Assembly: GCF_011694815.1 (NCBI RefSeq)
Contig: NZ_CP050177.1
Span: 5,744,001-5,808,000 of the forward strand
Reading direction: 5' to 3'
Origin: Streptomyces liangshanensis
GTDB lineage: Bacteria; Actinomycetota; Actinomycetes; Streptomycetales; Streptomycetaceae
DNA: 64,000 nt
The translations under genes were made by a program, and so were the position numbers. Below are positions 1 through 64,000 of the stretch, in pieces. Position 1 is the stretch's first letter; every line of letters starts with the position of its first letter. A model generated the notes under the pieces. That model was not told the DNA's origin and did not search any database. It worked only from the letters and a program-made list of their open reading frames with translations.

Positions 1-271
1 CCGGGGTGTAACCCTGACGGGTGAGCGCCTGCCCTATGACCTGGGCGAGCGCCGGGAAGATCGGGTTCTCCAGCTCCGGGGTGATCAGGCCGACCAGTCC
101 CGCGCTGCGGCGGCGGAGGCGTACGGGGCGTTCGTACCCGAGGACGTCGAGTGCGGCGAGTACGGATTCGCGGGTGGCCGCCGCAACCCCGGGCTTGCCG
201 TTCAGAACGCGGCTGACCGTCGCTTCGCTGACCCCCGCCTGGGTTGCGATGTCGGCAAGCCGTGCGGTCAT
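1..271 (-). CDS. malR: LacI-family maltose regulator MalR (N-terminal part, cut by window edge)
   Basis: The visible 90 residues are the N-terminus of a LacI/GalR repressor: the start MTARLADIATQAGVSEATVSRVLNG region is the classic LacI helix-turn-helix with the hinge-helix that follows, then the beginning of the sugar-binding core (GLITPELENPIFP). It lies divergent to malEFG, the standard Streptomyces arrangement in which MalR represses maltose uptake and amylase genes until maltose or maltotriose appears. The start is the ATG at 271; the rest of the gene lies left of the window. Assignment as MalR rests on the HTH family plus position; another LacI-type sugar regulator is possible but less likely. 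Confidence 0.85.
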   Translation of the reverse strand, partial: MTARLADIATQAGVSEATVSRVLNGKPGVAAATRESVLAALDVLGYERPVRLRRRSAGLVGLITPELENPIFPALAQVIGQALTRQGYTP

Positions 272-339
272 GGGAGTGGACTGTACCGGTGGTTCAGCGG
301 ATTGCCCACCGGGTGGCCGGGGAGCGGGCGGGCACCCTT

Positions 340-487
340 CTTGCAAGATCTTGCGAAACCTTTCTGCCCTGTCCGCGCCGGGTTTCCGTGCCACGTCAGG
401 TCGTACGGGCCCACCACGCCTGGGTACTTGTAACAATCGGCGCGCCCGGCGGAAATCCTCCGCAAGGTCTTTCGGGCTTCTTGCAAC
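340..487 (+). promoter_or_regulatory. Candidate MalR operators in the malR-malE intergenic region
   Basis: The 279-bp divergent spacer carries several CTTGC half-sites: CTTGCAAG (340-347) directly followed by CTTGCG (350-355), then an inverted GCAAG (462-466) and CTTGCAAC (480-487) about 60 bp before the malE start. CTTGC-type direct and inverted repeats are the known MalR recognition motif of Streptomyces malE promoters. The repeats are seen in the sequence; binding is inferred from the family and position. Confidence 0.6.
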
Positions 488-550
488 GCTGTTACCTTCA
501 CGTCCGACCCGGAGCCGCAACGGAGCGGTACGGCAGTTGAAGGAGTTCGG

Positions 551-1825
551 ATGCGACGTGGCATAACGGCCGCCGCCCTGGCCGTGACCCTGGCTCTCGC
601 GGTGACCGCCTGCGGTGGTGACGACGCGTCGGGCGGCGGCAAGAGCGCCGGGGGCGAACTGTCGGGCAAGGTCACCTGGTGGGACACGTCGACCGTCGGC
701 AGCGAGGACAAGGTCTTCGAGGAGCTCGCCGAGGGCTTCGAGAAACTGCACCCCAAGGTCGACGTCGTGTACGTCAACGTGCCCTTCGGCGACGCCCAGA
801 ACAAGTTCAAGAACGCCGCGCAGGCGAACTCCGGCGCCCCCGACGTCATCCGCTCCGAGGTCGCCTGGACCCCCGAGTTCGCCGACCTGGGCTACCTCGC
901 GCCGCTCGACGGCACCCCGGCGCTCAAGGACGGCGCGGACTTCCTGCCGCAGGCCGCCGCCTCCACGCGTTACGCCGGCAAGACGTACGCGGTGCCGCAG
1001 GTCATCGACTCCATGGGCCTCTTCTACAACAAGAAGATCTTCAAGGAGGCGGGCGTCGAAGTCCCCGCGACCGTCGACGCGTTGAAGGCCACCGCCAAGA
1101 CGGTCAAGGAGAAGACCGGGAAGACGGGGCTCTACCTGCGCGGCGACGACGCGTACTGGTTCCTGTCGTTCCTGTACGGCGAGGGCGGCAACCTCGTGGA
1201 CGCCGACAGCAAGACCGTCACGGTCGACAACGCGGCGGGCGTCAAGGCCCTGACCGTCGTCAAGGACCTGGTCGACTCGGGCGCGGCCCGGACCGACGCC
1301 ACCGACGGCTGGGAGAACATGCAGGCCGCGTTCAAGGACGGCCGGGTCGCCATGATGATCAACGGCCCGTGGGCCGTCACCGACACCTACGCCGGGGCGC
1401 AGTTCACCGACAAGGCCAACCTGGGCATCGCGCCGGTCCCGGCCGGATCCGCCGCCCAGGGCGCCCCGCAGGGCGGCCACAACCTCGCCGTGTACGCGGG
1501 CTCCGGGAACCTCGACGCCTCCTACGCCTTCACCGAGTACATGACGTCCGCGGCGAGCCAGACGCGGATCGCGGAGAAGCTGAGCCTGCTGCCCACCCGT
1601 ACCTCGGTCTACACCCGGCCCGGAGTCGCGGACAACGAGATCGTCGGCTTCTTCAAGCCCGTCGTGGACAAGGCCGTCGAGCGCCCCTGGATCCCGGAGA
1701 CCGGCAGCCTCTTCGCGCCGCTCGTCACCGAGTACACCAAGGTCCTCACCGGCCAGACCACCCCGGAGAAGGGCGCCGGCGCCACCGGCGACGCGTACCG
1801 CAAGCTCCTCAAGGGCTGGAAGTAA
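551..1825 (+). CDS. malE: Maltose/maltodextrin ABC transporter substrate-binding lipoprotein
   Basis: Encodes a 424-residue extracellular solute-binding protein (family 1) that captures maltose and malto-oligosaccharides at the outer face of the membrane for the MalFG permease. A lipoprotein signal peptide ends at lipobox VTAC with Cys21 as the lipidated residue, followed by a Gly/Ser-rich linker. The body has the SBP family-1 pattern, including TWWDTS near the N-terminus and GPWAV near residue 274. The ribosome site AAGGAG sits 5 nt before the ATG. First gene of malEFG-aglA, with MalR-type half-sites upstream. No ATPase gene follows, which fits Streptomyces, where the shared ATPase MsiK powers several sugar importers. 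Confidence 0.93.
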   Translation: MRRGITAAALAVTLALAVTACGGDDASGGGKSAGGELSGKVTWWDTSTVGSEDKVFEELAEGFEKLHPKVDVVYVNVPFGDAQNKFKNAAQANSGAPDVIRSEVAWTPEFADLGYLAPLDGTPALKDGADFLPQAAASTRYAGKTYAVPQVIDSMGLFYNKKIFKEAGVEVPATVDALKATAKTVKEKTGKTGLYLRGDDAYWFLSFLYGEGGNLVDADSKTVTVDNAAGVKALTVVKDLVDSGAARTDATDGWENMQAAFKDGRVAMMINGPWAVTDTYAGAQFTDKANLGIAPVPAGSAAQGAPQGGHNLAVYAGSGNLDASYAFTEYMTSAASQTRIAEKLSLLPTRTSVYTRPGVADNEIVGFFKPVVDKAVERPWIPETGSLFAPLVTEYTKVLTGQTTPEKGAGATGDAYRKLLKGWK

Positions 1826-1844
1826 CAGGAAGGCGGGCCGGCTG

Positions 1845-2855
1845 ATGGCCGTCCAGACCGGCCGGCCGGTGGCGGGGACCCGGGGCGGGAAGACCGCCCG
1901 AGGCCCCCGCCCCGGGCCCGGCACCCCCTCCGGCGGGCTCCGCCGCGCCGTCTCCACGCACTGGTACGCGTGGGCCATGGTCGCCCCGGTCGTCGCCGTC
2001 ATCGGCGTGATCATCGGGTATCCGCTGGTACGCGGCGTCCACCTGTCGCTCACCGACGCCGACGAACGCAACGTCGCCCGCCACATCGGCGTCAACAACC
2101 TACCCGCCACCTACGAGTTCGTCGGACTCGACAACTACCGGGCCGCCCTGACGGGGGATCAGTTCCTCTCCACCCTCGGCTGGACCCTGGTGTGGACGGT
2201 GTCCTGCGTCGCCGTCACCTTCGCGCTGGGCCTCGGCCTCGCCACGCTCCTCAACCGCCGGATCGCGGGGCGCTCCCTCTACCGGATGCTGCTGATCCTG
2301 CCCTGGGCCGTGCCGGGCTTCGTCTCCGTCTTCGCCTGGCGCTTCCTCTACAACGAGGACCGCGGGCTCCTCAACAAGCTGCTCGCCGGCGGCGGCATCG
2401 ACGCCGTGCCCTGGCTCAACGACCCCACCTGGGCCAAGTTCTCGGTCATCGCCGTCAACATCTGGCTCGGGGTGCCGTTCATGATGGTCGCCCTGCTCGG
2501 CGGCCTCCAGTCCCTTCCCGGCGAGCTGTACGAGGCGGCCGAGATGGACGGCGCCGACGCCTGGCAGCGGTTCGTCCACATCACCCTGCCGGGGCTGCGG
2601 CCCGTCAGCACGACCGTGATCCTGCTCTCCACCATCTGGACCTTCAACATGTTCCCGGTGATCTTCCTGCTGACGCGCGGCGGACCCGGCGAGGCCACCC
2701 AGATCCTGGTCACGCAGGCGTACAAGTTCTCCTTCGAGATCAGCCCGCGCGACTACGCGCAGTCCTCCACCTGGGGCGTGCTGATCCTCGTCCTGCTGAT
2801 GCTCTTCGCCGCGCTGTACCGGCGCGTCCTCCGGAACCAGGGAGACAGCTGGTGA
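1845..2855 (+). CDS. malF: Maltose ABC transporter permease MalF
   Basis: A 336-residue inner-membrane permease with an Ala/Gly/Arg-rich cytosolic N-terminus and about six hydrophobic segments. The cytoplasmic EAA loop that docks the ATPase is visible as EAAEMDGADAWQRFVHITLP around residues 227-246. It starts 19 nt after malE and ends in a GTGA overlap with malG, so the two permease subunits are probably translationally coupled. It forms the transmembrane channel with MalG for maltodextrins delivered by MalE. Confidence 0.93.
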   Translation: MAVQTGRPVAGTRGGKTARGPRPGPGTPSGGLRRAVSTHWYAWAMVAPVVAVIGVIIGYPLVRGVHLSLTDADERNVARHIGVNNLPATYEFVGLDNYRAALTGDQFLSTLGWTLVWTVSCVAVTFALGLGLATLLNRRIAGRSLYRMLLILPWAVPGFVSVFAWRFLYNEDRGLLNKLLAGGGIDAVPWLNDPTWAKFSVIAVNIWLGVPFMMVALLGGLQSLPGELYEAAEMDGADAWQRFVHITLPGLRPVSTTVILLSTIWTFNMFPVIFLLTRGGPGEATQILVTQAYKFSFEISPRDYAQSSTWGVLILVLLMLFAALYRRVLRNQGDSW

Positions 2856-3823
2856 CCCTCGCCGCGCCGAACCCCGCCCCGAAGCCCGGCCGCCCGAACC
2901 CCGGCCGCCCGAACCCCGCCCCGACACCCGCGACCGACCCCGCGGCCGCCACCCCGTCCGGAGCCGGGCGGATCACCTCCGCGACCGGCGGCGGTCACCG
3001 GAACCGCCGTTCGCCGCTCGCGTCCGTCGCCCTCCACGCCACCCTCGTCGTGGCGTCGGTGATCGCCGTCTTCCCCGTGCTGTGGGTCCTGCTGACCTCC
3101 CTCAAGCCCGCCGCCCACGCCACGACCACGGACTTCCTCAGGGACACCACCCTCGACAACTACACCGGGCTGCTGCGCGACACCCCGTTCCTGACCTGGT
3201 TCGGCAACTCCGTGCTCATCGCGGGACTCACCACCGTGCTCGGCGTCTTCGTCGCCGCCACCACCGGCTACGCCGTCAGCCGCTTCCGCTTCCCCGGCAA
3301 GCGCGGGCTGATGTGGACCCTGCTCGTCACCCAGATGTTCCCGGTCGCCGTCCTCATCGTGCCGATCTACAACATCATGGCGGGCCTCGGCCTGCTCAAC
3401 GACCCGGTCGGCCTGGTGCTCACGTACCTCACCATCGCCGTCCCGTTCTGCGCCTGGATGATGAAGGGCTTCTTCGACACCATCCCCCGCGAGATAGACG
3501 AGTCCGGCATGGTCGACGGGCTCACCCCCTTCGGCACCTTCCGGCGGCTCGTCCTGCCGCTCGCCAGGCCGGGGCTCGCGGTGACCGCCTTCTACTGCTT
3601 CATCACCGCGTGGGGCGAGGTCGCCTACGCCTCCGCCTTCATGGTCGGCGACGAGAACCTCACCCTCGCCGGCGGCCTCCAGAAGTTCGTCAACCAGTAC
3701 GGCGCCCAGTGGGGCCCGATGTCCGCCGCGTCCGTACTCATCGCCGTCCCCGCCGCGCTGGTCTTCCTCTTCGCCCAGCGCCATCTCGTCACCGGCATGT
3801 CCGCCGGTGCGGTCAAGGGCTGA
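2852..3823 (+). CDS. malG: Maltose ABC transporter permease MalG
   Basis: A 323-residue second permease subunit of the maltodextrin importer. The start is taken as GTG at 2852, which overlaps the malF stop as GTGA and has AGGGAG 7 nt upstream; longer open frames upstream lie inside malF. The N-terminus is unusually Pro/Asn-rich with short repeated PNPGRP/PNPAP units before the first membrane segment. The EAA loop is recognisable as EIDESGMVDGLTPFGTFRRL, followed by VLPLARPG. Six membrane segments fit the MalG family. Confidence 0.92.
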   Translation: MTLAAPNPAPKPGRPNPGRPNPAPTPATDPAAATPSGAGRITSATGGGHRNRRSPLASVALHATLVVASVIAVFPVLWVLLTSLKPAAHATTTDFLRDTTLDNYTGLLRDTPFLTWFGNSVLIAGLTTVLGVFVAATTGYAVSRFRFPGKRGLMWTLLVTQMFPVAVLIVPIYNIMAGLGLLNDPVGLVLTYLTIAVPFCAWMMKGFFDTIPREIDESGMVDGLTPFGTFRRLVLPLARPGLAVTAFYCFITAWGEVAYASAFMVGDENLTLAGGLQKFVNQYGAQWGPMSAASVLIAVPAALVFLFAQRHLVTGMSAGAVKG

Positions 3824-3872
3824 CCCCGCCGGGGCCGGCACCACCGCACCCCTCAGACACCCCAGGAACCAC

Positions 3873-5561
3873 ATGACCCAGCACCTCACCGCCCCCACCG
3901 CCCGCCCGGCCGCCGCGACGTCCGCCGACGCCCCGGGCCACCACCCGGGCTGGTGGCGGGACGCGGTGATCTACCAGGTCTACCCCCGCAGCTTCGCCGA
4001 CGGGAACGGCGACGCGATGGGCGACCTCGACGGGGTACGCCGCCGGCTCCCCTACCTCAGGGACCTCGGCGTCGACGCCGTCTGGCTCAGCCCGTTCTAC
4101 GCCTCCCCGCAGGCCGACGCGGGCTACGACGTCGCCGACTACCGGGCCATCGACCCGATGTTCGGCACCCTCCACGACGCCGACGCGCTCATCAGGGACG
4201 CGCACGGACTCGGCCTGCGGATCATCGTCGACCTGGTGCCCAACCACTCGTCCGAGGACCACGCCTGGTTCAGGCGCGCCCTCAGCGAGGGCCCGGGATC
4301 CGCGCTGCGGGCCCGCTACCACTTCCGCCCCGGCAAGGGCGCGAACGGCGAACTCCCGCCCAACGACTGGCAGTCCGTCTTCGGCGGGCCCGCCTGGACC
4401 CGCACGACCGACCCCGACGGCACCCCCGGCGACTGGTACCTCCACCTCTTCGCCCCCGAACAGCCCGACTTCGACTGGACCCACCCGGCCGTCGCCGACG
4501 AGTTCCGCTCGATCCTGCGCTTCTGGCTCGACCGGGGCGTGGACGGCTTCCGCATCGACGTGGCCCACGGGCTGGTCAAGGCCGACGGCCTCCCCGACCT
4601 CGGCGGCGACGCCCAACTCCGGCTGCTCGCCAACGAGATCACGCCGTTCTTCGACCAGGACGGCGTCCACGAGATCTACCGGCAGTGGCGCACGATCCTC
4701 GACGAGTACCCGGGTGAGCGCATCGCCGTCGCCGAGGCCTGGACGCGGACCGTGGAGCGCACCGCCCGCTACGTACGCCGCGACGAGCTGCACCAGGCCT
4801 TCAACTTCCAGTACCTGGCCACCTCCTGGGACGGCGCGGCGCTGCGCGAGGTCATCGACGCCTCGCTCGCCGCGATGCGGCCCGTCGGTGCCCCCGCCAC
4901 CTGGGTGCTCTCCAACCACGACGTCACCCGGCACGCCACCCGCTTCGCCGGACCGCCCTTCGCGGGCACCCAGACACGCGAGGCCGGCGACCGCGCGCTC
5001 GGCCTGCGGCGGGCCCGCGCGGCGACGCTGCTGATGCTGGCGCTGCCCGGGTCCGCGTACGTCTACCAGGGCGAGGAACTGGGCCTGCCCGACGTCACCG
5101 ACCTGCCCGACGAGGCCAGGCAGGACCCGTCGTACTTCCGCGCCGCCGGCCAGGACGGCTTCCGCGACGGCTGCCGGGTCCCCATCCCCTGGACCCGCGA
5201 GGGCAGTTCGTACGGGTTCGGCGGCGGGGGCAGCTGGCTGCCGCAGCCGGCGGGCTGGGGCGCGCTGAGCGTCGAGGCGCAGACCGGCGACCCCTCCTCG
5301 ACCCTGGAGCTGTACCGGGCCGCGCTGGCCATCCGGCGCGAGCACCCGGACCTCGGGGCCGGTGACTCGGTCGCGTGGCGGGACACGCCCCCGGGCGTAC
5401 TGGCCTTCACCCGGGGCGACTTCGCCTGCACGGTCAACACGACACAGGAGCCGGTACGGATCCCCGTCCCCGGCAAGCTGCTGCTGTCGAGCGGCCCGGT
5501 GACCCCCGGCGGCACGCACACCGACCTGCCGCCGGACACCACGGCGTGGTGGACACGCTGA
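3873..5561 (+). CDS. aglA: GH13 alpha-glucosidase (oligosaccharide hydrolase)
   Basis: A 562-residue cytoplasmic glycoside hydrolase family 13 enzyme expected to release glucose from imported maltose and malto-oligosaccharides. The four conserved GH13 regions are present: DLVPNHSS (region I), [12 protein letters not shown] with the nucleophile Asp (II), AVAEAW with the acid/base Glu (III) and VLSNHDVTRH (IV). There is no signal peptide. The start is ATG 3873 with AGGAA 4 nt upstream, 49 nt after malG, so it is probably the last gene of malEFG-aglA. The DAVWLSPFYASPQADAGYD stretch is typical of exo-acting oligo-1,6/alpha-glucosidases rather than endo-amylases. Confidence 0.9.
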   Translation: MTQHLTAPTARPAAATSADAPGHHPGWWRDAVIYQVYPRSFADGNGDAMGDLDGVRRRLPYLRDLGVDAVWLSPFYASPQADAGYDVADYRAIDPMFGTLHDADALIRDAHGLGLRIIVDLVPNHSSEDHAWFRRALSEGPGSALRARYHFRPGKGANGELPPNDWQSVFGGPAWTRTTDPDGTPGDWYLHLFAPEQPDFDWTHPAVADEFRSILRFWLDRGVDGFRIDVAHGLVKADGLPDLGGDAQLRLLANEITPFFDQDGVHEIYRQWRTILDEYPGERIAVAEAWTRTVERTARYVRRDELHQAFNFQYLATSWDGAALREVIDASLAAMRPVGAPATWVLSNHDVTRHATRFAGPPFAGTQTREAGDRALGLRRARAATLLMLALPGSAYVYQGEELGLPDVTDLPDEARQDPSYFRAAGQDGFRDGCRVPIPWTREGSSYGFGGGGSWLPQPAGWGALSVEAQTGDPSSTLELYRAALAIRREHPDLGAGDSVAWRDTPPGVLAFTRGDFACTVNTTQEPVRIPVPGKLLLSSGPVTPGGTHTDLPPDTTAWWTR

Positions 5562-5684
5562 CCACGCGACGACCCGCAGCACCCCCGAACCGCACCACAC
5601 CGTAAGGAGCCTTGAGGGCAGAGCGCGACGCCACGCGAGGCCGCACCACCGTCACCCGCACACCCCACTCGTGCAGGAGGAACC

Positions 5685-7064
5685 ATGGTCCGCAGATCCC
5701 TCGCCGCCGCGCTCGCCCTCGGGGCGGCCGCCACCGCCCTCGCCGTCCCCACCGGGACGGCGCAGGCCGTACCGCCGGGCACCAAGGACGTCACCGCCGT
5801 CCTCTTCGAGTGGACGTTCGCGTCCGTCGCCAAGGCGTGCACCGACACCCTCGGCCCCGCCGGATACGGGTACGTGCAGGTCTCGCCGCCCCAGGAGCAC
5901 ATCCAGGGCGGCCAGTGGTGGACCTCGTACCAGCCCGTCAGCTACCGGATCGCCGGGCGGCTCGGCGACCGCGCCGCGTTCTCCGCCATGATCGGCACCT
6001 GCCACGCGGCCGGGGTCAAGGTCGTCGCCGACAGCGTCATCAACCACATGGCCGCCGGGGACGGCACCGGCACCGGCGGCTCCCCGTACACCAAGTACAC
6101 CTACCCCGGCATCTACTCGGGCGCCGACCTGGACGACTGCCGGGGGCAGATCAACAACTACCAGGACCGGGCGAACGTCCAGAACTGCGAACTGGTCGGC
6201 CTCGCCGACCTCGACACCGGTGAGCCGTACGTACGCGGCCGGATCGCGGCGTACCTGAACGACCTGCTCTCGCTGGGCGTCGACGGCTTCCGGATCGACG
6301 CCGCCAAGCACATGCCGGCCGCCGACCTCGCCGACATCAAGCGGCGGCTGAGCGACCCGGGAGCGTACTGGAAGCAGGAGGTCATCTACGGCGCGGGCGA
6401 GGCGATATCGCCCGACGAGTACCTCAACACCGGTGACGTACAGGAGTTCCGGTACGCGCGGAGCCTCAAGCAGGTGTTCCACCACGAGAATCTCGCCTAC
6501 CTCAAGAACTACGGCGAGGGCTGGGCCTTCATGCGGGGCGACAAGGCGGCCGTCTTCGTCGACAACCACGACACCGAGCGCGGCGGCGACACCCTCAGCT
6601 ACAAGGACGGCGCGAACTACACCCTCGCGAACGTCTTCATGCTGGCCTGGCCCTACGGCTCGCCCGACATCAACTCCGGCTACGAGTTCACCGACCGCGA
6701 CGCGGGACCGCCCAACGGCGGCACGGTCAGGGCCTGTTACACCGACGGCTGGAAGTGCCAGCACGCCTGGCGGGAGATCGCCTCGATGGTCGCCTTCCGC
6801 AACACCACCCGCGGTCAGGCGGTGACCCAGTGGTGGGACAACGGCGGCGACCAGATCGCCTTCGGCCGGGGCGCCAAGGGGTACGTGGCCCTCAACCACG
6901 AAAGCGCCGCGCTGACCCGTACGTTCCAGACCTCCCTGCCCCCGGGCGGCTACTGCGACGTGCAGAGCGGCCGGCGGGTCACCGTCGACAACGCCGGGCA
7001 GTTCACCGCAACGCTCCCCTCCAACACGGCCGTTGCCCTCCACACGGCCGCCAGGAACTGCTGA
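5685..7064 (+). CDS. aml: Secreted alpha-amylase (GH13), no starch-binding domain
   Basis: A 459-residue extracellular alpha-amylase that cuts starch into malto-oligosaccharides for the adjacent transporter. A Sec signal peptide (basic MVRRS, then an Ala/Leu core) ends near the GTAQA site about residue 27. Catalytic regions are [18 protein letters not shown] (nucleophile Asp), GAGEAI (acid/base Glu) and FVDNHDTER. It ends right after the catalytic barrel and C-domain; the CBM20 starch-binding module found in longer Streptomyces amylases is absent. AGGAGG lies just before the ATG. It starts 123 nt after aglA and may share MalR control, though I see no clear CTTGC site directly in front of it. 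Confidence 0.92.
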
Positions 7065-7078
7065 ACCGGGCGCCGTGA

Positions 7079-7132
7079 CGGGTGTGGCGGAGTCTTCGCG
7101 TAGTGGCCTTGTAACGGACTCCGCCGCGCCCG
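7079..7132 (+). terminator. Hairpin terminator after the maltose/amylase genes
   Basis: An imperfect 16-bp stem (7079-7094 with 7117-7132; core GGCGGAGTC/GACTCCGCC) begins 15 bp after the amylase stop. Large GC stems without a U-tract are typical of Streptomyces terminators. Confidence 0.6.
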
Positions 7133-7165
7133 TGTGAACCGCCCCTGGCGGGAAATCAGTCAGGT

Positions 7166-7855
7166 ATGACGTCCACCGACGTGCAACCGGAACAGAGCCA
7201 GCGCAAGCCCCGCCCGGCGGGGCTGCCCTGGTGGAGCAAGCTGCTCATCACCCTCGTCGCCGTCGCGGCCCTGCTCTTCGCCGGGAGCAAGCTGGACCTG
7301 ATCCCCGGCTTCGGCGACGTCTTCGGCAGCGAGACGAAGGACAGGACGGGGCCCACCCTGCTCCAGTCCATGCAGGACCTCGACCGGTACGAAGCCGCCT
7401 CGGGCAACTTCCAGGTCGTCGTCGACCTGGAGAAGGACGCCAAGTACCTGCCCGACGCGATCCGCGGCACCCGCACCCTCTACGTCGGCGCCGGCACCGT
7501 CAGCGCCTCCGTGGACTTCAGCGGCATCGGCGAGGGCAACGTCACGACCGACAAGGAACGCACCATGGCGACCATCCGGCTGCCGCACGCGCAGCTGGGC
7601 AAGCCCGCGCTGGACGCCGAGCGCTCCTACGCCGTCTCCAAGCAGCGCGGGCTGCTGGACCGGCTCGGTGACCTGTTCTCGGACAACGCGGCGAGCGAGC
7701 GGGCCGTGAACCAACTGGCCGCCAAGCACATCGGGGAGGCCGCCAAGGACAGCGAACTGGCCTCCCGCGCCGAGAAGAACACCACCAGCATGCTCCAGGG
7801 CCTGCTGCGGTCCCTCGGCTTCACCCAGGTCACCGTCGTCTACGGGACGAACTGA
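7166..7855 (+). CDS. DUF4230-type membrane-anchored protein
   Basis: A 229-residue protein with a short cytosolic N-terminus, a single membrane segment (about residues 28-43, LLITLVAVAALLFAG) and an extracytoplasmic domain. The pattern of LLQSMQDLDRYEAASGNFQVVVDLEKD and a terminal TQVTVVY strand matches the DUF4230 family of unknown function. It stands alone between the amylase terminator and a convergent TetR gene. No strong ribosome site precedes the ATG at 7166, so the exact start is less certain. Confidence 0.75.
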   Translation: MTSTDVQPEQSQRKPRPAGLPWWSKLLITLVAVAALLFAGSKLDLIPGFGDVFGSETKDRTGPTLLQSMQDLDRYEAASGNFQVVVDLEKDAKYLPDAIRGTRTLYVGAGTVSASVDFSGIGEGNVTTDKERTMATIRLPHAQLGKPALDAERSYAVSKQRGLLDRLGDLFSDNAASERAVNQLAAKHIGEAAKDSELASRAEKNTTSMLQGLLRSLGFTQVTVVYGTN

Positions 7856-7897
7856 CCGACCGGGCGGCCGGGGTACGGGAGGGGCCCACCGGCCGGG

Positions 7898-8611
7898 TCA
7901 CGGGACGCGCTGACCCGGCAGCCGGGTGCCCAGCCCCATGAGCCGGCCGAGCAGGTCGCCGAACGGGCCCTCGGCCGGCTCGTCCGCGACGATCCGCAAC
8001 AGGATCTCCGCCATCTCCGCGTCGTACGCGGCGCTCACCGCGGCGAGCGCCGCGAAGTCGTGCACGAGCTGCAACTCCAGCTCCCCGCGCGGGATCACCC
8101 GCCCGTCGAGCCAGATCAGCGCCGTCGACTCGGCGAGCGACACCCAGGACCGGACGACCAGGTGCAGCCGCGCGGGCGGCGTCGTCACGTCCAGGTGCGC
8201 GAGGATCTGCTCGTACGCCGCCTGCCGCACCTCGTCGATCATCGCGTTCGCCGTCGAGGAACCCACCGCGGGACCCCCGCGCATCAGCGCGGAGAAGCCG
8301 GGACCGTGCTCGTCGACGAAGTCGAAGAACCGCCCCATCACCCGCAACAGCCGGGCCCCGAGCGGCCCTTCCCTCGGCTCGACGAACCGCTCCGCCAGGT
8401 CCTCGGCCGCCCGGCGCAGCGCCGCCTCGTACAGGCTCTGCTTGCCGGGGAAGTAGTGGTAGACGAGCGGCCGCGAGATCCCCGCCGCGGCGGCAATCTC
8501 GTCGATGGAGACGTCCTCCGGGGAGCGGTGGCTGAACAGTTCCAGCGCGACACCGATCAGTTGCCGCTTCCGCTCTTCGACGCCCATCCTGCGGCGCACC
8601 CCGGTCGTCAT
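7898..8611 (-). CDS. TetR-family transcriptional regulator
   Basis: A 237-residue TetR/AcrR-type repressor. The N-terminal helix-turn-helix is clear (ALELFSHRSPEDVSIDEIA followed by AAAGISRPLVYHYFPGKQSLYEAAL, residues about 22-67), followed by an alpha-helical ligand domain I cannot assign to a ligand. It is divergent from the small membrane gene at 8664 with 52 bp between them, so it probably regulates that gene or itself. Confidence 0.88.
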   Translation of the reverse strand: MTTGVRRRMGVEERKRQLIGVALELFSHRSPEDVSIDEIAAAAGISRPLVYHYFPGKQSLYEAALRRAAEDLAERFVEPREGPLGARLLRVMGRFFDFVDEHGPGFSALMRGGPAVGSSTANAMIDEVRQAAYEQILAHLDVTTPPARLHLVVRSWVSLAESTALIWLDGRVIPRGELELQLVHDFAALAAVSAAYDAEMAEILLRIVADEPAEGPFGDLLGRLMGLGTRLPGQRVP

Positions 8612-8663
8612 ACGAACAGCCTAACGGGCACGCTCCCCGGGGTGTCGATTACGCTGCCGGTCC

Positions 8664-9056
8664 ATGACCTCATCTGACCCGGACCAGCCGACAGAGACAC
8701 CCGCCGAGGCTCTTGGCGACACTGTGGCTGAGGATCCGGCCGAGGATCCGACTGAGGACCCGGCCGAAGACCCGGCGGAGGATCCGGCCGAGGATCCCGC
8801 ACCCGGCCTGACGCCCCGTCAGGCGCGGGCCCTGCGGGTCACGCTCGCGTCGGCACTGCTGGTGGCGATGGCCGTGCTGCTGGCCGTACGGCTGGCGGAG
8901 CGCACGTCGGTCCTGGTGGTCGGGGTGTACGGGCTGGCGATGGTCCTGTGCGGTGTGGTGATCGAGCTGAGCCGCAACGGCCGTACCCGCCTGGGCACCT
9001 GGCTGCTCGCGGCGTGCCTGCTGTCGGCGCTGGGCGCGGACTGGCTGCTGCCGTAA
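8664..9056 (+). CDS. Small membrane protein with acidic AEDP repeats
   Basis: A 130-residue protein of unknown function. Residues about 22-45 are six consecutive four-residue units (AEDP, with one TEDP), giving a strongly acidic cytosolic arm; after LTPRQARALR come three hydrophobic segments. It is divergently paired with the TetR gene. The three-membrane-segment core resembles a widespread Streptomyces hypothetical family; the repeat arm looks lineage-specific. Confidence 0.75.
   Translation: MTSSDPDQPTETPAEALGDTVAEDPAEDPTEDPAEDPAEDPAEDPAPGLTPRQARALRVTLASALLVAMAVLLAVRLAERTSVLVVGVYGLAMVLCGVVIELSRNGRTRLGTWLLAACLLSALGADWLLP
8727..8798 (+). repeat. In-frame 12-bp tandem repeat coding (A/T)EDP x6
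   Basis: Six 12-bp units of the form GCC-GAG-GAT-CCG with synonymous drift (GAA/GAC variants, one ACT) encode the acidic arm of the membrane protein. Perfect phasing with the codon frame means unit gain or loss would change arm length without a frameshift. Confidence 0.85.
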
Positions 9057-9122
9057 GGCCCCGGGGTCACCGGAGCCCTTGGCGTCAGCGCGGCACCGCA
9101 CGCCACCGAGGCGCCCCCGGCG

Positions 9123-11090
9123 TCACCGCAGCGCCCCCACCGAGGTGCCGTCCGCCACGACCCCCTTCAGCTCAGCCCGCGCGCCCGCCGAGGCCCGTAC
9201 CGCCAGCAGGCGGCCCTTCGAGGTGCCCTTCACCCCGCCCGACACCTCCAGGGACCTGAACTCCTCGCTGCCCGCGGCCAGGACGTACCAGTGGCCCGCC
9301 CGCGACTTCCAGAGCACCCCGGCCAGCACCTCGCGCGGCCCCCGGGCCCCGCACGCGAGCGAGTCCTCGGCGCGGGCCGCGATCGCCCCCGCCGACGCGG
9401 GCCTGGTGGAGGAGGGGGCCTGGAACTGCGCCAGCACCCGGCTCCCCGTGCCCCGCCAGGTCTCCGCGCGGGTGCACAGCCAGTCCGCCGTGCCGTTCGA
9501 CTCGGGCAGCTTCTGGCCGGCGAACGCCCAGGAGTTCACCGACCGCACCCCGTGCGAGCGGACCGTGGGCAGCAGGCACGCGGTCCTGGCCCACGCGGCC
9601 CGGTCCCGCGCGCTCCACACGTCCGAGGGGGCCGACGGCGGCCCCGCCGTCAGCCGCGCCGGGGTCAGCTCGCCGAGGTCCGTGAGCAGCCGGTCGTGGG
9701 ACCCGTCCCGGATGTCGAGGGTGTCCCAGGAGCCGCAGTCGCGGGCCGTCGCCGGGCTGTCCATCGGGTCCGTCACCCCGTCCGCGTCCCGCGCCAGCGG
9801 CCTGACCGGGGTGGCGGGGTCGCGCAGGTCGCGCACGGACGTACGGGTCACCCAAGGCGCCGTCAGATAGCGGACGTTGCTGTCGGAGCGGCCCACCACC
9901 AGCGCCCCGGAGGCCGCCGCGTCCGCGCCGTCGACCCGGGCGAAGTCCAGCCCCGCCGCGTCGCCGCCGTCCGCCGGCTCCGCGTACCGCACGACCCGCA
10001 GGCCGTCGTACAGGAGCACCACGCGCGCGGCGTCGACCCGGCCCGCGTACAGCAACTGCGGTGATCCCATGGGCGGTCCCGAGGGGGTCCCCGGGGTGGT
10101 GGAGACCTGGACGGTACGGCCGGGCCGCGCCCAGACGGCCAACGCCCGCCGCAGCAGCCCGGTGTCACCGGCCAGAGCGCCGCGGGTGGGCCAGGCGGAG
10201 AAGTCGGTACGGGCGGAGGTCTCCCAGAAGGTGGGGGCGACCCGGCGTACCTTGGCCGGGTCCAGGGCGGACTGGGCCATGGGGTTGCGGGCGTACGAAG
10301 GGGCCGCCGCGCTCCCGGGGCCCCAGCCGTCGCCCGGCAGCCCGAGCAGGGTCCCGCAGACGAGCACGGCGGCGGTCGCCGCGAGGGCCGCCTTCGCGTG
10401 CTGGCGCCTGCGCATCAGGTCGGTGGGCCTGGCCTGGAGCGAGCAGGGGTCGAACTCGGCCGACCGCAGCAGCGTGCCGCTCTCCGGCGTCCCGGCGGCG
10501 ACGGCCTCGGCGAGCGCCCCCGCCGGGTCCTCGGCCCCGGCCGCGGCGAGTGCGCGCTGTACGTCGGCGTCGGCCAGCCCTTCCAGGCCGCGCAGGACGA
10601 ACGCGGCCCTGGCCGGCCCGGAGAGGGCGGACAGCCGCTGGTCGAGGGCGAGTTCGTCGGCGCCGCCGGAGCGCGGGAAGAGCCGCAGCCCCCAGACGTG
10701 CGGGAGCACCGGCGGGAGCTGGGCGCGGCGGGGCCTCGCGAGGCGCAGGAGGGGGCGGCCCGCGTCGAGGGCCTGGCGCAGCACGCGGGCGCGTACGTAC
10801 GTGTAGCCGGGGTCGCGTGCCCCGTCGGAGCCGCCGCCCGCCCGGCGCGGGGCCGGGAGGACGCCCTCGACGGCCGCGGTACGGCCGCGGGGCAGCGAGC
10901 GCTGCACGAGGGCGTGAGCGGTCAGGACGCGCCGGTTGCGGCCGAGCGACGGGGGGAGGACGAGATAGGCGATCCGTACGAGACGGGGGTAGTGCTCGAC
11001 AAGCGCCGCCTCGGCCTGGTCGACGTCGACGGGACCGCCGGGGGCGGAGGTGGCGGGGGCGGTGGCGGTGGCTGAGTCCTGTGGGCGCAC
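9123..11090 (-). CDS. Membrane protein with N-terminal sigma-factor-like segment
   Basis: A 655-residue protein. Residues about 24-200 resemble a decayed ECF-sigma arrangement (ALVEHYPRLVRIAYLVLPP near the start, LSALSGPARAAFVLRGLEGLADADVQRALA further on), followed near residue 235 by one membrane segment (AKAALAATAAVLVCGTLLGL) and a large, probably extracytoplasmic C-terminal domain with paired cysteines. No enzyme motif is recognised. The layout, DNA-binding-like part inside and sensor-like part outside, resembles other actinobacterial sigma-like membrane proteins, but function is unknown. Confidence 0.75.
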   Translation of the reverse strand: MRPQDSATATAPATSAPGGPVDVDQAEAALVEHYPRLVRIAYLVLPPSLGRNRRVLTAHALVQRSLPRGRTAAVEGVLPAPRRAGGGSDGARDPGYTYVRARVLRQALDAGRPLLRLARPRRAQLPPVLPHVWGLRLFPRSGGADELALDQRLSALSGPARAAFVLRGLEGLADADVQRALAAAGAEDPAGALAEAVAAGTPESGTLLRSAEFDPCSLQARPTDLMRRRQHAKAALAATAAVLVCGTLLGLPGDGWGPGSAAAPSYARNPMAQSALDPAKVRRVAPTFWETSARTDFSAWPTRGALAGDTGLLRRALAVWARPGRTVQVSTTPGTPSGPPMGSPQLLYAGRVDAARVVLLYDGLRVVRYAEPADGGDAAGLDFARVDGADAAASGALVVGRSDSNVRYLTAPWVTRTSVRDLRDPATPVRPLARDADGVTDPMDSPATARDCGSWDTLDIRDGSHDRLLTDLGELTPARLTAGPPSAPSDVWSARDRAAWARTACLLPTVRSHGVRSVNSWAFAGQKLPESNGTADWLCTRAETWRGTGSRVLAQFQAPSSTRPASAGAIAARAEDSLACGARGPREVLAGVLWKSRAGHWYVLAAGSEEFRSLEVSGGVKGTSKGRLLAVRASAGARAELKGVVADGTSVGALR

Positions 11091-11230
11091 GTTCAGCAGA
11101 ACGAGCGATTGGTCCGATGGTCACCTCGGAATCCGGTGGTGCCCCCGGACGGCCACCTCGGAATGAGTCATTCCGCTCATTCCGTTCATTCCCTCGTTCC
11201 GCCGCGCGAAGGCGCGTTCGACAGGGCACC

Positions 11231-11725
11231 ATGGGCCGCATGCGTACGGAACGAGCAGGCGTGGCAGTCGCGATCCTGGCCCTGGCCCTGACGGCGGGCT
11301 GCGGCGCGAACGACAACAAGGCCCCCGCGGTGCCGAAGGCGGCGACGGGGAGCCTCGAACAGCTCGCCGCGAAGGCGAAGTGCGAGCCGAACATCTCGAC
11401 GGACGCCGCCGAGCTGCGGCAGGCCAACTGCGTGACCGGGGACGGCAAGTACGTCCTGGCGACCTTCGCCACCGACCGCGGCCAGCGCGAGTGGATCAAC
11501 GAGGCCAAGGACTACGGCGGTTCGTACCTCGTGGGCCGCAAGTGGGTCGTGGTCGGCGAGGCGGCCGTGGTCGCCACGGTGCGCGGCCGGCTGGGCGGGG
11601 AGGTGGAAACGGGCTCGTCCCACCACGCGCAGAACGGTGGTGGGACGAGTGCCGATCCGTCCGGTCACGACATGAGTGACATGCCCGGCATGGACGGTAT
11701 GGAGGACATGCCGTCCATGCGCTGA
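11231..11725 (+). CDS. Small lipoprotein with Met/His/Asp-rich C-terminus
   Basis: A 164-residue lipoprotein: signal peptide ending in lipobox LTAGC, then a compact domain with two more cysteines (KCEPN and ANCVT). The C-terminal tail has repeated Met-containing units (HDMSDMPGMDGMEDM), which in other proteins bind Cu(I) or Ag(I). The start is either ATG 11231 (CAGGG 4 nt upstream) or ATG 11240. It is surface-anchored; metal binding is inferred from composition only. Similar DMPGM stretches recur in the PepSY protein at 18127. Confidence 0.75.
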   Translation: MGRMRTERAGVAVAILALALTAGCGANDNKAPAVPKAATGSLEQLAAKAKCEPNISTDAAELRQANCVTGDGKYVLATFATDRGQREWINEAKDYGGSYLVGRKWVVVGEAAVVATVRGRLGGEVETGSSHHAQNGGGTSADPSGHDMSDMPGMDGMEDMPSMR

Positions 11726-11762
11726 CCGGCGTGGTGACGCCTACGACGTCGGGACGCGTGCC

Positions 11763-13271
11763 TCAGCGGCACGAGGTCCCGGCGTTGAGGCAGCTCACCA
11801 TCTTGTTCATGATCCGGGTGTCGAACACGTTGATGAAGTCACCGTGGTCGGTCACCGGCTTGTGCAGCTGCTCCGGGAAGGAGTCGACCGCGAAGCCGGG
11901 GCCCGGCGGGACGCGGTAGACGATGCGCTGCTGGAGCTGCGGAATCGCCTTGAACCCGTTCTGGCAACGGCCGTTGGCATCGGCGAACGCCACGTGGGTG
12001 CGGTGGTTCGCACTGTCGGTGTTCGTGCCGTCCCAGCAGCTCTGGAAATTGAATGTACGGACCACCTTGCTGCCGCGCGGGCAGATCGGGTATTTGTCCT
12101 TGAGCTGGCGGTTCTCGAATCCGGTGCAACTCCACGACGCGTTGGCGTTGGCGTTTCCGTTGACGAACGCCTTGGCGTCACCCGTGATGATCCGCAGGAA
12201 GCGGGGCATCGCGACGACCTTGGAGGTCGGGTTGCCGACAAACTTCAGAGTCACCTCGGCGGGCGTCTGAATCTTTCCGGCATTTCCTTCCTTGCCGCCG
12301 CCGTCCGCGTTGACGTCGAACTCGGCCTGGCCGTTCTGAAGACGCAGCACCGGCCAGTAGTAGGTCGACTTGTCGCCCTGATTACGGCAGCTCGTGGCCG
12401 CCGCGGCGAGCGCGTCGTCACTGGCGAAGGCGTTGTTGCCCTGATTGCCGACATAATCGTGCATGTGGTGCGCGCCGTTGCTCACGCCGGGCGCCACGAT
12501 CACGTTGTCCGAATTGTATTTCTTGTTCTTGTTCACCCCGCATGAGGTGGTGAACGAACCCCGGGACGCCTGGCGCAGCTTGCGCGGCTTCACCACGTTC
12601 GGCCGGACCGACCTGATGCTGACGAAGTCCGAGGCGTCCGGGCCGTTGCCGCCCTGGCCCGCCGCAGGCGGCGCGCTCGCACCGGCCTGGCCGTTGCCGG
12701 CCTGCCCGTTGCCCTGCGCGCCGGCGTCCTGGCCCTCGGCCGGGGCGCTCTCGGCGCCGGACGGGGCCGGGGAGGCGGTCGCGGGCTGCGCCTGCGCGCG
12801 CAGGGTGCACGGCGCGAGGGCCTCAAGACCCTGCGGCTGCTGCCCGCCGGCGCCGGTGATCGCCGCGGAGATCTTGTTCAGGCTCTCCAGGCGCTTGTCC
12901 TTCAACGGATTGAGAATCGCGTTGTCGGCGACGGCCGGGTCCTGCTCGATCTGGGCCTTCTGATCGGCGAACTGCTGGTAGGCCGCGGTGATCTGGCTGT
13001 CGATCCCGGCCAGCTCCTGGTCGACCGCCGGGCGGGCCGCCTCGGGCACGTCCGTGATGCTGTTCGCCACTTCGGGACAGTCGATGGTCGACATCTGCTG
13101 CGCGGCATTCTCGGCCTGGGCCGGCGGCTGCTTGTCCTTCGACCAGCCCTCACCCGCGGATGCGTAGAAATTGGCTGCTATCAGCCCACCCCCGCCCAGG
13201 AGCAAGGCAGCCGTGGCGGCGATCGCCCGGTTTGCCACGGTGGAACGTTTTCTTCTCGCTGTGCGTGCCAT
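11763..13271 (-). CDS. Secreted DUF1996 protein
   Basis: A 502-residue secreted protein. The start is ATG 13271, with GAGGAG 4 nt upstream, which gives a twin-basic N-terminus (MARTARRKRST) and a hydrophobic signal segment. Residues about 60-160 are helical, about 160-220 are an Ala/Gly/Gln/Asn-rich low-complexity linker, and the C-terminal half is DUF1996 with its characteristic GAHHMHDYVG motif and many cysteines. DUF1996 proteins are extracellular with unknown activity. The gene runs downstream of and in the same direction as the two-component pair, with 238 bp between. Confidence 0.85.
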   Translation of the reverse strand: MARTARRKRSTVANRAIAATAALLLGGGGLIAANFYASAGEGWSKDKQPPAQAENAAQQMSTIDCPEVANSITDVPEAARPAVDQELAGIDSQITAAYQQFADQKAQIEQDPAVADNAILNPLKDKRLESLNKISAAITGAGGQQPQGLEALAPCTLRAQAQPATASPAPSGAESAPAEGQDAGAQGNGQAGNGQAGASAPPAAGQGGNGPDASDFVSIRSVRPNVVKPRKLRQASRGSFTTSCGVNKNKKYNSDNVIVAPGVSNGAHHMHDYVGNQGNNAFASDDALAAAATSCRNQGDKSTYYWPVLRLQNGQAEFDVNADGGGKEGNAGKIQTPAEVTLKFVGNPTSKVVAMPRFLRIITGDAKAFVNGNANANASWSCTGFENRQLKDKYPICPRGSKVVRTFNFQSCWDGTNTDSANHRTHVAFADANGRCQNGFKAIPQLQQRIVYRVPPGPGFAVDSFPEQLHKPVTDHGDFINVFDTRIMNKMVSCLNAGTSCR

Positions 13272-13466
13272 GGAACTCCTCAAGCTTCGTTGCCGGTTAC
13301 AGGGAAATCGCGGCAGGGGAAGCGAAGCGCTCCGTTCCATACGGACGGCATTCGGGGAGTGTTCAGAGGTTCCGAGAATTCGTGGAAATCTCCGAAGCCA
13401 AACGGGCGGATACCCCCCATCACGGCACGATCGACCCCTGTACGGTCCGCCACGCGTTCCCGCTCG

Positions 13467-13522
13467 CTCACGTCCGGCCGCTCATGTCCGCCCGCTCATG
13501 TCCGGCCACTCACGTCCGGCCG
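13467..13522. repeat. 14-bp tandem repeat, four copies
   Basis: Four head-to-tail copies of CTC(A)(C/T)GTCCG(G/C)CC(G/A) at 13467-13480, 13481-13494, 13495-13508 and 13509-13522. The last copy covers the stop codon of the response-regulator gene (13510-13512), so the array extends that gene's end into the spacer. Confidence 0.8.
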
Positions 13523-14163
13523 CGGTCCAGGTAGGCGAGGACGGCCAGGACCCGCCGGTTGTCGTCGTCCGACACGGGCAGCCCCAGCTTCGCGAAGATG
13601 TTGGACGTGTGCTTGGCCACCGCACGCTCCGTGACGACCAGTTGACCGGCGATGGCCACGTTGGACCTGCCCTGCGCCATCAGTTCCATGACCTCCCGCT
13701 CGCGCGGGGTCAGCGCCGCGATCGGTTTGTCCTGCGACCGCCGGGACAGCAGTTGCTGGATCACCTGCGGATCCATCGCCGTGCCGCCGCCGGCCACCCG
13801 GCGTACCGCGTCGATGAACTGCTCCGCGTCGAAGACCCGGTCCTTGAGCAGGTAACCGACCCCGCCGGTGCCGTCCGCGAGCAGTTCGCGCGCGTACAAC
13901 TGCTCGACGTGCTGCGACAGGACGAGGACCGGCAGGCCGGGGCGGGCCCGGCGGGCGGCGAGCGCGCACTGAAGGCCCTCGTCCGTGTGCGACGGCGGGA
14001 GCCGGACGTCGACGATAGCGACGTCCGGCTCCAATTCCGCCAGGGCCTTGGTGAGTTCGGGCCCCGTCTCCACCGCGGCGAGGATCTCGAAGTCGAACGC
14101 CTCCAGCATCCGGACCAGACCGTCGCGCAACAGGAAGAGATCTTCGGCTAGGACAACTCGCAA
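13510..14163 (-). CDS. NarL/FixJ-family response regulator
   Basis: A 217-residue two-component response regulator. The receiver has the acidic pair AED near the start, the phospho-acceptor in VAIVDVRLPP and the KDR lysine (YLLKDRV). The C-terminal LuxR-type helix-turn-helix is clear: LTPREREVMELMAQGRSNVA then ERAVAKHTSNIFAKLGL. I place the start at TTG 14163 because GGAG lies 5 nt upstream and the receiver begins there; it then overlaps the kinase gene by 16 nt, implying translational coupling. The longer open frame upstream runs through the kinase. Confidence 0.9.
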   Translation of the reverse strand: MRVVLAEDLFLLRDGLVRMLEAFDFEILAAVETGPELTKALAELEPDVAIVDVRLPPSHTDEGLQCALAARRARPGLPVLVLSQHVEQLYARELLADGTGGVGYLLKDRVFDAEQFIDAVRRVAGGGTAMDPQVIQQLLSRRSQDKPIAALTPREREVMELMAQGRSNVAIAGQLVVTERAVAKHTSNIFAKLGLPVSDDDNRRVLAVLAYLDRGRT

Positions 14164-15410
14164 GGAATCTCCATGGTCACCATGGTGGGACCGCCTACAG
14201 GGCTGTTGACGGCCAGGACTCCGTCGAATGTACCGAGTCGCCGCTCCAGGCCGCTCAGCCCGGACCCCTTCCCGACCGCCGCCCCGCCCGATCCGTTGTC
14301 GGTGACCGCGACGCGCAGCATCCCCTCGCCGTACGAGATGTCCACCCAGATCCGCTCGGCGTTCGCGTGCTTGACCACGTTCGCCAGCGCCTCGCTCACC
14401 GCGAAGTAGGCGGCGGACTCGACGGGCGCCTCCGCCCGCCCCGGCAGGTCCACGTTGACCTCGCTCTCCAGCGGCAGCCGCAGCGCCAGGGCCCGTACGG
14501 CGTCCCCGAGGCCGCGCTCCGCCAGCACCGGCGGGTGGATCCCGCGCACCAGGTCCCGCAGCTCGGTCAGGGCCTCCGCGGACGACAGCCGCGCCTTGCC
14601 GAGCAGCTCCTTGGCCTTGGCGGGGTTCTTCTCGATCAGGGCCTCGACCGTGCCGAGGTCCATGCCCACCGCGACCAGCCTGGCCTGCGCGCCGTCGTGC
14701 AGGTCCCGCTCGATCCGGCGCAGTTCGGCGGCGGACGTGTCGACCGCGTCGTGCCGGGACTCGGTGAGCCGCTCGATCCGCCGCGCCAGCTCCTCTTCCT
14801 GGGTGGGCGCGATCAGCGCCCTGGTCAGGGTGAAGTGGGCCCGGACGAGCGCGGGGGAGTACCGCAGCCCGGCGGCGAGGACCACCAGGCCGAGCGCGAA
14901 CGCGTACAGCCCGGTCAGCTGGCTGTCGACGGGCACGAAGGCGTACCAGTACGGGTCGTCCGTGAACACCCGCCACAGGCCGGCGGCCAGGGCGAGCCCC
15001 TCCACCGGGAAGACGATCAGCCAGGTGGCCGCGACGGCGACGGCGAAGCCCGCCGTCATGTCCACCAGCAGCCACCGCAGGTCACGCCAGGTGGCCCGTT
15101 TCTTGAGCAGGAGGACGGTGCGCTCGACGCGGCCGGTGAGCCCGCCGCGCACGTCGGCGGGGAGCGGCTCGTACGGCGGCGGGATCCGTATCCCCGACCA
15201 CTTCGCGGCCAGCAGGCGGCGGCGGTTGGCGTGCGCCCTGACGGCCGCCAGCGCCGACGGGGTGGTGAGGAAGCCGATGCCCACCGTCGTGAGCGCGACC
15301 GAGACCACCGTCAGGACGAAGAGGGTGACGGATCCCACGATCGCGGTGAGCGCGAGTGCCAGCCCCCGGCCCGCGGCCACCATCGCACCCCGTATGTCGA
15401 TTTCTTTCAT
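14148..15410 (-). CDS. Two-component sensor histidine kinase (HisKA_3 type)
   Basis: A 420-residue membrane sensor kinase, partner of the overlapping response regulator. It has about four membrane segments in the first 190 residues arranged as in the actinobacterial sensor domain family, then the dimerisation/phosphoacceptor motif RRIERDLHDGAQARL with the phosphorylated His near residue 240. The HATPase domain contains VTDNGSGG and the SGLSGLERR G-box. ATG 15410 is preferred over the upstream frame because the first membrane segment follows it directly and a GGAGAGGG stretch precedes it. The stimulus is unknown. Confidence 0.9.
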   Translation of the reverse strand: MKEIDIRGAMVAAGRGLALALTAIVGSVTLFVLTVVSVALTTVGIGFLTTPSALAAVRAHANRRRLLAAKWSGIRIPPPYEPLPADVRGGLTGRVERTVLLLKKRATWRDLRWLLVDMTAGFAVAVAATWLIVFPVEGLALAAGLWRVFTDDPYWYAFVPVDSQLTGLYAFALGLVVLAAGLRYSPALVRAHFTLTRALIAPTQEEELARRIERLTESRHDAVDTSAAELRRIERDLHDGAQARLVAVGMDLGTVEALIEKNPAKAKELLGKARLSSAEALTELRDLVRGIHPPVLAERGLGDAVRALALRLPLESEVNVDLPGRAEAPVESAAYFAVSEALANVVKHANAERIWVDISYGEGMLRVAVTDNGSGGAAVGKGSGLSGLERRLGTFDGVLAVNSPVGGPTMVTMEIPCELS

Positions 15411-15610
15411 GACGGTCCCTCTCCTTCGCGGCCGGACGGCCCCGGCCCGACCCCCGGGCAGGTCCCCAGTCTGACCGCGGCGCGGTGCGGGACGGCAGCC
15501 GGTTCGCCCCCCGGGCCGGGGTGTTGCCAGCACCACCCCCGGGCCGGGCCCCGCGTCCGCCCGCGGTCGTCCCTGAGGTCGTCCCCGGGATTGTCCCTGG
15601 TCAGGGTCGA

Positions 15611-15633
15611 TTGTCAGTGGCGGGTGGCACGAT
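15611..15633 (+). promoter_or_regulatory. DNA-damage-type promoter TTGTCAGTGG-N7-CACGAT
   Basis: TTGTCAGTGG (15611-15620), seven bases, then CACGAT (15628-15633), upstream of the DUF4259 gene. It matches the RecA-independent, PafBC-dependent damage promoter of actinobacteria (TTGTCRGTG-N8-TANNNT). The same layout recurs at 26797 and 32186. Confidence 0.65.
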
Positions 15634-15670
15634 CGGGACCATCGACGGATCGGGCGAACAGGGGCGGACG

Positions 15671-16138
15671 ATGGGCGTGTGGGACACCGGACACTTCGAC
15701 AACGACACGGCGGCGGACTTCGCCGGTGATCTCGACGCCGCCGCCGGGGCCGAGCGGACGGAGCTGGTGCGGGGGGCGCTGGCCCGGGTGATCGGTACGG
15801 GCGGGGGCGCGGTCCTGGAGGAGAGCGACGGGGCCGTGGCCGTCGCGGCGGCGGCGCTGGTGGCCGCGCAGTGCCCGGGCGGCCCGCCCGTGGAGACGGT
15901 GTACGGCCCCGACGAGCCCCTGCCGTCCTTCCCGGAGGAGTTGAGGGACCTCGCGGTCCGGGCCCTGGACCGCGTCCTCGCGGAGGACTCCGAGCTGCGC
16001 GAGCTGTGGGCGGATGGGGAGGGGGAGCGGGGACCCTGGTGGCGGGGGGTGACGTCCCTGAGGGGCGCGCTGGCGGCGGCGACCGCGATATCGGGCCAGG
16101 TCCCGGAGCTGTCCGGCGCGGTACGGCCTCCGGCCTGA
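15671..16138 (+). CDS. DUF4259 protein
   Basis: A 155-residue cytosolic protein of the DUF4259 family, whose hallmark MGVWDTGHFDNDTAADFAGDL opening is present. The family is widespread in Streptomyces and occurs near contact-dependent toxin immunity genes, but its function is not established. ATG 15671 begins about 37 bp after a damage-type promoter element, suggesting stress-induced expression. It is convergent with the epimerase gene across a perfect palindrome. Confidence 0.85.
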   Translation: MGVWDTGHFDNDTAADFAGDLDAAAGAERTELVRGALARVIGTGGGAVLEESDGAVAVAAAALVAAQCPGGPPVETVYGPDEPLPSFPEELRDLAVRALDRVLAEDSELRELWADGEGERGPWWRGVTSLRGALAAATAISGQVPELSGAVRPPA

Positions 16139-16169
16139 GGGGGCGCCGCGCAGGGCGGGCGGAGGCGGG

Positions 16170-16189
16170 GCGGCCCGGGCCCGGGCCGC
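16170..16189. terminator. Perfect 20-bp GC palindrome between convergent genes
   Basis: The palindrome GCGGCCCGGG followed at once by its complement lies between the DUF4259 gene and the epimerase gene, which face each other. It probably serves as a two-way terminator; a hairpin would need a few central bases unpaired. Confidence 0.5.
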
Positions 16190-16233
16190 ATGGGCCGACA
16201 GGGCTCCGGGTGTTGCCTCGTCGCGGCTCCCTG

Positions 16234-17226
16234 TTACGCGTCGCCGGTCAGGACCCTTGCCTCCGCTTCGGGGGACAGGCCCAGGGTCGGACGGTCCGGG
16301 CGCTGGGGGGCCTGGCCGCCGATCGACCGGAGCCAGGACCAGGTGTCCGCCACCGTCTCCTCCACCGGGCGGCACCGCAGGCCCGTGGCCAGGGCCTTGC
16401 TGACGTCGCCCCCGTGCATGGAGTCGTGCGCCTCACCCGGCGGGAGCCAGACGGGCAGGTCCGTCCACGGTTCGACGCCCGCGGCGAGGATCGGCCCGGG
16501 GTCGGTCCAGCGCAGCTCGGCGTCGGAGCCCGTGGCCCGGACGCAGGCGTCGAGCAGCCCGCCCATGGTGGTGTGCCCGGACGGCGAGACGAGGTTGTAC
16601 GGGCCGTCGAGACCCTGCTCCACGGCGCCCACGATCCACGCGGCCAGGTCCCGCGCGTCGATGTACTGGAGGGGGTTGTCGCGCGGCCCCGGGGCGAGCA
16701 CGGGACCGCCCCGGGCGATCCGCCCCAGCCACCACGGCAGCCGCCCGATGTTCTCCCATGGACCGAGGATCAGCCCGGCGCGGACCAGGACCGCGCGGTC
16801 GCCGAAGACGGCCTCCGCCGCCAGTTCACCGCCGAGCTTGTCCTGCGGGTAGGCGGTCGGCCCGGCGTCCGCCGACGCCCCCTCCACCAGGGGGCCGTCC
16901 TCCGTGAGCCCCGCCGGGCCCGGATAGGCGTACACCGACCGGCTGGAGACGTACACGTACCGCTCCACGCTCGCCTTGAGCGCCCTGGCCGCCTCGCCCA
17001 CCACCGAGGGCGCCCCGGACCAGGTGTCGACCACCGCGTCCCAGGCCCCGCCCGACAGCGCCGCCAGTCCCTCCGGGTCCGTCCGGTCGCCCAGCACGGA
17101 CGTCACGCCCTCCGGCGCCTCGTGGCGGCCGCGGTGGAACGCGGTCACCTCCCAGCCCCGTCCCACCGCCGCCTCCGCGACGGCGCGTCCGACGAATTCC
17201 GTACCACCGAGGAGGAGAAGTCTCAT
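16234..17226 (-). CDS. NAD-dependent epimerase/dehydratase family protein
   Basis: A 330-residue extended short-chain dehydrogenase/reductase. The N-terminal nucleotide-binding motif is GGTEFVGRAV (residues about 6-15). YVYVSSRSVY contains the Ser of the catalytic triad. The expected YxxxK corresponds to YPQDK near residue 130. The substrate is unknown; the short FHRGR and DRTDPEGL segments resemble plant and bacterial isoflavone-reductase-like or mRNA-binding (CSP41-like) members. The gene reads toward the DUF4259 gene and diverges from the Met-rich membrane gene. Confidence 0.85.
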   Translation of the reverse strand: MRLLLLGGTEFVGRAVAEAAVGRGWEVTAFHRGRHEAPEGVTSVLGDRTDPEGLAALSGGAWDAVVDTWSGAPSVVGEAARALKASVERYVYVSSRSVYAYPGPAGLTEDGPLVEGASADAGPTAYPQDKLGGELAAEAVFGDRAVLVRAGLILGPWENIGRLPWWLGRIARGGPVLAPGPRDNPLQYIDARDLAAWIVGAVEQGLDGPYNLVSPSGHTTMGGLLDACVRATGSDAELRWTDPGPILAAGVEPWTDLPVWLPPGEAHDSMHGGDVSKALATGLRCRPVEETVADTWSWLRSIGGQAPQRPDRPTLGLSPEAEARVLTGDA

Positions 17227-17341
17227 GGCACCGACTCTGCCTCGCGGCCACCGCCGTCGCCAAGAGAGTTCGCCGCGGGGTGAATCGGCGGCTTTTGGGA
17301 CCTGCCGCGCGGCCCGGTCGGGATGGCAGCATGTGCGGACC

Positions 17342-18070
17342 ATGACAGATGCCCGGTCGCCGATGCGCGCCCTGCGGGCCGCGTTCTTCGCGGCGGTGTG
17401 CGTGACGCTGGCGGCGCTGGGGCATTTGTACACATCCGGGCACGACATCCCGGCCGGGGCGGTGTGGACCGCCTTCGGGGCGACCGGGTGCGCCGCCTGG
17501 CTCGCGGGCGGCCGGCGCCACGGCTTCCTCTCCCTCGGGGCCGGACTGCTCACCGTCCAGGGCACCCTGCACCTGCTCTTCGCCGGCGTGCTGCCGTACG
17601 GACCGGCCACGGCCGCGCACGACCGGCACGCCATGGCCGGGGGAGGGGCGGACGCCCGCGCCGGGCTCGGCATGGGCCTCGGCATGGGCGGGCGCCCCGG
17701 CATGGACATGGGGACGGGCGGTGAGGGCGAGACCGCCGCGCTGGCCGCGGTCACCGACGGCCCGGCCGCGATGGTCGCCGCACACGTGCTCGCCGCCGCC
17801 GTCTGCGCCCTCTGGCTCGCGCGGGGCGAGGCCGCGCTCTTCCGGCTCGCCCGCACGCTCGGCGCCCTCGCCCTCGTACCGCTGCGACTGCTCCTCACCC
17901 CGGCGCGGCTGCCCGCCGTACCCCGGCCGGCCCCGCTCACCCCGGGGGCACCCGCCCCGCGCCGCTTCCGTGGCGTGGTCCTCGCGCACAGCCTGTCCCG
18001 GCGTGGTCCGCCCGTCGTGCGCACCGCTCGCACCACGGACCCGGGAGCCGCGCTCGTCCTCACCGCCTGA
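17342..18070 (+). CDS. Membrane protein with Met/Gly-rich loop
   Basis: A 242-residue protein with about five hydrophobic segments. Between them lies a loop of GMGLGMGGRPGMDMGTGG with a neighbouring HDRHAMAGG, reminiscent of copper-binding loops. It sits 56 bp before the PepSY protein gene and is probably cotranscribed with it. I do not recognise a named family. Together with the Met-rich PepSY protein this suggests a role in metal handling at the membrane, as an inference. The start ATG 17342 has only a weak ribosome site; MRALRAA at 17363 is an alternative. Confidence 0.7.
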   Translation: MTDARSPMRALRAAFFAAVCVTLAALGHLYTSGHDIPAGAVWTAFGATGCAAWLAGGRRHGFLSLGAGLLTVQGTLHLLFAGVLPYGPATAAHDRHAMAGGGADARAGLGMGLGMGGRPGMDMGTGGEGETAALAAVTDGPAAMVAAHVLAAAVCALWLARGEAALFRLARTLGALALVPLRLLLTPARLPAVPRPAPLTPGAPAPRRFRGVVLAHSLSRRGPPVVRTARTTDPGAALVLTA

Positions 18071-18126
18071 CGTCGGCCGGCACCGGGGCCGCTTCCCCCA
18101 TGCCCACGCCAACACCTAGGACAGTC

Positions 18127-19611
18127 ATGGCCATTGACGATCCCCTCAAGGACGCGGACCCCGTCGCGGAGACCGCCACCACCGTCACCACCGACCCCGC
18201 CACCTCTGCCCCCACCACCTCCGCTTCCGCGTGGAGTGCGCTGCGCCCCCTCGTGCTGCGCCTGCACTTCTACGCGGGCGTGCTCGTCGCGCCGTTCCTG
18301 CTCGTCGCCGCCGTCAGCGGGCTCCTCTACTCGCTGTCCTTCCAGGCGGAGAAGGTGGTCTACCGCCACGAGCTGCGCGTCCCGGCCGGCGACCGTGTCC
18401 TCCCGCTGGAGACCCAGGTCAACGCCGCCCGTACCGCCCACCCGGACGGCAAGGTGACCTCCGTACGGCCCTCGTCCGAGGAAGGCGCCACCACCCGCGT
18501 CCTGATGTCCACCCCCGAGGTCGACGAGGGCAAGTCCCTGGCCGTCTTCGTCGATCCGTACACCGCCGAGGTACGGGGCCAGCTCGCGAGCTACGGCAGC
18601 TCGGGCGCCCTCCCGCTGCGCGCCTGGCTTTCCGAGCTGCACCGCCATCTCCACCTCGGCGAACCGGGCCGCCTCTACAGCGAACTGGCCGCCAGCTGGC
18701 TCTGGGTCGTGGCGCTCGGCGGGCTGGTCCTGTGGCTCGGCCGCCGGCGCACCTCGAAGCGCGCCCTGCTCCTCCCCGAGAGCGGCGCCACCGGGCGGCG
18801 CCGGACGCTCACGCTCCACGGCTCGCTCGGCCTGTGGGCCGTGACCGGCCTGGTCCTGCTCTCCGCGACGGGCCTGACCTGGTCGACGTACGCGGGCGCG
18901 AACATAGGCAAGGTCCAGGACCAGCTGGGCGGCTCCACCCCGTCGGTCTCCGCCACCCTCGACGGCGGAACCGGCTCCACGGGCGGCGGCCACGAGGGCC
19001 ACGAGGACATGCCGGGGATGACGGACGACATGCCGGGCATGGAGGGCATGGGCGGTATGGACGTTGGGATGGACCTCGCGGTGGTCGCCGCCCGCCAGGC
19101 CGGCCTCGACGGACCTCTCCAGGTGACCCTGCCGACCGCGGGCAACGGGTACGTCGTCGCGCAGACGGACACCCAGTTCCCCGTCCGCCTCGACTCCGTC
19201 GCGGTCGACCCGGCCAACGGCATGGTCATCGACGAGCTGCGCTTCGCGGACTACCCCGTGCTCGCCCAGCTCACCCGCTTCGGCATCGACGCCCACATGG
19301 GGGTCTTCCTCGGGCTCGTCAACCAACTCGCCCTCGCCGCGCTCGCCCTGTCCCTGGTCCTGATCATCCTCTGGGGCTACCGCATGTGGTGGCAGCGCAG
19401 GCCCACTCAGGAGCGGAAGGCGGGCGTCGGCCGGCCGATGGCGCGCGGCGCCTGGCGGAAGGTCCCCCTGCGGGTGCTGCTGCCCCTGGCCGCGGTGACG
19501 GCCGTGGTCGGCTGGTTCGTCCCGCTGCTGGGTATCAGCTTCGTTGCGTTCCTGCTGCTGGACGGGGCGCTGGGCCTCACGGCCAAGGCGCGGGCGCGCG
19601 CCGCGCGATAG
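18127..19611 (+). CDS. PepSY-domain transmembrane protein (metal/iron reductase-like)
   Basis: A 494-residue PepSY-associated membrane protein. Four membrane segments are evident: RLHFYAGVLVAPFLLVAAVSGLLY (with the typical LHFYAG), SWLWVVALGGLVLWLG, GLWAVTGLVLLSATGLTWS and the C-terminal pairs. Conserved histidines (ELHRHLHLGE, LHGSLG, GIDAHMG) match the family, often linked to siderophore or copper reduction. The extracytoplasmic loop carries GHEGHEDMPGMTDDMPGMEGMGGMDVGM, an obvious metal-binding type run. I chose ATG 18127 because AGGA lies 5 nt before it. Confidence 0.85.
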   Translation: MAIDDPLKDADPVAETATTVTTDPATSAPTTSASAWSALRPLVLRLHFYAGVLVAPFLLVAAVSGLLYSLSFQAEKVVYRHELRVPAGDRVLPLETQVNAARTAHPDGKVTSVRPSSEEGATTRVLMSTPEVDEGKSLAVFVDPYTAEVRGQLASYGSSGALPLRAWLSELHRHLHLGEPGRLYSELAASWLWVVALGGLVLWLGRRRTSKRALLLPESGATGRRRTLTLHGSLGLWAVTGLVLLSATGLTWSTYAGANIGKVQDQLGGSTPSVSATLDGGTGSTGGGHEGHEDMPGMTDDMPGMEGMGGMDVGMDLAVVAARQAGLDGPLQVTLPTAGNGYVVAQTDTQFPVRLDSVAVDPANGMVIDELRFADYPVLAQLTRFGIDAHMGVFLGLVNQLALAALALSLVLIILWGYRMWWQRRPTQERKAGVGRPMARGAWRKVPLRVLLPLAAVTAVVGWFVPLLGISFVAFLLLDGALGLTAKARARAAR

Positions 19612-19655
19612 GGGTCACCGGCACATAGGGATCACCGGCACGCACGCGGCACAGA

Positions 19656-19690
19656 AGGACGCACCGGCCCGTCAGGTGCCGGTGCGTCCT
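19656..19690. terminator. Hairpin between convergent PepSY and winged-helix genes
   Basis: A perfect 13-bp stem (AGGACGCACCGGC at 19656-19668 with 19678-19690) and a 9-nt loop lies between two genes that face each other; probably a two-way terminator. Confidence 0.7.
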
Positions 19691-19739
19691 CCTCGTGCCA
19701 CGCGTCGGGGGGCCGGGGCGCCGCGCCCGGCCCGCCCGC

Positions 19740-20375
19740 TCAGGGGGCGTACTTGTACCCGACCCGTCGTACGGTCTGGATGGTGTGGCGGTGCTCGACG
19801 CCCAGCTTCCGGCGCAGGCGCGCCACGTGCACGTCGACGGTCCTGCCGTCCCCCACGTGCCCGTAGCCCCACACCGTCGTCACCAGCTGGTCCCGGGTGT
19901 GCACCCGGTGGGGGTGCGCCACCAGGTGCGCGAGCAGCTCGAACTCCAGGTAGGTCAGGTCCAGCTGCTGTCCGTCCACGAGCGCCGTGCGCTGGACGCT
20001 GTCGATCCGCACCGGACCGCCGCCGGCCTCGGTCCTCGGCGCGGCCGCCGCGCCCGCCCGGTCGGCCGGGTCCGTGGCGAGGTACGGCACGGAGGCGGCC
20101 AGCGCCGCCGCGTGCTGGTCGGCCGGGACGAGCACGAGGTAGCCGACCATCGGCGGCTGGCCGGGCAGGGACGGCAGGGTGTGCTGGGGCGCGGGCAGCC
20201 AGGTCGCGCCCGGCGGCAGGAAGTCCACGGCCTGCCCGGACGTGACGGCCGCGGGGAACGCGGCCGGGACGGTCTCGTCACGGTCGACGGCCCGCAGCCG
20301 GTGGCGGCCGGGAACGGGAGGCTTCTGGTTGAGCGGGGCCGCGGTCGCCGCGGAGAAGGAACGGGTGTTCGCCAT
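19740..20375 (-). CDS. Winged-helix response-regulator-like protein (possible GlnRII)
   Basis: A 211-residue orphan OmpR/PhoB-type regulator. The C-terminal winged-helix domain is well kept (LTYLEFELLAHLVAHPHRVHTRDQL, then VDVHVARLRRKLG and TVRRVGYKY). The N-terminal half has no recognisable phospho-acceptor receiver (VGYLVLVPADQHAAAL is the only receiver-like strand), so phosphorylation control is doubtful. Location beside glnII is where Streptomyces carry GlnRII, a second regulator of glutamine synthetase and ammonium-transport genes; that identity is inferred from position and domain only. Confidence 0.8.
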   Translation of the reverse strand: MANTRSFSAATAAPLNQKPPVPGRHRLRAVDRDETVPAAFPAAVTSGQAVDFLPPGATWLPAPQHTLPSLPGQPPMVGYLVLVPADQHAAALAASVPYLATDPADRAGAAAAPRTEAGGGPVRIDSVQRTALVDGQQLDLTYLEFELLAHLVAHPHRVHTRDQLVTTVWGYGHVGDGRTVDVHVARLRRKLGVEHRHTIQTVRRVGYKYAP

Positions 20376-20460
20376 GAGAGGTCAGCTCTTTCGCGCGAAG
20401 GAGTCGTCATGTGGGGAGGACGTACGTCATGCGCGGCGGCCGAAGGCCAGAAAGGAAGCT

Positions 20461-20580
20461 TTAGAGGGCCGGCGCGTTCTTCGCGCGACAACACACCCGG
20501 TCGAAATCGTGGTGCTGCCGGGACGGCCAGAACGGCTCCAGGTCGATGCGACCCGTCGCGGTGTGCTGGAAGCTGGCCAT
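20461..20580 (-). CDS. Possible 39-residue small protein upstream of the winged-helix gene
   Basis: A 39-codon frame starts at ATG 20580 and ends at TAA 20461-20463. About nine of ten codons end in G or C, which is coding-like for this genome, and the peptide has an ordered composition (MASFQHTATG start, a CC pair near the end). The ribosome site (GGGTG) is weak. It lies in the otherwise empty 355-bp spacer between glnII and the winged-helix gene, all on the same strand. I do not recognise it; it could be a leader peptide or a chance frame. Confidence 0.4.
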   Translation of the reverse strand: MASFQHTATGRIDLEPFWPSRQHHDFDRVCCRAKNAPAL

Positions 20581-20730
20581 GCACCCATTGAAGCAGATAG
20601 CTGCCCGGCGCAGCAGACCCAGTTCACGCTACTGGGCGCACGCCGGGCGCGAGGCGGGTCGCCGGCCGCACGCCGAAGGGGCGGCCGCCGGCCCGGCGGT
20701 CGCCCCTCAGCTGCGTGTTCCCGGGTCCGG

Positions 20731-21750
20731 TCAGACCTGTCCGGCCTTCTCCAGCGCCGAGCAGCAGGTGTCCACGATGAGCCGCGTCACCACGTACGGG
20801 TCGACGTTCGCGTTCGGGCGGCGGTCCTCGATGTACCCCTTGCCGTCCTTCTCGACCTGCCACGGGATGCGGACCGACGCGCCGCGGTCCGAGACGCCGT
20901 AGCTGTACTCGTTCCACGGGGCGGTCTCGTGCAGGCCGGTCAGCCGCTCGTCGATGCCCGCGCCGTAGTTCTTGACGTGGTCGAGCGGCTTCGAGCCCTC
21001 GCCCAGCGACTCGGCGGCCGTGATGATCGCCTCGTACGTCTCGCGCATGGCCTTGGTCGAGAAGTTGGTGTGCGCGCCCGCGCCGTTCCAGTCGCCCTTC
21101 ACCGGCTTCGGGTCGAGCGTCGCCGACACGTTGAAGTCCTCGGCGGTGCGGTAGAGCAGCCAGCGGGCCAGCCACAGCTGGTCCGAGACCTCCAGCGGCG
21201 ACAGCGGGCCCACCTGGAACTCCCACTGGCCCGGCATGACCTCGGCGTTGATGCCGGAGATGCCCAGACCCGCCTTGAGGCAGTTGTCCAGGTGCGCCTC
21301 CACGATCTCGCGGCCGAAGATCTCGTCCGCGCCGACACCGCAGTAGTAGCCGCCCTGCGCGGCCGGGAAGCCGCCCTCGGGGAAGCCCAGCGGGCGCGCG
21401 CCCTTGAAGAAGGTGTACTCCTGCTCGATGCCGAAGATCGGCTCCTGGCCCGCGAACTTCTCCGCGACCTCGGTGAGCTGCGCCCGGGTGTTGGACTCGT
21501 GCGGGGTCATGTCGATGTTCAGGACCTCGCACATCACGAGGACGTCGTCCCCGCCGCGGATCGGGTCCGGGAAGGAGGCCACCGGCTTGAGCACCCGGTC
21601 GGAGGCGTGGCCCTCGGCCTGGTTGGTGCTCGATCCGTCGAAGCCCCAGATGGGCAGCTCGGCACCGTCGTCCAGGATCTTCGTCTTCGAGCGGAGCTTT
21701 GCGGTCGGCTCGGTTCCGTCGATCCAGATGTACTCAGCCTTGAAGGTCAC
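20731..21750 (-). CDS. glnII: Glutamine synthetase II (eukaryotic type)
   Basis: A 339-residue type II glutamine synthetase, making glutamine from glutamate and ammonia with ATP. Signatures: YIWIDGT near the start, the FDGSST motif, GIEQEYTFF metal/ATP Glu motif and NGAGAHTNFS. At about 340 residues it lacks the adenylylation loop of GlnA, so it is controlled mainly by transcription and heat lability in this genus. The promoter region carries a candidate GlnR site. The gene is separated from glnA by about 29 kb here because of the accessory insert. Confidence 0.95.
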   Translation of the reverse strand: MTFKAEYIWIDGTEPTAKLRSKTKILDDGAELPIWGFDGSSTNQAEGHASDRVLKPVASFPDPIRGGDDVLVMCEVLNIDMTPHESNTRAQLTEVAEKFAGQEPIFGIEQEYTFFKGARPLGFPEGGFPAAQGGYYCGVGADEIFGREIVEAHLDNCLKAGLGISGINAEVMPGQWEFQVGPLSPLEVSDQLWLARWLLYRTAEDFNVSATLDPKPVKGDWNGAGAHTNFSTKAMRETYEAIITAAESLGEGSKPLDHVKNYGAGIDERLTGLHETAPWNEYSYGVSDRGASVRIPWQVEKDGKGYIEDRRPNANVDPYVVTRLIVDTCCSALEKAGQV

Positions 21751-21805
21751 GGGGCCTCATCCTTTGCGGGTGCAGCAGTTGTGGCCAGAAGAGTCGCAAT
21801 CTGTC

Positions 21806-21843
21806 ATGTCCCGGTTGTTGCCCGTTCATGAACTGCGTGTTAC
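21806..21843 (-). promoter_or_regulatory. Candidate GlnR site upstream of glnII
   Basis: On the minus strand GTAAC (21843-21839) and GCAAC lie exactly 22 bp apart, the spacing of the a1 and a2 boxes in GlnR operators (gTnAC-n6-GaAAc repeated). The b boxes (TTCAT, GACAT) are poor matches, so this is a moderate candidate supported mainly by gene context. Confidence 0.45.
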
Positions 21844-21849
21844 TCAGGT

Positions 21850-23088
21850 TTATTTTGTTTCCGCGATCCGGCGCGCGACCACGTGCTCGTTCAGCAACGG
21901 TCCAAAACCGGCGGCCTTGATCCGGCGCACCAGCTCCTCGTACGTCGTCCCCAGCGCCTCCGCCGCCCCCGCCAACCCCCAGTCGTGGTCCGCCAGCACG
22001 TTCAGCAGATGCCCGCGCCTGACCTGCGCGTCGGACAGCCGGAACGTCTTGAGGTACGCCGTGCGCCCCTTGTGGTCCGTGATCAGCTCACCGATGTGCT
22101 GCTCCTGCCGGCCGCGCGAGAACGGCGGCAGGAAGCGGTGCAGCTCGTACGAGCCCATCCGGTACACCCGCTCGAAGGCGTACGACTCCGTCAGCAACTC
22201 CCTCGCCAGGACCGCCCGGTGGGTCTCGTCCCACAGCCGCTCCTGCGCCACCGCGCGGGCCCGCAGATCGGCGAGCGTGGTGACGTACCGGTCGGGGATC
22301 CGCGCCTCGAAGTCCGCGACCGGGCCGCCGAAGAAGGCGTACTGGTGGACCAGTTCGCCGTACAGGTCCTGGAGCAGGCTCGGGTGCAGCGCCCGGTAGT
22401 CGTCCGGATGCGGCACGACGAAGGCGGCGGCCAGGGAGTCGGCCGTGTAGAGGAGCACCCCGCACTGGCCGGGGTGGATCTCGAAGACCCGCAGCGCGTC
22501 GGTGAGCCCCCGGACGTCGAGCCCGAGGTACGCCTCCTCCTCGCGGGGCGAGAACCCCTGCCGTACCGCCTGCCGGGACCACTCCTCCCAGGCGACGGAC
22601 GGGCCGCCGAAGTGCAGCGACAGATAGCCCTCCAGGGCCAGGTGGAGCGGCAGGAACCGGCAGCGGGTCGTGGCGGCGCCGCCCGACAGCCCCTTGCCGG
22701 GCCGGCGGCGCTTCACCATGCGGTGGTGGTGGTGAACGGCCATGGCGTCCGGGCGGGCGTCACCCAACTGCGTCCCGTAGGAGGCCCGTTGCTGCGCCCT
22801 GCGGCCGTTGCCGTGTCCGTCGCCCCGGCCGCCGTCCTGGCCGCCGCCCGGTCCGCCGTCCGGTCCCGGGTGCGACTCCTCCCCGGACCAGTCCGCGACG
22901 AAGCCGTGCGGGACGTACGCCAGGTACTCCACGCCCTTGTCGACCGCGACCGCGCCCAGCCCCGCGTAGATCTCCGCGTGCAGCCGCAGACCGGGCATCG
23001 GCTCGGCGCGCACCAGCGGGACCAGCCGGACGCCGCCCCACACCTGCGCGGGGCGGGTCTCCAGCCCCGTGAGGTCGAGCCGGGTCAT
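21850..23088 (-). CDS. ARPP-2-like domain protein with C-terminal helix-turn-helix
   Basis: A 412-residue cytosolic protein. The opening TRLDLTGLETRPAQVWGGVRLVPLVR is typical of proteins annotated with the ARPP-2 domain (ARG/rhodanese-phosphatase-associated) in Streptomyces. A Gly/Asp/Gln-rich low-complexity insert spans residues about 70-110. The C-terminus reads as a Fis-like helix-turn-helix (NVLADHDWGLAGAAEALGTTYEELVRRIKAAGF). It overlaps the vWA gene upstream by 4 nt (ATGA), so the two act together. Biochemical role unknown. Confidence 0.7.
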   Translation of the reverse strand: MTRLDLTGLETRPAQVWGGVRLVPLVRAEPMPGLRLHAEIYAGLGAVAVDKGVEYLAYVPHGFVADWSGEESHPGPDGGPGGGQDGGRGDGHGNGRRAQQRASYGTQLGDARPDAMAVHHHHRMVKRRRPGKGLSGGAATTRCRFLPLHLALEGYLSLHFGGPSVAWEEWSRQAVRQGFSPREEEAYLGLDVRGLTDALRVFEIHPGQCGVLLYTADSLAAAFVVPHPDDYRALHPSLLQDLYGELVHQYAFFGGPVADFEARIPDRYVTTLADLRARAVAQERLWDETHRAVLARELLTESYAFERVYRMGSYELHRFLPPFSRGRQEQHIGELITDHKGRTAYLKTFRLSDAQVRRGHLLNVLADHDWGLAGAAEALGTTYEELVRRIKAAGFGPLLNEHVVARRIAETK

Positions 23089-24599
23089 CGCCCCTCCCGC
23101 GCGGTGCCGGGCTCACCCGGGAAGTAACAGAACGGATCGTCGTCCACGAAGAGCCCCACCCGCCGGTCCAGGTACTCCCGCAACTCCGCCATGCCCGTAC
23201 GCCCCTCCGCGAACTGCGCGATCTCCACCAGGGCCGGCAGATCCTCCGCGTCCCTGATCCCCGCCGTCGGCACGCTCGGTGCGAGCCGCCGTACGTCAAA
23301 ACCATCCGTGTCGTATACGGGGTTGAGGTGAACCACGGTCGTCCGCCCCTCCCGGTCGAGCCGCGACCGCCACACCCGCAGCACCTCACCCGCCAGCCCC
23401 GGAGGCGCGTTGTCCCACCCGTCCGAGACGATCACCAGCCGTTCGGGGGCGTGCTCCAGGGCGTCGAGGATCCGCGTCCCGAGCGGCGTCGGCCCCCAGG
23501 GCCGTACCAGCAGCGCGTCCACGGCCCCCGACGTCCACCACGCCGTGTACGCGCCCGGCGCCGCCAGCGACTCCAGCAGGAAGTGGCAGGCCAGGGCCGT
23601 GCCCAGCGGGCGGCGGCGCCTCTCGCCCGAACCGGACGACGAGTAGCTGTCGTCCAGCACGGCGGCGACCCGCCCCCACGTCCCCCGGTACGGCCCCGCC
23701 GTGCGGCGCGCCGCCGTCCGCAGCGCGCCCGTGAGCTCCGCCCGCCGCCGTACCCGCTCGTCCAGGGGCAGCGACAGGGCGTACAGCGCGAGGCGGGTCA
23801 GCGGCATGGCGGACAGGTCCGCCCCGACCCCGGTGGACCGCTGGGTCCGCAGCCGCTCCAGCCGGGTCATCCGGGGCGCGAGCCGCTCCGCGAGGTCCTC
23901 GCGGCCCACGGCGTGGCGGGCCGCGAACCCCTCGGCGACCGTGAACGGCAGGTCGTACAGCGCTCCTTGCTCGTAATGGGCGCGGCGGTGCGCGTCCAGC
24001 AGCGGGTGCTGGTACTTCGTGCGGCGGCCCGGCGCGAAGAGGAAGTCACCCACCTCGCCGGCCCCGTTCCCCTTGCCCGCCGAGCCCGCCGAGCCCGCCG
24101 CGCCCGCCCCGCCCGTTACGAGCGGAAGGTGCGCGTGACGCGCAGCCGTCTTCAGCCCCCGCCGGTACTTCACCGCGTCGTGCCCCAGGTCCGGCCGCCC
24201 GGCCAGCCAGTCGCGCAGGATCGCGCGCGTCCGCCGGTTGTTCACCCGGGCCGCGCGCAGCGCCCGGAACAGCCGGTAGACCCGCTGCGGCGGCAGTATC
24301 GCCAGCCTGCGGGCGATCAGCCGCCCCTCCGCCCGCTTCTCCTCCGCGCTCGCCTCCCCGGCGGTGCGCAGCAGCGTCTCGACGATCCGCGCCGCGTTGT
24401 GGTCGTTGATGTCGAGCGCCAGCGTGGCGGCGTACAGCGGGCGGTAGTTGACGCACACGTACTCGTGCAGGAAGTCCAGGGACAGCCGCTGGGCGTGCGC
24501 CTCGGAACGGAACTCCCGCTGCCCCGTCGCCGTGACGGCCGCGTTGACGAACAGCAGCACGTCCTCGGCCGCGATCAGATCGGCGAAGGTCTCCGCCAC
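23085..24599 (-). CDS. von Willebrand A-like protein (TROVE/Ro60-like layout)
   Basis: A 504-residue protein. The N-terminal half is alpha-helical and arginine-rich; the C-terminal third has a vWA-like fold with the metal-site pattern LDDSYSSSG (DxSxS) and later IVSDGWDN. This helical-repeat plus vWA order resembles TROVE/Ro60-type RNA-binding proteins, but I cannot prove membership. I place the start at GTG 24599: the upstream 48 codons have poor G/C third-position use and include the likely promoter. It is coupled by an ATGA overlap to the ARPP-2-like gene. Confidence 0.65.
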   Translation of the reverse strand: MAETFADLIAAEDVLLFVNAAVTATGQREFRSEAHAQRLSLDFLHEYVCVNYRPLYAATLALDINDHNAARIVETLLRTAGEASAEEKRAEGRLIARRLAILPPQRVYRLFRALRAARVNNRRTRAILRDWLAGRPDLGHDAVKYRRGLKTAARHAHLPLVTGGAGAAGSAGSAGKGNGAGEVGDFLFAPGRRTKYQHPLLDAHRRAHYEQGALYDLPFTVAEGFAARHAVGREDLAERLAPRMTRLERLRTQRSTGVGADLSAMPLTRLALYALSLPLDERVRRRAELTGALRTAARRTAGPYRGTWGRVAAVLDDSYSSSGSGERRRRPLGTALACHFLLESLAAPGAYTAWWTSGAVDALLVRPWGPTPLGTRILDALEHAPERLVIVSDGWDNAPPGLAGEVLRVWRSRLDREGRTTVVHLNPVYDTDGFDVRRLAPSVPTAGIRDAEDLPALVEIAQFAEGRTGMAELREYLDRRVGLFVDDDPFCYFPGEPGTAREGR

Positions 24600-24806
24600 G
24601 GTGTCCCCCCCGGGTGCGTGCCGTCGGATGCCGGCCGGGGCATGGAGGCGCGAACAGCGAAATGTTTGCTTCATAGGCAAGTCCCGGAAGTCGCACCGGA
24701 GGCCCGCGGCCGGCCCGTGCAACGTAACACCGATCCCCACCACCCCGGCCAGGGAATTTCCGCCCTGGCGGTGTCACCGCCACCGCCCCGGTGCACACTG
24801 AGCGCC

Positions 24807-25727
24807 ATGAGCAAGCCACCACGTATCGGACTCCTCGGCGCCGGCCCCTGGGCGGAGCGCACCCAGGCCCCGGCCCTGGCCGCCCACCCCGGCCTCGAAT
24901 TCAGCGGTGTCTGGGGGCGGCGCCCCGAGGCCGCCGCGGCCCTCGCCGCCGCCCATGACACCACCGCGCACTCCGGCGAGGCCGGGATAGACGCGCTCTT
25001 CGCGGAGAGCGACGCCATCGCCTTCGCGCTGCCGCCGGACGTACAGGCGCCGCTGGCGGTACGGGCGGCCGCCGCCGGCTGCCACCTGATCATGGACAAA
25101 CCGGTCGCCACCACCGTGGAGGGGGCCCGCGCGGTGGCGGACGCCGCCGCGGCCGCGAACGTCGCGTCGGTGGTCTTCTGCACCCTGCGCTTCTCGCCGG
25201 TGACCTCGGCCTGGATCGACGACCAGGTCGCGACCGGCGGCTGGTTCACGGCCCACGCGCAGTGGCTCGGCTCGCTGTACGGGCCGAGCGCGGAGAGCAG
25301 CCCGTTCGCGGCCTCGCCGTGGCGGCGGGAGAAGGGCGGGCTGTGGGACGTCGGCCCGCACGCGCTGTCCGCGCTGATCCCGCTGCTCGGTGACGTCACC
25401 GAGGTGACGGCCGTACGCGGCGAGCCGGACCTCACCCACCTCGTCCTGCGGCACAACTCCGGGGCGACGAGCACCGCCGCGCTCAGCCTGAGCGCGCCGT
25501 CCAAGGGGGCGCGCACGGGGTTCGTCGCGCACGGCGAGCACGGCGTCGTGTCGCTGCCCGAGGAGTGGGGCGACCCGATCGGCTCCTTCACGGCGGCGGT
25601 CGACGCGCTGCTGGCGTCGGTGCGCTCGGGGCTGCCGCACGCGTGCGACGTGCGGTTCGGGCTGCGGCTGACCGAGATCCTGGTTGAGGCCGAGAAGCAG
25701 GTGGCGGCCGCGGCCGCGGGGAAGTAG
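24807..25727 (+). CDS. Gfo/Idh/MocA-family oxidoreductase
   Basis: A 306-residue NAD(P)-dependent oxidoreductase. The Rossmann motif GLLGAGPWAE lies at residues about 8-17, and the EKP-like substrate-site motif appears as MDKPVATTVEGAR near residue 99. The conserved histidine region GGLWDVGPHAL follows. Substrate not known; relatives act on sugars, inositols or cyclic polyols. Single gene, divergent from the vWA gene. Confidence 0.85.
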   Translation: MSKPPRIGLLGAGPWAERTQAPALAAHPGLEFSGVWGRRPEAAAALAAAHDTTAHSGEAGIDALFAESDAIAFALPPDVQAPLAVRAAAAGCHLIMDKPVATTVEGARAVADAAAAANVASVVFCTLRFSPVTSAWIDDQVATGGWFTAHAQWLGSLYGPSAESSPFAASPWRREKGGLWDVGPHALSALIPLLGDVTEVTAVRGEPDLTHLVLRHNSGATSTAALSLSAPSKGARTGFVAHGEHGVVSLPEEWGDPIGSFTAAVDALLASVRSGLPHACDVRFGLRLTEILVEAEKQVAAAAAGK

Positions 25728-25794
25728 CGGGGAGGGGTACGGGTACGGGTACGGGGGCCGCGTCGGCGAACCCGTACCTGTACCGCTCGTGTCC

Positions 25795-26454
25795 TCAGCC
25801 GACGCGCTCGATCCGGGCCTTGCGGATCAGGAACTTGCCCGGCTCGCGGACCTGCTCGAAGGCCGCGTTGTTCAGCAGCACGCAGCTCGCCGACGTCGAA
25901 GTGACCTTCACCGTCGTGGACTTGGAGTTGTCGAGGTTGGTCACCCGCAGTGTCGTCCCGATCGGGAACTGACCGCTGGACGCGCCCGGTGCGCCCTCCT
26001 CGTTGAAGAGGGTGACGGTCGAGCCGGGGCACACCACCTGCCCGGCGCCGTTGCCGGCACCACCCGCGGCGGGCGGCGCCTTCACCGGCGGGGTCTTGGC
26101 CGGCGGGGCCTTGACCGGCGGCGTCTTCACGGCCGGGGGCGCCTGGACCGCCCCACCGGCGACCACACCCTTGCCGCCCTCGCCGACCCGGCAACCGGAC
26201 GCCTTCTGCTGCACCTTGATCTGCTCGATGACCGCCACCCGGTTGGCGATGCGCGCCTCGGACTGCGCGTCCGGCGCGGAGCGCTGCCCGGCGATGAACG
26301 CCTCGTTGTTGCCGAGGGCCGTCGCGAACCCGTCACAGGCGACGGACGCCTGGCTCGTACCGGTCATCACCACCGCCGTACCGCCGACCAGGGCGGCCGC
26401 CCCGACGAGCAGGGAGATCTTCTTCTTGCGGCTGAGCGTCTTCTTGCGGGACAC
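25795..26454 (-). CDS. Secreted protein with Pro/Lys repeat linker
   Basis: A 219-residue exported protein. The GTG start at 26454, with GGAG 8 nt upstream, gives a lysine-rich N-terminus (SRKKTLSRKKK) and a signal segment ending near TSQA. An N-terminal helical part with two cysteines is followed by a linker of repeated PPVKAPPAKT units and a C-terminal beta domain resembling double-psi/RlpA-type folds (TVTLFNEEGAPG, then GTTLRVTNLDNSKSTTVKV). The C-terminus resembles RlpA-like cell-wall proteins; this is an inference from pattern. Confidence 0.75.
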   Translation of the reverse strand: MSRKKTLSRKKKISLLVGAAALVGGTAVVMTGTSQASVACDGFATALGNNEAFIAGQRSAPDAQSEARIANRVAVIEQIKVQQKASGCRVGEGGKGVVAGGAVQAPPAVKTPPVKAPPAKTPPVKAPPAAGGAGNGAGQVVCPGSTVTLFNEEGAPGASSGQFPIGTTLRVTNLDNSKSTTVKVTSTSASCVLLNNAAFEQVREPGKFLIRKARIERVG

Positions 26455-26796
26455 GTGTGGGGCTCCTGTTCCCGGCCGCGCGCAGGCGGGCCGGCTGGGG
26501 TTCCGTGTGCCCTGGGATACGGGTGAGCTGGGCGTTCCACTCAATCGGCGGGACATCAACTTCCCTTTTCCGCAACGGGGTTCGCCTTTCACGTGTCACC
26601 CCCGCGCCCGCTCGGCCCGCTCGCGCCCCGCTCACTTCGTCGACCGGGAGCGGGACGATACGGCCCGCGCCGGATACCTGTCCGGCGCCTCCGGCATGAG
26701 CGCGGCGCGCCGCCCGCCGGGGGCGTTCCCGCCTCTTTCGCCACTCTCGGCACCGCGCTGTACTCCTGTCGCCAAACAGCCTCTGGCCAGGCCCGA
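26455..26796. other. Non-coding spacer
   Basis: This stretch holds the promoter of the secreted protein on the minus strand. I see no convincing gene: open frames here lack a ribosome site or coding-type third positions. The 3' side leads into the damage-type promoter at 26797. Confidence 0.5.
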
Positions 26797-26819
26797 TTGT
26801 CAGTGGGGGGCAGTAGAAT
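26797..26819 (+). promoter_or_regulatory. DNA-damage-type promoter TTGTCAGTGG-N7-TAGAAT
   Basis: TTGTCAGTGG at 26797-26806 and TAGAAT at 26814-26819 are separated by exactly seven bases, 45 bp before the small conserved gene at 26865. Best match of the three PafBC/RecA-independent-type promoters in the window. Confidence 0.75.
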
Positions 26820-26864
26820 GGAGGGAGTTCGTGAGGGTTCCACCACCGTGCCGGGAGGTCGCCG

Positions 26865-27140
26865 ATGGCCGTTGCCACAGTCACGACAATCACCACGAAA
26901 ACGATCCGGATCCAGCCGAAGCCCGAGCGCAAGCCACTGCCCGCGGGACAGCCGCGTGAGTGGTACGAGACGCACAACCGCCGGCTGAAGGCCATGCGCC
27001 TCGCCATCGCCCTGCTGGACTCGGGCGTGTACCACCCGGCGAACGCCGGCAACCGCAGGATAAGGAGTACGGCGGCCAGGATCGGCATCCACCCGCCGTC
27101 CGACACGACGTGCCGGATGGTGCGCGCGCTGATCAGCTAG
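26865..27140 (+). CDS. Small conserved actinobacterial protein
   Basis: A 91-residue basic protein of unknown function with the conserved core REWYETHNRRLKAMRLAIALLDSGVYHP, found widely in Streptomyces. No membrane segment or enzyme motif. GGAGG lies 7 nt before the ATG. The promoter is of the DNA-damage type, suggesting a role in or after genotoxic stress. Confidence 0.8.
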   Translation: MAVATVTTITTKTIRIQPKPERKPLPAGQPREWYETHNRRLKAMRLAIALLDSGVYHPANAGNRRIRSTAARIGIHPPSDTTCRMVRALIS

Positions 27141-27231
27141 AGCGCGGGGGGCCGGGCGCCGGGCGTACGGGATCGTTCCGGCGTCCGGCGTTCCGGGTTC
27201 GGCGTTCGGGCCCCCGCACTACCGTGGAAGC

Positions 27232-28647
27232 GTGACCACGGGGACAGCGAAGTGCCGGACGTGCGGCCGGCCGATCGAGACGGGTGGGCGGCCCGGGAGG
27301 GCCGCGTCGTACTGCTCACAGGCGTGCCGCCAACGCGCGTACCGCGAGCGCAGGCAGCCGGACGGGCCGCCGGTCGAGGAGCTGATCGCCGGGATCGGCG
27401 GGCGGCTGCGCCGGCTGCGCCTGGCCCCCGCGCCCGCCTTCCGGGCGGACGTGGAGGCGGTGTCGGCGCAGTTCGCCCGGCTGCGGCGGCTGGCACGGCT
27501 GGCGGGGGAGCGGGTCGTCACGGAGCCGGTCGTCACGGAGCCGGGTGTTACGGAATCACCCGCCACGGAGCCGGCCGTCACACCGGCCCGAAACGTCACA
27601 GCACCCGGCGTGACGAATCCGCCCCGCGACGAGGACGCCTTCGCCGCCCTCACCGAGGAGTACCGGCGTGAGCTGCGCGCCCACTGCTACCGGCTGCTCG
27701 GGTCGTACGACGAGGCGGAGGACCTGACCCAGGAGGCGTTCCTGCGGGCCTGGCGCGCCTGGGAGACGACCGGCGCGATCGAGCACCCCCGCGCCTGGCT
27801 CTACAAGATCGCCACCCACGTGTGCCTCGACTTCCTCCGCAAGCACCACCGGAGCCCGACGACGTACGAACCGGTCCCGGGCATGGAGTCCGGCGACGGA
27901 CCGCCCCCGCCCCGGCTGCCGTGGCTCCAGCCGTTCCCCGACGACCAACTGCCCGACGTACCCGCCCCGCAGCACGACCCGGACGTCCGGGCCGTGGCGA
28001 GCGAGACCATGGAGCTGCTCTTCCTGACGGCGATCCAGCGGCTCCCCCCGCGCCAGCGCGCCGCGGTGATCCTGCGCGACGTCGCCGGATGGTCCGCCCA
28101 GGAGACGGCCGACCTGCTGGGTTCGAGCCTGGCGTCGGCGAACAGCGCGGTCCAGCGTGGCCGGTCCGCGCTGCGGGCCGCGCTGCCGGGGCGGCGCGAG
28201 GACTGGTCGGCGGCCGAGCCGACCGCCGATGATCTGGCCCTGCTGGAGCGGTACATGGAGGCGTCCGCGCGCGCCGACATCGACGCGATGGTCGCGCTGG
28301 TACGGGAGGACGCGGTGCTCACGATGCCGCCGAACCCGTTCTGGTTCACCACCAGGGAGGCGCTGTTCGGGTTCGTACGGCCGAGCCTGGACCCGGCGTC
28401 ACCGGCCTACGCCGGGCACTGGAAGCACGTGCGCGTGCACGCCAACGGGCAACTGGCCGTGGCCGGTTACCTACGGCGGCCGGGCACCAGCGTCCACCGG
28501 GCCCAGACGATCGACGTGCTGCGGGTGGAAGAGGGCGCGATCGCCGAGATCACGACCTTCGAGCCGCACCTGTTCGCGTCGTTCGGGCTGCCGATGACCC
28601 TGCCGGGGAGCGATGAGTCCGGGAGCGATGAGCCCCGGGGCCGATGA
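27232..28647 (+). CDS. ECF sigma factor with N-terminal zinc ribbon and C-terminal SnoaL-like domain
   Basis: A 471-residue protein beginning at GTG 27232. Residues about 8-45 form a zinc-ribbon-like unit (CRTCGRPIE, then YCSQACRQRAYRERR). A linker with repeated VTEP units leads to a standard sigma region 2 (ELRAHCYRLLGSYDEAEDLTQEAFLRAWRAW) and region 4 (AIQRLPPRQRAAVILRDVAGWSAQETADLLG). The last 150 residues are SnoaL-like, as in SigJ/ECF41-type sigma factors that carry their own control domain. The neighbouring SDR 80 bp downstream is a probable target or operon partner. The zinc ribbon occurs alone in other Streptomyces proteins; here it is in one uninterrupted frame. Confidence 0.85.
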   Translation: MTTGTAKCRTCGRPIETGGRPGRAASYCSQACRQRAYRERRQPDGPPVEELIAGIGGRLRRLRLAPAPAFRADVEAVSAQFARLRRLARLAGERVVTEPVVTEPGVTESPATEPAVTPARNVTAPGVTNPPRDEDAFAALTEEYRRELRAHCYRLLGSYDEAEDLTQEAFLRAWRAWETTGAIEHPRAWLYKIATHVCLDFLRKHHRSPTTYEPVPGMESGDGPPPPRLPWLQPFPDDQLPDVPAPQHDPDVRAVASETMELLFLTAIQRLPPRQRAAVILRDVAGWSAQETADLLGSSLASANSAVQRGRSALRAALPGRREDWSAAEPTADDLALLERYMEASARADIDAMVALVREDAVLTMPPNPFWFTTREALFGFVRPSLDPASPAYAGHWKHVRVHANGQLAVAGYLRRPGTSVHRAQTIDVLRVEEGAIAEITTFEPHLFASFGLPMTLPGSDESGSDEPRGR

Positions 28648-28726
28648 GTTTGTCGCTCCCGCGCGTCCTACGGGGTGAAGGGCGCGCACGGCGCCCGGGA
28701 CGAGGACGACGGAAGGACACGAGACC

Positions 28727-29494
28727 ATGCTGAAGGACAGGACCGCGGTCATCTACGGCGGAGCGGGTTCGCTGGGCACCGGCATCGCCCGGGCGTACGC
28801 GGAGGCCGGGGCGCGGGTGTTCCTCGCCGGCCGTACGGAGTCCACGCTCCGGAAGGCCGCCGCCGAGACCGGCGCCTCGTACGACGTCCTCGACGCGGAG
28901 GACGAGGAAGCGGTCGAGGCGCACGCCGCGTCGGTCGCCGAACGGGCCGGCCGGATCGACATCTCCGTCAACCTGGTCCCGCGCGGGGACTTCCAGGGGG
29001 TGCCCCTCACGGAGATGTCCGTGGAGGACTACACGCGGCCGGTGGTACGGGGGATCGCCTGCCAGTTCCTCACCGCGCGCGCCGCCGCCCGCCGGATGAC
29101 CGCGCAGGGGTCGGGCGTGATCCTGTCGCTGAACAGCGGGTCCGCCAACGGCAGCCCGATGATGGGCGGCACCGCCGCGGCCGACGGCGCGATCGACGCG
29201 CTGATCCGCCAACTGGCGCAGGAGGTAGGCCCGTCGGGCGTCCGGGTCTGTGGCATCTGGACCGCGGGGGTGGCGGACTCCCTGACCCCGGAGAAGCTGT
29301 CGGCGGCGGGCGCCCCGGCCATGGACGAGGCGGCCGTCAGCGGGATCGTGGCGCACCTCGACTCCCTGCGCATGACCAGGCGCTCCCCCCGGATCGCCGA
29401 CATCGCGGCCCTGGCAACGTTCCTGGCCTCGGACGCGGCCGCGTCGATCACCGGGACGTGGATCAACGCAACGGCGGGCATGTTCGCAAGCTGA
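28727..29494 (+). CDS. Short-chain dehydrogenase/reductase, atypical (no YxxxK)
   Basis: A 255-residue SDR with a Rossmann start (YGGAGSLGTGIARAYAEAGARVFLAGRT). The position where YxxxK should stand reads GGTAAADGAID, and the upstream serine region is LSLNSGSANG, so the catalytic Tyr and Lys are absent. C-terminal TGTWINATAGM is the usual TGxxxxxxGG-like end. It may therefore be a regulator, binding protein or enzyme using other residues. GGAAGGA precedes the start; it follows the ECF gene by 80 bp, a pairing common for SigJ-like factors. Confidence 0.8.
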   Translation: MLKDRTAVIYGGAGSLGTGIARAYAEAGARVFLAGRTESTLRKAAAETGASYDVLDAEDEEAVEAHAASVAERAGRIDISVNLVPRGDFQGVPLTEMSVEDYTRPVVRGIACQFLTARAAARRMTAQGSGVILSLNSGSANGSPMMGGTAAADGAIDALIRQLAQEVGPSGVRVCGIWTAGVADSLTPEKLSAAGAPAMDEAAVSGIVAHLDSLRMTRRSPRIADIAALATFLASDAAASITGTWINATAGMFAS

Positions 29495-29504
29495 ACCACC
29501 AGGG

Positions 29505-29700
29505 GGCGGCCCGGACGCGGGGCCCGCGTCCGGGCCCCGCGTCCGCGTCCGGGCCCCGGCCTCCGCGTCCCGGCCTCCGCGCCTCCGCGCCCCCGCGCCT
29601 TCGGTCCCCCGCGTCTGGGCCCGCGTCCGGGCCCCGAGTCCGCGTCCGAGCCTCCCTCTCCATGCCTCCGCGTCCGCGTCCGCCTCCCCGCGTCCCAGGG
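29505..29700. repeat. Low-complexity GCGTCCGGGCC-type repeats
   Basis: The spacer between the SDR and GNAT genes is almost entirely made of degenerate short units (CGCGTCCGG, GGCCCCGCGTC, GGCCTCCGCG), C-rich on the plus strand. Open frames through it are compositional artefacts. I see no gene here. Confidence 0.65.
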
Positions 29701-29788
29701 CGCGGCCCTCCTCGTCGGGCCGGGGACGCAGAGACGCACCCCCGACCGACCGCCCTCGGACCGCCCCCCCCCGGTCGACCGCCCCCCA

Positions 29789-30424
29789 TCACCCCACCCG
29801 CCGCTCCCAGCGGACCTCGCCGTCGTGCCACACGGTGGTCGGCGTCAGGCCGCACGCGCGGGCCACCGCGGCCGACGCGTGGTGGTCCGGGTGGATGTGC
29901 GCGATCACGCTGCCGACCCCTCGTACCTCCAGCCACCGTACGAGCCCCCGCGCGGCCTCGGAGGCGAACCCCCGGCCCTGCCACGGCGTCCCCACCACCC
30001 AGGCGATCTCGGCGACGCCGCCCCGCCCGGGACCGCTACCCGGAGCGGCCGAAGTAACCGTGGCCTGCACGGTCCCGACCAGCACGCCCCCGGCGTCCCT
30101 GACGCTCTCCCCGTCCCCGAGGCTCTCCCCGCCCCCGGCGCGCCCCACCCGCTCCACACCCTCAGCGCTCCCCGCGCCCCCGGCCTCCTCCGCACGGAGA
30201 CGCAACACCCAGTTGCACCAAGCCACCTCCGGATCCGGAGATCCCCCGACCATCCGCGCGTAGCGCACCCGAAGTTCCGCCTCCGTCGACGGAGCCCCGC
30301 CGATGAACGCGTGCAGAGCCGGATCACCGAGCACGACGGCCATCTCCCGCGCGTGCTCCACCGCCAGGGGTACGAGGCTCAGCCGTTCCGTCCCGATCGG
30401 CCCCGGCCGCAGCCTCGCCGTCAT
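29789..30424 (-). CDS. GNAT-family N-acetyltransferase
   Basis: A 211-residue acetyltransferase of the RimJ/RimL-like group: IGTERLSLVPL near the start, then an acetyl-CoA motif VVGTPWQGRGFASEAARGLVRW near residue 145 and the IHPDHHASAAVARACGL element. An internal insert (residues about 80-120) is Gly/Glu-rich and probably a loop. ATG 30424 overlaps the stop of the SUKH gene as ATGA, so the two are coupled. Confidence 0.85.
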   Translation of the reverse strand: MTARLRPGPIGTERLSLVPLAVEHAREMAVVLGDPALHAFIGGAPSTEAELRVRYARMVGGSPDPEVAWCNWVLRLRAEEAGGAGSAEGVERVGRAGGGESLGDGESVRDAGGVLVGTVQATVTSAAPGSGPGRGGVAEIAWVVGTPWQGRGFASEAARGLVRWLEVRGVGSVIAHIHPDHHASAAVARACGLTPTTVWHDGEVRWERRVG

Positions 30425-32157
30425 CGGGCGGCGATCCACGGCCCCGCCGCCACCGCGTGCAAACGCCCGCGCCGCAGGGCGAGTTGCGGCAGCGCGACGC
30501 CGAAGAAGTCCGTCAGCGCGTCGAGCGCCTCGAACTCGTCGTCGACGTCAAGGGCGACCGGCGCCGGCCCCGCGTACTCCTCGTGCTCCACGTACTCCTC
30601 CTCCACGTCCTCCGGCACCTCCGCCCCCGGGAACAACTCCTCGGGATCGAGCGCCTCCGGAACGTCCCCCCACTCCTCGATCTCGTCCCCGCGCACGGCG
30701 AACCCGTACACGCGCCGCCCATCCTCGGCGTACGAGAAGTAGAACGCACCCGGCCGCGCCGCCGCGGTGTCCCCCCGCTCGACCCATACCGTGACAGCCT
30801 CCGTACCGCGCGAGGCCCGCTCCCCGGGATCGGCCAACTGCCCCGACCTGAAAGGCTCCAGGACCGTACCGAAGGCGAAACTCCACCCCTCCCCGGCCGT
30901 CCCGACCCGGACCATCGGTCGCGCGTCCGGCCCGAACGATCGCCGCTGGAACTCCCCTTCGTCGCCCGGCGGCAGCAACACCCCCTCCCCGACCCGCGCC
31001 GCCACCTCCCGCGGCGACACGCCCCGGACCAGCACGAACCGGTAGTCGCCGGGCTGCGCCACATGATCGGCGAGCCAGGTCAGCCCGACCTCCCGGGACA
31101 CGAGCCCCGGCGCGTCCCAGCCCTCACCGGCCTCCCCGAGACCCTCCCCGCCACCCGCCCGCCGCCCGCCCCCACGCGGCGTCTCCAGCAGGTACCGCCC
31201 CCGCTCCGGAGTGATCACCGGCCCGAGGACCGGATCGGCGAGAAGCCCCACAGGAGCGACATGCTCGTTGCCGTGCGGCTCCCACGTACCCACCGCCGTC
31301 GCGAGCGTGCGCCACGCCGCGTCCGTGTCGCCCCAACGCGCCTGCTCCCGCGCGGTGTCGACGGCCACGCGGAAGGGCCCGTCCGGTTCGTACGGCAGCA
31401 GCCGCGCCCCCGCGTCGCCCGGACGCCCGTCCAGCAGGGCCGCCAACTCGGTCCGGAACCCGCCCGCCCGAGGCCGCCCGTGCTCCACCGCGTCCTCGAA
31501 CACGTCGAGTTGGCCGTCGATGTCCTCACCCGCCAGACACGCCACCCGCGCCTCCTCCACCGCCGCGTCGAGTTCGCGCGTGGTCGCGTTGACGAACTCC
31601 GGGACCGCGCTGCTCCGGTGGAAGTCCCGGAAAAGCGCCTGCATGAGGTCGAGGAACGACTCGTAACGGACCGGCGGTTCGCCCGACCACGAGCGGTAGA
31701 GGTACGCGGCCCACTCCCCGTCCGCGTTCACGTCACCCGGGTCGAGCAGGAGGTCTGTGAGGTCCGACGCCACGGACAACTGGAGCGCGCGCCCCCACAT
31801 CCCGGCCCGCAGCACCTCGCCGTCGGACGCCCCCTCGTCCAACCCGCTCTCGTACAACTCCTGGAGCTCGGCGCCCTTGTGCCAGTGCACCCCGTCCACC
31901 GTCCCCAGCAACTCGACGGCGGTCCCGGCCGGCCGCCACCCGTCCGTGACCGCGAGGAAGGACCGGAACGACGGCGGCAACTCCGTACCCAGCCGCTCCT
32001 CCAAGCCTGATATGCGCTCCGCCCCGGCCGGCGCGAACCCGAGCCACCGGTCCCGGACGACCTCCTCGGCCGCGTCCTCCCGCCCCTCCGCGTGAGGTGA
32101 GTCGATCCAATCCGCACTCCACCGGTCCAGGAACGGGCGCCAGTTGTAGATCTTCAT
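30421..32157 (-). CDS. SUKH (SMI1/KNR4)-domain protein
   Basis: A 578-residue cytosolic protein. Residues about 38-165 form a SUKH domain (ISGLEERLGTELPPSFRSFLAVTDGW, then LLGTVDGVHWHK), a fold common in immunity proteins against polymorphic toxins but also in many orphan Streptomyces genes. The rest is acidic, partly helical and not recognised. The ATG at 32157 lies only 6 nt after a damage-type -10 element, so the message is probably leaderless. Confidence 0.8.
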   Translation of the reverse strand: MKIYNWRPFLDRWSADWIDSPHAEGREDAAEEVVRDRWLGFAPAGAERISGLEERLGTELPPSFRSFLAVTDGWRPAGTAVELLGTVDGVHWHKGAELQELYESGLDEGASDGEVLRAGMWGRALQLSVASDLTDLLLDPGDVNADGEWAAYLYRSWSGEPPVRYESFLDLMQALFRDFHRSSAVPEFVNATTRELDAAVEEARVACLAGEDIDGQLDVFEDAVEHGRPRAGGFRTELAALLDGRPGDAGARLLPYEPDGPFRVAVDTAREQARWGDTDAAWRTLATAVGTWEPHGNEHVAPVGLLADPVLGPVITPERGRYLLETPRGGGRRAGGGEGLGEAGEGWDAPGLVSREVGLTWLADHVAQPGDYRFVLVRGVSPREVAARVGEGVLLPPGDEGEFQRRSFGPDARPMVRVGTAGEGWSFAFGTVLEPFRSGQLADPGERASRGTEAVTVWVERGDTAAARPGAFYFSYAEDGRRVYGFAVRGDEIEEWGDVPEALDPEELFPGAEVPEDVEEEYVEHEEYAGPAPVALDVDDEFEALDALTDFFGVALPQLALRRGRLHAVAAGPWIAAR

Positions 32158-32163
32158 GCGGTC

Positions 32164-32186
32164 ATGGTGCCAGCGCCCACTGACAA
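32164..32186 (-). promoter_or_regulatory. DNA-damage-type promoter TTGTCAGTGG-N7-CACCAT
   Basis: Read on the minus strand, TTGTCAGTGG (32186-32177), seven bases and CACCAT (32169-32164) precede the SUKH gene. The start codon follows 6 nt later, so transcription should begin at or next to the ATG. Confidence 0.7.
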
Positions 32187-32247
32187 GGGGCACATTCCGG
32201 CGGCCGGTGCCAGACTCTTCCCCGCACAGGGATAACGGCACGCGAGG

Positions 32248-33102
32248 ATGACAGACATGACAGACGCAGCAGAGAACACAGAAGCCCCCAGCACAACCGC
32301 CACGCCCGACAGGTCAGGCACACCGGTGGCAACCGCCCCGACCACCTCGACCGACACAACCGCCCCGACCACCACCCCACTCACCCCCACAGACACCCCC
32401 CTCAACGCCCTCCGCAGCCGCTTCGCCGCCCTCACCACGGCCCACCTCGCGGACGCCTGCATCCGCGCCCGTATCCCCGTGCGCTGCGCCCCCACCGCCC
32501 TGCGCGCCCTGCAACCCGGCACACGCCTGGCCGGCCGGGTCGTCCCCGCCCGGCACGTCGGCAGCGTCGACGTGTTCCTGGAGGCCTTCGAGGGGGCCGA
32601 CCCCGGCGACGTACTGGTGGTCGACAACGCCGGCCGGTCCGACGAGGCCTGCGTGGGCGACCTGGTGGCCCTGGAGGCCCGTATCGCCGGACTGGCCGGG
32701 ATCGTGATCTGGGGCCTGCACCGCGACACCGCCGACCTGCTCGCGATCGGCCTCCCGGTCTTCAGCCTCGGAGCGCTCCCCACCGGCCCGCAACGCCTCG
32801 ACCCCCGCCCCGAGGACGCCCTGACCTCCGCCACGGTGGGGGAGTGGAGCGTGGGCCGCGACGACCTGGTCGTCGCCGACGAGGACGGCGCCCTCTTCCT
32901 GCCCGCCGCCGGCATCGAGGCCCTCCTCACCCTGGCCGAGACGATCCGCGACACGGAACACCGGCAGGCGGACCGGATCCGCGCGGGCGTCTCCCTGCGC
33001 TCCCAGGTCGGGTTCGACACGTACCTCGCCGCACGCCGCCTCACCCCCTCCCTCACCTTCCGCGATCACCTGCGCGCGGTGGGCGGAGCGATCGAGGAGT
33101 AG
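32248..33102 (+). CDS. RraA-family protein
   Basis: A 284-residue protein. After a Thr/Pro/Ala-rich, probably disordered N-terminus of about 50 residues comes a RraA/HMG-aldolase-like domain (LTTAHLADAC, PGTRLAGRVVPA, GDVLVVDNAGRSDEACVGDLVALEA, IVIWGLHRDTADL). Family members are 4-hydroxy-4-methyl-2-oxoglutarate or oxaloacetate lyases or RNase E inhibitors; which role applies here cannot be told. The start could also be the second ATG at 32257. Confidence 0.8.
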   Translation: MTDMTDAAENTEAPSTTATPDRSGTPVATAPTTSTDTTAPTTTPLTPTDTPLNALRSRFAALTTAHLADACIRARIPVRCAPTALRALQPGTRLAGRVVPARHVGSVDVFLEAFEGADPGDVLVVDNAGRSDEACVGDLVALEARIAGLAGIVIWGLHRDTADLLAIGLPVFSLGALPTGPQRLDPRPEDALTSATVGEWSVGRDDLVVADEDGALFLPAAGIEALLTLAETIRDTEHRQADRIRAGVSLRSQVGFDTYLAARRLTPSLTFRDHLRAVGGAIEE

Positions 33103-33114
33103 ACCTCTCGCCCC

Positions 33115-34221
33115 TCAGCCGGCCCAAGCCTCCCGCTCCGTGGTGACGGCGCGCCCGGTCCGTACGGACTCCTGGATCGCCAGGCTGATCAGATGGTCCT
33201 GACACCCTTCGGCGAGGGGGTACGGCTCCGGCCCCTCGCCGCGCACCCACGCGCCCGTACGGCACAACAGGTCGACAACGGCGAGGTCGTCCTCGGACAG
33301 CTGCGCCCCGACGTACTCGTTGCGGTACACCACCCGCCCGTCGAAGGAGATGTGGTGCAGCTCCCGCCCCTCCAGATTGAGGTCGGTCCCGGTCAGGCGG
33401 CGGACCAGCGGCGATTCCACGGGCGTACGGGGATCGGCCATCCGGATCACCTGATCGTCGACGATCTCGCCCAGCGAGCCGCGTACGACCATGCGCCGGG
33501 CGCGCAGCGGGTTCCACCACTGGTTGTCGGTGAAGTCGTACAACCCGGCCCGCCCGCCGCCGAAGTCGAGGAAGGCCAGGCAGGTCTCGGCGTCCCGGGG
33601 GGTCAGGTCGTCCGTCCAGCCGTCCCGGGACAGCGGGTCGGCGAGCGGGGCGGTGAAGGCCCGGGCCGTCACGGTGACGGGATCGAAGCCGACCCCCAGC
33701 AGGTGCCGGATCAGGGACACCGCGTGGTAGAGGTGGGTGGAGGACAGCTGTACGGAGGTGACGTCGCCGATGACCCCGTCCCGCACCAGCCGGAGCCGCG
33801 CCGCGTGCCCCGCCATCAGCGGATACTGCTCCGCGACCTGTACGAGCCCGCTTGCCCCGGTCGCCCGCCACAGGTCGCGCAGGCCGTCGGCGTCAGGGGC
33901 GGGGGGCGTCTCGGCGAGGACGGGCACGCCGAGGGCGGCGAGCTCCTTGGTCACGCCGGGGGTGGCGTCCCAAGGCACGGACGGAATGACGAACTCCGGC
34001 CGTACGTCAGAGCCTTCTGTCCCCGCCATCAACGCCTCGACGCTGCGATGGACGGGCACCCCCCAGGCGGCCTCCACCTCCGCGGCCCGCTCGGCGGACC
34101 GGCTGACCACCCCGACGACCGTCAACCGGCCGGGCAGCGCGCGGGCGAGCCGTACGAAGAACTCGGACCGCCACCCGGTCCCGACCAGCCCGAACCGCAC
34201 GGGCGCCGCGCTCGCACTCAC
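33115..34221 (-). CDS. Gfo/Idh/MocA-family oxidoreductase
   Basis: A 368-residue NAD(P)-dependent oxidoreductase starting at GTG 34221 (GAGGAG upstream). Rossmann motif RFGLVGTGWRSEFF at residues about 9-22; the usual EKP motif is altered to AETPPAPDADGL. The C-terminal domain has the GDVTSVQLSSTHLYHA region of the family. Substrate unknown. It ends 12 bp from the convergent RraA gene. Confidence 0.85.
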   Translation of the reverse strand: MSASAAPVRFGLVGTGWRSEFFVRLARALPGRLTVVGVVSRSAERAAEVEAAWGVPVHRSVEALMAGTEGSDVRPEFVIPSVPWDATPGVTKELAALGVPVLAETPPAPDADGLRDLWRATGASGLVQVAEQYPLMAGHAARLRLVRDGVIGDVTSVQLSSTHLYHAVSLIRHLLGVGFDPVTVTARAFTAPLADPLSRDGWTDDLTPRDAETCLAFLDFGGGRAGLYDFTDNQWWNPLRARRMVVRGSLGEIVDDQVIRMADPRTPVESPLVRRLTGTDLNLEGRELHHISFDGRVVYRNEYVGAQLSEDDLAVVDLLCRTGAWVRGEGPEPYPLAEGCQDHLISLAIQESVRTGRAVTTEREAWAG

Positions 34222-34407
34222 GTCATTCGCTCCTCGTACCGAGACCGTTTTTGTTCCGCCGCTGAACGATAGACGCAAAGGCACCCGGGCCCCGGCGCGG
34301 GCGGAAACTGTTCGAGCGACCGATGAGTTCCCCCAGGACCAACAGTCAGACCCCACAGACCCACAGACCCCACAGACCCACCACTGAACACGTACCAGGA
34401 GAACAAG

Positions 34408-34980
34408 ATGCGCACCCTGATCAGCACCGCCTTCGTCTCACTCGACGGCGTCGTGGAGGCCCCGGGCGGCGAGCCCGGCTACCGCAACTCCGGCTGGACC
34501 TTCAAGAGCGTGGAGTTCCTCCCCGAGGCGTTCGAGATCAAGGGCCGCGAACAGGAGGAATCCGCCGCGATGCTCCTGGGCCGCACCAGCTACGAGTCGT
34601 TCAGCGCGGTCTGGCCCGACATGGAGGAGTTCGCCAGGTACAAGGTGATGCCGAAGTACGTCGTCTCCACCACCCTCACCGACAACGACCTGGTGACGAA
34701 CTGGGGCGACACCACGATCCTGCGCTCACTGGACGACGTGGCCGCCCTGAAGGAAACCGACGGCGGCCCGATCATCATCCACGGCAGCGCCACCCTCAAC
34801 CAGGCCCTCTCGGACGCCGGCCTGATCGACCGCTACCACCTGCTGGTCTTCCCCCTCCTGCTCGGCGCCGGCAAGCGCCTGTTCAGCACCACGGACAAGG
34901 ACACCCAGAACCTCAAGCTCGTAGAACACGAGGCCTACCCCAACGGCCTCCAGAAGAACGTCTTCGACGTGGTCCACTGA
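34408..34980 (+). CDS. Dihydrofolate reductase-like (RibD C-terminal) protein
   Basis: A 190-residue protein of the RibD C-terminal/DHFR-fold family, seen in MRTLISTAFVSLDGVVEAPGG, LLGRTSYESF and the C-terminal IIHGSATLNQAL and LLVFPLLLGAGKRLF. Such small proteins are NADPH-binding reductases of unknown substrate and are not the essential folate enzyme. It is the last core-type gene before the accessory region. Confidence 0.9.
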   Translation: MRTLISTAFVSLDGVVEAPGGEPGYRNSGWTFKSVEFLPEAFEIKGREQEESAAMLLGRTSYESFSAVWPDMEEFARYKVMPKYVVSTTLTDNDLVTNWGDTTILRSLDDVAALKETDGGPIIIHGSATLNQALSDAGLIDRYHLLVFPLLLGAGKRLFSTTDKDTQNLKLVEHEAYPNGLQKNVFDVVH

Positions 34981-35480
34981 CAGCGCCGTCGGTCCGGCTG
35001 GAGCGGCACAGTAGGTCATTGAACGCACCACGTCCTGGGTTGCCGGTTGCCGGTTGCCGTCGTCTCCACCGCCATTACGAACGCGAACCCGAACACCTCC
35101 TAGCCTCCGCCGCCATCGCCACCAGCCTGATCGGCTACCGCTGATTCGCCAACCGAAACGACGTTTCAGGGGCGGTCCCGCATGCCACGCGACAACAAGG
35201 CGATGTATGACGCCGCCGACAGCATCAGGCCCTCGCCGCTCTTTGTGAAGAGTGACGAGGGCCTGATCGATCATGGCGAGCCATCGGCCTCGCGAGATCC
35301 ACGTGTGTCCGGTGCAGCCCGAGCCTGTCGCGTGCCCGGTTCCGGACATGTGCGACCTAGGTCAGGGCGCTGGGGGTGAGAGGCGCCCGCACGTGCTTGA
35401 GCGGCGTCCCGTCTCAGTTCTCTGGGAACTGCCGATCGAAGAACTGGGAGGTGTCGGAGACGGCCCTCGCGTACGCATCG
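34981..35480. other. Gene-poor left border of the accessory region
   Basis: About 500 bp without a convincing gene; base composition falls and codon-like periodicity is lost. It contains one strong hairpin (35224-35267). I see no tRNA, integrase fragment or direct repeat that would mark an attachment site. Confidence 0.55.
35224..35267. terminator. Two-part hairpin
   Basis: Outer stem of 12 bp (ATCAGGCCCTCG at 35224-35235 with 35256-35267), a symmetrical 3/3 internal loop, then an inner 5-bp stem CTCTT/AAGAG closing on TGTG. Lies between the DHFR-like gene and the minus-strand HTH gene, so it could end transcription from either side or be a structured RNA. Confidence 0.6.
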
Positions 35481-35741
35481 TCAACCATCCGATTCCGTGT
35501 CGGAGTCCGTTGTGTACACGGGCATTTCCTCGATTCCTAGTGAGCGCATGAGTTCGCAGGTCGCGATTCTGTAGATGCCCCCGACATGCAGGACCCGGCA
35601 GGGGAAAGTGTTCTGGTTGATCAGTCGGTACGCCATTGCGGGGGAGATGTTCAGGGCGCGAGCCGCCGTTCGCACGTCCACAGCGGTGGGCAGATTGAAC
35701 AGGTCGGTGAACGAGAGCGCCCCGCCCTCGACGGACTTCAT
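35481..35741 (-). CDS. Excisionase-like helix-turn-helix protein
   Basis: An 86-residue DNA-binding protein of the HTH_17/excisionase type: DVRTAARALNISPAMAYRLINQNTFPCRVLHVGG, then YRIATCELMRSLGI, the winged-helix pattern of MerR/Xis-like proteins. It overlaps the preceding gene by 4 nt (ATGA). In actinomycete integrative elements such proteins sit beside the integrase; none is visible here, so this may be an element remnant or a local regulator. Confidence 0.75.
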   Translation of the reverse strand: MKSVEGGALSFTDLFNLPTAVDVRTAARALNISPAMAYRLINQNTFPCRVLHVGGIYRIATCELMRSLGIEEMPVYTTDSDTESDG

Positions 35742-36481
35742 CGGCGCCTCGTACGGCGCAAGGAAACCGAACGGGTCGGACGCTTGATCGACTTCTTACG
35801 GCGGCGACGGATGGCCTTGTGCTGGTGGTCTGCGCCCAACTCCTTCAGCATCTCGGTGGGGACCGAGAACCTGAGGCTCGTTCGAAGGCCGTCCGGGCTG
35901 TCGGGGCGGTCGACCGTGATGTCCGTCGTCTCCGGGGCACTGTTGGAGTCCGGCTCCGTATCGGAGCGCAGGCAGTCTCCGTGAGCTACCAGGTTCTCCA
36001 GGTAGGAGACCGGCCGTTCCCGCAAGCCTTCTCGAGCGAAACGCCATCCGGCCGCGCGCGCGGCGGTGATGAGAGCGTTCGCCGGCAGAGGTGACTCCGG
36101 GTCGACAGATGCCAGACGCTCCAGGAACGCCACCATCATCTCCGATTCGACGTCGGCACGATGGGCACGCAGACGGGTGCTGATCCGGTGGGCGGCTCCG
36201 GTGAGGTGGGGAAGTGCCAGCCAGAGCAGCAGCATCTGTGATGAATCGGAGTATTTCCCCTTCTCCTGGGCTGCCCTGACGGCGGACCGCCAGACAGCCG
36301 AGGAACGCGCGGGTGTGGTGTTCGGGCCGTGCACCGCCGCGTAGGCCTCGGCGCAGGTCAGCCAGATGTTCCTGTCCCCGGCGATTTCCGGGACCTGAAG
36401 CAGTGCCGCGTCGTGTGAACGCGCGTTGCTGAAGTGTCGGCTGATCGCGGCGAATGCGCCGGAGGGTGGGATGGCCGTCAT
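35738..36481 (-). CDS. Hypothetical helical protein coupled to the HTH gene
   Basis: A 247-residue protein not recognised. ATG 36481 (AGAGGA 6 nt upstream) is preferred to the longer frame. It is mostly alpha-helical with an acidic central part and a very basic C-terminus (HKAIRRRRKKSIKRPTR), suggesting nucleic-acid contact. Coupled to the excisionase-like gene by an ATGA overlap, so the two probably work together. Confidence 0.65.
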   Translation of the reverse strand: MTAIPPSGAFAAISRHFSNARSHDAALLQVPEIAGDRNIWLTCAEAYAAVHGPNTTPARSSAVWRSAVRAAQEKGKYSDSSQMLLLWLALPHLTGAAHRISTRLRAHRADVESEMMVAFLERLASVDPESPLPANALITAARAAGWRFAREGLRERPVSYLENLVAHGDCLRSDTEPDSNSAPETTDITVDRPDSPDGLRTSLRFSVPTEMLKELGADHQHKAIRRRRKKSIKRPTRSVSLRRTRRR

Positions 36482-36690
36482 GTGAGGTCCTCTCTCGGAT
36501 GAAGGACTTTGCATGTACTGGTCAACGGTGAAGTCGATTGACCGGGGTCACGTTCCGGGGCGAGCGGACACCACGGACACACATGTCCTGTGTCTCAGCG
36601 TTGTCCTTCTGTGTCGTCCTGAGCTCACGTGCAGGTCGAGAGTGGCGACACCCCTCTGCGGTTGACAGTCCGGGAAAGGGGGACGTCGTG

Positions 36691-36708
36691 CGGCAACGGC
36701 CGTTGCCG
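36691..36708. repeat. 18-bp perfect palindrome
   Basis: CGGCAACGG followed directly by CCGTTGCCG, 8 bp from the terminator of the small peptide gene. It could be an operator or a secondary terminator stem. Confidence 0.5.
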
Positions 36709-36715
36709 CGTTGTG

Positions 36716-36748
36716 GGCCGGGGCAGCCCGCCTGGGGCTGCCCCGGCC
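36716..36748 (-). terminator. Terminator of the small peptide gene
   Basis: A perfect 14-bp stem (GGCCGGGGCAGCCC at 36716-36729 with 36735-36748) and a 5-nt loop lies 15 bp after the stop codon of the 50-residue peptide gene on the minus strand. Confidence 0.7.
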
Positions 36749-36762
36749 CAGCCGGGCGAGCC

Positions 36763-36915
36763 TCAGTTGGCCGTCGGCACCTGCGTGTCGGGTGTCGGCG
36801 GCTGCTGGGTCTCCGTCATCTGAGGGTCGGTGACGGCCGGCCGTCGGCGGTTGGGTTCGATCGGCGGGGAGGTGCGGTTGCGGCGAGGCTTACTGGTGGC
36901 ACGGCGGATGGTCAT
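36763..36915 (-). CDS. 50-residue Pro/Arg-rich small protein
   Basis: A 50-codon gene supported by an AAGGGA ribosome site about 7 nt before ATG 36915, G/C in more than four-fifths of third codon positions and a strong terminator directly after it. The peptide starts MTIRRATSKPRRNRT and ends PTPDTQVPTAN; it has no cysteine, no signal peptide and no hydrophobic stretch. It is divergent from the large SARP-like regulator. Function unknown; a regulatory or precursor peptide is possible. Confidence 0.65.
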   Translation of the reverse strand: MTIRRATSKPRRNRTSPPIEPNRRRPAVTDPQMTETQQPPTPDTQVPTAN

Positions 36916-37135
36916 GGTTTTTCCCTTCTGGCTTTCTTCGGCCGTCTCACGGCTTTCGTGAGCGGCTGATGGCCATGGTGCCCGCAGCGCGAGGTGAGTT
37001 GCTGGGGCAGAGCTGAGCGGAAGCTGAGTCCGGTCTGAGGGCGCGAAGGGGCATTCGCGTGTGACGCCGCAGCTGAGCTGCGCACACTGGTTGTGGGGTA
37101 CGCCGCTCAGAGCGTCGAAAAACGGAGGGAGATCC

Positions 37136-39922
37136 GTGGAAGAGGGGGTCTTAGAAGGCCGTGTCCTGGGGCCGGTGAACGCCAAGGGCCGCGGCGGGAC
37201 GCTCAGCGGCTCGATGCGTCTGGCGTTGTTCGCCCTGTTGGTAATGGCGGAGGGATACCGGTGTTCGGAAGATCAGATCATCGAGGCGCTGTGGCCTGAG
37301 AAGAGGGAAGGAGGTCGTCGTCGCGTCCACCGACTGGTGTCCGACCTTCGGGACGTTTTCGGGAAGGGCGCGGTGATCAACGAGGGGCGGGGCACCTATG
37401 TGCTGATCGTCAAGTCGATGAGCCTGGACGTCCTGAGGTTTCGCACAGGAGTGCGGGAGGCTCGCGGCCTTCAAGGACGGAAGCGCTTCGATCGACTCGT
37501 GGAGGCGCTCAATGAATGGCCCGCAGGGGCAGAGGCGTTGCACGGGCTCGTCGGCCGCCCCTTCGCCCTCCTCAGGGAGAACCTCATCAACGAACGGATG
37601 CACGCCCTGCATGACCTGCTGGAGACGGCCTGGCAAATCCGCGAAATCGAATGGCTCCGCGCTGAAACACAGAAATGGATTCGCGAAGCGCAGGACGACC
37701 CGACGATTTTTCGCTTCTACCTGAAGGCTCGATCCGGTGACAAGTCGAGCAGGCAAGAGCTAAAAACAATGATGAGAAAGTGGCGAAAGAACAACGGGGA
37801 TCCTGACGAGGAGCTCCGGCGGGCAATGGACACTGTTCTCGGAAGGGTATCAGCGGTCCGTCGCTCCTTTGAACCGGTGCCCGACCAGCTGCCCCGGGAA
37901 GGGCGGACTCCGCGAGGGCAGGATGATCTTTTAGAGGAAGTCGAATCCCTTGTCAAGGCTCGTCTGGCTTCTGGGCGAGGCGCGTCGATCGCCGTCAGCG
38001 GCATGCCTGGTGTGGGTAAGTCAACTGTTCTGCTGAACCTCGCCTGGCGGCTGAGGAGTAAATTCCCCGACGGCGTACTCTACTTCAACATGCGGGGGTT
38101 CTCGGGAGCGGATGTCCGGCCGGCGACAACCGAAGAGGTCCTGGACTCCTTTCTCGCCGCGCTGCCGCCCTTCATGTCAAATGGTAGTTGTGAGGCCAAG
38201 AGCGGAGCATTTCGGTCCCTCGTGGCTCAACGGGCCATGCTCATCGTGCTGGACGATGTCCGCAATGCCGAGCAGATCCTCCCCCTTCTTCCCGGTACCG
38301 GGTTGAGTACGGTTCTCGTCGCCAGCCGGCAGAAGCTCGCGGGCCTGCAATCCCTTCAGGAAGTGGAGTTCCGCACGGTCGAGCCTCCGGAGGAGGCGGC
38401 GGCGCTGGAGATTCTCTGGCAGTACGTCCCGGTCTCCGATCGTCGAGGTCATGAGCAGGCTTTCGTTAACCTCGTCCGTTTCTGTGAACGGCTTCCCCTC
38501 GCGCTCGTCATCCTGGCCTGGCGTTTGAGGAATCTGCCGGTTCGCGCTGTTTCTCGGTTGGCCCAGGAGATGGAGGACGAATGCAGCAGGCTCGACCATC
38601 TGGAGCACCCCTCAGAACGCTCTGTGATGACGGTTCTCCAATGCTCAGCACGGCTTTTGTCCCCTGCGGCACGGCTTCTCCTACGGCGATTGAGCGTCCA
38701 TCCGGGGCCGACCGTCCGCTGGGAGGCGGTGATGCACCTCAACTCGGGTGAATCGGAGATGAACAGCAGCCGAGCCCTGGAAGAGCTAATTGAGGCCAAT
38801 CTTGTCGAATGTCAATCAAAAAGGTTCCGCCTCCACGATCTGGTGAGATCCTTTTCCCGTCACCGCATGGAACTGGATCTTTCAGATTCTGTGATCGATT
38901 TCGAGAAGAAGACTGTTCTCAATATTCTTGAGTATCAATTGCACTGCATTCGGTCCTGCGACAAGGTACTCAACCCCCGCCGTGTGCTACCGATCGGTGA
39001 ACCGGAAGGATTTGGCGTGTACGTGCCGGAGAGTCGTGGAGAAGCCATGTCATGCCTCGACGAGGAATATCCGGCGGCGTTGCCCTGTATTGAGCTGGCG
39101 CACGAGTGGAAGTCGGAACGCCATATGTGGATGCTGCCGATGGCCCTAGTCGCGTATCAATGGCAAAGGAACCGTCTGTCCGATGCAATGAAGTGGCTCA
39201 GGATGGCAGTGGATACCGCAGAAACCTTCGCATCGGCCCCGGACCTGGCCATGGTTCACAGAATGATTGCCGGAACACAGTGGCGCTCCAAGCAGTTCAA
39301 TCTCGCTGAGAGCACGCTGCGTCGTTCCATCGCGCTGAGCAAAGATGACGAAAGTGCGGCCGGGCGATTGAGTCTTGCGCATTCCTTGCAGGCCTATGGT
39401 GTTGCGCTGCGCAAGAAGAATCAGCAGGTTGAGCACACGGTCGGCAACGAAGCAGTTGACGGAGGATCTCTGGGATGTTTCCAGTGGGCTCTCAGTCTTT
39501 TTCGTGAACTTTCGGATCGTGCGGGGGAAGCGGCAGCTTTGAATGGATTGGGAACACTTCACCACGACCGCGGCGAGTACGACGACGCGCTGAGAATCTG
39601 TGCGGAAGCTCTGCGTGTCGTCGAGTCGACATCGGATCGGGCGGGGTACGCCAACACGCTTTGCACGCTTGCGAAGATCCATGTTTCTCGGGCGGAGCGG
39701 GAGGAGGCATTCGATCTCTACCGCAAGTCCGCGGCCGTCTACCAGGGAATTGACGACTGGGCCGGCGAGGACGATGTCCTCTGTCGTTTCGCGGACGCCT
39801 TGGTGATGGACGGCCGAATTGCCGAGGCGGAGGCCGCACTCGAACGCGTACTGGCCCTCAGGGAACGTATGGGTACCGCGGACGTCGAGCAAGTCCGTTC
39901 CAGGCTGGAAGGGTTACGGTGA
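37136..39922 (+). CDS. SARP-like wHTH / NB-ARC / TPR regulator (NLR-like)
   Basis: A 928-residue protein with the layout of AfsR-type regulators. Residues about 1-95 are an OmpR-like winged helix (MRLALFALLVMAEGYRCSEDQIIEALWP). A degenerate BTAD-like helical part follows. The NB-ARC ATPase has Walker A GMPGVGKST with Lys295, Walker B MLIVLDDV and the RLPLAL (GLPL-like) motif. TPR-like helices run from about 640 to the end. GTG 37136 is chosen because GGAGGG lies 6 nt upstream. Third positions are less GC-biased than in the flanks, and codons 6, 266 and 927 are TTA, implying bldA dependence. It probably controls the neighbouring operon, or senses invaders as a STAND ATPase. Confidence 0.85.
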   Translation: MEEGVLEGRVLGPVNAKGRGGTLSGSMRLALFALLVMAEGYRCSEDQIIEALWPEKREGGRRRVHRLVSDLRDVFGKGAVINEGRGTYVLIVKSMSLDVLRFRTGVREARGLQGRKRFDRLVEALNEWPAGAEALHGLVGRPFALLRENLINERMHALHDLLETAWQIREIEWLRAETQKWIREAQDDPTIFRFYLKARSGDKSSRQELKTMMRKWRKNNGDPDEELRRAMDTVLGRVSAVRRSFEPVPDQLPREGRTPRGQDDLLEEVESLVKARLASGRGASIAVSGMPGVGKSTVLLNLAWRLRSKFPDGVLYFNMRGFSGADVRPATTEEVLDSFLAALPPFMSNGSCEAKSGAFRSLVAQRAMLIVLDDVRNAEQILPLLPGTGLSTVLVASRQKLAGLQSLQEVEFRTVEPPEEAAALEILWQYVPVSDRRGHEQAFVNLVRFCERLPLALVILAWRLRNLPVRAVSRLAQEMEDECSRLDHLEHPSERSVMTVLQCSARLLSPAARLLLRRLSVHPGPTVRWEAVMHLNSGESEMNSSRALEELIEANLVECQSKRFRLHDLVRSFSRHRMELDLSDSVIDFEKKTVLNILEYQLHCIRSCDKVLNPRRVLPIGEPEGFGVYVPESRGEAMSCLDEEYPAALPCIELAHEWKSERHMWMLPMALVAYQWQRNRLSDAMKWLRMAVDTAETFASAPDLAMVHRMIAGTQWRSKQFNLAESTLRRSIALSKDDESAAGRLSLAHSLQAYGVALRKKNQQVEHTVGNEAVDGGSLGCFQWALSLFRELSDRAGEAAALNGLGTLHHDRGEYDDALRICAEALRVVESTSDRAGYANTLCTLAKIHVSRAEREEAFDLYRKSAAVYQGIDDWAGEDDVLCRFADALVMDGRIAEAEAALERVLALRERMGTADVEQVRSRLEGLR

Positions 39923-39958
39923 GGAACGGAAGGGGCGCGTTGGAGTGTGGCGGTCCGA

Positions 39959-40861
39959 TTACAGGGTGGGTGCGTTCGCCAGATAGTACTGGACGGGGTC
40001 TGGACGCAGTGGTTTCGCCGATCGTCGCGAACCGGGCACCGGGATCAGCGGACGCAAGGCGTCGAACACCGCTTTCATCGTGGGCGGGCGCAGATCCTTG
40101 TCGCGCTCGACCATGCTCAGGGCCAAAGGGCGAATGCGGGAAGGGATCTGCGCGAGGCGGTCGGCCGGCAGGACAGCGTGCTCTTCAAGTAGCCGTTCCT
40201 CGGTACCACCGTACGGCACGCGCATCACCGTCATTTCCAAGAGCATCACGCCCAGGCCGAAGATGTCCGCCTGACCGGTCAGTCCCTTCCCCTTCGGATT
40301 CCCGTCGTACTGCTCGGGGGCCATGAAGCCTGGGGTGCCCCGTGAGAAGTGGAACTCTGTTCCCATGGCAATACCCAGGCCCATATCGATCAGGCGGACC
40401 CGTCCGTCATGTTCCACGATGACGTTCTCCGGCTTCACATCGCAGTGTACGAGATTGAGGGCGTGCACGCCGTGAAGGATTTCGCACAATTGCCCGATGA
40501 GTGCGGCAACGGTCCCTAGATCCTTGACGGGGCGCACGCTCTCCACAAGGCCGGCGAGGGGGACACCGTCCACGTATTCCATGACGATGCACCGCCGTCC
40601 CCGATACAGGCCCCGGGCAAAGACATCGGGGATACCGGGAACCGCACTCAGTTCCTCATTCCTGTCTCCCTCTTCGAACAATTCTCTGCCGAGGCTCATG
40701 AATCGAGCGTGCGACTCGGAGTGCCAAGGGGGCTGGACCTTGACCGCCATTCTCCTGCCACTGGCGCGTTCGATCGCGACGAAGAGCAGTCCCTGACCAC
40801 CGCGCCCGATCTCACCCTGGACGTTATAGCGGGTCTCGATGTCCATCAGTTCCTCAATCAC
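39959..40861 (-). CDS. Soluble serine/threonine protein kinase
   Basis: A 300-residue Hanks-type kinase domain and little else. Visible motifs: GEIGRGGQG glycine loop, MAVKV with Lys41, HCDVKPEN with catalytic Asp141, metal-site LIDMG (Asp159, Met in place of Phe of DFG), GTPGFMAPEQ. There is no membrane segment and no PASTA domain, unlike PknB-type kinases. GTG 40861 has AGGAG 6 nt upstream. It converges on the NLR-like gene with 36 bp between and diverges from the nuclease operon by 84 bp. Probably a signalling part of the island. Confidence 0.88.
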   Translation of the reverse strand: MIEELMDIETRYNVQGEIGRGGQGLLFVAIERASGRRMAVKVQPPWHSESHARFMSLGRELFEEGDRNEELSAVPGIPDVFARGLYRGRRCIVMEYVDGVPLAGLVESVRPVKDLGTVAALIGQLCEILHGVHALNLVHCDVKPENVIVEHDGRVRLIDMGLGIAMGTEFHFSRGTPGFMAPEQYDGNPKGKGLTGQADIFGLGVMLLEMTVMRVPYGGTEERLLEEHAVLPADRLAQIPSRIRPLALSMVERDKDLRPPTMKAVFDALRPLIPVPGSRRSAKPLRPDPVQYYLANAPTL

Positions 40862-40945
40862 ACCTGTCTCCTTCCGGTCGCCATGCTCGGCGGCCTTCGA
40901 CCTCTTGATAGAGCACAGACCACATCTTGGATGATCGGAGTGACG

Positions 40946-42511
40946 ATGATTGACTCATGGTTTCCCCCTGACGGTGTGCAGTGCACCTCTGACGTCATCA
41001 CAGTTGCGGCCAGCATGTTCAAGGCGAGGGAGTTCCGCTGTCCGGCCGCTGACGCGCTCAAGGCGCGGGGCTGTCGTCCGGCCCAACTCGGTTCACACCG
41101 TCGGGAACTGCTACAGCATTTCCCCCTGGGCCCGTTCATGGCCGCGTGCGACGGGCACGCCGGCTTGCCTTCTACGCCCCCAGGACGTCCGTCCCCGCCG
41201 CTCCACGAAGGGCTGCGCGTGTGGACCGAACACGCAGTCGCTGCCTACCGCGCCGCCTTCGCCGACGACGCCGACCGCACGCTTGGCGACGACGCGTCGC
41301 CGTGGGTCTACCGGCATCGCCCGACCACGAGGGATCAGCGCGGAGCGCGTGAGTACCGCCTCACTGTGTGGGGGAGGCGGCTGCGGTCGGCCGACGGCAG
41401 TGTGTGTGAACTACGTTTGCCGGTAAACCGCTTACATAGTGAGCCCCCGCCTGCCGCCTTCGTCGCTGTCGCCGCTCTGGTGCTGGCCGAAGGGGTTCGG
41501 GAGCCTCTGCCCGAGCGCGTGCGGATCATCGAGTTCGCGCTGCTCGACGGGCGTACGCGAGTCCTCGCCGACGATACGAGGGACGAAGCACTCGCCCGGT
41601 ATCGGGAGCACGGACCGGCCGCGCTCACCGCCGTCCTCGACACCCATGAGTACCGACCGGGTCCGGTCTGTGTCGACTGCCCGTTCCTCGCATCCTGCCC
41701 TGCGGTGCGCAAGTCGACAGGCCTTCTCGGCGTCGCGAGCGAGGGCCGGCCGCGCCGTACCTGGTCCGTCACCAACGGCCGCAACTACCGGGACTGTCCT
41801 GCGCGCGACCACATGCGACGCCTCCACCTGCCAGCGGCGGACTCCATCGAACGGGGGAGCGCGGCCGAACGAGGACGGGCCATCCACACCTACCTCGCCG
41901 ATCGCCACGGGCGTGGCGACGCACGTCCTTGCACGGTGGACGTCCCAGCGCACTGGGTGCCGGAGGGCTACGACCTACCGGCGTCCGAACGCGATCTCGG
42001 TGCCACACTTCTCCGCCGCCACGCCGCCGTTTGCCCCCTCCAACGCATCGGCGACATGACGGACGTCAGGGTCGAGCCCCGAGTGGTCCGACACGACACC
42101 GCCGCGGACATCCTGGTCCTGGCCGTACCTGACCTGCTTTACCGGGACAACGCATCGTGGGTCTGGCGCGAGACCAAGACCACGGCCACCACGCCGTGGG
42201 CCGGGCGGCCGTTGTTGGAACGATATCCGCAACTGGCGCTTGCTGTGATGCTGCTGGCACGGGGCGACCTGGGAGGAGAGCCGCGGCGGGCACGGGTCGA
42301 ACTGGAGGTGCTGCGGCCCGATGGCGCGGATCTTGAGATCATCGATCCGTTCGCGCCCGCCACCCGCGCCTCTGCGGGGCGAATCATCACCGCACTGGTG
42401 GCCGGGTGGTCCGGGGACGATCACTACGCTCCCACCCCAGGACGCGCGTGCCGGCGTTGCGAAGTGGCGCAGTGGTGCACCTCGGCGGCTTCCCTGGAAG
42501 TGACCGAGTGA
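40946..42511 (+). CDS. Tandem Cas4/AddB-like Fe-S PD-(D/E)XK nuclease
   Basis: A 521-residue protein. The C-terminal half is a RecB/Cas4-type nuclease: Cys284 (YRDCPAR), GRAIH with His314, VPDLL with Asp396, RETK with Glu409 and Lys411, and a CX2CX5C cluster (Cys502, 505, 511) that with Cys284 would hold a 4Fe-4S. The N-terminal half repeats the layout: FRCPA with Cys32 and CX2CX5C at Cys242, 245, 251, but has no ExK (ELR at 155-157), so it looks inactive. ATG 40946 is preceded by GGAG at 5 nt. It opens the pPIWI-RE operon and couples to the next gene via GTGA. Codon 163 is TTA. Confidence 0.82.
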   Translation: MIDSWFPPDGVQCTSDVITVAASMFKAREFRCPAADALKARGCRPAQLGSHRRELLQHFPLGPFMAACDGHAGLPSTPPGRPSPPLHEGLRVWTEHAVAAYRAAFADDADRTLGDDASPWVYRHRPTTRDQRGAREYRLTVWGRRLRSADGSVCELRLPVNRLHSEPPPAAFVAVAALVLAEGVREPLPERVRIIEFALLDGRTRVLADDTRDEALARYREHGPAALTAVLDTHEYRPGPVCVDCPFLASCPAVRKSTGLLGVASEGRPRRTWSVTNGRNYRDCPARDHMRRLHLPAADSIERGSAAERGRAIHTYLADRHGRGDARPCTVDVPAHWVPEGYDLPASERDLGATLLRRHAAVCPLQRIGDMTDVRVEPRVVRHDTAADILVLAVPDLLYRDNASWVWRETKTTATTPWAGRPLLERYPQLALAVMLLARGDLGGEPRRARVELEVLRPDGADLEIIDPFAPATRASAGRIITALVAGWSGDDHYAPTPGRACRRCEVAQWCTSAASLEVTE

Positions 42512-43692
42512 CCGGCACGCCGGGCCGTCGCCGGACTCGCCGCACCGACGCCAGGCTGGACGTCGAGGGTGGTGTCGCGCTGTTCGCCGAACTCGCGTCG
42601 GTCATCTACTCGTTGACCGAACTTCGCAACTTGCGATCCTTCACACTGCCCTATCCGGCCATCTCCCAATTTGCCTTCGACCGCACCGTTCTGCGGTGTC
42701 TGCAACTTGGCCAGCAACCCCCGCGGAGCATTGCCGAACTGCTGGAATGGTGCCGCCACAGGTCTGCTGACAGCCCGCTGTTCGGCGTGCCCTCCGATCT
42801 CGTTACACCGGATGCGACGCTCGTGCACCCGGTCGGGTTGATGCCAACCCGCACGTGTCTCGAAGTCGCCTCCTACGAGAGGGAGGACGGTCCGGAGAGG
42901 GAGGCACTTGCTCTCCTTGACGAGCTTGCCACCCGGTGCGGTTCGACGGACAGGTACCGCGCCTGCCGGAGTTTCCTCCAGCGCCATCCGATGGTAAGCG
43001 GAGGAGCGCGGTACGAGACAGGGTGGAACAGAAACGTCTGGACTCGGGTCAAGACCTTGTACGAGCCGGTCCCGGAGTCCTTCCTGGCAGGCGGATACCT
43101 ACTGCGCTGCCCGGCTTGCGGGCTGCCGGCCCTCCTTGGTGACCGGAGAGTTCCCGATCAGGGGCCGCCCTTCAGCGGCGACGACACCTGGTGCGAAGGG
43201 GAGACCTGCCGGAGCCCCCAGCCATTCGAAGTGATCCACGAACCGGAGAAGACCTGGATTCTCCGGCGATCCTTGCGCACCTTCCTCGCCCTGCCACATC
43301 GAGTGGAGGAGAGTGCTCTCGCCGAGCTTGACCGAGCGGGCATCGAATGCACACTCCTGACGGACGACCTCGCCGCCTACCGGCTGAGCGGAGCGGGCCC
43401 TGGAACCCGAATTCTTCAGTTCCGTAACCGGATACAGCCCGCGCTACTGGCAGCCGGTACGGGCCGGTGCGCCGAATCCCTTGCCGCAGATCTGACGGTC
43501 GTGGCGGTTCCGAGGCGTTTTGCGGAATGCGGCCAATACCGTGCCGCGTTCTTCGCGGCCTTACCGAGGCACGTCGTACAGCAGGTGAGACTGACCCATC
43601 CCCACGACATCGCGCGCTGTGTCCGCGCTCCCCTCGCCGGCAGTTCGCCCCAAGGGCCGACAACAGGAAAGGCTGATGGCGACGATGCGTAG
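42508..43692 (+). CDS. pPIWI-RE-associated zinc-ribbon and REase-like protein
   Basis: A 394-residue protein of the pPIWI-RE three-gene module. The start is GTG 42508 overlapping the upstream stop. Residues about 30-180 form a helical domain resembling the module's domain Y. A zinc ribbon follows (Cys201, Cys204, Cys229, Cys234). The last 130 residues (TWILRRSLRTFLALPHRVEESALAELDRAG onward) match the REase-like domain of the family, but where active members have a DxK core this one reads ILQFRN (Gln304-Phe-Arg306), so DNA cleavage by this domain is doubtful. Codon 352 is TTA. Identification is from family pattern memory, not a search. Confidence 0.72.
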   Translation: MTGTPGRRRTRRTDARLDVEGGVALFAELASVIYSLTELRNLRSFTLPYPAISQFAFDRTVLRCLQLGQQPPRSIAELLEWCRHRSADSPLFGVPSDLVTPDATLVHPVGLMPTRTCLEVASYEREDGPEREALALLDELATRCGSTDRYRACRSFLQRHPMVSGGARYETGWNRNVWTRVKTLYEPVPESFLAGGYLLRCPACGLPALLGDRRVPDQGPPFSGDDTWCEGETCRSPQPFEVIHEPEKTWILRRSLRTFLALPHRVEESALAELDRAGIECTLLTDDLAAYRLSGAGPGTRILQFRNRIQPALLAAGTGRCAESLAADLTVVAVPRRFAECGQYRAAFFAALPRHVVQQVRLTHPHDIARCVRAPLAGSSPQGPTTGKADGDDA

Positions 43693-46600
43693 CCTCACAC
43701 CACCCCTACAGGACATTGTCGGCGAGCTCGCCGCGCACCTCGGCCTCAAGACAGCCCGGACGAAACTGGAAGGCCTATGCCAGGTCGAGCTCGGCCTTCA
43801 TCTGCAGAGCAAGCTGATGCCGGGTACTCCCGCGGCCCACGCCTGGGTGCTGTTCAGCGGGTACGGGTTCGCCGAGGCGTACGGTGTGCGGCTTCCGCCG
43901 GACGGGGAGAAGATGCTGCGAGTCGCGCGCTACTCGCTGTGGACTCTCCGGCGCGGACGCGCATGGCGGGAGGCGCTTGAGGAGTATCAGCGCTACGCTC
44001 CCCTGCTGCGCGGTTTCGACGTACAGGATTCCGGGCGCGCCGCCACCCGCCAAGAGATCTCCGTCGCCGCCTCCCGCTGGCGGTGTTACGACCGGTTGCT
44101 GCGGGTGGCGCCGCCGCTCGCCGGCCGACCTCGTCCCGTTGCCCAGCACGGCCCGCACGGTTTCCCCATCAGCCGGTCCATGGCCGTGGTCGACCTGCCC
44201 GAGGTCGCCGCCGGACCCTTGACGGCCCACGACGTCGACATGCTTCCGGCGGGCGACGGGGCACCGCTGCGCTTTCGCATGAGAGACCTGGAGCGCACTG
44301 CCGCCGAAATGGACTCCCTGCACAGGGAAGAGGATCCGCAGCGAAGGCCGCGATGGCTCAAGCGGTTGAAGGACTTCACCATGTCTGTGAGGAAGGACGA
44401 CTCCTTCGCCCCCTCCCGTGAGTTCACCGTGGACGGGGTCCAACATCTGCTCGGCATCGTCGGCGCCGGCAAGAGCACTCTGCGGGATGTCATCGCAGTG
44501 CATCTGGCGAAGCGAGGGCTGCGCACGACAGTTGTCGTGTCGGATGTACCCGATGTCCTCAAACTGGTCCAGATGTACAACCTCTACACCCAGGGCGCAG
44601 CCGCACCAGTCATCGGTTCCTCTAACCGAGAGCAGCACGCACAACGCCTGCACCGCCGTCTGGCCGGACGCGGCGAACACCGACTCCTTGCCCACGACGA
44701 TCCGTCCTTCGCGTTTCTCGGGACATCGTGCGTACTGAACCTGCACCGGCGCAGCGGCCCGGTGGCCGAGCCCCTCGCCTTCGGAGAAGCGCCGTGCTCC
44801 CGTCTGCGTAAGCCCGCCGATCCGAAGCCCCGCAGCGCCCGCACTCCCGAGTGGCAGAGGGATTTGCTGAGTTGTCCGTACTGGTCGGTTTGCCCGCGGC
44901 ATCACGGCTCCCGTGCTTTGGTCCGGGCCGCGATCTGGGTGGCGACGCCGGCGGGGCTTGTCGACGCTTCGCCGCCGCAGGCGCAGAACGCCCAGCGCAT
45001 CCGCTACCTGGAACTGGCCTGCCGGCGCAGCGACCTGGTGATCATCGATGAGGCCGACCGGGTGCAGATGCAACTGGACACGGTCTTCGCCCCCGCCGTG
45101 CTCCTCGCCGGTGACGAGGAGCGGGGCTTCATCGATGTGCTGAGCAGGCACAAGATCCGCGAGCTTGCCGCGAGCGGACGTACCCAGCTCTCCGAGCGTG
45201 ATGTGGAGAACTTCACCGCCGCCCTCAATACCGCCGGCACAGCCACTGACCGGCTGTACGCCATGCTGGTCGCCAGCGACAAGTTGCGCGAGTGGGTCAG
45301 GGTCGGGTACTTCAGTGCCTGGACACTCCAACTCGGTCTGCTCGATGAACGCTACCCGGTGCCCGAGGAGGGCACTTCGGCAGTGCCGTTGCACGCGGAA
45401 AGGGAAGCACTGGGCAAGCTCCTCGACGCCTTCCGCGACAATCCGCTCGGCGACCGTCCCCGGGCGGCGGAAGTCGAGTTCGGTCGGCTCACTGCTCTGC
45501 TTTATGAAATCCTTCACACGGGAAACCCGGATGCGACACGGCAGATCCTGGCGGAGGCAGTGACGGACATCTTCCGCATCGACGAGAAGTTCCTCGCGGG
45601 GAAACAAGAGGAATACGAACGCGAGCGGGTGAAATGGGAGTGCAAGAAGGAGAAGCGGCAACGGGGGAAGAAGAGCGGTAGCGCAAAGGCTCCGGATCCT
45701 CCGGAGACTCCCGATGAGTGGTACAAGGAGCTCGTCAAGCGGTTCGAATTCACCCTGCTGCTGAGCGCACTAGAACCTCGGCTGGCGATGATCAACGCCA
45801 TGTGGCCCAGGGTTCAGTCTGCGCTCTCTCTCGGTTACAACGAGATGTACCGTCGCCCGCTCGACTACGGCCCCATGGTGCCCGAAGCCCCGATGGGTAA
45901 TGTGCTCGGATTTCAGTTCCGTGTGCATGGAAAGGATGAAGGGGGCGTCAGGAGCGGAGAGCTGACGTTCTTCCGATGCAGCGGCGTCGGCCGTGAATTA
46001 CTTCGCGCCCTGCCTCACCTGGCATCGGTCGACGCGCGCCCCGGTGCCCACCTCCTGCTCATGTCCGGAAGCAGCTGGGCCGGGAAGTCCAGTCGCTACC
46101 ATCTCCGCGAGCCGGTGGGCGTGATCATCGAACCGCCGGCCCGGTTGACCGAACGCATTGCTGAGGAAAGCACCATGCGTTTCGAGTTCATCGACGACGG
46201 GGACGAGAGACTGCGCATTTCCGGTAGCGATGTTGAGGAACGCCCCGAAAAGATGCGACGCATTGCCAGTTGGCTGGGGGCGGGGGTCAACGAAGCAGAG
46301 GATGGCGGTCCTCTCGAACGGGAACTGCTCGATCTGCCGCCAGGGCGTGACCAGATCCTGCTGCTGGTCGGCAGCTACGTAGAGGCTCGGCTTGTGGCGG
46401 ACACCCTGCACAATCTCAATTCCCGTTGGCGAGACCGGGTTCTCTGCCTCATCTCCGACGACGAGGAGATCGATGAGGACGACCTGGCCCCTTCCGCGTA
46501 CCGGGCACGCTCGCTGCGGAGAGGCGATGTAGAGCATCTCAAGGATGCCCGGGCGGACGTTTTGGTGGCCCCCCTGCTTGCCGTGGAAAGAGGGCACAAC

Positions 46601-47182
46601 ATCCTCAACGAAGATGCCGAGGCGGCCATCGGCACAGTCTACTTTCTCGCCCGGCCGAATCCCCACCCCGATGACCTCTCTCTGGCGGTACACGCGGTCA
46701 ACGACTGGATCGTGCGCGCGCTCGACAACGGCGACTTCGCGTCCTGGGTGCGCAAGGGCAGCACTGTCGAGGAAGGGGCGGAAGAGGTCCGCAGCATGGC
46801 GCGGTCACGCTGGCACGAGTTGCTTCAGCGGCCCATGGCGTGGAGTCGCCTCGGCGACGACCGCGAACAAGTGACCTGGGACATGCTGGTGTTGATGTGG
46901 CAGGTCATCGGCCGATTGGTACGCGGTGGTGTGCCGGCGCGTGTCGTCTTCGTCGATGCGGCCTTCGCACCCCACCGGGCGTCGAATCCGCCCCGTCCGG
47001 ACACCCCACGGTCCAGTCTGTTGCACAGCGTCCTGGACGTACTCGACCCCTACCTGGTGAACGACAACGAACCTGCCGACCATCGTTTCATCGTCCGGGC
47101 CCTGTACGAGCCGCTGTGGCGGATGCTCAGCCGCTGCCTCGCACAGCCGCCGTCCGCGCCTGACGACTTTCGTACCACTTAG
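43676..47182 (+). CDS. DinG/XPD-type Fe-S helicase of the pPIWI-RE module
   Basis: A 1168-residue superfamily 2 helicase. Walker A GIVGAGKST with Lys266; four cysteines (352, 374, 400, 406, the last two as CX5C) placed between Walker A and the DEAD box as in the Fe-S domain of XPD/DinG; DEAD at 458-461 (LVIIDEAD); motif VI QVIGRLVR at 1076-1083. It would unwind DNA or R-loops for the pPIWI-RE protein. I set the start at ATG 43676 (AGGA 7 nt upstream), overlapping the previous gene by 17 nt. A charged, coiled-coil-like stretch lies near residues 640-680. Codon 775 is TTA. Confidence 0.85.
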   Translation: MATMRSLTPPLQDIVGELAAHLGLKTARTKLEGLCQVELGLHLQSKLMPGTPAAHAWVLFSGYGFAEAYGVRLPPDGEKMLRVARYSLWTLRRGRAWREALEEYQRYAPLLRGFDVQDSGRAATRQEISVAASRWRCYDRLLRVAPPLAGRPRPVAQHGPHGFPISRSMAVVDLPEVAAGPLTAHDVDMLPAGDGAPLRFRMRDLERTAAEMDSLHREEDPQRRPRWLKRLKDFTMSVRKDDSFAPSREFTVDGVQHLLGIVGAGKSTLRDVIAVHLAKRGLRTTVVVSDVPDVLKLVQMYNLYTQGAAAPVIGSSNREQHAQRLHRRLAGRGEHRLLAHDDPSFAFLGTSCVLNLHRRSGPVAEPLAFGEAPCSRLRKPADPKPRSARTPEWQRDLLSCPYWSVCPRHHGSRALVRAAIWVATPAGLVDASPPQAQNAQRIRYLELACRRSDLVIIDEADRVQMQLDTVFAPAVLLAGDEERGFIDVLSRHKIRELAASGRTQLSERDVENFTAALNTAGTATDRLYAMLVASDKLREWVRVGYFSAWTLQLGLLDERYPVPEEGTSAVPLHAEREALGKLLDAFRDNPLGDRPRAAEVEFGRLTALLYEILHTGNPDATRQILAEAVTDIFRIDEKFLAGKQEEYERERVKWECKKEKRQRGKKSGSAKAPDPPETPDEWYKELVKRFEFTLLLSALEPRLAMINAMWPRVQSALSLGYNEMYRRPLDYGPMVPEAPMGNVLGFQFRVHGKDEGGVRSGELTFFRCSGVGRELLRALPHLASVDARPGAHLLLMSGSSWAGKSSRYHLREPVGVIIEPPARLTERIAEESTMRFEFIDDGDERLRISGSDVEERPEKMRRIASWLGAGVNEAEDGGPLERELLDLPPGRDQILLLVGSYVEARLVADTLHNLNSRWRDRVLCLISDDEEIDEDDLAPSAYRARSLRRGDVEHLKDARADVLVAPLLAVERGHNILNEDAEAAIGTVYFLARPNPHPDDLSLAVHAVNDWIVRALDNGDFASWVRKGSTVEEGAEEVRSMARSRWHELLQRPMAWSRLGDDREQVTWDMLVLMWQVIGRLVRGGVPARVVFVDAAFAPHRASNPPRPDTPRSSLLHSVLDVLDPYLVNDNEPADHRFIVRALYEPLWRMLSRCLAQPPSAPDDFRTT

Positions 47183-47192
47183 AGGAGGGCCC

Positions 47193-49979
47193 GTGTACCA
47201 CACTGTTCGATGCCTTGCCTACGAGCCCGATCCGGACCGTGGACCGTGGATGGAGCACCTTCAGGTGCTCCGCCTGGGTGAGGATCTGCACAACGAGCTC
47301 ACTCGACGCTCCGAGGAGGCCAACGCAACCGGTGATCGACCCGGCCGCTTGCCTGTCACCAGGCTGAACAGCCTTCTACAGGCACTCGCGCCGGGCACGG
47401 TGGCCACCGCACGACATGCCGGAAGCGATGGCAGGCTGCCCTGGCTCTATGCCCGCGAAGCTGTGCCCGTAGATGTTCTCGCACCTGTCATCGGTACCTG
47501 GGCGAGCGGGTTGCTCGTCGGCGGCGAAGGCGATGACGACGACGATCTGGAAGAGACACTCCTAACTGAGGGGAGCGCCTCGGGCCCAAGACTCCCGGCA
47601 TGGGAGAACACGACCATCGACCTCACCGAGACGCTGATCTCCGGCGGGGGGACTGCCGAGCCCGAACAGCGTCTTTACAGTCTTCTGCCTGAGCAGATCG
47701 CCTTTCGCCTGGCAGAGCACCCCCTCCGAATCCGTGGAACGATCCTTCGGTTCCGCGTCGTGAGCTCGGCTTCAGGGACGGATCTCATTTCCTGGCCCCC
47801 TCAGCGATACGAGCGCGGAAGGCAGACCTGGTACTACTCGGCACGTCTCAACATCACCGTCCACACGGTTCCGTTCGCACCGCGGTTCCGGGTGCACATC
47901 TCCGCGGGGCTTCGACGATGGGCCACCCGGCTCGACATCCGACCCCGGGAACTCGACGGGTCGACGGTGCTGCTCGACGTACCGATTCCATGGCCGGACA
48001 GCGCGGACCACAGGCGTCGGCTCATGACCAACACACTCGGATACGACCGTAGGAAGCGTGAGATCGCATGGCGGCGGCGCAGCGCCGCGCCCTTGCTTCC
48101 TGAGCTGGACATCCTCCGCCACTACCCGGACGCTGCTGAGCTGTTCGCCTCGCCAGAGAAGTGGATCACAGGACGTGGAGAGGTCGCGGCAGGCATTGTG
48201 TACCACCCGTCCCTGGGGCCTCATGAGGTGGGCGCCGGACTCATGCCGGGGGAGCGAGCGACGCTTGACGCCTGGATCGAGGACGGTCTGCGGCCAGTAC
48301 TCCGCCGAGTGGACGACCTTAGGCGAGTCACCAGACGTAACACACCGACACTGCTGCCGCGTACCGTGAAGAAGGATGAACCGGACACCAGGGAGGCACG
48401 AAAGTCACTGGCGCGCCGGACGGCGCTGGCAGTTGCTCTGAGCGGTCAGTCGCTTGACGTCGAAGTGGTCTGGCAGTCCCCCGAAACACGGGACGCCTTG
48501 CTCGCCGAACTTCCGAGACTCATCGGTCTTCCACCGGGGAGCAATACGGATCGGGAGAAGAAGGTCTGGCGGTGGCGACACGAAGGGATCGACATCACGG
48601 TCCGGACGCGTCCGGCTGGGCCGCTCGTGGCCGCCCTGACTGTTGCCCAGGATCGTGGCCGTCGTCGTTCGGTCAGGCTTGCCGAGGCAGTCGAGGAGAG
48701 GTGCGCGCTTGTCTTGAGCGAGGTCGGCCCACCGTGGGAGGGCATCGGCCTCGTCATCGCCGAGATCGCGGACAAGGGACGGTTCAGCGCCGTTCCGGAT
48801 TCGGATCCCAAGAACGCGCTCCGCCTCGCATGGGCACGGCAGGGGCGTCCGAGCCAGTTCATCAACCTGCCCCAGGAGGACACAGCGGCTGTGGAGCACC
48901 GCGCCCGGTCGACGTGGCTCGACGCCTTCCGGCAACTGGGCGCCGTCAGCCCCCCCGCCCACCGAGTGGGTGCCGGAATCCCGAGTGATCTCCAATACGT
49001 GGCGCTGTGGATGGTGCGCTACACGAGGAAGGGGCCGACGCGGTGTCCCGTACGGCGTCTGATCGCTGTGCGGGTTCGTCCTGGTGGCGGCGGGCTCGGC
49101 GATGTCGATGGCTGGGATGCGGAGCGAGCCGAGTGGGTGCCGTACCGGCAGCTGCTTCTCCAACTGGCCGATTCCGCGAAACCGGAGGAGAGTTCCGCCC
49201 CGGGCAACCGCCTGAGGCAGCCTGCCGGTTCGGCGTCCGACAGTGCTCGCGCTGCCGGGCGGAGCGCTCGATGGCAGGCCCAGACCGAGCGGCAGATCCG
49301 TGAGCTGCTCTTTCAGCTGCGTGAGCGGCCGACCTTGCTGTTGGTCAGCGCTGGAAACTTGCGCCAGCACTGGCCCTACTTGCGCAACGGTGCCTTGGTC
49401 CGTGACTGCCTGGCATTCGGCACGGAGCCGCAACAACGCCACTCCCTCTACGGGGAGGAGCTTCGTGTCGTGGTGCTCCGCGATGCGAACGGCCGGAACG
49501 AAGTCGCCGAGTGGTACGCACACGACGGCAAGGGAAAGGTTGGCTTCGCGGAGGGGGTCTGGGGGACGTCCGACCTTGAGGGCCGAGTCTTCTCGAGTAT
49601 TACCAGCACACCGCACACGGCGGCGAACCTGCCGAGGGGACTCATGAAACTGGTTCCCGCGGAGGGGTCCCGCACAGCCCCGGGCAAGACTGCCTGGAAC
49701 CCGACACAACTCGAAGTGACTGTCCTGGGCTGCCGGTCCCCTCATTCCGAGGAGTGCGGGAACGGAAGCTGCGAGAGCGTCGACAACGCTGCCGAATGGG
49801 CGACGCTGACACATCAGTTGCGTTATCACGACGACTACCAGCCGCTCTCCCGACCGCTTCCGCTGCATCTGGCGCGACTGGCCGGCGAGTACGTACTTCC
49901 TCTCGCCACAGGTGGAGAACCGGCCAAGGCAGGTGACGGATTGGTACGGACCGCGATGGAGGAGCTGGAAACGACATGA
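47193..49979 (+). CDS. pPIWI-RE family protein (Argonaute/PIWI-like)
   Basis: A 928-residue member of the pPIWI-RE branch of PIWI/Argonaute proteins. The C-terminal RNase H-fold region has the branch's hallmarks: PVRRLIAVRVRPGGGG, then VVVLRDANGRNEVAEWY (Arg763, Glu770), EGVWGTSDLEGRVFSSITSTP, and the ending LTHQLRYHDDY then LPLHLARLAGEYVLPL. The first 500 residues are the less conserved N-terminal module. The GTG start has GGAGGG directly upstream and lies 10 bp after the helicase stop. Family members are predicted to use guide RNA to form R-loops on invading DNA; catalytic status here is unknown. Confidence 0.83.
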   Translation: MYHTVRCLAYEPDPDRGPWMEHLQVLRLGEDLHNELTRRSEEANATGDRPGRLPVTRLNSLLQALAPGTVATARHAGSDGRLPWLYAREAVPVDVLAPVIGTWASGLLVGGEGDDDDDLEETLLTEGSASGPRLPAWENTTIDLTETLISGGGTAEPEQRLYSLLPEQIAFRLAEHPLRIRGTILRFRVVSSASGTDLISWPPQRYERGRQTWYYSARLNITVHTVPFAPRFRVHISAGLRRWATRLDIRPRELDGSTVLLDVPIPWPDSADHRRRLMTNTLGYDRRKREIAWRRRSAAPLLPELDILRHYPDAAELFASPEKWITGRGEVAAGIVYHPSLGPHEVGAGLMPGERATLDAWIEDGLRPVLRRVDDLRRVTRRNTPTLLPRTVKKDEPDTREARKSLARRTALAVALSGQSLDVEVVWQSPETRDALLAELPRLIGLPPGSNTDREKKVWRWRHEGIDITVRTRPAGPLVAALTVAQDRGRRRSVRLAEAVEERCALVLSEVGPPWEGIGLVIAEIADKGRFSAVPDSDPKNALRLAWARQGRPSQFINLPQEDTAAVEHRARSTWLDAFRQLGAVSPPAHRVGAGIPSDLQYVALWMVRYTRKGPTRCPVRRLIAVRVRPGGGGLGDVDGWDAERAEWVPYRQLLLQLADSAKPEESSAPGNRLRQPAGSASDSARAAGRSARWQAQTERQIRELLFQLRERPTLLLVSAGNLRQHWPYLRNGALVRDCLAFGTEPQQRHSLYGEELRVVVLRDANGRNEVAEWYAHDGKGKVGFAEGVWGTSDLEGRVFSSITSTPHTAANLPRGLMKLVPAEGSRTAPGKTAWNPTQLEVTVLGCRSPHSEECGNGSCESVDNAAEWATLTHQLRYHDDYQPLSRPLPLHLARLAGEYVLPLATGGEPAKAGDGLVRTAMEELETT

Positions 49980-50155
49980 GCTTGAGACGGTGCCACGAAG
50001 GGGGCGGCCCGGCGGTCGTGTCAGCGCCTCGCGGCCGCGGCGTGTTATGCCCCGACCGGCGCCCGTGCCGCCAGGACGCCGACCGATGGTGCCTCAGGTT
50101 CAATGCGGCCCCAGGGTTCCGCGCGGGATTCTGGTGACCAACCGGGGGAGCGAAA

Positions 50156-50196
50156 CCGGCCCCGCCGCTCTCTGAGGCAGAGAGGGGCGGGGCCGG
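50156..50196. terminator. Strong bidirectional hairpin between island and glnA
   Basis: An 18-bp stem with one mismatch (50156-50173 with 50179-50196) and loop GAGGC lies in the 299-bp spacer between the pPIWI-RE stop and the convergent glnA stop. Nothing else recognisable is in that spacer. Confidence 0.75.
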
Positions 50197-50278
50197 ATCA
50201 CGCGAGCCCATAGCCGGGTCATCTTGTCACCAAGAAGTCCCGGTTCCGGAGATCTCCGCTGGCGGCCGGTTCCCGGTT

Positions 50279-51688
50279 CTAGATGTCGAAGTACAGCTCG
50301 AACTCGTGGGGGTGGGGGCGGAGCTGGATCGGGGCGATTTCCTTGGTGCGCTTGTAGTCGATCCACGTCTCGATCAGGTCCGACGTGAAGACGCCGCCCG
50401 CCTGGAGGTACTCGTTGTCCGCCTCCAGGGCGTCCAGTACCGCCGGGAGGGACGTGGGGACCTGGGCGACGCCCGCGTGCTCCTCCGGGGCCAGTTCGTA
50501 CAGGTCCTTGTCGATCGGCTCGGCCGGCTCGATCTTGTTCTTGACGCCGTCGAGGCCCGCGAGGAGGAGGGCCGAGAACGCCAGGTACGGGTTCGAGGAC
50601 GGGTCCGGGGCGCGGAACTCGACGCGCTTGGCCTTCGGGTTCGAGCCCGTGATCGGGATGCGCATCGCGGCGGAGCGGTTGCGCTGCGAGTAGACCAGGT
50701 TGACCGGGGCCTCGAAGCCGGGGACCAGGCGGTGGTACGAGTTCACCGTCGGGTTCGTGAACGCCAGCAGCGACGGGGCGTGCTTGAGGATGCCGCCGAT
50801 GTAGTAGCGGGCGGTGTCCGACAGGCCCGCGTAGCCCTGCTCGTCGTAGAACAGCGGCGTGCCGCCCTGCCACAGGGACTGGTGGACGTGCATGCCGGAC
50901 CCGTTGTCACCGAAGATCGGCTTGGGCATGAAGGTCGCGGTCTTGCCGTTGCGCCACGCGACGTTCTTCACGATGTACTTGAAGAGCATCAGGTCGTCGG
51001 CCGCGGCGAGCAGCGTGTTGAACTTGTAGTTGATCTCCGCCTGGCCGGCGGTGCCCACCTCGTGGTGCTGGCGCTCGACCTGGAGGCCCGAGGCCTCCAG
51101 CTCCAGGGAGATCTCCGCGCGCAGGTCGGCGAAGTGGTCGACCGGCGGGGCCGGGAAGTAACCACCCTTGTAGCGGACCTTGTAGCCGCGGTTGTCCTCC
51201 GTGGAACCGGTGTTCCAGGCGCCGGCCTCGGAGTCGATGTGGTAGAAGCTCTCGTTCGACGTGGTGTTGAAGCGCACGCTGTCGAAGACGTAGAACTCGG
51301 CCTCGGGGCCGAAGTACGCGGTGTCCGCGATGCCGGTCGACGCGAGGTAGGCCTCGGCCTTCTTGGCGATGTTGCGCGGGTCGCGGCTGTACTGCTCGCC
51401 CGTGATCGGGTCGTGGATGAAGAAGTTGATGTTCACCGTCTTGTCACGGCGGAACGGGTCGACCCGGGCCGTGGACAGGTCCGCGCGCAGCGCCATGTCC
51501 GACTCGTGGATGGCCTGGAAGCCGCGGATCGACGAACCGTCGAAGGCGAGCTCCTCGGCGGGGTCGAACGCCCGTGCCGGGATCGTGAAGTGCTGCATCA
51601 CGCCAGGCAGGTCGCAGAAGCGGACGTCGACAAACTTGACGTCGTTGTCCGCGATGTACTTCTTTGCCTCGTCGGCGTTCTGGAACAT
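50279..51688 (-). CDS. glnA: Glutamine synthetase type I
   Basis: A 469-residue bacterial glutamine synthetase (dodecameric, cytosolic). Start ATG 51688 with AGGAGG upstream gives the usual [12 protein letters not shown]. Signatures: FDGSSIRGF, the ATP/metal motif [16 protein letters not shown], and NRSAAMRIP; the adenylylation site is DLYELAPEE near residue 397, so activity is controlled by GlnE. A good GlnR site lies about 100 bp upstream. Next to the accessory island on its 3' side. Confidence 0.97.
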
Positions 51689-51789
51689 CCAGCTCCTCCT
51701 CCTCCCGACCCGAGGAGGGGCGGGGGTTTGTCGCTCGGTGGTGCGGCCAGTGCGGTGGCACACGCTGGTCCCGACCATAGGTTTCCGGG

Positions 51790-51827
51790 ATTTCTCCGGC
51801 GTGACCCATTTGTTTCGTAGAAGTTAA
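51790..51827 (-). promoter_or_regulatory. GlnR operator of glnA (a1-b1-a2-b2)
   Basis: On the minus strand: TTAAC-n6-GAAAC-n6-GTCAC-n6-GAAAT, the tandem gTnAC/GaAAc arrangement with 22-bp period that GlnR uses at Streptomyces glnA. All four boxes are at exact 11-bp spacing, about 100 bp before the start codon. Confidence 0.85.
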
Positions 51828-51911
51828 CCAGGCCCGGTGCGTACGGGGGCGGCGGGCGGCTCCCCGACCCCCGTCAAGAGGGGGTAAATCCCCGCCCAGT
51901 ACCGTGGACGG

Positions 51912-52379
51912 GTGGACAACAGGCAAGTAATCGGATCCTGGCTCTCCGGACCCCGCGCCGCCGCCGAGAACATGGGTGTCGACTTCGGCTACCGGGGCGA
52001 GCGGCTCGGCCTGCCGGAGCACGGCCCGGGGTCCGTCGCCCCGCTCGGCCGCCGGTTCGGCGCGATCTTCGTCGACTGGGCGCTGTGCATGCTGATCGCA
52101 TACGGGCTGCTCGCGGGCGGTAACTGGCCGAAGGCCGGCAACTGGGCGCTCGGCGTCCTCCTGGTCCTCAGCCTCCTCACCGTCGGCACGGTCGGCTTCA
52201 CGCCCGGGAAGCGCCTCTTCCGCCTCCGTGTCGTCTCCGAGCGCGGTGGCCGCCTGTCCCTTCCCCGCGCCCTCGTCCGCTCCGTACTGCTCTGCCTCGC
52301 CGTCCCCGCCCTCGTCTGGGACCGGGACGGCCGCGGCTTCCACGACCGCCTCTCCGGCGCCGTACAGGTGCGGATGTAG
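51912..52379 (+). CDS. RDD-family membrane protein
   Basis: A 155-residue protein starting at GTG 51912, divergent from glnA. It has the RDD pattern: LGRRFGAIFVDWALCMLIAYGLL, FTPGKRLFRLRVV and DRDGRGFHDRLSG, with three membrane segments. Function of this conserved glnA neighbour is unknown. Confidence 0.9.
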   Translation: MDNRQVIGSWLSGPRAAAENMGVDFGYRGERLGLPEHGPGSVAPLGRRFGAIFVDWALCMLIAYGLLAGGNWPKAGNWALGVLLVLSLLTVGTVGFTPGKRLFRLRVVSERGGRLSLPRALVRSVLLCLAVPALVWDRDGRGFHDRLSGAVQVRM

Positions 52380-52402
52380 GGACAGCAGGGACGTACAGAA
52401 CC

Positions 52403-52458
52403 GCGATACGGCTGGAGGGCGGCCCGGGAGATCCCGGGCCGCCCTCCAGCCGTATCGC
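52403..52458. terminator. Perfect 27-bp inverted repeat
   Basis: Arms 52403-52429 and 52432-52458 are exact complements separated by only 2 nt, between the RDD gene and the convergent DUF4191 gene. An unusually long perfect stem; probably a bidirectional terminator. Confidence 0.8.
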
Positions 52459-52479
52459 TCGGCATCACCGCGAGAGCGC

Positions 52480-53178
52480 TCAGCGCATCTTTCCGCCCCG
52501 CGGCATCCGCATGCCCTTCGGCATCGGACCCTTCGGCAGCGGCATGTTGCTCATCAGGTCGCCCAGCGCCCGCAGCCGGTCGTTCGTCGACGTCACCTGC
52601 GGCCCCGCCAGGACCCGCGGCAGCTTGAGGAGCGTCGTCCGCACCTTCTTCAGAGGCACCTGCCCCTCGCCGTCACCGACGATGATGTCGTGCACCGGCA
52701 CGTCCACCACGATCCGCGCCATCCGCTTCTTCTCGGCGGCCAGCAGGCTCTTCAGCCGGTTCGGGTTGCCCTCGGCCACCAGCACGATGCCGGCCTTGCC
52801 GACCGCCCGGTGCACCACGTCCTGGTTGCGGTTCATCGCGACCGCCGGGGTCGTCGTCCATCCGCGCCCGACGTTCTCCAGCACCGCGGCCGCCGCCCCG
52901 GGCTGGCCCTCCATCTGACCGAAGGCCGCCCGCTCGGCACGGCGGCCGAAGACGATCGCCATCGCGAGGAACGCCAGGATGAAGCCCAGGATGCCCAGGT
53001 AGATGGGGTGGTCGATCAAGAAGCCGACCGCGAGGAAGACACCGAAGGTGACGATCCCCACACCCGCGACGACAAGACCGACCTTCGAGTCGGCCCGCCG
53101 GGTCATCTTGTAGGTAAGGGCGATCTGTTTCAGTCGCCCGGTGTTCGCAGCAGAGTCTGCGTTTTCCTTCGCCGCCAT
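52480..53178 (-). CDS. DUF4191 membrane protein
   Basis: A 232-residue protein of the actinobacterial DUF4191 family, start ATG 53178. Two membrane segments (GLVVAGVGIVTFGVFLAVGFL and YLGILGFILAFLAMAIVF) are followed by a soluble domain with VLVAEGNPNRLKSLLAAEKKR and a Met/Pro/Gly/Lys-rich tail. Located between glnA and lipA, as is usual in actinobacteria. Function unknown. Confidence 0.88.
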   Translation of the reverse strand: MAAKENADSAANTGRLKQIALTYKMTRRADSKVGLVVAGVGIVTFGVFLAVGFLIDHPIYLGILGFILAFLAMAIVFGRRAERAAFGQMEGQPGAAAAVLENVGRGWTTTPAVAMNRNQDVVHRAVGKAGIVLVAEGNPNRLKSLLAAEKKRMARIVVDVPVHDIIVGDGEGQVPLKKVRTTLLKLPRVLAGPQVTSTNDRLRALGDLMSNMPLPKGPMPKGMRMPRGGKMR

Positions 53179-53188
53179 GTACGGGAGT

Positions 53189-53461
53189 TTACGTGGCCCG
53201 GGAAGTGCGGTCCGACACCGCCTCCAGCACATGCTGTGCCTCGACCCGGTCCCTGGCCCTGCGGCGGTCCTCCTGGACGGCCGTCCAGGCGTTACGGCGG
53301 GCCGTGCGCTGCCCGCCGCTCAGCAGGAGGGACTCCACGACGCGCAGCGCGGTGCCCACCGACGGGAGGGCGACGGCGGGCAGGCCGGCGCTGGGGCGGA
53401 TCACTGTCGGCCCGGTGCCCGCACCGGATCCGGTGACGGGCCTTATGTGCGTGACCTGCAT
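53189..53461 (-). CDS. Small conserved hypothetical protein
   Basis: A 90-residue basic protein beginning MQVTHIRPVTGSG. The start at ATG 53461 is chosen over the longer frame because coding-type composition begins there; the ribosome site is AGGGGG, about 10 nt upstream. C-terminal half is helical and Arg-rich (TARRNAWTAVQEDRRRARDRVEAQHVLEAV). It ends 10 bp before the DUF4191 start and is probably in the same transcript. Function unknown. Confidence 0.7.
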   Translation of the reverse strand: MQVTHIRPVTGSGAGTGPTVIRPSAGLPAVALPSVGTALRVVESLLLSGGQRTARRNAWTAVQEDRRRARDRVEAQHVLEAVSDRTSRAT

Positions 53462-53748
53462 GGTGGCATTCCCCCTGGAGCGAGCCTGGAACCTGGAGCG
53501 GCGTCGAGCGGCGTGGAGCATGTCCGTGGCGCGTAGTGCCAGCGTCACCGACTGGTGTTACCAGGGCGTGACCGACCGGTCAAACGCCCATGAAGCCTGG
53601 GTACGGGGCCGGTGTACGCCCCCGTCGGCGGCCCGGGACGCGGACGCGGCCCGCACGCCGCCCCCGACCTGCGGGGAGGGTACGGACCGCGTTCCGCCGG
53701 GCTTCCGCCGGCGCGCTACCCGGAGGTAATCGCTTGTGCCCGGACTCA

Positions 53749-53783
53749 CACCGCGGCGCCCGTGATCGGGCGGGCCCGCGGTG
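53749..53783 (-). terminator. lipA terminator hairpin
   Basis: Nested stems CACCGCGG/CCGCGGTG (53749-53756 with 53776-53783) and CGCCCG/CGGGCG around TGAT begin 6 bp after the lipA stop. The rest of the 53462-53748 spacer shows no gene. Confidence 0.7.
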
Positions 53784-53789
53784 CCCGGA

Positions 53790-54758
53790 TCACACCGCGG
53801 CCTGGCTGCCCACGACCGCGCCGCGCCGGTCCATCGCCTGCTGGTACAGCCGGCCCGCGCGGTACGACGAACGCACCAGCGGCCCCGACATGACACCGGA
53901 GAAACCGATGGCCTCGGCCTCGTCCTTCAGCTCCACGAACTCGTGCGGCTTCACCCAGCGCTCGACCGGGTGGTGCCGTACCGAAGGACGCAGGTACTGC
54001 GTGATCGTGATCAGCTCGCACCCCGCCGCGTGCAGGTCCCGCAGCGCCTCGCTGACCTCCGCGCGCTCCTCGCCCATGCCCAGGATCAGGTTGGACTTGG
54101 TGACGAGACCGGCCTCGCGGGCCCGCGTGATCACGTCGAGGGAGCGCTCGTACCGGAAGCCGGGGCGGATCCGCTTGAAGATCCGCGGCACCGTCTCGAC
54201 GTTGTGCGCGAGCACCTCGGGGCGGGACGAGAAGACCTCGGCCAGCTGCGCGGGCTCGGCGTTGAAGTCGGGGATGAGCAGCTCGACCTTCGTGCCGCCG
54301 GCCTCGCGGGCCGCCGTCATCGCGTGGATCTGGCGCACGGTCTCCGCGTACAGCCACGCGCCGCCGTCCTCCAGGTCGTCGCGCGCGACGCCGGTGATCG
54401 TGGCGTAGTTCAGGTCCATCGTGACGACGGACTCACCCACGCGGCGCGGCTCGTCACGGTCCAGCGCCTGCGGCTTGCCCGTGTCGATCTGGCAGAAGTC
54501 GCAACGCCGCGTGCACTGGTCACCGCCGATGAGGAAGGTCGCCTCGCGGTCCTCCCAGCACTCGTAGATGTTGGGACAGCCCGCTTCCTGGCAGACGGTG
54601 TGCAGGCCCTCGGACTTCACGAGGCTCTGCATCTTGGTGTACTCGGGCCCCATCTTCGCCCGGGTCTTGATCCACTCGGGCTTGCGCTCGATGGGAGTCT
54701 GGCTGTTCCGGACCTCCAGACGCAGCATCTTGCGTCCGTCGGGTGCGACAGCGGACAC
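53790..54758 (-). CDS. lipA: Lipoyl synthase
   Basis: A 322-residue radical SAM enzyme that inserts two sulfur atoms into protein-bound octanoate to make lipoate for PDH and other 2-oxoacid dehydrogenases. Both clusters are visible: auxiliary cluster [12 protein letters not shown] (CX4CX5C) and radical [11 protein letters not shown] (CX3CX2C). The C-terminal SSYRAG serine that ligates the auxiliary cluster is present. GTG 54758 gives the family's usual [20 protein letters not shown] start. lipB lies just upstream on the same strand. Confidence 0.96.
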
Positions 54759-54945
54759 GTCCGGCACCTCTCTCTGCTGGCGCGGCATTCGATTCTTCGG
54801 CGAACACCAGGTTACGCCCGTTGTTTGCGCGGCATTACGTCTGGCCAACCCGGGGCCGTGGGGGCGCATTCCCCCGTACGGCCCACGCACGGTCGCGTAC
54901 GGCCCCTTCACGGACTCGTACGACCCCACGCCGGGGGAGCGGCCG

Positions 54946-55755
54946 TCAGGCGGTCGCGCGCTCCGGCTCGCGCACGATCGCGCGCGGCTTCGGCTCCGCG
55001 CCCTCCAGGACGTCCCGCAGGTGCCTCTCCACGGAGGGCAGCACCTCCGCGATCGTGACGTCGCGGCCCAGCTCGTACGCGAGCGAGGTGACGCCCGCGT
55101 CCCGGATGCCGCACGGCACGATCCGGTCGAACCAGGTGTTGTCCGGGTTCACGTTCAACGAGAAGCCGTGCATCGTCACCCCCTTGGCGATACGGATCCC
55201 GATCGCCGCGAGCTTGCGGTCCTCCCGGCGCTGCCCGGCGTTGGACGGCGCGTACTCGGGCCCGTTCAGCCGGGGGTCGAACTCGTCGTCCTGGAGCCGC
55301 GGGTCGAAGTCGAGCGTGAGCCCGCCCAGCGCCGGCCGCTCCTCCACCGGGTCGCCGAGCACCCACACCCCGCTGCGGCCCTCCACCCGGGACGTCTCCA
55401 CCCCGAACTCGGCGGCCACCCGGATCAGCGCGTCCTCCAGCCGCCGGACGTGCGCGATCACGTCGACCGGGCGCGGCAGCTTGAGGATCGGATAGCCGAC
55501 GAGCTGGCCGGGGCCGTGCCAGGTGATCTTCCCGCCGCGGTCGACGTCGACGACGGGCGTGCCGTCGAGCGGCCGTTCGCTGTCCGCCGTGCGCCGCCCC
55601 GCGGTGTAGACCGACTGGTGCTCCAGCAGCAGACAGGTGTCGGGAAGCTCGTCCGCGAAGCGGGCCGCGTGGACCCGGCGCTGCTCCTGCCAGGCCTCCC
55701 GGTACTCGACGGATTCCTCGCCGAACCCCAGATGGACGTACCGCAGCTCACTCAC
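54946..55755 (-). CDS. lipB: Lipoyl(octanoyl) transferase
   Basis: A 269-residue octanoyltransferase moving octanoate from acyl carrier protein to lipoyl domains. [19 protein letters not shown] is the hallmark, with the catalytic Lys in the [22 protein letters not shown] region and the acyl-thioester Cys in PCGI. Residues about 140-175 hold an insert ([29 protein letters not shown]) longer than in E. coli LipB. GTG start with GAGGAGG upstream. Confidence 0.95.
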
Positions 55756-56073
55756 GGCCGTGCCTCCTCAAGAAGCTTCATGGCGCGTTCCTCACGCCCT
55801 CGCCACTGTACGGCGGCGCGGGGCGGGGGCGCGGGGCCGGGGCGCCGGGCAGGCGCGCGGGGCCCCAGGGGCTCCCGCCCGCCGGCCTGGCAGTTGCCCC
55901 CGGCACAGGCCCTCGGCCCCTGCCGCACGCGCTTGCGTCAGCCGTACCGTGAATCCTCACACGATCGGATGAATGTAGGACGAAGGCGGCGGTACGGACC
56001 CCCGGTGCCGCTAAATTCACGCCGTTCCATGAGGGCTGCTCCGGGGCCCGGAAGGCAGGAGACCCTACAGCTG
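55756..56073. other. Non-coding spacer between lipB and the TPR regulator
   Basis: A divergent spacer of 318 bp. No small gene or clear operator was found; it should hold the promoters of lipB (minus) and the regulator (plus). Confidence 0.5.
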
Positions 56074-57576
56074 ATGTCGGAACGACCACCCCAGCGCATC
56101 CCCAACCGCCAGCTCGCCGCGCTCATCGCGGAAGCCGGGTTCTCCAACGCCGGGCTCGCCCGGCGCGTGGACCAGCTCGGCCTCGAACACGGCCTCGACC
56201 TGCGGTACGACAAGACGTCGGTGACCCGCTGGTTACGCGGGCAGCAGCCGCGCGGCACCACCCCCGCGCTGATCGCCGAGGTCTTCACCCGCCGCCTCGG
56301 ACGCCGGCTCTCGGCCCAGGATCTCGGGCTCGACGCGTGCGCGCCGGTCTACGCCGGGCTCGAATTCGCCGCCACGCCCGAAGAGGCCGTCGACATCGTC
56401 GGCGGGCTCTGGCGCAAGGACTCCGGCAGCCACGCCGAGCTGCGCAAGATCGCGTTCACCCCGGCCGGACTGGTCGTCCCCAGCCGCGACTGGCTGATCG
56501 GCCGCGCCGACGAACGGGTCGGCCACCCCGACCTCGCCACTGGGACGCCCTCCCCGTACGAGCAGGGCACCCGCGGATCGCGGGACCCCGCCGCCCGCGA
56601 GGGCCCGCCCCGCGTCCCCGTCCAGGGCCGCCCCGCCGCCGTCCCCCGCCAGCGCACCGAACGCACCGCCGGCCAGCGCGTCAGCGGCGGGGACATCGCC
56701 GCGCTGCGGTCGGTCGGCGAGCTGTTCCGCGCGCTCGACCAGGCGTACGGCGGCGGCCACGCCCGCCAGGCCCTCGTCAGGTACCTGGAGCACGAGGTCG
56801 AGCCGATACTGCGCGGACTGTACGGGGAGGTCACCGGGCGCCGCCTCTTCGCCGCCGCCGCCGACCTCACCCGGCTCGCGGGCTGGACCTCGTACGACAT
56901 CGCCGCGCACGGCCTCGCCCAGCGGTACTTCGTCCAGGCGCTGCGCCTCGCCCAGGCGGCCGGGGACCGCGCCTACGGCTCGTACGTCCTGATCACCATG
57001 AGCCGCCAGGCCGTCTACCTCGGCCACGGCCGCGAGGCCGTCCAGCTCGCCCGCGTCGCCCAGCAGGGCGTCGGCTCCTCCGCGCCCCCGGTCGTCCAGG
57101 CCCTGCTGCACGCCGTCGAGGCGCGCGGACACGCCGTCCTCGGCGAGGTACGGGCCTGCACCGCGTCCCTCGTACGGGCGGAACGGGCCCTGGAGACCTC
57201 ACGCCCCGGCGACGACGTCCCGCACTGGGGCCGGCACTTCGACGAGGCACAGCTCGCCGACGAGTTCGGGCACTGCTACCGCGACCTCCAGCAGTACCGC
57301 GCGGCCGTCCAGCACGCCGAACGCTCCCTCCAACTGCGCGCCCCCGCCCTCGCGCGCAGCCGGCTCTTCTGCCGGGTGGTGCTCGCCACGGGCCGCCTCG
57401 GGCTCGGCGAACTGGACCAGGCGTGCCTGCTGGGCGCGGAGGCGGCCCAGCAGGCGGCCGAGATGCGGTCGGCGCGGGCGGTGGAGTACGTACGGGACTT
57501 CGAACGCCGCCTGGAGCCGTTCCGGGACGCGGCGGCGGTACGGAACTACCGGGACCGGGTCGCGGCGATCGGCTGA
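56074..57576 (+). CDS. HTH/TPR-type transcriptional regulator
   Basis: A 500-residue conserved Streptomyces regulator. N-terminal XRE-like helix-turn-helix (NRQLAALIAEAGFSNAGLARRVDQLG, then DKTSVTRWLRGQQPRGTTPALIAEVFTRRLGR) is followed by a TPR-like helical C-terminal half. The layout is shared with development and antibiotic regulators such as NsdA, but I cannot name it. ATG 56074 fits the family's MSERPPQR start, although the nearest GGAG is 12-14 nt away; ATG 56029 is an alternative. Confidence 0.82.
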   Translation: MSERPPQRIPNRQLAALIAEAGFSNAGLARRVDQLGLEHGLDLRYDKTSVTRWLRGQQPRGTTPALIAEVFTRRLGRRLSAQDLGLDACAPVYAGLEFAATPEEAVDIVGGLWRKDSGSHAELRKIAFTPAGLVVPSRDWLIGRADERVGHPDLATGTPSPYEQGTRGSRDPAAREGPPRVPVQGRPAAVPRQRTERTAGQRVSGGDIAALRSVGELFRALDQAYGGGHARQALVRYLEHEVEPILRGLYGEVTGRRLFAAAADLTRLAGWTSYDIAAHGLAQRYFVQALRLAQAAGDRAYGSYVLITMSRQAVYLGHGREAVQLARVAQQGVGSSAPPVVQALLHAVEARGHAVLGEVRACTASLVRAERALETSRPGDDVPHWGRHFDEAQLADEFGHCYRDLQQYRAAVQHAERSLQLRAPALARSRLFCRVVLATGRLGLGELDQACLLGAEAAQQAAEMRSARAVEYVRDFERRLEPFRDAAAVRNYRDRVAAIG

Positions 57577-57623
57577 CGCGGGGGCCGGGGCGCGCCTACG
57601 CCGCCGTTCCTACCCCGCCGTTC

Positions 57624-58973
57624 CTACGCCGCCGTGGCGCGCGGCGGGGTGTCGGGGGTGCCGGGCGCGGGCCTCACCCCCAGGTCCCCGAGGACGGCCC
57701 GGGCGGCCCTGCGGCCCGAGAACAGCGCGCCCTGGACCGTGTTGGTGTCCCGGTGGTCCCCGCACACGTACAGGCCCGACAGCAGCCGCACGGGCCGGTG
57801 CGGGTCGTGCGGGGCGGGCATCGCGGGTACGGCCTCCGGGGTGTGGTGCACGGCCAGCAACTCCCAGTCGTCCGTGGGCGTTCCGTACACCCCGGCCAGC
57901 TGCGCCCGTACGAGCCGGTCGACCTCCCCGGCCGGGGGCGGGGGGCCGAGCACGGTGGACGAGACCAGGACCCGGCCGTCGGGCGTGCGCGACGGGTCGA
58001 CCGCGCTCATCACGGCCGTGTGCGCGACCGGGCCGCCGGTCTCGGCGTCCAGGACCAGCGCCGGGTCGGCCGACGGGGCGGTGGGGGCCGTGTGGTGAAG
58101 GACCGTCACCGGGTGGAAGTCCGGCACGCGCAGCCCCGGCAGCAGCTCGGCGGCGGCGCGCGCGCCGGTCGCGACGAGGAGGGAGCGGCACGCCGTCTCG
58201 CCGTGCTCCTTGGTCGTGACGCGGTTGATCGACGCGTCCGTCACGCACACGTCCGTCACGACGGTGCCGGGCGGCAGCGTCCGCGCGAGCAGGTCGGGCA
58301 GGGCCGACGCGCCGCCCGCGGGGACGCAGAGGCGGCCCCTGGCGTACGCGCGCAGCGCGAGGTCGGCGCGGTGGCTGGACGTCGACAGGTCCGGGTCGCC
58401 GAGGAGGGCGGTCAGGAGCGGGCGTACGAAGCCGTCGACGGCGGACGCGGGGAGGCCGCTGGCGGCGAGGGCCTCGTGGGTGGCGCGGTCGGGTCTCGCG
58501 GGGGCGCCCGGGTCCCTGTCGTGGCCGCCCCGCCGGGGGGCGCTCGCGAGGGCGCGTGCGGTGGTGAGTGCGCGGTGTGCGCGCCGGGGTGGGGTGGGGG
58601 CCGGGCCTGGGGCTGTGGCGCGGGTGCCGGTGGTGCGGGTCCGCTCGACCGGGTCGGCGTTCCCGGCCCGTTGGAGCCGGCCGTCCCTGCGGACGAGCAC
58701 GCCCGGGGAGAACATCCGGAGCGGGATGCCCTCCAGGGCGGGGGTGCGGAGCAGTTCCGGGTACGCGGTGCTGAGCAACGGCCCGACCCGGTCCAGCCGG
58801 AAGCCGTCCACGTGCTCGGTGGCCATGCGACCGCCGGGACGAGGGGCGGCCTCCAGCACGCGGACGCTGAGGCCCGCGGCGGTCAGGTGATGCGCGGCGG
58901 CGAGACCGGCGATTCCGGCGCCGATGATGACGACGTCTGCGCTGTGCGCGCTGGTGTGGGTGCTGCTGAGCAC
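57624..58973 (-). CDS. FAD-dependent amine-oxidase-like oxidoreductase
   Basis: A 449-residue flavoprotein with DVVIIGAGIAGLAAAHHLTAAGLSVRVLEAAPRPGGRM (FAD dinucleotide-binding motif, residues about 14-51) and C-terminal LYVCGDHRDTNTVQGALFSGRRAA, as in phytoene desaturase/protoporphyrinogen oxidase-like proteins. Residues about 125-175 are Arg/Thr/Pro-rich, an unusual insertion. GTG 58973 has GGGAGG upstream. Substrate unknown. Confidence 0.85.
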   Translation of the reverse strand: MLSSTHTSAHSADVVIIGAGIAGLAAAHHLTAAGLSVRVLEAAPRPGGRMATEHVDGFRLDRVGPLLSTAYPELLRTPALEGIPLRMFSPGVLVRRDGRLQRAGNADPVERTRTTGTRATAPGPAPTPPRRAHRALTTARALASAPRRGGHDRDPGAPARPDRATHEALAASGLPASAVDGFVRPLLTALLGDPDLSTSSHRADLALRAYARGRLCVPAGGASALPDLLARTLPPGTVVTDVCVTDASINRVTTKEHGETACRSLLVATGARAAAELLPGLRVPDFHPVTVLHHTAPTAPSADPALVLDAETGGPVAHTAVMSAVDPSRTPDGRVLVSSTVLGPPPPAGEVDRLVRAQLAGVYGTPTDDWELLAVHHTPEAVPAMPAPHDPHRPVRLLSGLYVCGDHRDTNTVQGALFSGRRAARAVLGDLGVRPAPGTPDTPPRATAA

Positions 58974-59090
58974 GTGCGCCTCCCCGAGGTTGGTTGCCCG
59001 AGTGCAGGACGAGCGTAGGAAGCGGGGGGTGGGGTGGGCGCCGCGCGTGAGGTGGAGCATGGTTGCACGGGCGGCGCGTGCCCCCCCTCG

Positions 59091-59373
59091 ATGTCCTCAA
59101 TCGCCGGACGGGCTGGGGTTGCCTCGGGCCCGTTGCCCGTGCGGGTCAAGGATGTCCTCAAACGCCGGACGGGCTGGATGTGGCGCGGGCCCGTTGACCG
59201 TGCGGGTCAAAGACGTCCTCAAGCGCCGGACGGGCTTGAGAGGGGTTGCGGTCCGGTCGTGACCGTTGCGGTCACCGATGTCCTCAAACGCCGGACGGGC
59301 TTGATTTGCCCGCCCCGGCGGGCGCATCCGGGCCGCAGCGGGCACCATTAAGCCCGTCCGGCGATTGAGGACA
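59091..59373. repeat. Interspersed 23-25-bp repeat: four direct copies and one inverted
   Basis: Consensus TGTCCTCAA(A)CGCCGGACGGGCT at 59091-59114, 59152-59175, 59213-59237 and 59278-59302 (period about 62 bp), plus a reverse-complement copy at 59350-59373 before the next gene's end. Parts of the spacers also repeat (GGGCCCGTTG.CCGTGCGGGTCAA). The first and last copies can pair. This element fills the 58974-59394 spacer; I see no gene in it. Confidence 0.85.
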
Positions 59374-59394
59374 AAAGGCCCGGCGCGCCCAGCG

Positions 59395-60285
59395 TCAGGA
59401 CAACGCCGCGCCCACCGCGTCCCGCACCGTCGGGAACGCGAACGTGAAGCCCGAGTCCAGGAGCCGCCCAGGCAACACCCGCTGACTCGTCAGGATGTCC
59501 GACGACAGCTCCCCCAACACCACCCGCAACACCGCCCCCGGCACCGGGAACAGCGTCGGACGCCGCAGAGCCGCCCCCATCGCCGCCGTCACCTCCCGGT
59601 TCGTCGCCGGGGACGGCGCCGTCACGTTCACCGGCCCCGCCAGCGACTCCGTGTCGATCAGGTGCCGCAGCGCCGCCACGTGGTCGTGGAGCGCGACGAA
59701 GCTCCAGTACTGGTCCCCCGACCCGAGCCGCCCGCCCAACCCCGCCCGGAACAGCGGGAACATCCGCCCCCACGCCCCGCCCTCGGGCGATACCACGAGC
59801 CCCGTGCGCGCGAACACCGTGCGGATGCCCGCCTCCTCCGCCGCCGACGCCGCCTCCTCCCACTCCACGCACAGCGACGGCAGGAACCCGTCGCCGGGCG
59901 GAGCCGACTCGTCGACCGCCCGGTCCCCGGTGTCGCCGTAGTACCCCACCGCCGAGCCCGACACCAGCACCCGCGGTGGCACGTCCAGCGACGCCACGGC
60001 CTCCGCGATGGCCGCCGTGCCGAGGACGCGGCTGTCGCGGAGTTCCTTCTTGTACGCGTCGGTCCACCGGTGGTCGCCGATCCCCGCGCCCGCCAGGTGG
60101 ACGACCGCCTCGCAGCCGTGCAGCCCCGCCGTGTCGACGTACTGCCGCGCCGGGTCCCACTCCACCTCGTCGCCGGTCCGCGAGGGCCGTCTCACCAGGC
60201 GCACCACCTCGTGCCCGTCCGCGCGCAGGGAGCTGACAAGTGCCGTACCGATGAGCCCGGTGGAGCCGGTGACCGCGATCCTCAT
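59395..60285 (-). CDS. TIGR01777-family NAD(P)-dependent epimerase
   Basis: A 296-residue SDR-like protein, start ATG 60285. RIAVTGSTGLIGTALVSSLRADGHEVVRLVRR is the nucleotide-binding start; the family markers VHLAGAGIGDHRWT, SGSAVGYYGD and GPVNVTAPSPATNREVT are all present. Close to E. coli YfcH and plant SulA-like proteins; function unknown. Confidence 0.93.
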   Translation of the reverse strand: MRIAVTGSTGLIGTALVSSLRADGHEVVRLVRRPSRTGDEVEWDPARQYVDTAGLHGCEAVVHLAGAGIGDHRWTDAYKKELRDSRVLGTAAIAEAVASLDVPPRVLVSGSAVGYYGDTGDRAVDESAPPGDGFLPSLCVEWEEAASAAEEAGIRTVFARTGLVVSPEGGAWGRMFPLFRAGLGGRLGSGDQYWSFVALHDHVAALRHLIDTESLAGPVNVTAPSPATNREVTAAMGAALRRPTLFPVPGAVLRVVLGELSSDILTSQRVLPGRLLDSGFTFAFPTVRDAVGAALS

Positions 60286-60328
60286 GGCCCCATCCTGCCC
60301 CCGGGACGCCCCATGGCACAGTTGCGCC

Positions 60329-60823
60329 ATGTCGGAATCACGGATACGTCCTGCCGTCCAGGACGACGACGAGGCGCTGGGGGAACTCGACCGGGAGACG
60401 TGGTCGCCCCTCCACGCCGTGTCCCCCCGCCCGCGCCCGCCCTACGACCCGTTCTACGACGACCGGCACCGGCCCGAGGAACACCTGGTCGCGGAGATCG
60501 GTGACCACCTCGTCGGGTACATCAGGATCGCCCGCCCCACCACGCTCCCGTGCAACGCGCACGTACGGCAGATCCAGGGGCTCGCGGTACGGGAGTCGGC
60601 ACGCGGCCACGGCGTGGGCCGCGCCCTGCTGCGCGCGGCGCTGCTCCACGCCCGCAACCAGGGCGCGCGCCGGCTGACCCTGCGGGTGCTGGGGCACAAC
60701 GTCGCGGCGCGGCGGCTGTACGAGGCCGAGGGGTTCGCCGTCGAGGGCGTACTGCCCGGGGAGTTCCTGCTCGAAGGGGAGTACGTGGACGACGTGTTCA
60801 TGGGGCGCTCGCTCCTGGACTGA
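60329..60823 (+). CDS. GNAT-family N-acetyltransferase
   Basis: A 164-residue acetyltransferase, divergent from the epimerase gene. QGLAVRESARGHGVGRALLRAALLHARNQG is the acetyl-CoA motif and LRVLGHNVAARRLYEAEGF the second motif. Substrate unknown; RimI-like size. Confidence 0.9.
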   Translation: MSESRIRPAVQDDDEALGELDRETWSPLHAVSPRPRPPYDPFYDDRHRPEEHLVAEIGDHLVGYIRIARPTTLPCNAHVRQIQGLAVRESARGHGVGRALLRAALLHARNQGARRLTLRVLGHNVAARRLYEAEGFAVEGVLPGEFLLEGEYVDDVFMGRSLLD

Positions 60824-60838
60824 GCGAGCGCCGGAACC

Positions 60839-61360
60839 TCAGGGCGTACCGAAGCGGTCCGACAGGCGGGGGAAGCGGTCCGCGAGTGCCGTCGTGTCCT
60901 CGAAGTCCACCGGCGTGCCCTCCGGCTCCGCCGGCTGCGCCGCCACCCCGAGGTCCGGCGCCACCACGCCGGTCAGCTGTTCGTACGCCTCGTCCGCCGC
61001 GTACCCCAGCTCCTCGCCGTCCCCGTCGAGGTCCTCGTCGAACTCGTCCAGCAGTTCCGCGAGGCTGTCCGGGTCGTGGAGCGCGCCCTCGAAGATCTCC
61101 CGGCCCTGCCCGATGAGCCAGCAGCGGAAGTAGTCGAAGGCGTCGTCGCTCGCGCCGCCGAGGAGGACGGCCGCGGCGCCCCACAGATCCCAGTGGTACG
61201 CGCGGTTGTACCGCGCCTCGAAGTGCCGCGCGAAGTCCAGGACGGAGTCGGGGTCGAGCTGGAGCAGCCGCTCCACCAGCAGCTCGGCGTGGTCCTCGGG
61301 GTCGCCGTCGGCGGCCTCGCGGGTGCTGTCGATGATCTCCCAGAACTCCGTCTCGTCCAT
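60839..61360 (-). CDS. DUF4240 protein
   Basis: A 173-residue acidic cytosolic protein: DETEFWEIIDSTREAADGDPEDHAELL and YRCW-like DDAFDYFRCWLIGQGREIFE are the DUF4240 hallmarks. ATG 61360 is used; GTG 61363 directly before it is equally possible. Function unknown; convergent with the GNAT gene (15 bp apart). Confidence 0.87.
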   Translation of the reverse strand: MDETEFWEIIDSTREAADGDPEDHAELLVERLLQLDPDSVLDFARHFEARYNRAYHWDLWGAAAVLLGGASDDAFDYFRCWLIGQGREIFEGALHDPDSLAELLDEFDEDLDGDGEELGYAADEAYEQLTGVVAPDLGVAAQPAEPEGTPVDFEDTTALADRFPRLSDRFGTP

Positions 61361-61551
61361 CACGGGTCCAGCATCGTGCTTGCCGGGGGCCCGCGCACGC
61401 GGAGGCGCCGAAATGAGACCGTCCGATACCTGGGCGAGGGGTGAATCGCCGAACGGCGGAGACGTCGCGACAAGCCGGACAGAGGATGTCGCCTTTTCGT
61501 GCGACGGTCGGTCGGCGGCCGGGACGCGGCCGGAAGCGATGGAGGTGGCGG

Positions 61552-62469
61552 ATGACGGACCAGCCGTTGACGGGGAGGACCACGCTCGTGGCGGGGGCGA
61601 CCCGGGGCGCGGGGCGGGCGATCGCCGTGGCGCTCGGGGCGGCCGGCGCGACGGTGTACGTGACGGGGCGCACGACGCGGGAGAAGGCCAGCGAGGTCGG
61701 GCGGACCACGGAGACCATCGAGGAGACCGCCGAGCTGGTGACGGAGGCGGGCGGCGAGGGGATCGCCGTACCGACCGACCATCTGGAACCGGACCAGGTC
61801 CGGGCGCTCGTGGCCAGGATCGACCGGGAGCAGGGCCGGCTGGACGTGCTGGTGAACGACGTCTGGGGCGGCGAGCACCTGGTGGAGTTCGGCAAGAAGA
61901 TGTGGGAGACGGAGCTGGAACGCGGGCTGCGGATGCTGGAGCTGAGCGTGAAGACCCACGCCATCACCAGCAGCTGCGCGCTCCCGCTGCTGGTCCGCGA
62001 GCCCGGGGGGCTGGTCGTCGAGGTCACGGACGGCACGGCCGAGACGAACAAGGCCTTCCGGGAGAACTTCTACTACGACCTGGCGAAGAACGGTCCGATC
62101 AGGATGGCGTTCAACCTCGCCGAGGACCTCAGGAGCGTCGGCGGTACGGCGGTCTCGGTCACCCCGGGCTTCCTGCGCTCGGAGCAGATGCTCGACCACT
62201 TCGGCGTACGGGAGGAGAACTGGCGCGACGCGGTGGGGACGGACCCGGTCTTCGCGATCTCCGAGTCACCCGCCTTCGTCGGGCGCGCGGTCGCGGCACT
62301 GGCCTCCGACCCCGACCGGCACCGGTGGACCGGCCGGTCGCTGTCCAGCTTCTCGCTGGCCCAGGAGTACGGGTTCACCGACGCGGACGGCAGCACGCCG
62401 AACGCCTGGGGGTACATCACGGACGTCGTGAACGGCGGCAAGGACGTCCCGGCGGCCGACTACCGCTGA
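61552..62469 (+). CDS. Short-chain dehydrogenase/reductase
   Basis: A 305-residue SDR starting at ATG 61552 (GGAGG upstream). LVAGATRGAGRAIAVALGAAGATVYVTGRT is the cofactor motif, LVNDVWGGEH replaces the usual NNAG, and YDLAK near residue 176 is the catalytic YxxxK. Substrate unknown. Longer open frame upstream lacks coding features. Confidence 0.87.
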   Translation: MTDQPLTGRTTLVAGATRGAGRAIAVALGAAGATVYVTGRTTREKASEVGRTTETIEETAELVTEAGGEGIAVPTDHLEPDQVRALVARIDREQGRLDVLVNDVWGGEHLVEFGKKMWETELERGLRMLELSVKTHAITSSCALPLLVREPGGLVVEVTDGTAETNKAFRENFYYDLAKNGPIRMAFNLAEDLRSVGGTAVSVTPGFLRSEQMLDHFGVREENWRDAVGTDPVFAISESPAFVGRAVAALASDPDRHRWTGRSLSSFSLAQEYGFTDADGSTPNAWGYITDVVNGGKDVPAADYR

Positions 62470-62474
62470 GGGGG

Positions 62475-62542
62475 CCGGATCAGGCTGGCCGGCCCGGATC
62501 AGGCTGAGCGGGCCGGATCAGGGCTGAGCGGCCCGGATCAGG
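62475..62542. repeat. About 19-bp tandem repeat, four copies
   Basis: CCGGATCAGG recurs at 62475, 62494, 62513 and 62533, each followed by (G)CTG(A/G)GC-type bases. The array fills the space between the convergent SDR and WYL genes and may act in transcription termination. Confidence 0.75.
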
Positions 62543-62548
62543 CCGCCC

Positions 62549-63514
62549 TCACGCGTACAGCGCCCGGACCCGCTCCGCCGACTCGGCGAGGCGGGTCCGC
62601 AGCGTGAGCGGGCGCAGCACCTCCACCTCGGCGCCCAGCCCCAGCAGTTGGGTGTACGCCACGTCCTCAGACTCCACGGGCAGCGTGAGCGTCACCCGGC
62701 CCCGCTCGTCCGGGGCGGGCGCCGCGTCGAGCGCCTCGTGCGCCGAGGCGCGGTCCACGACGTGCGGCAGGGCGCGCACGCCGGCCGGGGAGAGCCGGAT
62801 CCCGATCTCCGTACGGAGCAGGGAGCGCGCGAACTGCGCCGCGCGCTCCTCCCAGAAGCCCGGCAGGTCGAAGGACTCGTCCCGTACGAAACGTTCCGCC
62901 AGCGGCTCCACGGCCGTGAAGCGGTCGAGCCGGTACACCCGGAAACCGCCCCCGGCGCACGCGCACAGGTACCAGACGCCCGCCTTCAGCACGAGCCCGT
63001 ACGGCGCCAGCTCCCGCGCCACCTCGCCGTCCGCGCGCCGGTACCGGACCGCGAGCAGCCGGTCGCCCCACACGGCCTCCGCGACCGCGGGCAGCAGTTC
63101 CGGGGTCCGCGGCTCCTGGTACCAGCCCGGGGCGTCCAGGTGGAAGCGCCGCGCCGCCGACTCCGGGGCGTCCCGCAGGGACGGCATCAGCGCCGCCGAC
63201 ACCTTGAGCCGCGCGGCCGACGAGACGTCGCCGAGGCCCATCTCGCGCAGCGCGCCCGGCACCCCGGACAGGAACAGCGCCTCCGCCTCGCCCCGCGCCA
63301 GCCCCGTCAGCCGGGTGCGGTAGCCGCCCACCAGCCGGTAGCCCCCGGTCCTGCCCCGGTCCGCGTACACCGGCACCCCGGCCTCGGACAGCGCCTGGGC
63401 GTCCCGGGTGACGGTGCGCTCGGAGACCTCCAGCTCCCCGGCCAGCTCGGCGGCCGTCATGGACGGCCGGGACTGGAGCAGGAGCACCATCTTGATCAGC
63501 CTGGCAGCGCGCAT
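62549..63514 (-). CDS. YafY/PafC-like WYL-domain transcriptional regulator
   Basis: A 321-residue HTH-WYL regulator. Start ATG 63514 gives MRAARLIKMVLLLQSRPSMTAAELAGELEVSERTVTRDAQALSEAGVP, an HTH_11 domain, then the WYL domain (RRADGEVARELAPYGLVLKAGVWYLCA) and the WCX-like C-terminus. WYL regulators sense single-stranded nucleic acids in DNA-damage or defence contexts, or metabolic signals. Relation to the damage-type promoters in this window is only a possibility; the true PafBC pair is normally encoded elsewhere. Confidence 0.88.
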   Translation of the reverse strand: MRAARLIKMVLLLQSRPSMTAAELAGELEVSERTVTRDAQALSEAGVPVYADRGRTGGYRLVGGYRTRLTGLARGEAEALFLSGVPGALREMGLGDVSSAARLKVSAALMPSLRDAPESAARRFHLDAPGWYQEPRTPELLPAVAEAVWGDRLLAVRYRRADGEVARELAPYGLVLKAGVWYLCACAGGGFRVYRLDRFTAVEPLAERFVRDESFDLPGFWEERAAQFARSLLRTEIGIRLSPAGVRALPHVVDRASAHEALDAAPAPDERGRVTLTLPVESEDVAYTQLLGLGAEVEVLRPLTLRTRLAESAERVRALYA

Positions 63515-63529
63515 CGCCCCATGATGCCG

Positions 63530-63562
63530 CGAAACCCCTGCCGCGCGGCGGCAGGGGTTTCG
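63530..63562. terminator. Hairpin between aceE and the WYL gene
   Basis: A perfect 14-bp stem (GAAACCCCTGCCGC at 63531-63544 with 63548-63561) extended by one outer pair, loop of 3 nt. It lies upstream of the WYL start codon and 45 bp downstream of the aceE stop, so it is probably the aceE terminator. Confidence 0.7.
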
Positions 63563-63606
63563 TGGCGGAATCCGTGCGGGGAGGCAGGATCCGGGTACGG
63601 GACGGG

Positions 63607-64000
63607 TCAGAGGCCGTAGCGCTCGCGGGCCTCCAGCACCTTCTCCGGCTTGACCTCGCCGCGCCGCGCGAGCTGCGCGAGCGCCGCGACGACGATCGAC
63701 CTGGCGTCCACGCCGAAGTGCCTGCGGGCCGCCTCGCGGGTGTCGGAGAGGCCGAAGCCGTCCGTCCCCAGCGAGGTGTAGTCCTGCTCGACCCACTGGC
63801 TGATCTGGTCGGGGACCTGGCGCATCCAGTCGCTGACCGCCAGCACCGGCCCCGGCGCGCCGGCCAGGGCGCGGGTCACGTACGGCACCCGCTCCTCGCC
63901 GCGCAGCAGCGCCTCGTCGGCCGCCAGGCCGTCGCGGCGCAGCTCGCCCCAGGAGGTGGCGGACCACACGTCGGCGGTGACGCCCCAGTCGGCGGCCAGC
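63607..64000 (-). CDS. aceE: Pyruvate dehydrogenase E1 component, homodimeric (C-terminal part)
   Basis: The last 131 residues of AceE, cut by the right window edge. [34 protein letters not shown] and [26 protein letters not shown] are the conserved C-terminal motifs of the homodimeric E1. The enzyme decarboxylates pyruvate with thiamine diphosphate and passes the acetyl group to the lipoyl domain of E2, whose lipoate comes from LipA/LipB encoded 9 kb away. Confidence 0.95.

Follow-up and report, generated by a model that had tools for sequence, protein, structure and literature searches.

Gene Organization and Domain Content of the Locus

A cluster of six genes in the window, the 64-kb stretch of DNA analysed here (bases 5744001-5808000 of a single-contig genome of 7.72 Mb), is read by us, with a probability of about 0.5, as a signalling-gated variant of the pPIWI-RE system, in which the protein of the gene termed here g1 would serve as the working nuclease and which would derive from a restriction-modification-like ancestor. 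Judged from its sequence, the cluster points to a new form of a system that has received little study and that probably acts against viruses or plasmids.

Four of the genes lie on the forward strand between positions 40946 and 49979: g1 (40946-42511; 521 aa) encodes a tandem Fe-S PD-(D/E)XK nuclease of the Cas4/AddB type, g2 (42508-43692; 394 aa, GTG start) a protein with a pPIWI_RE_Y domain, a zinc ribbon and a restriction endonuclease (REase) fold whose catalytic motif is lost, g3 (43676-47182; 1168 aa) a pPIWI_RE_Z protein with a DinG-type Fe-S helicase, and g4 (47193-49979; 928 aa, GTG start) the pPIWI-RE protein itself, with X, MID and RNase H domains. The junctions given in an earlier note on this DNA were all exact: g1 and g2 overlap by 4 nt (42508-42511), g2 and g3 by 17 nt (43676-43692), and 10 bp (47183-47192) separate g3 from g4. 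The operon stands with the four genes given there, but the system is wider than these, as the conserved unit starts upstream at 37061 and takes in two more genes. One, divergently oriented to g1, encodes a Ser/Thr protein kinase (39959-40861, reverse strand; 300 aa); the other, AfsR-like and part of the unit in the window's clade, encodes a protein of 953 aa with winged-helix (Trans_reg_C), NB-ARC and TPR domains (37061-39922, forward strand). The 84-bp intergenic region between the divergent kinase gene and g1 (40862-40945) is presumed to be a promoter region.

The identification of g2-g3-g4 as a pPIWI-RE module was borne out by Pfam searches. g2 matched pPIWI_RE_Y (3.9e-35) and g3 matched pPIWI_RE_Z (4.6e-46), while the 928-residue g4 protein, for which the earlier note had called for such a search, matched pPIWI_RE_X (5e-109), MID_pPIWI_RE (2.5e-27) and RNaseH_pPIWI_RE (2.5e-74), all above the cut-off; the three genes follow one another in the order REase, DinG, PIWI with their ends touching. 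In the part of the paper available to us, Burroughs, Iyer and Aravind (2013; PMC3702460) describe pPIWI-RE as a triad whose genes, for REase, DinG helicase and PIWI, keep a strict order, report its REase without an associated methylase, and predict restriction via RNA-guided R-loops. The locus resembles the triad, as set out in that part, in the g2-g3-g4 order, the touching ends, the Y, Z, X, MID and RNase H domains, the Fe-S cysteines of the helicase and the zinc ribbon of g2. Unlike the triad, the window has g1 in front, a g2 that lost its motif, a kinase gene and an AfsR-like gene, and some of its relatives carry a methyltransferase gene.

All four proteins also matched, over nearly their full length, models of PADLOC-DB 2.0.0, namely PprPDDEXK (g1; E 2.4e-170), PprRE (5.6e-87), PprDinG (3e-275) and PprPIWI (0). 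The view that g1 falls outside the described core is correct for the published three-gene module but not for this database, and since PADLOC-DB already names a model for g1, its presence is by itself not new. The kinase and the AfsR-like protein match PADLOC-DB models other than the Ppr-named ones, and a comparison by model names sets the locus apart from the Ppr set, with no Ppr-named kinase, AfsR-like or methyltransferase model among the matches.

The Tandem Fe-S Nuclease g1

Pfam PDDEXK_1 matched g1 over residues 272-511 only (6.6e-21). In the N-terminal half (41039-41701, forward strand) the cysteines C32, C242, C245 and C251 are kept, as they are in 95/95 linked g1 proteins, and in the alignment the residues that we read as catalytic are lost. 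The C-terminal half (41795-42478, forward strand) holds C284, H314, D396, E409-x-K411, Q429, C502, C505 and C511, which we assigned as catalytic site and Fe-S ligands by reading the family motif, and which follow the Cas4/AddB/AdnA-type pattern of H, D, E-x-K and Q placed between one and three cysteines. Fold comparison returned AdnA, AddB, RecE, Argonaute-associated Cas4 family protein 1 (ACE1) and Cas4, a fold of the same Cas4/AddB/AdnA type. In sequence searches of the PDB, the g1 profile gave no match at E 1 or better and the single sequence gave only chance-level matches.

The residues C284, D396, E409, K411, Q429, C502, C505 and C511 occurred together in 94/95 g1 proteins, the exception (L172) being an interrupted gene, so that decay of the site was never seen in an unbroken gene. 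The motif-I histidine H314 (window positions 41885-41887) is replaced by Asp in 20/95 proteins, and in 18 of these cases the REase is intact; we do not claim this change as a loss of activity, since Asp could also bind metal. In the locus of L172 (9298-18197), g1 and g3 are each split in two, and the copy is apparently decayed.

Linkage and Distribution

The RNase H domain of pPIWI-RE was found in 83/297 genomes of the window's family and, in a sample of the phylum, in 6/396 genomes or 2/236 genera. g1 was detected at E 0.001 or better in 48 of the 297 family genomes (44 strong). Of its 48 strong places, 45 show the complete order g1-g2-g3-g4 and two lie elsewhere; at the remaining one (L083) a transposase gene cuts g1 in front of a module of another clade. 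The link between the first gene and the other three, which the earlier note had named as a point to check, was thus present in 46/48 places. Seen from the module, 81 pPIWI-RE loci divided into 45 with four genes, one (L083) with g1 in pieces and 35 with no g1 match. From 104 pPIWI-RE places in the family, 79 and the window were retrieved, the other 24 being mostly partial matches or a duplicate, and one further place came from the phylum sample.

A pattern scan of 84,980 species genomes for g1 yielded 56 loci from at least seven actinomycete families. g2 and g3 adjoined g1 in 56/56 of them and g4 in 55, the remaining locus ending at a contig edge; having been found by patterns of close g1 relatives, these loci are skewed to the window's clade and unusable as a linkage test, for which 46/48 is the unbiased figure. 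The nearest relatives of g1 are from Streptomyces.

In L083 (1459-7039), a DDE transposase gene interrupts g1, and a second transposase-like frame separates g2 from g3. The module of this locus belongs to another pPIWI-RE clade, yet its g1 nests inside the g1 family of the window (support 83), and g1 therefore seems to have moved between modules.

Decay of the REase Motif in g2

The Y domain, the zinc ribbon and a restriction-endonuclease fold are all present in g2 (AF2 model with a pLDDT of 88.7), the REase fold matches being only of middling Z. The zinc-ribbon cysteines C201, C204, C229 and C234 are kept across relatives. The D..D/DxK motif of the REase is absent in the window, and the REase-fold domain (43297-43635, forward strand; residues about 264-376) appears to be catalytically degenerate. 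In PDB searches the g2 single sequence found only chance-level matches, and the best matches of the g2 and g3 profiles (E 0.25 and 0.17, respectively) were neither helicase nor nuclease.

An intact REase motif is a trait of catalysis that only some family members share, and it does not define membership. We scored it in 127 loci with both g2 and g3 present (133 before removal of six duplicates; L094, L096, L097 and L108, whose g2 was not usable, were left out). It was intact in 31/31 loci without g1, almost all of them from one bacterial family; among the loci with g1 it was intact in 39/96 and changed in 57/96, including the window. The proposal that g1 carries the only intact nuclease motif holds for the window, where g2 has lost its motif and g4 shows no Asp in the presumed first RNase H strand, but not for the four-gene form in general, in view of the 39 loci that keep the REase motif. 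The g1 site was intact in 56/57 REase-changed loci, and the exception was again the interrupted gene.

Quick trees, computed without bootstrap and with long branches in both the helicase and the g1 tree, were used to place these changes. In the helicase tree the 95 main g1 loci grouped together with support as a distinct lineage, with L083 apart, which agrees with the suggestion of the earlier note that this may be a distinct subtype. The changed REase motifs correspond to four changes on this tree, or three without the doubtful L043, whose REase retains E-x-K and may be active; they fall on a clade of 51 including the window, a clade of four (L037, L044, L047 and L058), L162 and L043, and none falls in lineages without g1. 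A single origin of the 56 clear losses was rejected (p-AU 0.00065). Of the REase-active branch length, 69% falls in lineages without g1, yet none of these showed a loss, an outcome with a chance of 0.009 for four changes and of 0.029 for three; a Fisher value of 2.9e-10 is blind to kinship and was set aside. Loss of the REase motif in these loci thus depends on the presence of g1, and its repetition only alongside g1 points to an overlapping function of the two proteins.

A hidden nuclease upstream of g2 in the loci without g1 was considered and rejected, because in several of them the gene directly 5′ of g2 encodes an HTH protein and not a nuclease. Upstream sequence reached at least 4.5 kb in 29 of these 31 loci; the two others had 4.0 kb and 2.0 kb. 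In loci without g1, the gene directly 5′ of g2 often encodes a protein of roughly 430 aa that carries an HTH at its N-terminus (L055 12321-13640, L063 625-1971, L079 4524-5810 and others); this family was present in 15/31 loci without g1 and in none with g1.

The g3 Helicase and the g4 PIWI Protein

In g3 the GK, DEAD and QxxGRxxR motifs as well as C352, C374, C400 and C406 are near-invariant, in loci with and without g1. Together with the conserved zinc-ribbon cysteines of g2, this conservation indicates that g2 remains as a protein and not as an enzyme. The g4 alignment, in whose group without g1 a few non-PIWI rows (such as L100, L104, L105 and L108) were ignored, showed several invariant Arg and Glu residues, which may include the absolutely conserved pair behind the family name. 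No Asp was seen in the presumed first RNase H strand, as placed by our reading of the alignment, and loci with and without g1 were alike in this respect. The missing Asp is in line with the remark, in the part of PMC3702460 available to us, that only a subset of pPIWI-RE proteins keeps the RNase catalytic residues. In the PIWI-RE protein of Pseudomonas stutzeri, D525 and D610 act as catalytic residues (PMC10991935). Read from their motifs, both g2 and g4 would be catalytically dead. PDB searches with the single sequences of g3 and g4 gave no match at E 1 or better.

The Upstream Kinase and AfsR-Like Genes

The kinase matched Pfam Pkinase (4.9e-29), and its residues K41, H139, D141, N146, D159 and G161 were invariant in 78/78 proteins. 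Its gene was located within 3 kb of g1 in 57/57 REase-changed and 21/39 REase-intact g1 loci, and in 0/31 loci without g1; 17/38 REase-intact g1 loci of the main clade had no kinase. The AfsR-like protein matched NB-ARC (7.3e-7), TPR_12 (5.1e-18) and Trans_reg_C (2.8e-5), and is a probable STAND-type sensor or regulator. Its gene was present upstream in 51/51 loci of the window's clade and in 0/45 other g1 loci, with a single weak match (21 bits) in the 31-locus group that lacks g1; the P-loop was kept in 50/51, the remaining gene being cut. Both genes occurred in the same order and orientation in all 51 loci, which come from at least five families. A search of the loci with flank proteins found glnA, located on the other side of the operon, beside it in only 7 relatives besides the window's own copy, from which it follows that the kinase/AfsR-like pair is tied to the operon rather than to its location. 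On the same count, glnA was rejected as a marker of a fixed insertion site.

AfsK-AfsR is a kinase-regulator pair of Streptomyces. The pair in the window is like it in that a Ser/Thr kinase adjoins a winged-helix, NB-ARC and TPR protein, and unlike it in that both proteins fall far under the NCBIfam equivalog cut-offs (191 bits against 1430 for AfsR, and 62.5 against 1300 for AfsK).

In L156 (1474-7713) a kinase domain opens a protein of 2079 aa, followed, by our reading, by a DEAD-type helicase, and the gene adjoins an N6-type methyltransferase gene and a four-gene operon. In L157 (7794-9344) a DUF2397 protein is encoded upstream of a kinase-free four-gene operon.

A Methyltransferase in Sister Loci and the Probable Ancestor

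An N6-adenine DNA methyltransferase gene (PF02384) was present near g1 in 24/39 REase-intact g1 loci, in 4/6 REase-changed loci outside the window's clade, in 0/51 within that clade and in 4/31 loci without g1. The whole 64-kb window contains no N6_Mtase-family methyltransferase. In 17 loci the methyltransferase gene pointed towards the kinase gene, which was followed by the divergent g1, the same arrangement that the AfsR-like gene, the kinase gene and g1 have in the 51. The SAM motif was legible in 26/29 methyltransferases and a strict NPPF motif in only 12/29, one of the 12 being a distant gene, so that many of these enzymes may be inactive.

Four loci (L037, L044, L047 and L058) have lost the REase motif and kept the methyltransferase, and two others (L043 and L162) have neither methyltransferase nor AfsR-like gene, which means that the methyltransferase was not simply lost after the REase. 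Three features, namely acquisition of the AfsR-like gene, lack of the methyltransferase and the most extensive REase loss, map to one branch each, so that their association counts as one coincidence of history and does not amount to evidence from repeated events; as the departure of the window's clade is one event on the tree, cause and effect are not separable.

The window's clade probably departed from a restriction-modification-like ancestor. This ancestral form would have consisted of methyltransferase, kinase, g1, active REase, helicase and PIWI; decay of the REase may then have made the methyltransferase dispensable, and its slot would have been taken by the AfsR-like gene. A further-reaching proposal, which we put forward tentatively and regard as more probably wrong than right, is that actinomycetes possess a PIWI-based restriction-modification system (N6-adenine methyltransferase, kinase, Fe-S nuclease, REase, DinG and pPIWI-RE), one widespread branch of which would have swapped modification-based self-recognition for signal-gated immunity. 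Methyltransferase and REase activity would have been given up, the kinase and the AfsR-like NB-ARC protein would decide on firing, and destruction of the target would fall to the Cas4-type nuclease under the guidance of the helicase and of a PIWI protein that does not slice.

Proposed Mechanism and Alternative Explanations

In the mechanism that we propose, the g4 PIWI protein, probably guide-binding and non-slicing, would mark invading nucleic acid of a phage or plasmid, on which g3 would unwind or translocate. g2, no longer a nuclease, would persist as a zinc-ribbon/Y-domain adaptor, and g1, as an Fe-S nuclease of the Cas4/AddB/AdnA kind, would cut the unwound strand. Gating of the system would probably fall to the two upstream gene products, the kinase and the AfsR-like NB-ARC-TPR protein, in that the kinase, by analogy with AfsK-AfsR, may phosphorylate the AfsR-like protein and the divergent effector operon or its activity may thereby be switched on.

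This assignment of roles competes with an accessory function of g1, for example in making or trimming PIWI guides as Cas4 trims CRISPR prespacers, in which case g2 would cut with unrecognised residues or the system would silence without cutting. Such a function fits the presence of g1 alongside an intact REase in 39/96 loci, according to which g1 started with another role, as well as the fact that Cas4 and ACE1 are among its nearest folds; we nevertheless consider it unlikely, given that the REase motif was repeatedly lost only with g1, which points to a shared function, and that the g1 site never decayed in an unbroken gene. The gating role of the two upstream genes would in turn be void if these were ordinary local regulators beside the operon with no part in it. 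Streptomycetes are rich in kinases and in SARP/AfsR-type regulators, and the AfsR-like gene was gained only once, but chance neighbours would hardly be kept in the same order and orientation in 51/51 loci from at least five families, nor would they follow the operon when glnA stays beside it in only 7 relatives, and we hold this explanation to be very improbable.

A third alternative takes the module to act in chromosome maintenance (replication or repair) and not in defence. Deletion of a PIWI-RE gene in Pseudomonas stutzeri altered cell division and ciprofloxacin survival, according to the available part of PMC10991935, and a helicase with an AddB/AdnA-type nuclease resembles end-resection machines. 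The patchy presence of the module (83/297 family genomes, and 6/396 genomes or 2/236 genera in the phylum sample) argues against a maintenance role, and the occurrence of different pPIWI-RE clades within a single family, the methyltransferase and HTH neighbours and the insertion sequences in some copies look defence-like, so that maintenance appears to us distinctly improbable. We retain the signalling-gated defence system with g1 as its nuclease as the preferred reading.

Comparison with Known Systems and Meaning

The closest working analogies are the pairing of an Argonaute with a Cas4 protein (ACE1), DdmDE, to which the likeness is weak, and, for the regulators, AfsK-AfsR. ACE1 (PDB 9iac and 9iab) has 266-269 residues and one nuclease domain, to which g1 adds a second, dead copy. 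DdmD combines helicase and nuclease in one protein. g2 shows a weak fold resemblance to the C-terminal part of DdmD (Foldseek E 0.18), a value that leaves the idea of a split DdmD no more than a lead; unlike the single chain of DdmD, helicase and nuclease fold are here encoded by separate genes, g3 and g2, and the g2 site is lost. The REase-intact sister loci are like Pgl/BREX and MADS in having a kinase and an N6-adenine methyltransferase together, but no core genes shared with these systems were seen, and the window, as mentioned above, is devoid of this methyltransferase family.

In the literature searched, which took in few subscription papers and no preprints, we found no account that places g1, a kinase, an AfsR-like gene or a methyltransferase in a pPIWI-RE module. 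As far as this search goes, three things are new: decay of the REase is tied to g1, the module has a kinase and an AfsR-like protein as partners, and in the sister form a methyltransferase gene occupies the same slot. The prediction of 2013, a methylase-less RNA-dependent restriction, left the sparing of the host unexplained. Among the loci found here, some members of the family stand beside genes for a DNA methyltransferase and a kinase; others are accompanied by a kinase and an AfsR-like regulator and would lack a working REase. The two sister forms make self-recognition directly testable by comparison, and they indicate which of the three possible nucleases (PIWI, REase and g1) to mutate first. 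If the preferred reading is true, the system would be another case of a guide-binding PIWI acting through a recruited Cas4-type nuclease.

Four relatives of g1 located outside the PIWI operon form the outgroup of the g1 family, with 30-34% identity depending on the tool. All four lie in units (L112 9689-13260, L113 9434-13136, L114 about 6119-9956 and L115 7567-11307) that consist of the tandem Fe-S nuclease gene, a gene for a protein of about 267 aa with no Pfam match, and a convergent ImmA/IrrE (Peptidase_M78) gene; the 267-aa partner looks PIN-like to our eye.
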